A stretch of DNA of 29,083 nucleotides from a virus, in the IMG/VR virus record IMGVR_UViG_3300030102_002392, positions 1 through 29,083 of that record. One strand, given 5' to 3'. Under the pieces are notes generated by a model, which made no database searches, was not told the DNA's origin, and was given only the letters and a program-made list of their open reading frames with translations. The position numbers and the translations under genes are program-made. Each line of letters starts with the position of its first letter. The first letter of the stretch is position 1. Positions 1 through 29,083 of the stretch are shown here, piece after piece.

Positions 1-13
1 CACACCTAGCTTT

Positions 14-196
14 TTACATTAAAACAGTAATTAAAGTTGCAATAGATATACCTGCAATAATCCAACCATAAATCTCTTGTCTTGTTGGTCTTGTTGCTAA
101 ATCTTTTTGAATCTGATCAAGTTTTTCAAAAAGTTTTTCAATGTCTTTCATTACCATTTCTAGCATATCCTTTTGTGTGTAGCCGTTATCAGCCAT
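14..196 (-). CDS. XhlA-like small coiled-coil/membrane protein
   Basis: A 60-residue protein with two parts. An N-terminal charged helix (about residues 10-35, KDIEKLFEKLDQIQKDLA) looks like a coiled coil. A C-terminal hydrophobic segment (about 43-59, GWIIAGISIATLITVLM) ends at the last residue. This layout is that of XhlA-type phage lysis accessory proteins, which sit in the inner membrane and help holin or endolysin action. An in-frame ATG lies 18 bases upstream. I prefer the ATG at 196 because it overlaps the stop of the 27-codon gene before it by 8 bases (ATGGCTGA), a junction type seen elsewhere here. The position next to two other small membrane proteins supports a lysis role. The family match is by architecture only, so a generic tail-anchored protein is possible. 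Confidence 0.6.
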   Translation of the reverse strand: MADNGYTQKDMLEMVMKDIEKLFEKLDQIQKDLATRPTRQEIYGWIIAGISIATLITVLM

Positions 197-272
197 TGCA
201 ATGCTCACTTCCATGTTTACAGTTACATATTTGAATAAAAGAGCCGTCCTCTTTTTCTGTAACCATGCACAT
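189..272 (-). CDS. 27-residue Cys/His-rich miniprotein
   Basis: A short open frame that begins on the ATG of TAATG, one base overlapping the stop of the upstream membrane-protein gene, and ends inside the start of the next gene (ATGGCTGA). The peptide carries a compact C-N-C-K-H-x4-H-C cluster at its C-terminal end, a plausible metal-binding site, and no hydrophobic segment. The upstream AGGA lies about 11 bases from the ATG, so initiation probably depends on translational coupling. Function unknown. The exact fit at both junctions is the main support. The alternative is that this is untranslated spacer, since a 7-bp hairpin can also be drawn inside it. Confidence 0.5.
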   Translation of the reverse strand: MCMVTEKEDGSFIQICNCKHGSEHCNG

Positions 273-454
273 TATTTTCTAAATCCTATTGTTAGTAACC
301 AAATTGCTAACGTTACAACAGTTGCTATACCTGTAATAGTTTGAGCTTGTCCAGTTAAGGTAAGTGTTGCAATAACTAAACCGACCAAAGTCCAACTTAG
401 ATTCAAAGTTTCTTTGACTGCCTCTACAAACCAGTTCCATATTTTATTAATCAA
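272..454 (-). CDS. Small two-helix membrane protein (holin-like)
   Basis: A 60-residue protein with an amphipathic N-terminus (INKIWNWFVEAVKETL) followed by two hydrophobic stretches, about residues 19-35 and 40-57, and a basic C-terminal FRK. It starts with TTG. A perfect AGGAGG stands five bases upstream and the start overlaps the previous stop as TTGA, which settles the start. Size and topology resemble class II holins or antiholins. With the r1t-like holin at 2586-2789 and the XhlA-like protein at 14-196 it forms a lysis-type group of small membrane proteins around the large secreted protein. I do not recognise a specific family. It could equally be an antiholin or a membrane anchor for the 711-residue protein. 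Confidence 0.7.
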   Translation of the reverse strand: MINKIWNWFVEAVKETLNLSWTLVGLVIATLTLTGQAQTITGIATVVTLAIWLLTIGFRK

Positions 455-2586
455 TTAAACCTCCTAAAAGCAAATGAGGCAATTTTTACAAGTATTGTCG
501 GAACAATTACTTCCTGTGCTTTTTCTTTTTGATCCTGCGTCATATCGCTTGTTATGTTATTTAAAGTTATTTCGTTTAAATCTACGTCAATAATAACACT
601 CAATGGGTCAGCTACAAATGATTCAAAGGCTATTTCTGTAGTAGCGTCAGCCAATGTATAATTTTCTACACCTTTATTTTCTACTGCTCTTTCAACAAAT
701 TCATCAACTGCTTGTGCAACATTAGTATCTGTTTTTACTGCCTCTGCAATAATCTCGACGTCTTTAGTTTCTTCAAACCCTAAAACTTCTGCAACAACTT
801 CTACTTGTTCTTCTGTTAATTCTTCTTCTTGTGCTATCTGTACAACTTCTTCGACAACTTGTGCTACCACTTCAATAACATCTTGGCTAACTTCTGCAAT
901 ATTGTCCAATCCGACATCATTAACCTGTTCAAGTACTTCAATAACTTCTTCTGTTTCAAGTTCTTCAACATACTGTTCAATTGCCTCTTCTTTTGCCTCT
1001 TTATATTCTACTAATTCTTCTTCTGATAGTTCTTCTAATTCTTCTTCTGTAATCTCTGGAATATCGATTTCAATAATTTCTTCAATTACTTCTTCTAACT
1101 CCTGGATCTCTACTTTTAATTCTTCTTCAGATAGTTCATCAATTCCTGCCTCATCTCTTCCCAGTTCATCTTCTCTATCTTCAGATACAACGTCAACTTC
1201 AGTTGATCTATCTTCTCTTGTATCATCTTTTGTATTTTCTTCATCTATAAACTCCTCTTCTTCTTCTGTTTCATCTATGATTATTATTTCTATTTCTTCA
1301 GGTATAATTATTTCTTCTAATTCAAATTCTTCTTCAATTTTCTCAATGTCAATTTCAATTTCCTCTGTAGGTAAATCTTCTTCTTCAGTAGATTTAGATT
1401 CTTTATTTTCATTTTCAACGTCCACTTCAGATACCAAATCATCATCATTAGAAAACTCTTCTTCGGTATCGTATTCTTGCTCATCTTCAATAATTATAAT
1501 TGTTTCTTCTTCTTTTTCCTCTGGTATATCACAATCGCCCCTGTCAATTTGGGCATTTGTCATATAGCAGCCATATAATTTTTCGTTCTCTGCTCTCTCT
1601 TTATCTCTTTCAACTGTGCCGTCCTTTACTTCAGATTCTGTATATTCAGATTCTGTACCGTCATCATTTACAACAATATATAAAGTAGTAGTAGTTGTAG
1701 TTGGTGGTGGTGGCGGTGGAGGAGGCGGGAGTGTAGTTGTAGTTGGTGCAACATATTCTGTAGTTTCAAAATTATTGCTATCACTATCAGTACAACTTTC
1801 ACCATTTTCTAAATCACCACAAACACTAAATGTCCAATAAAAAGTACCAGTTTGTATGTTTGTATAATCAAGTGTATATGTTCTTGATGTTGTATCAGTT
1901 ATAATAACTCTTTCCCATGTTTGATTATCATAACTGTAATTTATATGAAACTCATTAGCTAAAGTATTTCCGTCTGTGTAATCCCAACTAAAGTAAACAT
2001 CTTTGCCTTGATAATTTACAGATACGTTAGTAGCGTCATCTGGTACTGCAGGTGGGATTGAAGTTGTAGTAGATGAAGTAGTAGTTGTTGTAGTTGTAGC
2101 AGTATCATTACAAGTATTTGTCGGTGCAGACCAATCATTTTGTGTATCGCTAAATGGTGTTTGATTAGGTAGCGTTACAGACCTTTCAGAAGATAATGTA
2201 CTAAAGCTATTATCAGAATCGTTATCAGATCGAACTTTGTAATAAAAAGTACCAACTGGTAGTTCAAAATATGAACGCAAGTCAGAAATACTAAATACAT
2301 AATCTTGCCATGTGTTTGTAACATGTCCAAAACTTGTAGAAACACAAAAGCTACTTGTACTTACACCAGTAGTCATTGCAAAAAATATTGTATATTTCTC
2401 TGGTGGACTATCTTCAAATCCGTCAGAACTCAATATACTAATAGTCAAATCACCACTAGTTGTATTTACTGATTCGTTATAACCATAAGGCTCTTGTGTT
2501 GGTACGTGATCTGCCCATATTGGTGTTGGTATAAATAAGAACAATGCTAACGCACATCTTATAAATACCCTAAATTGTTTGTACAC
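451..2586 (-). CDS. Secreted acidic low-complexity protein with FN3-like domain
   Basis: 711 residues. Residues 1-25 look like a Sec signal peptide: basic start, hydrophobic core CALALFLFIP, likely cleavage after TPIWA. A beta-rich region follows (30-150), then a Thr-rich linker (about 162-175) and a fibronectin III-like domain (about 180-275, with YFSWDY and FYWTFSV strands). Next come a TTTT-LPPPPPPPPP-TTTTTT linker (282-301) and a short Cys-containing patch (C340, C352). A very Glu/Ile/Val-rich region runs from about 355 to 640. The last 20 residues are moderately hydrophobic and basic (IVPTILVKIASFAFRRFN). The start is GTG at 2586, overlapping the holin stop as TAGTG, with AAAGG just upstream. 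A secreted protein of this kind in the lysis region is unusual. It may be a cell-surface or exit factor, or a virion appendage; function is unknown. The linker style recalls actinobacterial surface proteins (inference). Confidence 0.8.
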   Translation of the reverse strand: MYKQFRVFIRCALALFLFIPTPIWADHVPTQEPYGYNESVNTTSGDLTISILSSDGFEDSPPEKYTIFFAMTTGVSTSSFCVSTSFGHVTNTWQDYVFSISDLRSYFELPVGTFYYKVRSDNDSDNSFSTLSSERSVTLPNQTPFSDTQNDWSAPTNTCNDTATTTTTTTSSTTTSIPPAVPDDATNVSVNYQGKDVYFSWDYTDGNTLANEFHINYSYDNQTWERVIITDTTSRTYTLDYTNIQTGTFYWTFSVCGDLENGESCTDSDSNNFETTEYVAPTTTTLPPPPPPPPPTTTTTTLYIVVNDDGTESEYTESEVKDGTVERDKERAENEKLYGCYMTNAQIDRGDCDIPEEKEEETIIIIEDEQEYDTEEEFSNDDDLVSEVDVENENKESKSTEEEDLPTEEIEIDIEKIEEEFELEEIIIPEEIEIIIIDETEEEEEFIDEENTKDDTREDRSTEVDVVSEDREDELGRDEAGIDELSEEELKVEIQELEEVIEEIIEIDIPEITEEELEELSEEELVEYKEAKEEAIEQYVEELETEEVIEVLEQVNDVGLDNIAEVSQDVIEVVAQVVEEVVQIAQEEELTEEQVEVVAEVLGFEETKDVEIIAEAVKTDTNVAQAVDEFVERAVENKGVENYTLADATTEIAFESFVADPLSVIIDVDLNEITLNNITSDMTQDQKEKAQEVIVPTILVKIASFAFRRFN

Positions 2587-2789
2587 TAACCTTTGTTAGT
2601 TGGTGTCCACTCTTCCAAGCCATTTTGAATTGCGGTAACACCTGCTACTAAACCTGCCACAAGTGCGTTCTGTAAAACATCAACTTCAACCATACCTGTA
2701 CCACTAGCAACTAGCACACCAAGAAATGCTTGAATAAATGTCCTAAGAGTTCTTATACCGACTTTCATAAGCCAATCTTTATTAAACAT
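2586..2789 (-). CDS. Holin-like protein (r1t-type)
   Basis: 67 residues with a short basic N-terminus, two hydrophobic helices (about 17-31, FIQAFLGVLVASG, and 40-55, QNALVAGLVAGVTAIQ) and a polar C-terminal tail. Size, two-helix layout and the pattern RTxxxxFxxxLVAxG...NALVAGLVAGVTAxQN match the r1t family of phage holins. These form lesions in the inner membrane at the end of infection and let the lysin reach the wall. Its ATG overlaps the preceding stop (TAATG), and its stop TAG overlaps the GTG of the secreted-protein gene. The neighbouring DUF5675 protein is the only lysin candidate in the window. Confidence 0.75.
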   Translation of the reverse strand: MFNKDWLMKVGIRTLRTFIQAFLGVLVASGTGMVEVDVLQNALVAGLVAGVTAIQNGLEEWTPTNKG

Positions 2790-2911
2790 TATTCCTCTTC
2801 TGTTTTTCCAAATTGGCGTTTTTTATAGTGAGTGCATTTATGATTTAGACATTTCCAAACCATTTTGTTTTCGATCAGTGGTTTTTTACAAGTAGGACAA
2901 TGTATATTCAT
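2789..2911 (-). CDS. 40-residue zinc-ribbon miniprotein
   Basis: A short gene with a strong Shine-Dalgarno (GGAGGTGGAC then ATG). It encodes a basic peptide that starts MNIHCPTCKKPL and continues to WKCLNHKCTHYKKRQFGKTEEE. The C-x2-C ... C-x4-C spacing (Cys5, Cys8, Cys21, Cys26) is a rubredoxin/zinc-ribbon-like knuckle. The stop overlaps the ATG of the holin gene (TAATG), so the two are probably translationally coupled. It lies between the DUF5675 gene and the holin. Function unknown; nucleic-acid binding is a reasonable guess from the basic C-terminal half. Two clear cysteine pairs and a textbook ribosome binding site make a real gene likely. Confidence 0.8.
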   Translation of the reverse strand: MNIHCPTCKKPLIENKMVWKCLNHKCTHYKKRQFGKTEEE

Positions 2912-2925
2912 GTCCACCTCCAATA

Positions 2926-3513
2926 CTACTGAAAGTTCACTCCGTCCATTTTAGCACTAAGTATCTTCAACTCGCCTTTAATCTCTGATAATTTATCATT
3001 TATTAAAGATGAATTAACATACTCTGGACCACTAGCATTAGAAATCTTAGTAAGATTACTTAGATTTATTTTGCTAACAATTAAAGATACTGATTCACCA
3101 TTTTCTAAAGCAGTTGCTACCTTAGGATAAAACTTTTTATATGCATTTCCCGAAGAGCCAATAAATCCGTCTTTTGATACGTCCAAGTCTTGTTGTGTGT
3201 CGCCTACAAGAACGCAACCTGCGGTGTTTTCGTCAGTATTCCCTAAATGGAAAAGCACCCATTTGAAATTTGGTATGTCTTTTATTTCGAGCATACCTTT
3301 ATGAAAATCGTATTTTGCACTATAGCGATTATGGAAACCACCCTCTTTGCGAAATTCTACTGGGTAAGTACCCTCTGGTATACAAGTTTCACCATAAACT
3401 TTTTTGTCTTGGTATTGATCCTCTAAAGTAAAACACTCAAATACTTCATCTATAAATAAAAGACCATTGGTAGCGTCATCACCAAATTGTGTTCTAATTA
3501 AATTTATTTTCAT
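2926..3513 (-). CDS. DUF5675 family protein, lysin candidate
   Basis: 195 residues. The N-terminal 110 residues match what I know of DUF5675: RTQFGDDATNGLLFID, then LEDQ, CIPEGTYPVEF, FHLGNTDENTAGCVLVG. The conserved H89 and C100 in HLGN...TAGC resemble the His/Cys spacing of L,D-transpeptidase-type folds, so an activity on peptidoglycan peptides is possible (inference). The C-terminal 40 residues form a charged helix (LSEIKGELKILSAKMDGV). It is translated from a TAATG overlap with the gene before it and has no good Shine-Dalgarno of its own. It is followed by a zinc miniprotein and a holin. No other recognisable endolysin is present, which makes this the best lysin candidate. A structural tail-tip role is the alternative. 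Confidence 0.7.
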   Translation of the reverse strand: MKINLIRTQFGDDATNGLLFIDEVFECFTLEDQYQDKKVYGETCIPEGTYPVEFRKEGGFHNRYSAKYDFHKGMLEIKDIPNFKWVLFHLGNTDENTAGCVLVGDTQQDLDVSKDGFIGSSGNAYKKFYPKVATALENGESVSLIVSKINLSNLTKISNASGPEYVNSSLINDKLSEIKGELKILSAKMDGVNFQ

Positions 3514-3821
3514 TAACTAGGTTTTGGATTATCTGATTTAATATCAGCAATTGCGTCTTTCCAAGTTGTTGTACCGTCAACTTGATCGTGGTACATCATA
3601 TCAAGTTGGTCGCCAATGCTTGGATAAGCCTCTTGTCTAGCTATTTTATATCCATTATCTTGTTCATCTAACTTAGATTGTGCTAAATCTTCTATTGCTT
3701 GGTCGTATTCTGCGTCTGTAAACTCTCGTCTTTCATTATTGACTTGTGCGTACAAAGGTTTTGCAGATTCGATCTCTGAAGTAGCCTCAGTTCTAAATTG
3801 TTCTATTGTTTTAATTGCCAT
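3513..3821 (-). CDS. Small tail-associated protein (YPSIGDQLD family)
   Basis: 102 residues, mostly helical and charged. It contains the motif AYPSIGDQLDMMYHD (about 66-80) followed by TTTWKDAIADIK. This motif recurs in small phage proteins encoded just after tail-fibre genes, including XkdW-like proteins, whose function is not established. The gene has AAGGAG five bases before its ATG. It follows the last of the six fibre-like paralogues and overlaps the DUF5675 gene by one base. I infer a role as a tail-fibre cap, adaptor or assembly factor. Only the motif and the location support this. Confidence 0.6.
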   Translation of the reverse strand: MAIKTIEQFRTEATSEIESAKPLYAQVNNERREFTDAEYDQAIEDLAQSKLDEQDNGYKIARQEAYPSIGDQLDMMYHDQVDGTTTWKDAIADIKSDNPKPS

Positions 3822-3855
3822 AATTACTCCTTATCTTACTATATATTTTTATAAA

Positions 3856-4377
3856 TTACTTTCGTAAACCATACAAAGTGAATACCCCTTTGTCAATATT
3901 ACCTGTATCACTAAAAAATTGTAATCCGTCATTACTTTGTTGAACTGTATGAACTCCACCACCTGTATTTCCAGTTAGAATGCCTGCGTTTTGGTCTGTA
4001 CCAGTTTCTTCAAAAGTGATAAAAGAATATTCATCAGCATTAACAAAATCAAATAAGGTATAAGTAAAATTATTAGCCTCGCCAGCAACAGTACCACCTG
4101 CAAAATGAATAGCAAAAGATGTTTGATTAGTTGAACTACTATTACTAAAAGTTGTATTTGTTCTCAACTGTTTACCTGCAACATCATAATTTGCTCCAGT
4201 TTGTGCAATTCCGTTTTGTGTAAGTCTAGTCCTTATATTTCCACCATTTGTATCTACTTCTATACCACTACAAACAACCATATGTACTGAATAAATACTA
4301 CTTAGTCCACTCAATGTTACAGAACTTACTGCTGAAGTAACTTCTTCTTCACTTAATTTTATTAAACTTCCTGCCAT
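3856..4377 (-). CDS. Fibre-like tail protein, C-type paralogue 2
   Basis: 173 residues, beta-rich with many Ser, Thr, Asn and Gly. It begins MAGSLIKLSEEEVTSAVSSV, close to the C-type protein at 5545-6060 (MAGNLVQVATETVSSAVASV). It ends with the signature common to all six paralogues, an aromatic/Gly stretch and then GVFTLYGL. Other shared marks are the ANYD motif and a GGGVHTV block matching GGGLHSV in its partner. No catalytic motif is visible. Such proteins are most likely receptor-binding or tail-tip decoration subunits (inference). Its ATG overlaps the stop of the B-type gene upstream by one base. Confidence 0.65.
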   Translation of the reverse strand: MAGSLIKLSEEEVTSAVSSVTLSGLSSIYSVHMVVCSGIEVDTNGGNIRTRLTQNGIAQTGANYDVAGKQLRTNTTFSNSSSTNQTSFAIHFAGGTVAGEANNFTYTLFDFVNADEYSFITFEETGTDQNAGILTGNTGGGVHTVQQSNDGLQFFSDTGNIDKGVFTLYGLRK

Positions 4378-4895
4378 TACTTAACTCCATATATTGAACA
4401 CTCAATATTTACATTTTCGGTTAGTCCATTTCCAAATAATTGTATGCCTGTCATTTGTGCAGTTTGTCTTAGTACACCAATATTTCTATAACCTACTAAA
4501 CCACTTCCTGTTACAAATCCATTTCCCTGTGATGATATAAAACTATAATAACTTGATGAATAAGGATTATAAGCAGTCATTACTGTACCATTACCACTTT
4601 CTTGTTCATCTCTGCCCAAACCACTAATCCTATCTGTGCTTGTTTGTCTTGTTTCCCCATATGTACCATAAGAAGTCATTACTAAAATAGCATTATCATA
4701 ATTACTTGCAGTAACTGGGCTTCCACCACTATCTAAAAATCTCATATCTAAATCTTTATTTGCAGTGGTTTCAATATCAAATTTATTTATTACTATTTTA
4801 TAGACATCAAAACTAGCACTAAAACAATCGGTAATAGATAAAGAAGTTGCACCTGTTACTGTTCCCGATTTTATAAATTCTAAACTTGGTTTCAT
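4377..4895 (-). CDS. Fibre-like tail protein, B-type paralogue 2
   Basis: 172 residues, beta-rich. It pairs with the B-type protein at 6060-6590: both have an SITI/LSIT-DxFS-xxFDxYKIV opening, then RFLxSxGG, xNYxxA, a YxFNP/YNPxSS-type middle and IGVLxxxAxxxGxxLF near the end. It closes with SIYGVK in place of the usual LYGL. Start ATG at 4895, three bases after the A-type stop; the stop overlaps the next ATG (TAATG). No enzymatic residues are recognisable. Likely a receptor-binding or tail-tip subunit acting with its A and C neighbours (inference). Confidence 0.65.
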   Translation of the reverse strand: MKPSLEFIKSGTVTGATSLSITDCFSASFDVYKIVINKFDIETTANKDLDMRFLDSGGSPVTASNYDNAILVMTSYGTYGETRQTSTDRISGLGRDEQESGNGTVMTAYNPYSSSYYSFISSQGNGFVTGSGLVGYRNIGVLRQTAQMTGIQLFGNGLTENVNIECSIYGVK

Positions 4896-4898
4896 TAT

Positions 4899-5543
4899 TT
4901 ATGCTCCCTGTATGCCATACAAAGAAAATACGCCTTGATCAAAATTACCACTTGCAAAATAATTAAATAATCTAATTCCGTTAACTGTGCTTGTTTGTGG
5001 TAATACACCACTTCCAAACATTGAATTATAATCGTTACCGTTTGTACCAGTTGTATTCATAAAACTACAAAAACTATATTTTGTGCTATCGCCTAGATTA
5101 TAAAAATATATATAACCATTTCCTGTAAAGTTAAAGTTTGTACTGTAACCACCTAAAAACCTAATTTTACTATCACCAGTGCTTTTAATTTCCACAAACG
5201 AAGGATCTGTGTTGTTACTTTGTAAAGCGTATTCATAAACATTAGCAGTTTCAACCACACCACTTTCATAAAGTCTAATTCCTGCAACATCATTATTTGC
5301 ACTAGATTGTACATTTGCAAATGTTAAAAGGTGTACATCATAATAAGTTTCTTTAATAGAAGTGAAATCTATTGTTGCACCACCTGACGCATTAATTGTT
5401 TCGATCAATTCTAAGTTACCAAACAAAGACCATTTATTATCTCTAACTAAATCATAAATATCTTTAGGTTTAAAAATACCATTATTATTTCCAAAACTTT
5501 GATCTGGGCTCTCTGGTATGTAAGAAAATTCGCTAGTACTCAT
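4899..5543 (-). CDS. Fibre-like tail protein, A-type paralogue 2
   Basis: 214 residues, the longest type of the set. Residues 1-45 form a linker with NNGIFKPKDIYDLVRDNKW, matching NTGLYTPSDILQLTKDGSW in the A-type protein at 6587-7198. Only A-type members have this extension, so it may anchor the group to the tail tip or to each other (inference). The remaining 165 residues are a beta-rich domain with the shared pattern IDF..., Y(D/E)VxLxxFxN, RL/RFS, NxYEYA and the terminal GVFSLYGI. There is a stretch rich in N, S, T and G, as in adhesive phage proteins. It starts the second A-B-C block. Confidence 0.65.
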   Translation of the reverse strand: MSTSEFSYIPESPDQSFGNNNGIFKPKDIYDLVRDNKWSLFGNLELIETINASGGATIDFTSIKETYYDVHLLTFANVQSSANNDVAGIRLYESGVVETANVYEYALQSNNTDPSFVEIKSTGDSKIRFLGGYSTNFNFTGNGYIYFYNLGDSTKYSFCSFMNTTGTNGNDYNSMFGSGVLPQTSTVNGIRLFNYFASGNFDQGVFSLYGIQGA

Positions 5544-5544
5544 A

Positions 5545-6060
5545 TCAAGTAATCCTGTAAAGTGTAAATGTACCCGAATTTATATTATCTGCATTGTAGT
5601 AGAAAAAAATACCGTCACTTGAACTAGCTACAGAGTGCAACCCACCACCCTGTACTCCAATTAATAAACTTCCACCTGTTCTGTTTGCAGTTTCATTAGT
5701 AACAAAACTGAACGATGAACTTGAATAAAAATTATATAGGTAAAATATACCGTTCATTGTTTGGCTTGTACCTGTACTATTTCCATAATTAGAAGTTTGC
5801 CAAAATGATATGTTTGAATTTCCAGAATTTTGAGTACTTGTATCAGTTCTTAAGGCTCTATATGCATAGTCATAATTAGAAGTTGTATCGGCACTACCAC
5901 TTTTTGTTACTCTCATATAGAGTTGTCTGTTTGCCGTATCGGGTGCTACATTACTTACTGCAACCATATAAACTGAATCATCGTTAATTCCAGTTAAAGT
6001 TACGCTAGCCACTGCACTTGAAACTGTTTCTGTTGCTACTTGAACTAAATTCCCTGCCAT
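5545..6060 (-). CDS. Fibre-like tail protein, C-type paralogue 1
   Basis: 171 residues, beta-rich. It starts MAGNLVQVATETVSSAVASV-TLTGI, aligning with the other C-type copy (3856-4377). It has the shared SNYDYAYRALRTDT (partner: ANYDVAGKQLRTNT), IGVQGGGLHSV, and a C-terminal SGTFTLYRI that departs from the usual LYGL. The ATG at 6060 overlaps the stop of the B-type gene by one base. It closes the first A-B-C block and is followed two bases later by the A-type gene of the second block. Function inferred as receptor-binding or tail decoration. Confidence 0.65.
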   Translation of the reverse strand: MAGNLVQVATETVSSAVASVTLTGINDDSVYMVAVSNVAPDTANRQLYMRVTKSGSADTTSNYDYAYRALRTDTSTQNSGNSNISFWQTSNYGNSTGTSQTMNGIFYLYNFYSSSSFSFVTNETANRTGGSLLIGVQGGGLHSVASSSDGIFFYYNADNINSGTFTLYRIT

Positions 6061-6590
6061 TAGTCAACCCTCAACCCGTAAGTTTTTATACGACCACTGT
6101 TAAATGGTCTTGAATTAGTCTCAAATAAATTAAAACCAGTATTTTTTGCTTGTTCTGGTAATACACCTATCATTTTGGCATTTCTGTGTAAATTGTTATA
6201 ATTTGTACTGCTTTGTGCTAATACAAAAGTATGCGTTGAAGAATTTGCAGGATTAAATATATAGGCTACACCACTTTGCGTTTCGGGGGCTTGGTCTGTA
6301 TTTACACCAAAAAGCCTTCTCATACTAGTTTGACCTGTTTGACTTAAATTGCCAACTGATTGGTCACTCCTCATTTGTTCAACTGCATGTTGATAATTAG
6401 GTGTAACAATAACTCCACCAGCAGAATTTAAAAATCTAAATAATATTTCTGTTTGTGTAGTTCCTACAAGTGAAATACCATTTGCTACAATTTTGTAAAT
6501 ATCGAAATCATCAGAAAATACATCTTTAATAGTTATTGAACTTACGCTTGATGTTATTTCAGTTTGGTTTATTAATCTTAAATTGCTCAT
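6060..6590 (-). CDS. Fibre-like tail protein, B-type paralogue 1
   Basis: 176 residues, beta-rich. Compared with the second B-type protein it shares SSITIKDVFSDDFDIYKIV, FRFLNSAGG, PNYQHAVEQM and IGVLPEQAKNTGFNLF, and it ends SGRIKTYGL. It begins with an ATGA overlap on the stop of the A-type gene and ends with a TAATG overlap onto the C-type gene. The three genes of the block are therefore likely to be made in coupled amounts, perhaps as a hetero-complex (inference). No enzymatic motif seen. Confidence 0.65.
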   Translation of the reverse strand: MSNLRLINQTEITSSVSSITIKDVFSDDFDIYKIVANGISLVGTTQTEILFRFLNSAGGVIVTPNYQHAVEQMRSDQSVGNLSQTGQTSMRRLFGVNTDQAPETQSGVAYIFNPANSSTHTFVLAQSSTNYNNLHRNAKMIGVLPEQAKNTGFNLFETNSRPFNSGRIKTYGLRVD

Positions 6591-7198
6591 ATTTCTTTCA
6601 CCCCATATAATTTTGCACTTCCACTTGTTAATGTACCAGTTAATATTCTAAAACCATTTATAGTTTCAGCAGTTTGATATACACCACCACCATAAGTCAT
6701 ACGATAAGCACCATTTAGATTTGTAGTACTGTGTTGATTTAAAGAACTAAACTTTGAGCTATCTAGTAAATTATATAAATATACAAAACTGTTAAAACTA
6801 CTTGTGCTTGTATTTGTATAGGCATCAGTTTGAATAGTACTAGCACCTGTACTTCTTGGGTTGTTAAATGAGCCACTTGATATAACCCTTACACCTGCAT
6901 ATTCGTAAGCAGTTGAGCCCGCCTCAAAAGTTGCACCATTATCATTAGAAAATCTGTAAAGGATTTGTGATTGTGAAGTTGTTACTAAATCAATTATATG
7001 CACTAAATAAACTTCAAAAGGATTATTTTCTAAATTAATAAAATCTATTGCGTTTGGGCTACCACTAACAACTTGTTCTTCAATAAATTGTAAACTACCA
7101 CCCCAACTGCCGTCTTTAGTTAGTTGTAATATATCACTAGGTGTATATAAACCTGTATTCTTTTTTACATCATTTGGTTGCGTACCTAAGTAAGCCAT
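6587..7198 (-). CDS. Fibre-like tail protein, A-type paralogue 1
   Basis: 203 residues. The N-terminal 30-40 residues carry the A-type linker (MAYLGTQPNDVKKNTGLY, then TPSDILQLTKDGSW). The LGTQPNDVKKNTG stretch resembles linkers found in front of small phage tail-fibre proteins. The rest is a beta-rich domain ending in SGSAKLYGV, equivalent to the LYGL ending of its paralogues. SD-like GGAGT precedes the ATG. It is the first of the six-gene set after the tail-tip genes, so it may be the unit that contacts the tail tip (inference). Confidence 0.65.
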   Translation of the reverse strand: MAYLGTQPNDVKKNTGLYTPSDILQLTKDGSWGGSLQFIEEQVVSGSPNAIDFINLENNPFEVYLVHIIDLVTTSQSQILYRFSNDNGATFEAGSTAYEYAGVRVISSGSFNNPRSTGASTIQTDAYTNTSTSSFNSFVYLYNLLDSSKFSSLNQHSTTNLNGAYRMTYGGGVYQTAETINGFRILTGTLTSGSAKLYGVKEI

Positions 7199-7209
7199 AA
7201 GTTACTCCT

Positions 7210-7536
7210 TTAGGTTTGTCGCAAAAATGATACATTGTATTCTGCACTTGAGGCAGCGGAACACAAGCCTTGTAGTTTATCGCCAGTTTCTAAAGTGATC
7301 TTAGTAGTTATTTCTATTGTTGTTCCAAATGGAAGTGATACATCATTTAAAATGTGTCTTAATGTTCCACCAGATTTTGTAACGCTTAGATCAACTGTAA
7401 CATCGGCACTTGAACCACTAACATTCGATATTAATATACCAATAACAGTTTCAGTAGTTGAGCTAGGTACTGCGTCTACAATGTCGCCTGCAGAAGTTCC
7501 TAAAACTCCTTGTACCGAGTGTAATGTATCTGCCAT
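7210..7536 (-). CDS. Small beta-rich tail-tip protein
   Basis: 108 residues. The N-terminus MADTLHSVQGVLGTSAGDIVDAVP is followed by a regular beta pattern (TVIGILISNVSG, ADVTVDLSVTKSGGTLRHIL, VSLPFGTTIEITTKITLETGDKL, YNVSFLRQT). This looks like an immunoglobulin-like or collar-type sandwich. Small proteins of this kind, with LPFGTTxEI and LETGDKL, are common next to tail-fibre genes in marine phages and are usually unnamed. AAGGAATAATTT precedes the ATG. Likely a tail-tip or fibre adaptor; no catalytic residues. Confidence 0.6.
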   Translation of the reverse strand: MADTLHSVQGVLGTSAGDIVDAVPSSTTETVIGILISNVSGSSADVTVDLSVTKSGGTLRHILNDVSLPFGTTIEITTKITLETGDKLQGLCSAASSAEYNVSFLRQT

Positions 7537-7550
7537 AAATTATTCCTTTC

Positions 7551-8027
7551 TTATGATAAAGCTAATACTAATCCTAATGATACGCCACCAGTTCCTAAAT
7601 CAGCAATAGCTTGTGCGGTTGTCTTTTTTAAAGCGTTGCTATCGTCAGCGTCACCTATTAAAACAATATCGCTGCCTGTAACAGTTGCCGAAGTTGCACT
7701 ATTTGGCGCAATACTTAATGTTGAAGAAAAAGCACCAGATGTAGCAGTTGCACCACCAGATAAACCAGATGTAGCAGAAGTTGTAATTGTTACACCTGTA
7801 ATATCGCCCTCGCCAATAAAACTTGCCCAGGAACTACCATTGTAAAAAACCAATGAATTTGTATCTTTCAAATAAGCAAACATGCCTTCACTTGGACTAG
7901 AAATTGCGGAATCTCTAGCAGTTGAATCATCAAATACCATTATTACTTGTTCTTGTAGGAACGTATTAAACTCTGTTGCGGTGATTAAATCACCAGTTGC
8001 GTAAACTTTAAAACCTGCACCCGCCAT
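7551..8027 (-). CDS. Tail fibre/appendage protein
   Basis: 158 residues. It opens with AGFKVYATGDLITATEFNTFLQEQVIMVFDDSTARDSAI, then EGMFAYLKDTNSLVFYNGSSW. This is a pattern I know from small phage tail-fibre N-terminal domains: a head region listing parameters, then a W-containing loop. The second half is a Ser/Thr/Ala-rich repeat region (TITTSATSGLSGGATATSGA) typical of a fibre shaft, and it ends hydrophobic. It lies between the tail-tip protein and the six fibre-like paralogues. A structural role is likely; the exact place in the virion is inferred. Confidence 0.65.
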   Translation of the reverse strand: MAGAGFKVYATGDLITATEFNTFLQEQVIMVFDDSTARDSAISSPSEGMFAYLKDTNSLVFYNGSSWASFIGEGDITGVTITTSATSGLSGGATATSGAFSSTLSIAPNSATSATVTGSDIVLIGDADDSNALKKTTAQAIADLGTGGVSLGLVLALS

Positions 8028-8040
8028 TTATATTACCTTT

Positions 8041-9309
8041 CTATGCATAAGCAAATCTTGTACCCTCACCTAGTTTAGCTTGACCTAATATCCATGCGGA
8101 AGATCCTGCAGGACTTAATGTTAGCGTCCATGTCCATGATTGTGCAAGTGCTGACACATTGTGTTGAATACTCTCTATTAACACCTCGTCTTCAAAACTT
8201 GAACTATCTGGATTGACAACTTTGACTTTAATTCTATCGCCAAACTCTCTACCAAGTGCTTGATTCCATAATAACGTATTTTGTCTTGGATTGAGGACTA
8301 ATTTATCAAATCTTATTTGTGGTTGTGATGTTTCTGCTACTTTTTGTTGTATCAAAGAGGCTACATCAGCGTCTGAAATATTTATAGTAGTCTTTTGATT
8401 AGCAAAAGCACCATACGATACTACTGAATCTGCGTCAGCAGTATATTGAGTAGTACTACCCTCACGTTGCCATTCATAAATGTTTATAATTTCTTCATCA
8501 TCAAAACTAACACCAACATCTGTATAAGGTAAATTCGAACCGTCGTTACTAAATGTAGCTTGTACATTTACTGCTTTGGTATTTGATAATCTGTAATCTC
8601 TATTTCTAAATGTAACTTTACCGTCATTTGCAATAAACAACTGTGCATTTTCTGCCGTTTCTACTTCTTGCAATGCAGTTAATATATTGTCTGCGCCTGC
8701 TTGTGCGCCAACTTGATTAGTTCCAGTGTTTATATCTCTGCGATCAGAAGGCCAACCAATAGCGTCAAGAATATTTGTAACTCTTGTACTTGATAATTCG
8801 TTAGATGTTGGTGAAAATGAAAGCCTTGATGATATACCTACTTCAGAAAAACCAGGAAGTCCTATTCTAAAACCTTTTGATTGTATATCTGCTTGTCTAA
8901 ATGTTCTAAAAGCGTCAGAGGCAGTTATTGTTACTACTGAATCATTACCACTTGCAGGATAAGAAACAGGTATTTTATCTAAAAAACCCTCAAATATTCT
9001 GTAAGTTACTGAATCATAAACTGCAGATATTCTTACTCTTTTAAGTGGTTGTATCTTTGTTTTACCTGCAGAAGAATCATAATAAGGTGAACTTGTATTA
9101 GTAGGATTAAATCTATTATCAGCATTAGATAGTATCATTGTGGCTCTACCTGCACCAAACTGACCTAATTCGTTAACACGTCCTCTATTTGTGTTAAAAG
9201 ACCTTACGTATGTAGATATATCTGTAAAGCTAGGGCTTGTATCGAAAGGGTTTGAATCAAAAGCGATTTCAACAGTAAGATTAACGTTAGAATCAAAAGC
9301 AACACTCAT
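8041..9309 (-). CDS. Tail-tip / distal tail-like protein
   Basis: 422 residues encoded directly after the tape measure, overlapping its stop by ATGA. The N-terminus (FTDISTYVRSFNTNRGRVNELGQFGAG, RATMILSNADNRFNP) followed by RVRISAVYDSVTYRIFEGFLDKIP is typical of siphophage minor tail proteins that form the distal tail/hub. Such proteins read 'cone or oscillating wall' and record a local coordinate segment. The middle (TITASDAFRTFRQ) and C-terminal half (LLWNQALGREFGDRIKVKV, SWTWTLTLSPA) fit hub-like domains. Position immediately downstream of the tape measure agrees with Dit/Tal genes. Whether it is Dit, Tal or a fusion cannot be told from motifs alone. Confidence 0.75.
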   Translation of the reverse strand: MSVAFDSNVNLTVEIAFDSNPFDTSPSFTDISTYVRSFNTNRGRVNELGQFGAGRATMILSNADNRFNPTNTSSPYYDSSAGKTKIQPLKRVRISAVYDSVTYRIFEGFLDKIPVSYPASGNDSVVTITASDAFRTFRQADIQSKGFRIGLPGFSEVGISSRLSFSPTSNELSSTRVTNILDAIGWPSDRRDINTGTNQVGAQAGADNILTALQEVETAENAQLFIANDGKVTFRNRDYRLSNTKAVNVQATFSNDGSNLPYTDVGVSFDDEEIINIYEWQREGSTTQYTADADSVVSYGAFANQKTTINISDADVASLIQQKVAETSQPQIRFDKLVLNPRQNTLLWNQALGREFGDRIKVKVVNPDSSSFEDEVLIESIQHNVSALAQSWTWTLTLSPAGSSAWILGQAKLGEGTRFAYA

Positions 9310-11672
9310 ATTATGACTTTAAGTCCTCTTTTTTGTGCCTCGATTGCCTTAATTGCAACTTCTTCAGAGTTAATTTCACCACTAATATTAAATTCGTTTT
9401 TCAAATTTATTAAAGTTGTTACACCTCTACCACCAATTGTTGTTGTATCTGTGGCTAGTGTTTCTGTAGCAGTTGTAGTTGGTGTATCAAATACTGGTGG
9501 TGGTGTTGAGCCAACAGTTTCTACTGGTGGTTTCATATCCATAACACGTCTTATATCAGAATAAATTTTGCTTAATGTTTCGCCTGTACTTTCAGCAATA
9601 GAATTTAAAGCACCTCTTAAATTATCGAAAGCTCTTACATCTGATATTGCGTCATCTAATTTACGTTTAGCGTCTGCTATTTTAATTAGGTTAGCTGGTG
9701 TCTTTGCAGTAGCGTCATTATATTCTTTTGTTGCGTCATTTAATCTATCTTGTGCGTCTTCTAAGTTCTCTAAAGCTCTTTGTTCTTCTGATCGTGCAGA
9801 TTCTAATTCTCTCATTACTTTTAGTACATTTTGGTCGTCACCCTCTGCCTCTTTTTTAAGTTCATTTAGTTTCTTTTGTGCAACTATTAATTCTTGTTTC
9901 TGTAATTCAGATTTATCTTCTACTTCATTAAGTCTTTGTACTGCTGCCTCTTGTCGTAATATTGCTAGTTTTTCTTCATCAGTTATCTTTGTTGCCTCTT
10001 CTCTAGCTTTTATAAGTTCTTGTTCTAAAGCGTTAACTTTTTCTGTAGCTTGTGTTAAATTTTTCTCTGCGTCTGCTTTATCTTGTTCTCTCTCTTTACG
10101 TCTAGTTAATAATTTTTCGTTACCTTTTAATATATCGTTGTAAGCCTCTTCAGCGTCTATCATCGCCATTACTGCGTTAAATTGATTATCTATCATCTCT
10201 TTAGATAATTCTGTAACTGCACCTGCTTGATCTTCAACCTGTTCAGTTGTGTCTTGCATTGATTGTGCTAAAAACTCTTGCTCTACTGCGTAACGTTCTG
10301 TATTTCTTCTAGCGTCAATAAAAGAGGGCATAGCTCTATCTATGCTATCTTGTATTGCGCCTTGATTAGTAGCCATATTAGATAGTTGCTCATTAAGTCT
10401 TTGTGATTTTATTGCATTACCTAAATCATCTACTGCGCCTGTATAAGCACCAGTAACACCAACACCTGCACCAAGTAAAGCATTTAATTCTAATAATTTA
10501 AATGTTGATTCTTCTACTGTGTCTGTAAATTCTTCTTCTTGTTTGAACTTAATAAATATATCTAATAAATTACCAGTCTTGACAATGATAGATTCTAAAG
10601 CAGGTGCAAAATCTTCTACTAGTAATTGTCCTGCTACAGAAAATTTATCTCTTAATATTTCTGCTTGTCCTGATAAAGACTGTATCTGTTTATCTGAAAC
10701 TTCTTGCGTAGTTCCACCTGCGTCCCTCAATGCTTGTTCATATTCCCGAATCTGATTACCTGCACCACTTAAAATCTTTACTGCGTCTGCAACACCACGA
10801 TTTAAACCAAGTTGATCTAAAGTACTTGCTTTTAACTCATCAGACATTGGTCCAAGCACTCTATCTAGTTCTTCTATAATGTCAGCAACGTTCTTCATGT
10901 TGCCCTCGGTGTCAAACATATTAAGACCTAGTTTTGCAAATTCTTCACTATTCTTTGCAGTCGCTCTTGGAATATCTCTTAGTACTTGGTTTAACTTGTC
11001 GCCTGCCTCTGCACCTTTAACACCTCTATCTGCAAAAGCGGCCAATACTGCAACACCCTCTTCTATATCTTTGTTTACAACTTTTAAGGCTGCACCTGCC
11101 TTTGTAGTTAGTGCCTCTGAAAACTGTTGAACACTTGCGTTGGCTAATGTGTTAGCTTTTACAAGAACGTCTGTAACTCTTGTTAAATTTTCCAAGTTTT
11201 GTTGTGCGTCTTGTACAGTAAGACCTAATGCAGATTGGGCGTCAGTTGCTAAATCAGTAGCTAATGACATGTCGAACATACCTGCCTGTGCAAACTTCGC
11301 CACTTGAGGTAAGGCAGCTATTGATTGTTCTGCGTCTAAACCTGCAGACGCTAGGAAAAAGAACGATTCTGCAGATTCTGTAGCTGATACTCTTGTTGTT
11401 ACTGCAACTTCTCTGGCTGCTCTAGCCATGTTTTCTTGTTGAGCGATTGTGGTATTCATAATCGCTAATGATTGGTTTAGTGCGTCTTCAAACTCTATAA
11501 ATTCTCTAGTTGCTTTTGTTATACCAACTGCTAAACCAGTTGCAAAGGCTAAACCTGCACCTTTAACTATTCCAGCAAGTTTCTTGGTAGTACCACCAAG
11601 ATTAGACATTTGTTTATTGGCTAATTCTGCACCCTTAGTAACAATACGAATAAAAATATCTGCTACTGCCAT
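9306..11672 (-). CDS. Tail tape measure protein
   Basis: 788 residues, the longest protein in the window. The N-terminal part has the phage-minor-tail layout: basic start, hydrophobic AGLAFATGLAVGI (about 38-50), then Ala-rich helices with LNQSLAIMNTTIAQQENMARAA, TRVSATESAESFFFLASAGL and ALTTKAGAALKVVNKD. Residues from about 520 to 690 are a long charged coiled coil rich in Glu, Lys, Gln and Ala. The C-terminus has a Pro/Thr-rich linker and a final hydrophobic stretch (KRGLKVII). It sets tail length and lies inside the tail tube. It is preceded by the chaperone genes, whose frameshift product ends at its start codon (TAATG). Confidence 0.93.
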   Translation of the reverse strand: MAVADIFIRIVTKGAELANKQMSNLGGTTKKLAGIVKGAGLAFATGLAVGITKATREFIEFEDALNQSLAIMNTTIAQQENMARAAREVAVTTRVSATESAESFFFLASAGLDAEQSIAALPQVAKFAQAGMFDMSLATDLATDAQSALGLTVQDAQQNLENLTRVTDVLVKANTLANASVQQFSEALTTKAGAALKVVNKDIEEGVAVLAAFADRGVKGAEAGDKLNQVLRDIPRATAKNSEEFAKLGLNMFDTEGNMKNVADIIEELDRVLGPMSDELKASTLDQLGLNRGVADAVKILSGAGNQIREYEQALRDAGGTTQEVSDKQIQSLSGQAEILRDKFSVAGQLLVEDFAPALESIIVKTGNLLDIFIKFKQEEEFTDTVEESTFKLLELNALLGAGVGVTGAYTGAVDDLGNAIKSQRLNEQLSNMATNQGAIQDSIDRAMPSFIDARRNTERYAVEQEFLAQSMQDTTEQVEDQAGAVTELSKEMIDNQFNAVMAMIDAEEAYNDILKGNEKLLTRRKEREQDKADAEKNLTQATEKVNALEQELIKAREEATKITDEEKLAILRQEAAVQRLNEVEDKSELQKQELIVAQKKLNELKKEAEGDDQNVLKVMRELESARSEEQRALENLEDAQDRLNDATKEYNDATAKTPANLIKIADAKRKLDDAISDVRAFDNLRGALNSIAESTGETLSKIYSDIRRVMDMKPPVETVGSTPPPVFDTPTTTATETLATDTTTIGGRGVTTLINLKNEFNISGEINSEEVAIKAIEAQKRGLKVII

Positions 11673-11866
11673 TATCTTTTAGACCTCTGTTTATTCATCT
11701 CTGCCTCTTGCATTGCTATTTGGTAATCTCTACGTTTTTTCTCGTATAGGTAAAAACCTATCCATTGTTGATATTCTAGCACCGACATTTTCTGTCGTAG
11801 CTCACCAACAGTTAAACCTAGATCGCGGGCTAATTTGAAATCAAAAGCTAATTCAGAATCGTTTTC
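11672..11866 (-). CDS. Tail assembly chaperone, T domain in the +1 frame
   Basis: A 64-codon open frame with no start of its own, read in the +1 frame from the end of the upstream G gene. Residues (ENDSELAFDFKLARDLGL, then TVGELRQKMSVLEYQQWIGF) have the LxDLxxxLGxTVGELRxxMSxxEFxxW pattern of the C-terminal part of siphophage tail chaperones. It ends one base into the tape measure start. It would be made as a 176-residue G-T fusion after a shift at CAA TTT TGA, where the fourth T is skipped. The domain binds the tape measure during tail assembly in the known lambda system. No tryptic or mass data can be checked here; the reading frame and motif are the evidence. Confidence 0.85.
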   Translation of the reverse strand, partial: ENDSELAFDFKLARDLGLTVGELRQKMSVLEYQQWIGFYLYEKKRRDYQIAMQEAEMNKQRSKR

Positions 11867-11875
11867 AAAATTGGT
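11865..11875 (-). promoter_or_regulatory. Programmed +1 ribosomal frameshift site
   Basis: On the minus strand the G gene ends CAA TTT TGA. The four T bases let tRNA-Phe slip from UUU to the overlapping UUU one base on, while the slow UGA stop sits in the A site. The next codons then read GAA AAC GAT into the T frame. This is a shifty-stop design like that of release factor 2. The -1 frame stops after seven codons, so -1 is excluded. A -2 shift would also enter the same frame, adding one Phe. Confidence 0.75.
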
Positions 11876-12203
11876 CGGCTAGGTCGCCTGTACCTCCAAT
11901 ACCATTTAGATTATTTAAAGCAAGAAATATTTTATCTACTATTGTTGAGTCTTTTTCATAGAGCATATTTATTGCGTCATCATCTAACTTTGGCTCAACA
12001 ACTGAAACTTTTAACAACTCTCTTTGATAATCGAAAGCGTCTGTGTCTTCTGCGTTGACGAGCCGACCTAATTTTATTTGTGTTGCTTTTGAAATGCCTT
12101 GTACCAATATAGTTTTATCCCACTCGTCTATATAGACTTCTTCTGTAGGTACTGTTGGTAAACTAGCCAAATCTTCTAGCGTAAGTCGTTTTTTATCACT
12201 CAT
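11865..12203 (-). CDS. Tail assembly chaperone, G protein
   Basis: 112 residues, acidic and helical, lying between the tail-tube genes and the tape measure, the standard place for the lambda gpG-type chaperone. It begins SDKKRLTLEDLASLPTVPTEEVYIDEWDKTILVQGISKATQ, contains AINMLYEKDSTIVDKIFLALNNLNG and ends GDLADQF on a TGA stop. Its last codons form the frameshift site that gives the longer G-T product. Together G and G-T keep the tape measure soluble and recruit tube subunits, as known for lambda and HK97-like phages. The start ATG follows AAGAG at ordinary spacing. Confidence 0.85.
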   Translation of the reverse strand: MSDKKRLTLEDLASLPTVPTEEVYIDEWDKTILVQGISKATQIKLGRLVNAEDTDAFDYQRELLKVSVVEPKLDDDAINMLYEKDSTIVDKIFLALNNLNGIGGTGDLADQF

Positions 12204-12211
12204 GTTAACTC

Positions 12212-12622
12212 TTAATGTGTTCCACGAGTTACTGCGCCTGAAACTTGTAGGTCGCTTGAAAATGCCACAACATCGCCTACTGGTGAAGAGATAGCATAGT
12301 TAGTCATAATGCACTCGCCTGTATATTTGATTTTACCAGAGCCTGTTCCCTCTGGGCTATATTCAAAAGATAAGGTTGCAGCCTGTCCGACTACTGCGCC
12401 AAATATTGCGTCTGCAGTTGCGTCCCATACTCCACCAAGAGAAATGGTTGCGTCCTTAAGACCTGCAATATATGTTTTGTTATCTGCACCTAGCGTGGTT
12501 GTTTCCGCAACGTCCGCTGTTTCAGGAAAGTCAACAGTATTTACATAAGTTGATATATCGGTAAGTGATCCACCAGAGTTATCTAGTTTGAATACACTAT
12601 CTTTACCATGTACAAATGCCAT
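12212..12622 (-). CDS. Tail tube protein, short paralogue
   Basis: 136 residues with strands and the pattern MAFVHGKDSVFKLDNSGGS, DISTYVNTVDFPETADVAET, TTLGADNKTYIAGLKDATIS, GGVWDATADAI and a C-terminal SSPVGDVVAFSSDLQVSG. This is the layout of the phage major tail protein fold. It has AGGAGA before its ATG. It is a paralogue of the 238-residue protein immediately upstream, sharing the opening MAFVHGKDSV and much of the core. It lacks the C-terminal extension, so this copy is probably the main tube subunit. Product would stack as hexameric rings around the tape measure. Confidence 0.8.
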   Translation of the reverse strand: MAFVHGKDSVFKLDNSGGSLTDISTYVNTVDFPETADVAETTTLGADNKTYIAGLKDATISLGGVWDATADAIFGAVVGQAATLSFEYSPEGTGSGKIKYTGECIMTNYAISSPVGDVVAFSSDLQVSGAVTRGTH

Positions 12623-12632
12623 ATTTGTTCTC

Positions 12633-13349
12633 CTATCCTATTCTTCCAAAGCCAACAATACATGCGAAACTAGGGTTAGTTCCACTAATTGTATAGTTAA
12701 CTCTTAGGTATCTATTTATTGTTGTTCCACTTGCAACCTCGCTTACTTGTGAGCCTGCAGCCGTGAAATTTGTAAAAGTTACAAGATCAACATATGTTGA
12801 ATCATCTGAACTATGTTGAATCTTTATTGTCGCAGTTGGTGTAGAAGTACCAGATACTGAAGATACTATAGCTATTGCACCACCACCATTTGCAGTAGAT
12901 GATGAATTATCTGTAGCAGTTGAGTTACCTGTTGTAGTTATTGTCGCATTATCTAATACTAAACCATTGAATAGACCTGCGTTAGACTGTATGTCTATTG
13001 AAGTAGCAACTACATCGCCTACTGGACTAGATTGCCCATAAGCAGTTACTGGACCAATTCCAAAGAAAATACTTTTGCCGTCTGTGATTCCGTCAGCACC
13101 AATGCAAATACTTGTGTCAGTAGATGAGCCAAGTAATGGTTGTATTATGCCGTCAGCAGTTGCGTCAAACATACCAGTTAAACTAACTGTTCCGTCTTTA
13201 TCCCCTGCAATATAATTTTTATCATCATTACCAAAAGCGGTTGTTTCGGCAATATCAGCAGTTCTTGTAAAGTCTACGTTGTTTAAATACTGACTGATAT
13301 TACTTGAATTTAAAAATATTACTGAATCTTTACCATGTACAAAAGCCAT
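12633..13349 (-). CDS. Tail tube protein, long paralogue with extra domain
   Basis: 238 residues. Residues 1-135 match the short tail-tube gene that follows (VDFTRTADIAETTAFGNDDK, NYIAGDKDGTVSLTGMFDAT, SSPVGDVVA). Residues from about 135 to 238 are an added beta-rich Thr/Ser domain (NATITTTGNSTATDNSSSTA, then ATIKIQHSSDDSTYVDL and NRYLRVNYTISGTNPSF) of the kind that decorates tail surfaces. GGAGGTAGATA stands before the ATG. The Shine-Dalgarno lies inside the 12-codon gene upstream and the start overlaps its stop (TAATG). It may be a tube subunit with surface domains or a specialised minor ring (inference). Confidence 0.75.
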   Translation of the reverse strand: MAFVHGKDSVIFLNSSNISQYLNNVDFTRTADIAETTAFGNDDKNYIAGDKDGTVSLTGMFDATADGIIQPLLGSSTDTSICIGADGITDGKSIFFGIGPVTAYGQSSPVGDVVATSIDIQSNAGLFNGLVLDNATITTTGNSTATDNSSSTANGGGAIAIVSSVSGTSTPTATIKIQHSSDDSTYVDLVTFTNFTAAGSQVSEVASGTTINRYLRVNYTISGTNPSFACIVGFGRIG

Positions 13350-13387
13350 TATCTACCTCCACAACAACCGTTACCACAACAATCCAT
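13349..13387 (-). CDS. 12-residue Cys/Gly micropeptide (possible leader)
   Basis: Encodes MDCCGNGCCGGR. It starts on a TAATG overlap with the 25-codon gene and ends on a TAATG overlap with the long tail-tube gene. Its GGAGGT codons double as the Shine-Dalgarno of that tail gene. The twin CC pairs are striking, but so short a frame may be only a translational bridge that delivers ribosomes to the tail gene. GGAGGTAAAAAATA also precedes its own ATG, inside the 25-codon gene. Confidence 0.4.
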   Translation of the reverse strand: MDCCGNGCCGGR

Positions 13388-13464
13388 TATTTTTTACCTC
13401 CGCCTCTTCTTCTGCGTCTTCTTCTGCTACCACTTCCAGAGCCGTAACTTCTTCCGTAACCCAT
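13387..13464 (-). CDS. 25-residue Gly/Arg-rich basic miniprotein
   Basis: Encodes MGYGRSYGSGSGSRRRRRRR followed by GGGKK: a Gly/Ser half and a run of seven Arg. It starts on a TAATG overlap preceded by GGAAGAAGAA and ends on another TAATG. The composition resembles protamine-like or RG-rich nucleic-acid-binding tails, so it may bind DNA or RNA, or be packaged with the genome (inference). Its place between connector and tail-tube genes would suit a virion protein. Support comes from the two exact junctions and the extreme composition. Confidence 0.6.
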   Translation of the reverse strand: MGYGRSYGSGSGSRRRRRRRGGGKK

Positions 13465-13703
13465 TATTCTTCTTCCTTTTCTTCGTACCATGCCTCGTTT
13501 TCAGGTGTGTTTGGGTCATCAGCAATGTAATGACCTTTCTCATTTCTAGCACGTTTTAAATTTTCGTTTAAATCAGCTTTTGCAATAACTCCCATGTCTT
13601 TGAGTTCTTTCCAAGTTTTATTAGAAAAGCCGTCTTTTTGTAAAAGGTCGCCTATTTCATACCTTTTATCTTTATGATCGAATCCTATTTTTACTTCAAA
13701 CAT
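13464..13703 (-). CDS. Small protein of the head-tail region, unknown
   Basis: 79 residues, strongly charged. It reads MFEVKIGFDHKDKRYEIGDL, LQKDGFSNKTWKELKDMGVI, then a basic helix and an acidic tail EAWYEEKEEE. The RYEIGD...LxKxGFSNKTWKELKDMGVI part resembles small phage proteins of unknown function found beside tail-terminator genes (it may be an SH3-like/adaptor fold). One-base overlaps join it to the genes on either side, so it is part of the connector operon. No catalytic motif. The terminal EEE is part of a recurring junction sequence described in the findings. Confidence 0.6.
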   Translation of the reverse strand: MFEVKIGFDHKDKRYEIGDLLQKDGFSNKTWKELKDMGVIAKADLNENLKRARNEKGHYIADDPNTPENEAWYEEKEEE

Positions 13704-14110
13704 TATGCTATTACCTCTACTATAAATTCTGCACCTAAGTAATCTATACTGTTAACAGTATACACGCCAACTTCTTTTGCCTCCACTACTCTACAAGAAT
13801 TTGCAGAACCACCTAAAGTTACGTCTGATTCTATCTGTGCTTTTACAGAACTTGCACCAGTACTCGCTAAATATCCGTCTAGTGTTTCTTGGCTATCTTG
13901 TGCGTCAACTCTTGATACATAAATAAATATTGGTATCTCGTACTTGTCAGCACCTCTCTGTATAGTTGTATCATACTCTATAGTTTCTACAACTCCAACA
14001 ACTGCAGTTGGTGGCTCAATAAAGTCTGGTACAAAGTTATAAACAATTAAAGAAGAAATATTACCTAAGTTAGTTCCTATACCATTTCTAATTGAAGTTA
14101 AACTAGCCAC
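13703..14110 (-). CDS. Probable tail terminator / neck protein
   Basis: 135 residues, alpha/beta: ASLTSIRNGIGTNLGNISSL, VYNFVPDFIEPPTAVVGVV, then IEYDTTIQRGADKYEIPIFI, YVSRVDAQDSQETLDGYLAS and EVGVYTVNSIDYLGAEFIVE. The order Ile-rich helix, P-P-A-V-V-G strand, Y-x-I-P-I strand and L-D helix is that of tail-terminator-like proteins (HK97 gp10 neighbour, lambda gpU-like). These cap the tail and join it to the head. The start is GTG, 8 bases overlapping the previous stop (GTGGCTAG), with AGGTAGGAT upstream. Assignment rests on pattern and position. Confidence 0.65.
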   Translation of the reverse strand: MASLTSIRNGIGTNLGNISSLIVYNFVPDFIEPPTAVVGVVETIEYDTTIQRGADKYEIPIFIYVSRVDAQDSQETLDGYLASTGASSVKAQIESDVTLGGSANSCRVVEAKEVGVYTVNSIDYLGAEFIVEVIA

Positions 14111-14633
14111 TTATCCTACCTTTTTTAAATTCTCTCTCTATTTCTTTTACTGCTACTCTTGTAGCACTTGCTCTCTTAACTCTAGTCTTTTTTTCAGCAA
14201 TTAGGAAGAAAGGAACTAAAGGTGTACCCTTTTTGCCTATTGATCTTTGAACTGCATAAGGGTTTAATCCTTTTGCCTCTGCCCATGGTTTAAGTTTCTT
14301 TATTGGTGGATAATGAGGTTTACTTCTTGTATAAGGTTTTGTTAGCTTTAATTTACCACTAATCTTCTCATCACCATGTACGTACTTTGCGTAACTTCTT
14401 GATGAATATATTTTTACAGACTGTGGTAGACGTCCTCTAGTTTGTATTCTCTGTACGTGTATAGACCTAGATAAACTACCACTAAACTTTGGTGTTTCTT
14501 TTTGTGCTTGTTTTCTTATTATCTGCCCTTGTGTTCTCATTAAGTTTCTTATTGGCTTTGCAGACATATTCGCTAGATCCAGGCGAGTTTTTAATTTATC
14601 TACACCTTTTATTTCAAATCTTGTATCAGCCAT
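14103..14633 (-). CDS. HK97 gp10-like tail completion protein
   Basis: 176 residues, very basic. FEIKGVDKLKTRLDL, PIRNLMRTQGQIIRKQAQKE, TPKFSGSLSRSIHVQ, VKIYSSRSYAKYVHGDEKIS and PFFLIAEKKTRVKRA form the standard HK97 gp10-like sequence, with SGxLxxSI and YAxYVHxG. In known phages these proteins lie at the head-tail junction and are needed to complete tails. Its start overlaps the connector stop (TAATG). The region KLTKPYTRSKPHYPPIKKLKPW, a Pro/Lys-rich loop in the middle, is longer than in many homologues. Confidence 0.82.
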   Translation of the reverse strand: MADTRFEIKGVDKLKTRLDLANMSAKPIRNLMRTQGQIIRKQAQKETPKFSGSLSRSIHVQRIQTRGRLPQSVKIYSSRSYAKYVHGDEKISGKLKLTKPYTRSKPHYPPIKKLKPWAEAKGLNPYAVQRSIGKKGTPLVPFFLIAEKKTRVKRASATRVAVKEIEREFKKGRISG

Positions 14634-15277
14634 TAAAGAACATTTCCAACAAGATTTTGCCTGCGATAGCCTTTCAATAGTTCTTTAGCGTCTGGGTCCA
14701 TTTTGTTAAATAGTTCTATAGTTCCTGTTTCATCATTACCAAACACATTAAATGGTGTATCTTTACGCTTAAATAATCTAAGAGCTTGTATTAACGTTGC
14801 TTGTTTGATTGCGTCTGGTACTCTTGAAAAACCAAACTTAGCAGTTACTTGCACATTATTAATAATGCTTGGATCAAATCTTTCAGAACTTCTTGTATTT
14901 AATATTCTTATTTCGCCGTATGGCTCGAAATAACTTGTACCACCTGCGTCTGCAATTAATTTAGGATTAGTTGGTCTAAGTATAAAATCTGTATTGATTG
15001 TTAATGTTTTATCGTAGCTACCGTCATCAGTAGTGTCAGTTTTTACAATAAGTCCAGTTGTTGTAGAAATATCTGGAACTTCTAAATATATATTGCTGAC
15101 TGGTGTAAATGTTTTTGCATTTGCAGTTGAATCTTGATAAAAATACCTACCACAAACTTTATCTATCTGCCTACTGGCTGCGTTTATGGCGTTGTCAATG
15201 TTATTATCTTGCCCACTTCCACTAATGCCGATGTAGGTTTTTAAATCGTCTTTATCTACATATTGGTCGTGAGCCAT
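14633..15277 (-). CDS. Head-tail connector (gp6/gp15-like)
   Basis: 214 residues. It opens with YVDKDDLKTYIGISGSGQDN, then NIDNAINAASRQIDKVCGRYF, the helical start of phage head-tail connector proteins. A long beta insert follows, then VQVTAKFGFSRVPDAIKQAT and LIQALRLFKRKDTPF, the closing helices seen in the gp6-like family. The family forms a ring between portal and tail. A GTAGGTAAT lies before the ATG, and the gene overlaps the gp10-like gene by one base. Confidence 0.85.
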   Translation of the reverse strand: MAHDQYVDKDDLKTYIGISGSGQDNNIDNAINAASRQIDKVCGRYFYQDSTANAKTFTPVSNIYLEVPDISTTTGLIVKTDTTDDGSYDKTLTINTDFILRPTNPKLIADAGGTSYFEPYGEIRILNTRSSERFDPSIINNVQVTAKFGFSRVPDAIKQATLIQALRLFKRKDTPFNVFGNDETGTIELFNKMDPDAKELLKGYRRQNLVGNVL

Positions 15278-15284
15278 TTATTAC

Positions 15285-15473
15285 CTACTTAGATTTATTC
15301 TCTGCAGGTGCCTTAGCTTTTTTACCTATACCCCACTCTTTAGCTTGTGCGTCAGTAATTTCTTGTCCTTTACGACCAAGTAATTTACCTTTTGCCCAAC
15401 CATTAGGAAGACCTTTTGCAGATTCTTTTACTTCACCTGCGTCATTTATGTAAACATCTTTTGCTAATTTCAT
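15285..15473 (-). CDS. Small basic protein downstream of capsid, unknown
   Basis: 62 residues from the ATG at 15473 (MKLAKDVYINDAGEVKESAK and GLPNGWAKGKLLGRKGQEIT). It then reads DAQAKEWGIG and ends in a Lys/Ala tail. GAGAGGAAAAA stands before this ATG. An upstream in-frame ATG would start inside a stem-loop and has no ribosome binding site, so I reject it. Small proteins with GLPNGWAKGKLLxxKGxxIT-type text often follow capsid genes and can be capsid or head accessory proteins; family not recognised with certainty. The hairpin between it and the capsid gene may lower its expression. Confidence 0.6.
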   Translation of the reverse strand: MKLAKDVYINDAGEVKESAKGLPNGWAKGKLLGRKGQEITDAQAKEWGIGKKAKAPAENKSK

Positions 15474-15491
15474 TTTTTCCTCTCTTTGATC

Positions 15492-15523
15492 TATCGCACC
15501 CGAACTAATAGACGAGTGCGATA
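15492..15523 (-). other. Stem-loop between capsid gene and next gene
   Basis: TATCGCAC and GTGCGATA pair over 8 bp, extended by three pairs (one wobble) inside, with a loop of about 10 bases. It starts 15 bases after the capsid stop. There is no T-run after the stem on the minus strand, so it is more likely an mRNA-stabilising or attenuating hairpin than a full terminator. Confidence 0.55.
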
Positions 15524-15537
15524 AAATCATAACTTAA

Positions 15538-16785
15538 TTATAAGTTTGTTATAGAACAGAAAGCAGTTGCTCTATAGATAGGAAGTCCTACCCTTACTTT
15601 TGCTTTCATAACCATAATATCTTTAACAAAGTTTTCATCATGTGAATCTGACATTGAAACTTCCATACCTTGTCTTGCGACTAAGTGTATAGCTTGTCCG
15701 CCACCAAATACACCGACTACTGCAGTTCCTGCCGGTCTTGTTGTATCGGCAATGACTGGTAATCCCCATAGGGATTGAACTACGCCATTTCCAAATTGAC
15801 CTGCACCAACGAATAGTGGATTTAATGAACCACTTGTTGTTACTGCGTTAACTTCTGTTACAACTTGATACCAATCGCTAGGGTGCATAATGATTGCGTC
15901 AGGTTGTAAGAAACTATCTTTTTGAATTTCTGTGATAGCCTCGTAAAACTGTCCAATTCTCTTTAGGTTTCCAGAGAAACTAGAGAAATCGAAAGTGTTA
16001 ATTCCAGACTTATTAAGAATACCAGTTAAGTTTGCACCTGATCCGGATCCAGCCATAATCTGGTCGGTAAGTGTTAAGTTAACCATAGTTCTTAGTCTTG
16101 AATCTATGTAACCTTGAACTGTTGCCACGTCTGCAAGTAATTCTTCTGTTACAGGTAAGAATCCACCAATTTTTTTAATGTCTTCTGTTCTCTCTGTAAA
16201 TGCTAATGCACTTTCACCAAGAGCAGAACCTTCAGCAGTTGCTGCCGCATTATTTGTAAATGTGGTTTCTTCTAAGTACTTGTATTGATAAGAATCAGTT
16301 GTAATTGTGTCAATTAAGTCAAGAACATTTTGTGGATCTCTTTGTGCAGATTGTACGAGCAAATCTGATCGTGTTACTGCAGGTGGATATCCAGTTTCTG
16401 TAAGAGTTGTTTTAAACTCATATCTTGGATCAAACTTCAATTCAGAAGTGATACCTTTTTGTCCCTCGTTCATGAAGGCGTTGTATGCTTTAGATTCCAT
16501 TAAAGAATCGCCTAAACCTTTAGCCTCTTCTTTATCTTCACCGTGTATGCTTTTAGATTCGACCTTTTGGCTTTCCTCTACACCTTTTTCCATTGCCTCT
16601 TTTTCAGCTTGAAATTTTTTGGCAACTTTGATGTCTTCAACAAGTGTTGACATCTTCTCATTACGATTGGTCCATTCTTCGAGCTTTTGAGCGTCCATGT
16701 GCTTTGGATCTACATCAGCAAACTCTTTTAAAGTACCCTCTCTTAATTCAAGAAGTTCTTGTTCCATATTTTTAATATCTGACAT
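15538..16785 (-). CDS. Major capsid protein, HK97 fold
   Basis: 415 residues. Residues 1-105 are a charged coiled coil (MEQELLELREGTLKEFADVD through QAEKEAMEKGVEESQKVESK), the delta domain that acts as an internal scaffold and is removed by the prohead protease. The rest matches the HK97 family. It has the LVQSAQRDPQNVLDLIDTIT start, EETTFTNNAAATAEGSALGE, the spine SDSHDENFVKDIMVMKAKVR and the closing VGLPIYRATAFCSITNL. GGAAGAAG lies before the ATG. It follows the protease gene by 15 bases, as usual. Expected to be the most abundant virion protein. Confidence 0.94.
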   Translation of the reverse strand: MSDIKNMEQELLELREGTLKEFADVDPKHMDAQKLEEWTNRNEKMSTLVEDIKVAKKFQAEKEAMEKGVEESQKVESKSIHGEDKEEAKGLGDSLMESKAYNAFMNEGQKGITSELKFDPRYEFKTTLTETGYPPAVTRSDLLVQSAQRDPQNVLDLIDTITTDSYQYKYLEETTFTNNAAATAEGSALGESALAFTERTEDIKKIGGFLPVTEELLADVATVQGYIDSRLRTMVNLTLTDQIMAGSGSGANLTGILNKSGINTFDFSSFSGNLKRIGQFYEAITEIQKDSFLQPDAIIMHPSDWYQVVTEVNAVTTSGSLNPLFVGAGQFGNGVVQSLWGLPVIADTTRPAGTAVVGVFGGGQAIHLVARQGMEVSMSDSHDENFVKDIMVMKAKVRVGLPIYRATAFCSITNL

Positions 16786-16800
16786 ATCTTCTTCCTGTTT

Positions 16801-17613
16801 CTAAATATCAACAGTTTCTGTCAATATTCGTATTGTTTCTTTAATAGTATCAGCAACTTCCACCTCATTTTCCTCAGCCATATCTGATTGAGGGTTTGCA
16901 GTTTCTAACATTTGATCTATGTCGTTATAGATGTCCTGTATTTCATCTGCTAATGAAGATAGGCTTTTATAAGCCTGTTCTGATAGCATTTTGTCTTTTT
17001 GCAGGCGTAAGGCAGTTAGCTCCTTTGCCCTTTGTGTTACTGAAACTAAGGCACTAAGGGCCTCTTCAATTTCTTCAGTAAATCTTTTTCCAGTATCTTC
17101 AGTTTCTTCTTCTTTTGTTTCTGTATCTTCTGTATCTTCTTTAACTGCTAATGTATAAGTTTCTTGATTAGCACCAACAAGAACAGGTGAAACTTCCCAT
17201 ACTCTTAATTCTTTTAAAAATCTAACATCTTGTGTTTCTAGTCCGTCTTTTTGAAAGCTGCCTTTTTCTGAATCAACAACTTCATAACCAAACGACCATT
17301 GTTGTAGTTCACCCATTGCTTTTACTGTGTTATAAGCCTCACGACCTCTTTCGGTGTCCATAATAAATTCACCTTTGAAAGTTGCTTTGTCGTCATCTTG
17401 TACGATTTCGCCACGACCAATAACATCTTTCCAGTCATGACCCCAAACCATAGCTACACCTTTTTCGCCAAAACCTGACTTTATAGAATTAGGTAAAACT
17501 ACATCGCCGTCTGAATCAACAGTATTGAAAACTGAAAATACTGCCTCTACTTTTCCCTCTACATCAATATCGAGTATTGGGTTTATGTTTTTAAATTCTT
17601 TACTTTTACTCAT
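16801..17613 (-). CDS. HK97-type prohead protease
   Basis: 270 residues. The N-terminal 150 carry the family marks: GKVEAVFSVFNTVDSDGDVV, then WGHDWKDVIGRG with His59, ELQQWSFGYEVVD with Ser107, and LKELRVWEVSPVLVGAN with Glu140 nearby, consistent with a Ser-His-acid herpes-protease-like site. Residues 150-270 are acidic and helical and could interact with the capsid delta domain. It cleaves that domain during maturation. The start is ATG with GAGGTG upstream and overlaps the preceding stop as ATGA. The Glu/Thr-rich stretch at about 160-178 may be a flexible linker. Confidence 0.92.
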   Translation of the reverse strand: MSKSKEFKNINPILDIDVEGKVEAVFSVFNTVDSDGDVVLPNSIKSGFGEKGVAMVWGHDWKDVIGRGEIVQDDDKATFKGEFIMDTERGREAYNTVKAMGELQQWSFGYEVVDSEKGSFQKDGLETQDVRFLKELRVWEVSPVLVGANQETYTLAVKEDTEDTETKEEETEDTGKRFTEEIEEALSALVSVTQRAKELTALRLQKDKMLSEQAYKSLSSLADEIQDIYNDIDQMLETANPQSDMAEENEVEVADTIKETIRILTETVDI

Positions 17614-19466
17614 AACACCTCATGATAGATTAAACTACACCTGCAGTTAATTATTTCACCTGCAGGCGCACCACCAGAACTATCTGCTGGATATAACATA
17701 TTATACCCACCTACGTTAAAAAATCCATTCTTTTGAACTCTTTGTCCGTCAGCTAATCTATGTGAATCTCTAACAACACCGTCACGTTGTGCAACCCACT
17801 CTTTTTCTAAAGTAAGACCAGTTTGACTAACTGCTAAATCTTGTCCAAATTGTGATAAAGCCAAGCCCTCTGTTCTTGCTATTGTACTTGCTCTACCTAA
17901 TCTTTTTTTACCTAAAGAATCAGATATACCGTTTGCAACGTAATCTTCTAAATCTTTACCACGTAGACCTAGATTAGTTGCCTCTGTTAAAGAGTTTCTT
18001 AAATCTCTGTTAACTCTGCTCTTAGTTGTTTCAGCAAGACCCGGTAATACTTGATCTAGTCTTCTATTAACAAAGTCGATAGCTTGTCTATTTCTTCTAA
18101 AGTCTTGTATTGGTATTTGTACACCACGTCTACCACGTAATGGATAGAAACCCTCTGTTATTACTTCTTGTCTAGGTTTTCTTCTTCTTTGTCGTTCTAT
18201 TTGTTCTAATTCTGAATCTGTAAATTTAAATTCTTCTGGTAACAATATCTCTATTTGATTAAAACCAAAGTCAGTAGCCATAGAAATATATAAATCATAC
18301 AAGTCAGCAGACCACCTTTTAGTTTGATTATCGATCAGATTATTTAAAACTACTAAGTTACCTGTATTTAATAAACTGTTTGTTTTTATAAATTCATTAA
18401 TATATCTATCTTGGTCTTTTAGTAATTTGAAATACTCTATACCTAATGTTACGTCCCAATTACTAAGAAGATTGTCATAGTTCTTCCATAGTAATTGTTT
18501 AACTTCTTCTGATTGAAAACGTTTTACTCTCTCTGATTTTTCTATTTGCTTAATTCTTGATTTTCTAATAATTAACTCGTAGGCACTATTTGCTTTTTCA
18601 TCTCTAGCGTTCATACCTCTGACTAATTTATTTGCCCATGATTGACCTGCGTTACCACCCCATAAAGCCCATGCAATACGACCATTGCTAGGGTAACCGT
18701 CTTCACCCGGTCTATAACCCTCTGCTCTTTTATCCACTTCATGTCTAGGAAAGTATCTTGCAATTTGTCTTACTTTTTCTGCACTAGCTTTTGAATTACT
18801 TAATAAATATCTTGCAGTACCACGACCAACTGAAGTTCCGCCTCTGTTATATTCTGCTACCCAGTCAAGAGCTTTACGTGCCTCATCTTTTGCACCCTGT
18901 GGAATTGTAAAGTCTAAATCGTCATAAGGTCCTTTGTAACCTTTCTTACTACTAAGCGGGTGATTTCTAGGAAGTAAATCTGTATCGAAAGCACTTCTAG
19001 GAAACTTACCAGTTCTTAATGCAGTTAAAAAAGCGTTAACTCTTGCATAAGCCCATTGATCTGCACTTCTTACATTGCCTCTTACAGATCCTGGATTATT
19101 TCTATAAGCACCTACACCTCTTCTAAATACTGCCTCAAGCATACGTAGTGTTGCTCTATAACGTGGGTCTTTTTCGTTATGTTCTTCTACCTTATCTCTA
19201 AGTACTCGCTCTACTCTTGCAGAAACAGTTTGTTTTTCTTCTCTAAAATCTTTTATAACTCTTAGCTTTGAAACAGGTTGCGTAACAGTTCTGTCAGTTT
19301 GTTCATGTGTACCGTCTTCAAGGATTGCCCATACTCGCATGTTTGCAGTTTCTTCTTGTGTGTTTATAGATGTAATTATTCCATGAACTGTACTAGGTGG
19401 GTCTGGTGTTTTGTCGATAGACCAACTTACTGCGTCGCCTACCGATATTTCACTAAGTGTCGCCAT
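17610..19466 (-). CDS. Multidomain head morphogenesis protein (Mu gpF-like C-term)
   Basis: 618 residues in four recognisable parts. (1) Residues 1-72, an SH3-like domain (ISVGDAVSWSI, STVHGIITSI). (2) About 80-165, a helical module with LRMLEAVFRRGVGAYRNNPG and DLLPRNHPLS. (3) About 180-290, a module with YLLSNSKASAEKV, ARYFPRHEVDKRAEGYRPGE and GRIAWALWGGNAG. (4) About 470-618, the Mu gpF-like minor head domain with ARTEGLALSQFGQDLAVSQT, EWVAQRDGVVRDSHRLADGQ and NCRCSL. In many phages parts 1-3 are found on other head genes. Part 4 is typical of proteins that sit at the portal vertex. Its start overlaps the portal gene by 14 bases. Confidence 0.88.
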   Translation of the reverse strand: MATLSEISVGDAVSWSIDKTPDPPSTVHGIITSINTQEETANMRVWAILEDGTHEQTDRTVTQPVSKLRVIKDFREEKQTVSARVERVLRDKVEEHNEKDPRYRATLRMLEAVFRRGVGAYRNNPGSVRGNVRSADQWAYARVNAFLTALRTGKFPRSAFDTDLLPRNHPLSSKKGYKGPYDDLDFTIPQGAKDEARKALDWVAEYNRGGTSVGRGTARYLLSNSKASAEKVRQIARYFPRHEVDKRAEGYRPGEDGYPSNGRIAWALWGGNAGQSWANKLVRGMNARDEKANSAYELIIRKSRIKQIEKSERVKRFQSEEVKQLLWKNYDNLLSNWDVTLGIEYFKLLKDQDRYINEFIKTNSLLNTGNLVVLNNLIDNQTKRWSADLYDLYISMATDFGFNQIEILLPEEFKFTDSELEQIERQRRRKPRQEVITEGFYPLRGRRGVQIPIQDFRRNRQAIDFVNRRLDQVLPGLAETTKSRVNRDLRNSLTEATNLGLRGKDLEDYVANGISDSLGKKRLGRASTIARTEGLALSQFGQDLAVSQTGLTLEKEWVAQRDGVVRDSHRLADGQRVQKNGFFNVGGYNMLYPADSSGGAPAGEIINCRCSLIYHEVL

Positions 19467-21138
19467 TTTGTTCTGCTAATCTTCTCTCGTATTCTTCATG
19501 AGTTGAGCAGGGCATATAAATTAAATTACCGTCTTCATCATGTGTATGTGTACCATTACAACCTAATTCCTCTGCTCTATCTTGCGCCTCTTCTATAGTT
19601 GTAAATTTATCCATGCCTACTTCTTCTTTCATGTCTATATCTTCATATTGAGATTCACCGAACATGTGTATTTGTGCTAATCGAGCCTCTGCAAGTTTTC
19701 TTGTAGGATAGCAACCAAAACTTCTTGTACCCTCTTCGTTGTAAACGCAAAACTCGCCGTCTTCTTGTTTAATAATTTTTGTTTCATCTACAACGTATGA
19801 TGATTCTTCAAACTCATCATCAACATCTTCTTGTGAATCTAACTGTTCTTCTTCTATTTTTGGCTCTACTGCATTTATTGTATTAGCCTCTGTTGGTATA
19901 ACATTTGCAGGTACATAATAAATATCTTGTTCTTCTGTTGTATCTAAGCCAACTGCTTGTCTTGCCTCTGCAACTGAAATCCAACCACCCTTAACACCAA
20001 CGTTTAATCTTTTGTATAAGTTTTCTTCGTCAGCTTGTAAAGACCTTACGTTAGAAAAATCATATTCAGCTTTTAAGATCGAGTTACTTTCGTAATCTTT
20101 TTGTAGTAACTGATACGTAAGCTCTGTACCAACCATACGCCACAAAGGAATTAATTTATTCTCTGTAAAAAACTCTCGTAATTGTTGAGCGTTACTGTAG
20201 GTTGCTCTCTCTAATCCTGCACCAAGCCCCGCCAATATTGCAGGTACACCAAGAACTGCAGATACTCTCTCTTCAGGTATTCTACGTAAAGTTCCTATAT
20301 CTAACTCACTAGGGCTAAAAGACATTTTTTCTACTTGCATTGAGCCACTAAGTACTAATGGTTGCCCTCTCTTTGCGCCACCAACTTTTTGTTGGTATGT
20401 TCTACTTATTTGGTCTGATTCATCTGCAGTAATTCCAAAATCTTCTTTAGGGCTTATTATTACGCTTGGTACACCAGAGTTACTTAGCAATGCACTTGAT
20501 AACTGACCTGCAGCCTCATCACCAAATATTTCTCTAAGAACTGTTTTAAGTGGCGAATAACCACGCTTATGGTTAGTAGGGTCTAAACCTAATCTAAAGT
20601 GTATGATGTCATCAGGCGATAATACTTCTTTACTATCTTCCATTTCATAAACATATTGAGTTATTAATTGTGTATCTGTACCTTTTGGTGTAACTCGATC
20701 TGGTATCAAAGGATATAATGCAGTAACTTGACCTACATTGTTTTTTTCTTTTAACAAGTAAGCATTACCAAAAACATGTAGAGCATTAATAATATATGCC
20801 TGTACAACTTCACCACTCATAAATGGATTTGGTCTATCCATTAATATTGATAATGGGTGATTGTGTATAATTGTTTCTTCGCCGTCTTCTTGATAAGACT
20901 TAACAATTAAGTTAGCCTCTGAAAATGATGTACCCAATACTTGTAGACATGCGGTAACTGCACTATTTGCCTGTCCATTACCTAAATCTCTTAAATCAAA
21001 ATTACCTGCGTAAGAGTTGTAGCCTAAAACATAACTGCTAGGTGTTACTGGGTCTTCTCTAAAAAAATTAATGCCGTATCTTTTTTGTTCTGACGTATTA
21101 CCAAATAATACTTCTCTGATTGATCTTCGTTCTGCCAA
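19453..21138 (-). CDS. Portal protein with C-terminal extension
   Basis: 561 residues from TTG at 21138. This start has AAAGG six bases upstream and gives MAERRSIREVLFG, the usual portal opening. A longer GTG frame from 21180 would begin inside a stem-loop and lacks a Shine-Dalgarno. The body is a HK97-type portal: AVTACLQVLGTSFSEANLIV, HPLSILMDRPNPFMSGEVVQ, IIHFRLGLDP, GLERATYSNAQQLREFF. The last 110 residues add two Cys-bearing modules: EFCVYNEEGTRSFGCYPTRK, then AEARLAQIHMF, and FTTIEEAQDRAEELGCNGTH followed by YMPCSTHEEYE. Such modules are more often seen on protease or capsid-associated proteins. The portal forms the ring through which DNA is packaged. Confidence 0.9.
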   Translation of the reverse strand: MAERRSIREVLFGNTSEQKRYGINFFREDPVTPSSYVLGYNSYAGNFDLRDLGNGQANSAVTACLQVLGTSFSEANLIVKSYQEDGEETIIHNHPLSILMDRPNPFMSGEVVQAYIINALHVFGNAYLLKEKNNVGQVTALYPLIPDRVTPKGTDTQLITQYVYEMEDSKEVLSPDDIIHFRLGLDPTNHKRGYSPLKTVLREIFGDEAAGQLSSALLSNSGVPSVIISPKEDFGITADESDQISRTYQQKVGGAKRGQPLVLSGSMQVEKMSFSPSELDIGTLRRIPEERVSAVLGVPAILAGLGAGLERATYSNAQQLREFFTENKLIPLWRMVGTELTYQLLQKDYESNSILKAEYDFSNVRSLQADEENLYKRLNVGVKGGWISVAEARQAVGLDTTEEQDIYYVPANVIPTEANTINAVEPKIEEEQLDSQEDVDDEFEESSYVVDETKIIKQEDGEFCVYNEEGTRSFGCYPTRKLAEARLAQIHMFGESQYEDIDMKEEVGMDKFTTIEEAQDRAEELGCNGTHTHDEDGNLIYMPCSTHEEYERRLAEQNGDT

Positions 21139-21163
21139 AATTAACCTTTCATAATGGCCCTCG

Positions 21164-21196
21164 GCAAGATAGAAACGCACCTAAAAACTATCTTGC
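21164..21196 (-). other. Inverted repeat between terminase and portal genes
   Basis: A perfect 9-bp inverted repeat (GCAAGATAG at 21164-21172, CTATCTTGC at 21188-21196) with a 15-base loop lies in the longest non-coding gap of the packaging region. No T-run follows on the minus strand, so it is not an evident terminator. It may protect the head mRNA or mark a processing or regulatory site. Roughly 105 bases here carry no gene if the portal starts at 21138. Confidence 0.6.
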
Positions 21197-21244
21197 TTTG
21201 AGCCAAACTTACTCACCTACCATAATACATAAAAAAATACAAAT

Positions 21245-22513
21245 TTAGTAAGCTATATACCTATTTTTATTTTTAATCTCTAATACACCATAGGCTAGTG
21301 CGTCAACCATATCATCATGTTCGCCGTCTGGAAATTGTAATAGTTCTCTTTTTAAATCATCATAGTCCATAATTGCTTGATTGAAAAACATTGATCCACC
21401 TTCCATAAATGCAGATAAGGGTAACGCTCTGTTTACTTTGTCTTTGTCAGGTTTTAATTCTTTGACTATCAAGCCCTCACGTCTTGCAATTTGAATTATT
21501 GATAACTGATACCCTGCACGTTCTATACCTACATACTGTAAGTCGTGTTCTTGTATCTTTTGTTTTATCTTAGGAATAATATCGGGTCCCTCTAATCGTT
21601 GTCTGACTAAATCTATAAGTATTAATTTATTGTTTGGTGTTTTACCTAGACATGCAATAACTGTATAGTCTGCAGTTTCTTTAGTTGATGTTGCTAGGTC
21701 AACTGTTGCATATTTTGTTAAATCTTGGTCGTAAACTGTTTCTTCACCAATTGTCCATTGTATGCGTTCTTCGTAGTAGCCATTATCGTTCATAATTGTT
21801 ACTACATCTCTTTTAGCAGTTTTAATCCAATCCTCTTTAAAGATACCACCAGAGAACTCTACAAACTTCGCCTCATACTCTTGTGAATATAAATAACTTC
21901 CTATTTCTTCTCTAGCTATATCTAGTTCAGATCCGGGTACAAAAGGGTTTGTATGTGTAGGAAGTTGCCACCTTTCCCAGTCAGCTAATTTATCTGCTTT
22001 GTTGTATATATCTTCAAACCAGTTAAAGCCTTTAGGTGTAGAGATAAACAACGCACCACCTTGACGCTCTGTTAATGTAGGTCTAATTACTTCTGCCCAT
22101 ACATTAGGTTTCATAAAGGCGCACTCGTCTAGTACTACGAAGTCAAGTCCTGCACCTCTTAATCTATCGGGATTGTCTGAAGATCGAATAGAAACCATAC
22201 CACCAGTTGGTGTAATTATTGTCTTCTCTGATTCTTTTACAATAGTTCCATACTCGATACCAATATTTCTTAAATCTTTCCAACCCTCTAACGCCATTGC
22301 GTATGTTGGTGCAATCCACCAAGCACGACCACCTTTCCATGCTTTTTCTAAACACAACCAAACACCAAGTCTTGTTTTACCCCACCTACGACCTGCAGAT
22401 AATACTTTAAAACGTGAATTAGACTGTGCTACTTGTTTTTGTCCGTCATGTAGCTCTGGTAACGTAATTACAAACTTTTTGTTATACCCTATGTCTTTGA
22501 GTTCTGTTTCCAT
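21245..22513 (-). CDS. Terminase large subunit
   Basis: 422 residues. The ATPase part has Walker A GRRWGKTR (41-48), Walker B FVVLDE (125-130) and a coupling motif FISTPKG (157-162). The nuclease part has acidic residues at D272 (ATVDLATS), E331 and D404 (DGEHDDMVDALAYGV). This is the motor that packages DNA and cuts it at the end. The gene's first 25 bases overlap the 35-codon gene upstream. Length is near the family norm. It ends at 21245, followed by a non-coding gap and the portal. Confidence 0.95.
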   Translation of the reverse strand: METELKDIGYNKKFVITLPELHDGQKQVAQSNSRFKVLSAGRRWGKTRLGVWLCLEKAWKGGRAWWIAPTYAMALEGWKDLRNIGIEYGTIVKESEKTIITPTGGMVSIRSSDNPDRLRGAGLDFVVLDECAFMKPNVWAEVIRPTLTERQGGALFISTPKGFNWFEDIYNKADKLADWERWQLPTHTNPFVPGSELDIAREEIGSYLYSQEYEAKFVEFSGGIFKEDWIKTAKRDVVTIMNDNGYYEERIQWTIGEETVYDQDLTKYATVDLATSTKETADYTVIACLGKTPNNKLILIDLVRQRLEGPDIIPKIKQKIQEHDLQYVGIERAGYQLSIIQIARREGLIVKELKPDKDKVNRALPLSAFMEGGSMFFNQAIMDYDDLKRELLQFPDGEHDDMVDALAYGVLEIKNKNRYIAY

Positions 22514-22596
22514 ATTTCTTTTTTATAGTCGCTATTTTCGTGGATATTTAACTCATCATCTAAGTCATCTAGTAATATTTCATCAAACCAAGGCAT
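22489..22596 (-). CDS. 35-residue acidic miniprotein, unknown
   Basis: Encodes MPWFDEILLDDLDDELNIHE, then NSDYKKEIWKQNSKT. It starts on TAATG after GGAAGAAGAA and overlaps the first 25 bases of the large terminase gene. Acidic with no Cys and no membrane segment. Its position between small and large terminase genes would suit a packaging accessory protein, but there is no recognisable family. The junctions and the ribosome binding site are the support. Confidence 0.55.
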   Translation of the reverse strand: MPWFDEILLDDLDDELNIHENSDYKKEIWKQNSKT

Positions 22597-22676
22597 TATT
22601 CTTCTTCCTTTTCTGGTAACCATGATATATGAACTCTATGTCCGTCCACAATAACCCATGTTTCTTCTTCTTCCAT
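22596..22676 (-). CDS. 26-residue miniprotein, unknown
   Basis: Encodes MEEEETWVIVDGHRVHISWL followed by PEKEEE: an acidic start, a short beta-like middle and an acidic end. It begins on TAATG at the small terminase stop and ends on TAATG of the 35-codon gene, so the whole gap between the two terminase genes is filled with coupled frames. No family recognised. GAAGAAGAATA lies before its ATG. It could be merely a coupling device. Confidence 0.5.
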   Translation of the reverse strand: MEEEETWVIVDGHRVHISWLPEKEEE

Positions 22677-23113
22677 TATTCTTCTTCTAAATCTTTAGGA
22701 TCAATTACTATTTCATTTTCTCGATCTAGTTTTTTTCCGTCAGCCCAGTTTAATTCTATCTCTACAGGCGCATTAGGGTCGCCCTGTAGTTGTAGTTTTT
22801 CTTTACGACCAAACTTATCTGGGTATTTTCTCTCTAAAACCCATGCGTCAGCCTGCCAGTTACCGTCTTTACCTGCTTGTTCAATTCTCGCCATGCGTCT
22901 AATTATTGCGGTACCCTCTGCTTGATTTACTTGTAACCAAAATGATTTATAAGGCTCAACGCCCTCTTCTGCTTTTTTACGCCATAATCTGAAAGTTGAT
23001 GAGTTAATACCTGCATAAGCACAAGCATGTTCCGTGTACATACCTAATCTAATAGCCTCAAGAAGTCTATTGGTTAAGTCTTCATCTAATAATTTATAAG
23101 GTTTATTATTCAT
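22676..23113 (-). CDS. Terminase small subunit
   Basis: 145 residues. Residues 20-50 form a helix-turn-helix (EAIRLGMYTEHACAYAGINS, STFRLWRKKAEEG). Then come KSFWLQVNQAEGTAIIRRMA, RIEQAGKDGNWQADAWVLER and KYPDKFGRKEK, the sequence order of HTH-type small terminases, with an acidic C-terminus ending LEEE. It recognises the packaging site and recruits the large subunit. There is no good Shine-Dalgarno before the ATG. A TATACT box ends eight bases upstream of the ATG, so the mRNA may be leaderless. It opens the late operon. Confidence 0.9.
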   Translation of the reverse strand: MNNKPYKLLDEDLTNRLLEAIRLGMYTEHACAYAGINSSTFRLWRKKAEEGVEPYKSFWLQVNQAEGTAIIRRMARIEQAGKDGNWQADAWVLERKYPDKFGRKEKLQLQGDPNAPVEIELNWADGKKLDRENEIVIDPKDLEEE

Positions 23114-23120
23114 GCGTTTT

Positions 23121-23128
23121 CAGTATAA
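23121..23128 (-). promoter_or_regulatory. Possible -10 box for the packaging operon
   Basis: TATACT (23122-23127) lies just before the small terminase ATG at 23113, downstream of a terminator. No fair -35 hexamer stands 16-18 bases upstream, so it may need a phage factor or be coincidental. A start seven bases on would yield mRNA beginning at or within three bases of the ATG. Confidence 0.3.
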
Positions 23129-23133
23129 TACCA

Positions 23134-23160
23134 AAAAGCCCTACTTAATGCAGGGCTTTT
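23134..23160. terminator. Factor-independent terminator, both strands
   Basis: AAAAGCCCT and AGGGCTTTT form a perfect 9-bp stem with a 9-base loop. On the minus strand it is followed by CTTTTTGG, 18 bases after the stop of the 152-residue gene. On the plus strand it is followed by TTTTAGTTTT. It separates the short early unit from the packaging operon. Confidence 0.75.
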
Positions 23161-23178
23161 AGTTTTAGCTATTTTATT

Positions 23179-23637
23179 TTATTCTAAGTGATTATCTATA
23201 AATAAACCAGTTGCGCCAATCATCTCTTTATCAGCAAAATCTGTCCAATGTCCAGTTTCTGTTTGATTAGCGCCATTTTGTGAGCCGTTTTCCCAATCTC
23301 TCTTTTGTACTAATAAGTAATTTTTACCGTTTCTTCTTTCAATAGTGTAATGAAATTCTGTATCAGCATGACTTTTAAACTGTTCTTGCGCCCATAAGTC
23401 ATAATTACTTTTTATAGCATTTATTTTGTCAAAGCCCTCTGGATTTACACATTTTGTATCATTTACAAATTTTGTAAATCTATCTGATGTAAATGGCTCA
23501 TGTTCATAGTCTGCAAACGCAACGAATTGCATTAATGCCTCGCCTAGACCACCTTTAATATAACCGTCATGATGTTTATAAAATGATAAATAACCACCTT
23601 GAGGTTGCTTTACAGTTATTGTTGCTCTTGTTGACAT
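23179..23637 (-). CDS. Conserved phage protein of unknown function (MSTRATI family)
   Basis: 152 residues beginning MSTRATITVKQPQGGYLSFYK, HHDGYIKGGLGEALMQF. The opening MSTRATxxxK...xYxHHDGYxxGLGxxL is shared by many small bacterial and phage proteins whose function is not known. Later parts are FTSDRFTKFVNDTKCVNPEG, EFHYTIERRNGKNYLLVQKR and a hydrophobic end. It is a single-gene unit: a strong promoter 35-70 bases upstream, AGAAAGGAC before the ATG and a terminator after the stop. That suggests it is expressed strongly and on its own, perhaps early. Confidence 0.7.
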   Translation of the reverse strand: MSTRATITVKQPQGGYLSFYKHHDGYIKGGLGEALMQFVAFADYEHEPFTSDRFTKFVNDTKCVNPEGFDKINAIKSNYDLWAQEQFKSHADTEFHYTIERRNGKNYLLVQKRDWENGSQNGANQTETGHWTDFADKEMIGATGLFIDNHLE

Positions 23638-23668
23638 TTTTTGTCCTTTCTCTATGTCTTATATAAGA

Positions 23669-23707
23669 ATTTTAGGCCTTTGATCTAAACTTTGTCAATC
23701 TAAGATT
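23669..23707 (-). promoter_or_regulatory. Strong promoter with palindromic operator (site A)
   Basis: On the minus strand: AATCTTAGATT (23697-23707) merges into TTGACA (23693-23698), an 18-base spacer ending GGCC and then TAAAAT (23669-23674). The operator overlaps the -35 by two bases. The expected start is about 25 bases upstream of the ATG at 23637. Same architecture as the promoter at 26260-26298. Confidence 0.8.
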
Positions 23708-23719
23708 CAAATAAAATAA

Positions 23720-23744
23720 CCCCCTAAAATGATGATTAAGGGGG
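23720..23744 (-). terminator. Probable terminator after the early gene block
   Basis: CCCCCT (23720-23725) pairs with AGGGGG (23739-23744), with a few extra pairs inside. On the minus strand the stem is followed by TTATTTTATTTG, a U-rich tail. It stands about 55 bases after the stop of the 120-residue gene and just before promoter A. The remaining bases between 23638 and 23798 hold only this, the promoter and an AT-rich 8-bp inverted repeat (23781-23804). Confidence 0.65.
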
Positions 23745-23798
23745 CTACGTATACACTAAGGGGTATTAAGTGTGATACTTCTTTAATTATAGTACTAA

Positions 23799-24161
23799 TT
23801 AAAGACCAAAATTCTTTTTTAACTGCTTTATATACTCGTGGCGTTCTTCAGGTGTTTTGTTGTTCCAATCTTCGTTCTCTCGATCACTAGCTAAATCTTC
23901 TACTATTGGGTCAGAAAATACTAATTCTTCTGATACAACACCTGTATTTAGCTTATACATATACAAATCGGATTTATGTTGACAACGTTCTAATTTACAT
24001 TTTTCACCAATGTATCTAGTCTTTGCGTATTTTTCTTCGTGTTCTTTATTAAGTTCACTTATGCGATTTCTTGCAGACAAACCAGTTTCAGCTATGAGAT
24101 CGAGTACACAATGCCACCTACCGTCACTTAAAATCTGTTGTATAGTATCTGCGTAACTCAT
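23799..24161 (-). CDS. Winged-helix-like protein, unknown
   Basis: 120 residues from ATG 24161, which overlaps the methyltransferase stop as ATGA. An ATG 24 bases upstream lies within that gene and I reject it. The first 40 residues (SYADTIQQILSDGRWHCVLD, LIAETGLSARNRISELNKE) look like a winged helix: ILxxGxWHC, then a helix-turn-helix with SARxRISEL. Several phage regulators and small DNA-binding proteins have this form. C-terminal residues are charged, with RCQHKSDLYMYKL. It follows the methyltransferase directly and may regulate it or assist it. No catalytic residues visible. Confidence 0.6.
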   Translation of the reverse strand: MSYADTIQQILSDGRWHCVLDLIAETGLSARNRISELNKEHEEKYAKTRYIGEKCKLERCQHKSDLYMYKLNTGVVSEELVFSDPIVEDLASDRENEDWNNKTPEERHEYIKQLKKNFGL

Positions 24162-24778
24162 ATTGTTTGTAATATCTCTCTGCACAATTCTTTAGGCAGC
24201 TTTGCTTTTTCATAAGAGCTTTCAATACCCTGCGTTCCTGTTCTCGATCCTCTAGGCGCACTAACATGACATGGGTCACCATTTTTACAAATTGGTTTTG
24301 GTGTCCAGTCTAAGTTAGTCCATATATCTGTTGGTTTCATACGTTCTTCACCGTACTGACAATACGTTACAGTCTTGCGTGGTATGTCTTGCATAATGTC
24401 AATCTTACGTAATTTACCTCTAGGATTTTCTATAAAAAAGAAATCGGGTCCAAGATAATCTATTATCTCAATAGTTCGTGCAATGATTCGTAAGCCATGC
24501 TCTGCCTCTTTTGTTTTTGGCGTATGGTCTTTGTTCCAATGATGTCCAATGCTTGAAACACTAAAGTACGTGCAGGGTGGACTTGCCCATACAACATCAA
24601 AACGTGGTAGACTTTCGTACTTAAAATCTAAGATGTCGCATATATAATCTATTTTTGCAACTTGTTCTTTTGTTTTAAGTTCTTTACCACTGTCAAGTGT
24701 TGTTGTAACATAATCAAACTCATCTTCTGCTATTTCAGAAAATGTACAAGATCCAGCAAATAGCTCGAGCAATCTCAT
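24158..24778 (-). CDS. Compact DNA cytosine-C5 methyltransferase
   Basis: 206 residues. Motif I is LELFAGSCTFSEIA (4-17), motif IV is WASPPCTYFS with the catalytic Cys69, motif VI is FFIENPRGKLRK (ENP in place of the common ENV) and the next block is YCQYGEERMKPTDIWTN (139-155). It transfers methyl from S-adenosylmethionine to C5 of cytosine in DNA. It is much shorter than usual cytosine-5 methyltransferases (over 300), with almost no target recognition domain. This points to a short or relaxed target such as a dinucleotide. It lies in the early region with a glycosyltransferase about 3.7 kb upstream. No restriction nuclease is seen, so it is likely for self-protection or hypermodification. 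ATGA overlap upstream. Confidence 0.85.
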   Translation of the reverse strand: MRLLELFAGSCTFSEIAEDEFDYVTTTLDSGKELKTKEQVAKIDYICDILDFKYESLPRFDVVWASPPCTYFSVSSIGHHWNKDHTPKTKEAEHGLRIIARTIEIIDYLGPDFFFIENPRGKLRKIDIMQDIPRKTVTYCQYGEERMKPTDIWTNLDWTPKPICKNGDPCHVSAPRGSRTGTQGIESSYEKAKLPKELCREILQTI

Positions 24779-25002
24779 CTCTTATTGCCTCTTTTATACC
24801 AACCTGCAGACAAAGCCTGTTGCATAACTTCTTCTGGTATTGCAATAGCGTTTTCTGGCGAATTTGTTTTGTGTATTATAAATACTTTTATTCCGTCAAG
24901 AAAACCAAACTGACCCTCAATAGTTTCTACACCTGTTTCTAAAATATTAAACCACATAAGTTTATTCTCATTGGCTTGCCACATGCCCTCGTTATCACTC
25001 AT
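24775..25002 (-). CDS. 75-residue protein, unknown
   Basis: From ATG 25002 (MSDNEGMWQANENKLMWFNI, LETGVETIEGQFGFLDGIKV). Then come FIIHKTNSPENAIAIPEEVM and a basic end. The ATG overlaps the stop of the membrane-protein gene by 8 bases (ATGAGTGA). The longer frame from 25092 would run on top of that gene and I reject it. Mixed alpha/beta, no Cys and no membrane segment. It overlaps the methyltransferase start by four bases, so it is probably expressed with it. Function unknown. Confidence 0.55.
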   Translation of the reverse strand: MSDNEGMWQANENKLMWFNILETGVETIEGQFGFLDGIKVFIIHKTNSPENAIAIPEEVMQQALSAGWYKRGNKR

Positions 25003-25207
25003 TGCTAAACATGTTTTCAGATGTAAGCTCTTCGCCGTCTTGTAGTCTTTGGTAAAAGTCTGTATTGATATACTCTTGATCTTCAAACTCAAACCCTAAG
25101 AGCTTTGCTACCCATACTGCAACTTCACTAAGTAAAGCCCCTAATACAAGTATTCCAATAAAACCCATTAACACAATAAATACGTCCGGGTTATCGTATT
25201 CTCTCAT
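24995..25207 (-). CDS. Small single-pass membrane protein
   Basis: 70 residues with one clear hydrophobic segment (about 9-37, VFIVLMGFIGILVLGALLSE) and an acidic cytoplasmic or periplasmic tail (GFEFEDQEYINTDFYQRLQD). Start ATG 25207 with AGAGAAAGGACA upstream; the start overlaps the 42-codon gene's stop by four bases. In the early block, so perhaps a superinfection-exclusion or host-takeover membrane protein (speculative). A holin is unlikely because the lysis genes lie elsewhere. Confidence 0.65.
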   Translation of the reverse strand: MREYDNPDVFIVLMGFIGILVLGALLSEVAVWVAKLLGFEFEDQEYINTDFYQRLQDGEELTSENMFSNE

Positions 25208-25332
25208 TTTTTGTCCTTTCTCTTTTTTAGTAATTGTTCTATATTATCTTTAACATCTTCAGCAGAATTAATATCAGAAATATCTTTGCGTATTTCGTTA
25301 CCGTCTAAATCAGTAAATACAATTTCAGGCAT
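25204..25332 (-). CDS. 42-residue protein, unknown
   Basis: Encodes MPEIVFTDLDGNEIRKDISD, then INSAEDVKDNIEQLLKKRKD and KK. A beta hairpin-like opening followed by a charged helix. It begins on TAATG overlapping the 103-residue gene's stop and ends in TGA that overlaps the next ATG. The last codons (AGAAAGGACAAAAAA) double as the ribosome binding site of the following gene. No family recognised. Confidence 0.6.
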   Translation of the reverse strand: MPEIVFTDLDGNEIRKDISDINSAEDVKDNIEQLLKKRKDKK

Positions 25333-25643
25333 TAGAAGGGTACCTCTGCGCCGTCAATAGCTAAATCATGTTCTATGTCTGCTATCTCAACATCATGTTC
25401 TAAAGAAACTAGATATTCCAGGATCTCTTTCAAGAAAAAACGTTTTTCGTCATACCTAGCAAATGCTATATCAGACCAGTTATGTATGCTAACTCTTTTG
25501 TTAACTTCGTTTTTTTCCATTTCGTCTTTTGTCTTCTCTATCAAAGTAGATAAGACTTCTTCTGCACTAGGGTAATCTTTAAACACTCGATCTTGTAAAG
25601 GTTTATATTTTACTCTACGTGTATTTGTTTTAAATTCGCTCAT
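25332..25643 (-). CDS. 103-residue protein with acidic, Phe-ending tail
   Basis: Basic N-terminal half (FKTNTRRVKYKPLQDRVFKD), helical middle (EEVLSTLIEKTKDEMEKNEV, EKRFFLKEILEYLVSLEHD) and an acidic C-terminus ending AIDGAEVPF. The final acidic stretch with a hydrophobic last residue resembles the C-terminal tip of single-stranded DNA-binding proteins (usually DDDIPF), which recruits partner proteins. Without an OB fold, this would be a mimic or a small partner (inference). GAGAGAGGAAAAAAC precedes the ATG. An operator-like sequence lies 20-37 bases upstream. Confidence 0.5.
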   Translation of the reverse strand: MSEFKTNTRRVKYKPLQDRVFKDYPSAEEVLSTLIEKTKDEMEKNEVNKRVSIHNWSDIAFARYDEKRFFLKEILEYLVSLEHDVEIADIEHDLAIDGAEVPF

Positions 25644-25663
25644 TGTTTTTTCCTCTCTCTCTA

Positions 25664-25680
25664 ATTTTAAATCTTAGATA
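25664..25680 (-). promoter_or_regulatory. Operator-like site D with -10-like box
   Basis: On the minus strand TATCTAAGATT (25670-25680) is a 10/11 match to the palindrome AATCTWAGATT. It is followed directly by TAAAAT (25664-25669), then the start of the 103-residue gene 20 bases on. The layout parallels site C (28347-28362). Part of it lies inside the end of the 56-codon gene, so the match could be chance. Confidence 0.45.
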
Positions 25681-25837
25681 CGACTATTTTGCGCCCATAA
25701 GCAGGGTTTTCTAAAAAACAAAACTTACAGATTGCGTCATATTCTTCTGTGTTTGCGTTAAAAAGAATATGTGCAGTTTTTCTATGTAAAGGGCGATTAC
25801 AGTTATAACAGTTGCCCTCTATGTTTGGGTTACTCAT
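25667..25837 (-). CDS. 56-residue zinc-ribbon protein
   Basis: Encodes MSNPNIEGNCYNCNRPLHRK, TAHILFNANTEEYDAICKFC and FLENPAYGRKIVVSKI. Two Cys pairs (C-x2-C at 10 and 13; C-x2-C at 37 and 40) make a zinc ribbon of common shape. Start three bases after the stop of the upstream gene. The second pair is followed by a basic end. Possible nucleic-acid-binding early gene; function unknown. Two clean Cys pairs with ordinary spacing make a real gene likely. Confidence 0.78.
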   Translation of the reverse strand: MSNPNIEGNCYNCNRPLHRKTAHILFNANTEEYDAICKFCFLENPAYGRKIVVSKI

Positions 25838-25840
25838 TAT

Positions 25841-26227
25841 TTATACCTGATTAAAGGCACTATAATTATGCCTTACACCGTCAGCGAATTGCTTTGCAGA
25901 ATCATAATCAACATCTACATCATTATCATCTACAATTTGAACAGTAATTTTATACTTTGCACCATTTGAAAGTCTAGGCAAACTTACAAGATTTAAATTA
26001 TATTTTAAGTTGTGATAAACCGGGTTGTCCATTGTATCAATAGTTTTATAACCATAGTGATCTAAAACAATTGGTATGTATTTGTTGTCATACTTATAAT
26101 GTGGAACATTATTGTCATCAACATAAATTGGTTTACTGACTGTGTCATTGTCATTATATTTCCATGCGTTATGTTTCTTTACTAAATCTTTTTTAGAAAC
26201 ATTTGCATAATGTTTTGTTTTTTTCAT
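25841..26227 (-). CDS. Early protein of unknown function
   Basis: 128 residues from ATG 26227. A longer frame from 26260 would start inside the -10 box of the promoter, so it is rejected. AGAGAAAGGACAGAAA precedes the ATG. The protein is highly charged and Asp/Lys/Tyr-rich: KKTKHYANVSKKDLVKKHNA, PIYVDDNNVPHYKYDNKYIP, then VLDHYGYKTIDTM and KYKITVQIVDDNDVDVDYDS. No domain recognised. It is the first gene under a strong promoter with the shared operator. Confidence 0.6.
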   Translation of the reverse strand: MKKTKHYANVSKKDLVKKHNAWKYNDNDTVSKPIYVDDNNVPHYKYDNKYIPIVLDHYGYKTIDTMDNPVYHNLKYNLNLVSLPRLSNGAKYKITVQIVDDNDVDVDYDSAKQFADGVRHNYSAFNQV

Positions 26228-26259
26228 TTTCTGTCCTTTCTCTAAACAGTTATACAACA

Positions 26260-26298
26260 ATATTAGGCCACTTTTGTAATATATGTCAATCTTAGATT
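26260..26298 (-). promoter_or_regulatory. Strong promoter with palindromic operator (site B)
   Basis: On the minus strand: AATCTAAGATT (26288-26298), TTGACA (26284-26289), an 18-base spacer ending GGCC and TAATAT (26260-26265). The operator overlaps the -35 by two bases, as in site A. mRNA start about 25 bases before the ATG at 26227. The gap between 26261 and 26306 holds only this. Confidence 0.82.
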
Positions 26299-26306
26299 AA
26301 AGTATT

Positions 26307-26597
26307 TTATAAATAAATTTTAAAGCCATTATCTAAAGAAGTTAGAAAATGTAACAAATCTTCAGCGTCTGGTAGCTCTATATATGCTAAATCTTTACGA
26401 GAGGTAATAACTGAAACTTCAAACTCATTATTTAGATTTAAGACAATAAAATATAAATCATCTTCATATTTAAAAGCAAGTCCACCTTGTGTATCTACCA
26501 TTGGTAGTACTTCTTCTAAATCTAGTTTGTTTAGTTCGGGGTATTTGCTTAAATAAAACGCTACTGCTAAAGCACCCCAGTTTACTTCATTTATCAT
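26307..26597 (-). CDS. 96-residue protein, unknown
   Basis: Reads MINEVNWGALAVAFYLSKYP, ELNKLDLEEVLPMVDTQGGL, AFKYEDDLYFIVLNLNNEFE, VSVITSRKDLAYIELPDAED, LLHFLTSLDNGFKIYL. Alternating strands and helices, acidic, with no Cys or membrane segment. It sits just before promoter B and ends the unit read from the right. ATG 26597 follows the previous stop by two bases. Not recognised. Confidence 0.6.
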   Translation of the reverse strand: MINEVNWGALAVAFYLSKYPELNKLDLEEVLPMVDTQGGLAFKYEDDLYFIVLNLNNEFEVSVITSRKDLAYIELPDAEDLLHFLTSLDNGFKIYL

Positions 26598-26599
26598 AT

Positions 26600-26866
26600 C
26601 TATATATTACTATTCTTCTTTGACTTTTTCCTTTTATACTTCTGAATATCTAATTCATACCACCTATCAGTAATAAACATTAATTCTTCTACTAGTTGTA
26701 ATAAAATTTTTTGTTGACGTTTATATTTTAATTCATCTTTTTTATCTTCTGTTTTAGCCCAGTGTTCTGTTAAGTTAACTAGTAAATCTGTTTTTGAATT
26801 AATTAAATTTTTTACACAAAAATAACAATCTTCAATAAAGTTTTTATGTTCAACATAACAAGTCAT
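26600..26866 (-). CDS. 88-residue helical basic protein, unknown
   Basis: Mostly helical with two Cys near the start (ENFIEDCYFCVKNLI-type C-x2-C) and a very basic end (YKRKKSKKNSNI). The ATG overlaps the replication-protein stop as TAATG. The middle (KYKRQQKILLQLVEELMFIT) suggests a helical bundle. Possibly a replication or DNA-binding accessory, given the position after the HTH replication gene; family not recognised. Confidence 0.55.
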   Translation of the reverse strand: MTCYVEHKNFIEDCYFCVKNLINSKTDLLVNLTEHWAKTEDKKDELKYKRQQKILLQLVEELMFITDRWYELDIQKYKRKKSKKNSNI

Positions 26867-27600
26867 TATTTTTCCTTTTCTGCTTTACAAAATCTACAAT
26901 GAAAAATTACATCAAGATCAACCCAACCGTGACCCTCTTTTTCGCAATCTCTTTGTTTTGGCGGTTTATCTTTTTCGTACATCTCACCAAGTAACGTCCA
27001 GTTTTTAGATAATGCAAAAGGCGTCAGCGTGATCTTAGGCCATTTCTTTTTGTAGATAAATACTCTCTCTTTTATTTCTTCTGAAGTTACATCAATCTCT
27101 GACAAGTCTTTAGCAACTTTATTAAAAGCAGATATTTCGTTTTTGGTTTTTGGTGTCCACAAGTGTTCACATAAAGCTAAATATATTTTTCCTTTATCTG
27201 AATCTTGCTTGTAAGTATGACTTTGGTTAAATGGCTTTGGTTTGTGTGTCATATCTGAACTACCCCCCTGTTCATATTTGGTATGGGGTGGGGTGTCAGA
27301 TTTAAAAGCAGGGTTCAATTTTAAGATATAGAGATTAGAAGTTTGCCCTTTATCTTCTAAGTAGCGTTCTTTTACTTCGATAGCACCAATGTCTTTTAAT
27401 TCTTTGATCGCTCTTTTTACTGATGAACTAGATTTATTACATTTAGTTCCAATAGTGGCTATTGAGGGCCAACATGTACCGTCATCTTTGTCTGCAAATC
27501 TGTATAATGCGGAATATACACGAAGTGCATTATCAGATACGTTAGATTCAATCAGCCACTCTGGAACAATAGAAAAATAAAACTCTGAAACAATTTGCAT
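26866..27600 (-). CDS. HTH replication-initiator-like protein
   Basis: 244 residues. The N-terminal 110 are a winged helix of the kind in phage replication proteins (DnaD/O-like): FSIVPEWLIESNVSDNALRV, YSALYRFADKDDGTCWPSIA, TIGTKCNKSSSSVKRAIKEL, KDIGAIEVKERYLEDKGQTS. The middle is variable. Residues 145-205 are helical (EISAFNKVAKDLSEI, FALSKNWTLLGEMYEKDKPP). The end, CEKEGHGW...FHCRFCKAEKEK, looks like a small zinc site. It probably opens the origin or loads a helicase. No free Shine-Dalgarno is visible; a small hairpin stands just before the ATG. Confidence 0.72.
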   Translation of the reverse strand: MQIVSEFYFSIVPEWLIESNVSDNALRVYSALYRFADKDDGTCWPSIATIGTKCNKSSSSVKRAIKELKDIGAIEVKERYLEDKGQTSNLYILKLNPAFKSDTPPHTKYEQGGSSDMTHKPKPFNQSHTYKQDSDKGKIYLALCEHLWTPKTKNEISAFNKVAKDLSEIDVTSEEIKERVFIYKKKWPKITLTPFALSKNWTLLGEMYEKDKPPKQRDCEKEGHGWVDLDVIFHCRFCKAEKEK

Positions 27601-27601
27601 T

Positions 27602-27621
27602 GAAGAAGTTTATTCTTCTTC
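27602..27621 (-). other. Small hairpin before the replication gene
   Basis: GAAGAAG and CTTCTTC form a perfect 7-bp inverted repeat with the 6-base loop between them, ending one base before the ATG at 27600. The GAAGAAG arm is the only Shine-Dalgarno-like sequence nearby, so the hairpin could limit translation. Confidence 0.4.
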
Positions 27622-28077
27622 TGCGACAATTTCTGTTTTTTCTAAGTAGCTAGATAACCAAGCGTCTGTGTCATATAATTCTATACCAACACCCATACGC
27701 ATGGCTGCTCTTTTTAAACCGTCAGACATGCACTCTTTAATTCTCTGTCCGTTGTTTTGTACTTTGTTTGGGTTGTCATGGAAAAATGGCTTATCACACA
27801 TGCCGTAATCTTCTCTTGTAATTAAATTACCGTCAACTGTTCCTGTCAATGTAACTTTAATACCTGTTACAAAACTTCTTGATACGCCGTTTACATCTTC
27901 GATCTTGTCATAAACAATATCACTTGTTGTTATATCTAAATCGGGTATCAATGCAATTAACTTTTGAGTTACTTGCGTATGCTCTACATAATCAATATCG
28001 CCAAACCCTTTATTAACTTTTTTTACAAAAGTTTTATTCCATGGTTTGCTTATTTGAATTTGCGTAGCTCTATTCAT
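27610..28077 (-). CDS. Probable Rad52-like single-strand annealing protein
   Basis: 155 residues. Features are FGDIDYVEHTQVTQKLIALI, VTGIKVTLTGTVDGNLITRE, NNGQRIKECMSDGLKRAAMR and MGVGIELYD. The run ASDxLKRAAMRMGVGxxL is like the conserved C-terminal helix of Rad52/Sak-type annealing proteins. These promote recombination and repair of phage DNA ends. It lacks Cys motifs and a Walker box. Next to a replication gene. Strong GGAGG before the ATG, with an ATGA overlap with the HTH gene stop. An unnamed actinophage family with the same text is the alternative. Confidence 0.6.
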   Translation of the reverse strand: MNRATQIQISKPWNKTFVKKVNKGFGDIDYVEHTQVTQKLIALIPDLDITTSDIVYDKIEDVNGVSRSFVTGIKVTLTGTVDGNLITREDYGMCDKPFFHDNPNKVQNNGQRIKECMSDGLKRAAMRMGVGIELYDTDAWLSSYLEKTEIVAEEE

Positions 28078-28268
28078 TGTTTCCTCCTGTTATCAGTTAT
28101 ACCGACTTCATTTATAAAGTCAGCTATTTCTTTTGCGTCCCATAAAGGTCCACACTTTAAAACTTTTTTTGGTGCAGGTAATTTACCATGATGTTTTAAA
28201 CTAGCTACTTTTTGCCTAGTTACATTCAACATCTTGGCTATTTCTGCAACGCCTACTGGATCAAACAT
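28074..28268 (-). CDS. Small HTH DNA-binding protein
   Basis: 64 residues from ATG 28268, which has AGAAAGGAAGAAA directly upstream. A longer frame from 28331 would cross the inverted repeat and lacks a ribosome binding site. VGVAEIAKMLNVTRQKVASL and KHHGKLPAPKKV, then GPLWDAKEIADFINEVG, form a MerR/AlpA/excisionase-like helix-turn-helix. The protein is small enough to act as a dimer on a palindrome. Operator site C and an inverted repeat stand right before it, so it may control itself and perhaps sites A, B and D (inference). First gene of the recombination unit. Confidence 0.8.
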   Translation of the reverse strand: MFDPVGVAEIAKMLNVTRQKVASLKHHGKLPAPKKVLKCGPLWDAKEIADFINEVGITDNRRKQ

Positions 28269-28281
28269 TTTCTTCCTTTCT

Positions 28282-28336
28282 GCACAATGGGGGGTTGTAG
28301 GTGCATTTCCATGAGAAAGGACAACCCCCACCGTGC
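28282..28336 (-). repeat. GC-rich inverted repeat in the HTH gene leader
   Basis: GGGGTTGT (ending 28298) pairs with ACAACCCC (from 28321), extended by GCAC/GTGC at the outer ends with a small bulge; the loop is 22 bases. In this AT-rich genome the G/C runs are conspicuous. It ends just before the ribosome binding site. It may be an operator, a leader hairpin or an attenuator. No T-run follows. Confidence 0.65.
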
Positions 28337-28346
28337 TTAATTAATT

Positions 28347-28362
28347 ATTATAATCTTAGATT
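28347..28362 (-). promoter_or_regulatory. Operator site C with -10 box
   Basis: On the minus strand AATCTAAGATT (28352-28362) is joined to TATAAT (28347-28352). No TTGACA-like -35 is at normal spacing (TTGTCT is only 11 bases upstream), so the promoter is uncertain, perhaps activator-dependent. The palindrome is an exact 11-bp copy. Confidence 0.6.
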
Positions 28363-28377
28363 AAGACAATATTTATG

Positions 28378-28467
28378 TTACTCACAATCTGGGCAAACAC
28401 GAGTATTATTTTCGTTCCAGTAAGGGTTTAAACAGTCTTCGCAGTAACTCACGTAAACATCACTCAT
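28378..28467 (-). CDS. 29-residue zinc-ribbon miniprotein
   Basis: Encodes MSDVYVSYCEDCLNPYWNEN, then NTRVCPDCE. Two C-x2-C pairs (9/12 and 25/28) separated by 12 residues form a minimal zinc ribbon. Its ATG overlaps the stop of the glycosyltransferase gene by 8 bases (ATGAGTGA). Only 29 residues, but the Cys spacing is clean. Possibly a partner of the upstream gene or a general small zinc protein. Confidence 0.75.
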   Translation of the reverse strand: MSDVYVSYCEDCLNPYWNENNTRVCPDCE

Positions 28468-29083
28468 TATATTTGTCTACATCTTTTTCTAATTCTTTAT
28501 TTTCTACGTTAGCTAATTTCTGAATCTTCATTTTTATTTTTTTGTTTTGTATTTCTTCCCAGTTTAAATCTTTACGTCTAATTAATTTTTGGTCGAAGTG
28601 TTGCCAGTTAAATTTTATTCTGTGTTGAGGTCTACCATATCTTTTGCTCACTTCAACAACATAAGGCCAAGCCTCTTGTAGTTCTCTCGCCATGCGTAAC
28701 CTACCGTCACCAACATAAAGCTCGTCTGCGTTACCACCTTTCATTTTAAGAGTAGCGTTCTTCTCGATCATAAAAGCATTTATCAAAACAGTACACCAGT
28801 CCTTACTTAGAGCTTGTAGGCATAAATCGGTGTCTTCGTTGTATCTACCTCGCCAACGAAAGTCTAAATCGTTTTTAATAAGTAAGTTACTATATACTCT
28901 GCAGTTCTGATAAAAAGGTTTTTTGTTGTTAGGTGTTACAAAAAATTTATAGTTCATACCACTTATAGCAATGTTTTCGTACCTATCTGTGAATTCTTCT
29001 ACTGCACTTATTCCGACATTACCATTAACAACTATTCTTCTACCGTTCCAGAAATATTTTATATTATGTATGTTGTCATCAAA
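28460..29083 (-). CDS. TET-associated-type glycosyltransferase (5'-truncated)
   Basis: The frame is open to the window edge, so the N-terminus is missing; 207 residues are visible. The visible part begins FDDNIHNIKYFWNGR with a DDN metal/sugar-binding motif. It continues SAVEEFTDRYENIAISGMNY, FDxRWRGRYNEDTDLCLQAL, WCTVLINAFMIEK and MKGGNADELYVGDGRLRMAR. These blocks match what I know of the TET-associated glycosyltransferase (TAGT) family, the GREB1-related group. It is thought to add sugars to oxidised methylcytosine in phage DNA. The C-terminal 50 residues are basic and helical. Naming is by recalled motifs, not a search. A different GT-A-like phage protein is possible but less likely. Confidence 0.72.
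   Translation of the reverse strand, partial: FDDNIHNIKYFWNGRRIVVNGNVGISAVEEFTDRYENIAISGMNYKFFVTPNNKKPFYQNCRVYSNLLIKNDLDFRWRGRYNEDTDLCLQALSKDWCTVLINAFMIEKNATLKMKGGNADELYVGDGRLRMARELQEAWPYVVEVSKRYGRPQHRIKFNWQHFDQKLIRRKDLNWEEIQNKKIKMKIQKLANVENKELEKDVDKYNE

Follow-up and report, generated by a model that had tools for sequence, protein, structure and literature searches.

Do a cytosine methyltransferase and a glycosyltransferase that lie close together in one viral genome act in the same pathway? The window analysed here is the whole of IMG/VR record IMGVR_UViG_3300030102_002392, 29,083 nucleotides, and both genes are found towards its right end. The original prediction was that a C5 methyltransferase, a TET/JBP dioxygenase encoded just past the right edge and a TET-associated glycosyltransferase (TAGT) act in turn on cytosine, giving a sugar-bearing base that resists host nucleases. 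We lean towards another reading, in which the right edge of the window probably cuts through a two-part module for glycosylation directed at DNA. The window would hold part of its catalytic half, the TAGT, and no TET enzyme would supply the acceptor.

The glycosyltransferase at the right edge

The TAGT gene, 28460-29083 on the minus strand, has a frame that is open to the right edge in the open reading frame list; its 207 residues are the C-terminal part of the protein (87-293 of 293), and the N-terminus lies past the edge. The FDDN, RWRGRYNEDTDL, WCTVLINAF and GGNADELYVGDGRLRMA blocks are all readable in the translation. A Pfam profile search of the product gave a match to the TAGT family, PF20691, at E=1.9e-21 and 77.4 bits (cut-off 27.5), and PHROG 842 was matched at 2.7e-20, so that the TAGT-family assignment of this truncated protein, proposed from the letters alone, holds. 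The full-length copy in the twin phage described below (L002:9743-10624), 99% identical to the fragment when this was used as the query, scores 142.9 bits against the same Pfam cut-off. By its sequence and its predicted fold, the window TAGT is a member of PF20691. The TAGT group was reportedly defined in a paper from 2013.

The structure model, made from an alignment of viral-contig rows only, has a predicted GT-A fold with a pLDDT of 89.9. No solved structure was found for the protein by sequence search. The Foldseek neighbours of the model are GT-A enzymes, for example the collagen galactosyltransferase ColGalT1, GnT-I and the wall-teichoic-acid enzyme TarP, and with a TM of about 0.4 they are to be read as generic GT-A matches. 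The active-site residues are strongly conserved in 222-223 homologues: D88, D89 and D170 are present in 100%, E169 in 99%, R164 in about 100% and H240 in 98%. Since the two acidic pairs, DD and ED, are essentially invariant, the enzyme is most likely active.

The TAGT is the head of a run of replication and recombination genes on the minus strand. The next gene downstream, 28074-28331, encodes a predicted small HTH/excisionase-like DNA-binding protein (PHROG 2620, 8.6e-6) and has the same position in the related loci L002 and L003. It is followed by a Rad52/SSAP-like annealing protein at 27610-28077 (PF04098, 6.3e-5, above cut-off) and a replication-initiation O-like protein at 26866-27600 (PHROG 270, 1.5e-22).

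The probable partner gene beyond the edge

What lies to the right of position 29083 can be read from a twin record, G001, the source of locus L002. It is 32,852 bases long and aligns to the window in blocks of 88-97% identity, and its ends share a 92-bp repeat, which implies a circularly permuted genome that is nearly complete. The only part missing from the window ends is the counterpart of G001 12034-15760, about 3.7 kb, which contains the TAGT N-terminus, a 216-aa gene, small ORFs, a lysozyme-like gene and a phosphoesterase-like gene. The gene directly upstream of the TAGT, where a TET gene had been expected, is the 216-aa one (L002:9106-9756), and it overlaps the TAGT, which starts at 9743, by 14 nt. 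As a single sequence its product scores 24.3 bits against Pfam ParB_N, just below the cut-off of 26.3, while the family profile matches ParB structures at 6.3e-13 and the predicted fold is that of ParB (Foldseek 2.9e-6). From profile and model together, we identify it as a ParB_N protein. GERR is the nucleotide motif of ParB CTPase partition proteins; the motif position in the ParB alignment here reads AGHGVV, not GERR. The same ParB_N and TAGT pair is found in L003, L004, L005 and L006. The window phage would thus have its own ParB gene beyond the end of the record, as we infer from the near-identical twin. No TET/JBP domain and no recognisable 2OG oxygenase was seen within several kb of the TAGT in the twin, from which the 3.7 kb of the window phage itself is read.

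The pairing is not a peculiarity of these phages. In three surveys with profiles built here, a partner was directly upstream of the TAGT or fused to it in 181/211 loci, a count in which some loci are near-duplicates and several of those without a partner are contig edges. The figures were 67/81 for viral loci nearest the window type, 73/80 for viral loci near the Kuja/Vibrio type, collected with a second query, and 41/50 for loci in bacterial genomes. The most constant part of the partner is a domain of about 65 residues, 'EWxGMPEF...KTKSIWYP', for which no Pfam family of its own was found. A ParB_N protein usually ends in it, with ParB_N preceding it in 109 cases; in the remaining partner loci the small domain is alone, where it forms a short ORF, lies at a contig edge or is fused to the TAGT. 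As ParB_N was not seen in many of these small-domain loci, the ParB half cannot be essential in general.

In each of the three surveys, an unbiased clustering of the neighbours up to six genes from the TAGT ranked the partner highest. After it came packaging genes, then NDP-sugar epimerase/dehydratase genes, which were near the TAGT in 16 loci and immediately followed it in nine of these, and a nucleotidyltransferase-like family (9 loci), a label taken from the sequence alone. Neither an oxygenase nor a methylase recurred within this distance in any of the surveys.

Acceptor and target of the module

Which base the enzyme would act on depends on what else the phage encodes. When 50 proteins of G001 were scanned against Pfam, 28 families were matched, and the best 25 of these include no 2OG oxygenase, thymidylate synthase or C5 methylase; the three lower-ranked families, judged from the ordering, each have a single weak protein match. 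The TET profile PF12851 gave no match in G000-G003 or in 94 TAGT-bearing records, a result that is weak on its own, because the profile had no positive control and matched nothing anywhere. PF00303, the thymidylate synthase family that includes the dCMP hydroxymethylase of the T-even 5hmC glucosylation pathway, was absent from G001, from G002 and from 41/41 IMG/VR TAGT records tested, so that no sign of a hydroxymethylase route was found in these records. Its only matches were in Kuja and henriette, which both carry a TAGT. Two cultured carriers of a TAGT, Vibrio phages 1.124.O and 1.076.O, matched neither the TET nor the thymidylate synthase profile. Judged by these profiles, the twin genome encodes no recognisable TET or hydroxymethylase from which the acceptor could come, and the glycosylation chemistry is incomplete to the extent that no acceptor-making enzyme can be recognised.

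One alternative is that the TAGT acts in the classical way, on a hydroxylated or hydroxymethylated base that is provided by the host or by a phage enzyme not recognised as such. The TAGT-family enzyme of T6 does use a modified cytosine, namely hydroxymethylcytosine in DNA that already bears a glucose and to which it adds another (PMC13216743). In the Pfam scan, about half of the G001 proteins are without any family, which leaves room for such an enzyme, and the PF00303 gene of Kuja and henriette could be a hydroxymethylase. Against this stand the PF00303 result in the 41 records and the lack of any candidate enzyme that recurs up to six genes from the TAGT in the three surveys, tests that a distant or host gene would escape, and we consider a hydroxylated acceptor unlikely. 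It is also conceivable that the TAGT and its ParB or small-domain partner glycosylate an unmodified base of the phage DNA directly, without an oxidised or hydroxymethylated precursor. This is a doubtful proposal at present, but if true, direct glycosylation would be a widespread one-step system and would explain the 'solitary' TAGTs discussed below.

That DNA is the target of the window module is likely, judging from gene content and from analogy. The first reason is the partner itself, since the same ParB type is also paired with DNA methyltransferases: in L162 a CPPY-type DNA methyltransferase directly follows it, in L214 it is fused to an N6_N4 methyltransferase, and in 29/29 members tested the ParB type matched the DNA methyltransferase family PHROG 498. 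In these pairs and fusions the ParB protein is directly upstream of the enzyme or joined to it, as here, and the enzyme is a methyltransferase instead of a glycosyltransferase. The second is that the TAGT heads the run of HTH, Rad52-like and replication-initiator genes, and the third is the activity of the T6 enzyme on DNA. The DNA-modification role in the original prediction is likely to be right.

Alternatively, the sugar could go to a virion protein, a cell-surface glycan or a small molecule, for example, and not to DNA. This would fit with the collagen, GnT-I and teichoic acid enzymes among the nearest solved folds, and in Vibrio phage 1.076.O the TAGT is situated between the portal and head-morphogenesis genes. 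The fold matches are however the generic GT-A ones, the ParB-type partner is near-constant and is the one that also pairs with DNA methyltransferases, the window TAGT belongs to a replication and recombination gene run, and a characterised member of the family acts on DNA (PMC13216743). We therefore regard a non-DNA target as quite improbable.

In the DNA-directed module that we favour, the ParB or small-domain partner would bring the TAGT to DNA or shape the acceptor site, and the TAGT would transfer a sugar from a nucleotide-sugar donor to a base of the phage DNA. The sugar may then shield the DNA from host nucleases.

The methyltransferase and the meaning of the pairing

The compact C5 methyltransferase is encoded at 24158-24778 on the minus strand (206 aa). 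It matches PF00145 at E=2.9e-6 and 27.4 bits, above the cut-off of 22, and PHROG 757 DNA methyltransferase at 3.6e-25, and its translation shows SPPC, with Cys69, as well as the ENP motif, all of which agrees with how the gene was first described. Its position in the genome is another matter. The blastn alignments of the window to G001 and G002 have a gap at 24162-24951, and neither these two genomes nor L002, L003 and L004 have the methyltransferase at this locus; it was found in the strain fragment L093. The gene on its 3' side (23799-24185, minus strand) has a G001 counterpart that starts at L002:13999, and the one on its 5' side (24775-25092, minus strand) corresponds to L002:13739-14002; in G001 the two flanking genes are joined directly, with overlapping counterparts. 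At other positions, G002 and L004 have different enzymes, a PAPS-reductase-like protein and a Dam methyltransferase. From these comparisons the window methyltransferase is an independent accessory gene, a clean strain-specific insertion outside the TAGT module.

A TAGT-like gene was near relatives of the methyltransferase in 1/61 loci, no relatives of it were found in the first TAGT set, and PF00145 was present in 3/22 TAGT genomes. On strain variation and these low co-occurrences, the methyltransferase and the TAGT were rejected as one pathway. The proposed succession, in which the methyltransferase makes 5mC, a TET/JBP enzyme oxidises it and the TAGT glycosylates 5hmC, has in its favour that the TAGT and the methyltransferase are both in the window and that the Pfam family owes its name to an association with TET, but with a ParB_N gene and no recognisable 2OG oxygenase in the 3.7-kb stretch of the twin, the PF12851 result above, and a methyltransferase missing from the twin and two relatives, the sequence comparisons largely refute it for the twin, and we find it highly improbable in general.

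Comparison with known systems shows what is particular to the pairing. The beta-glucosyl-HMC-alpha-glucosyltransferase of T6/T2 (T6 gp043, YP_010067197.1) shares with the window TAGT the PF20691 family, the GT-A fold, the DD and ED motifs and a similar length. The similarity is remote, 37 bits to PF20691 and E=2.3e-5 to the profile built here, and unlike the window type gp043 has no ParB partner and no match to the partner domain, and it adjoins a thymidylate-synthase-family gene, gp044. In a study from 2026, solitary TAGTs were reported in 288/753 phage genomes, those that lack alpha-GT and beta-GT, and the authors suggest that they are potentially novel transferases (PMC13216743). These homologues are like the window type in that classical DNA glucosyltransferases are lacking. 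ParB is not mentioned in the main text of that study, and no description of the ParB-TAGT pair was found in the literature searched, which was covered in part; relative to the solitary TAGTs, the pairing is an added feature. A row of a ParB_N gene, a glycosyltransferase and a UDP-glucose dehydrogenase is also found in cultured Microbacterium phages (gp83-gp85 of Jayden and relatives, 56 records). The glycosyltransferase, gp84, has no Pfam match and reaches only E=0.096 against the TAGT profile with hhalign, and it is at best a candidate TAGT.

The notable part of this locus is accordingly the TAGT as one half of a conserved ParB-partnered module, and the methyltransferase is an accessory. The exchange of partners with methyltransferases would suggest that the ParB protein is a general adaptor for DNA-modifying enzymes. 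Outside the T-even phages, most TAGTs are without an assigned substrate, and the pairing in the surveyed loci offers a second component with which they can be co-expressed, so that their substrate becomes open to direct tests. If the sugar does go to DNA, the module would provide a widespread protection against restriction for which neither TET nor a recognisable hydroxymethylase is required.

Regions of the window that differ from the twin genome

The window encodes a 711-aa protein at 451-2586, rich in runs of Thr, Pro and Glu, and within its gene the stretch at about 1742-2068 did not align to G001, the near-complete twin genome of this phage. Six genes related to one another, each of about 170-215 aa and with pairwise identities of 23-38%, are arranged in tandem at 3856-7198, and G001 has no nucleotide match to the stretch that holds them. 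Together the six genes may form a rapidly evolving array for tail or receptor-binding proteins.

TAGT variants and the neighbours of the ParB type

Double TAGT glycosyltransferase genes, tandem or fused, were seen at the loci L024, L032, L045, L054, L075 and L080, and might add two sugars successively. Vibrio phage henriette carries a TAGT gene (L014:10070-10819) that is not annotated in the public record. In other phages (L213, L216, L217), PAPS-reductase-like genes adjoin the same ParB type in IbrA/IbrB-like pairs, which suggests a wider adaptor role for this protein.

A cassette in Microbacterium phages

Microbacterium phage Jayden has consecutive genes for a ParB_N protein, a glycosyltransferase and a UDP-glucose dehydrogenase (gp83-85, L215:2956-5158). 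The glycosyltransferase of this cassette is carried by 56 records of cultured Microbacterium phages, and these phages are a ready laboratory model of a cassette similar to the ParB-TAGT module.
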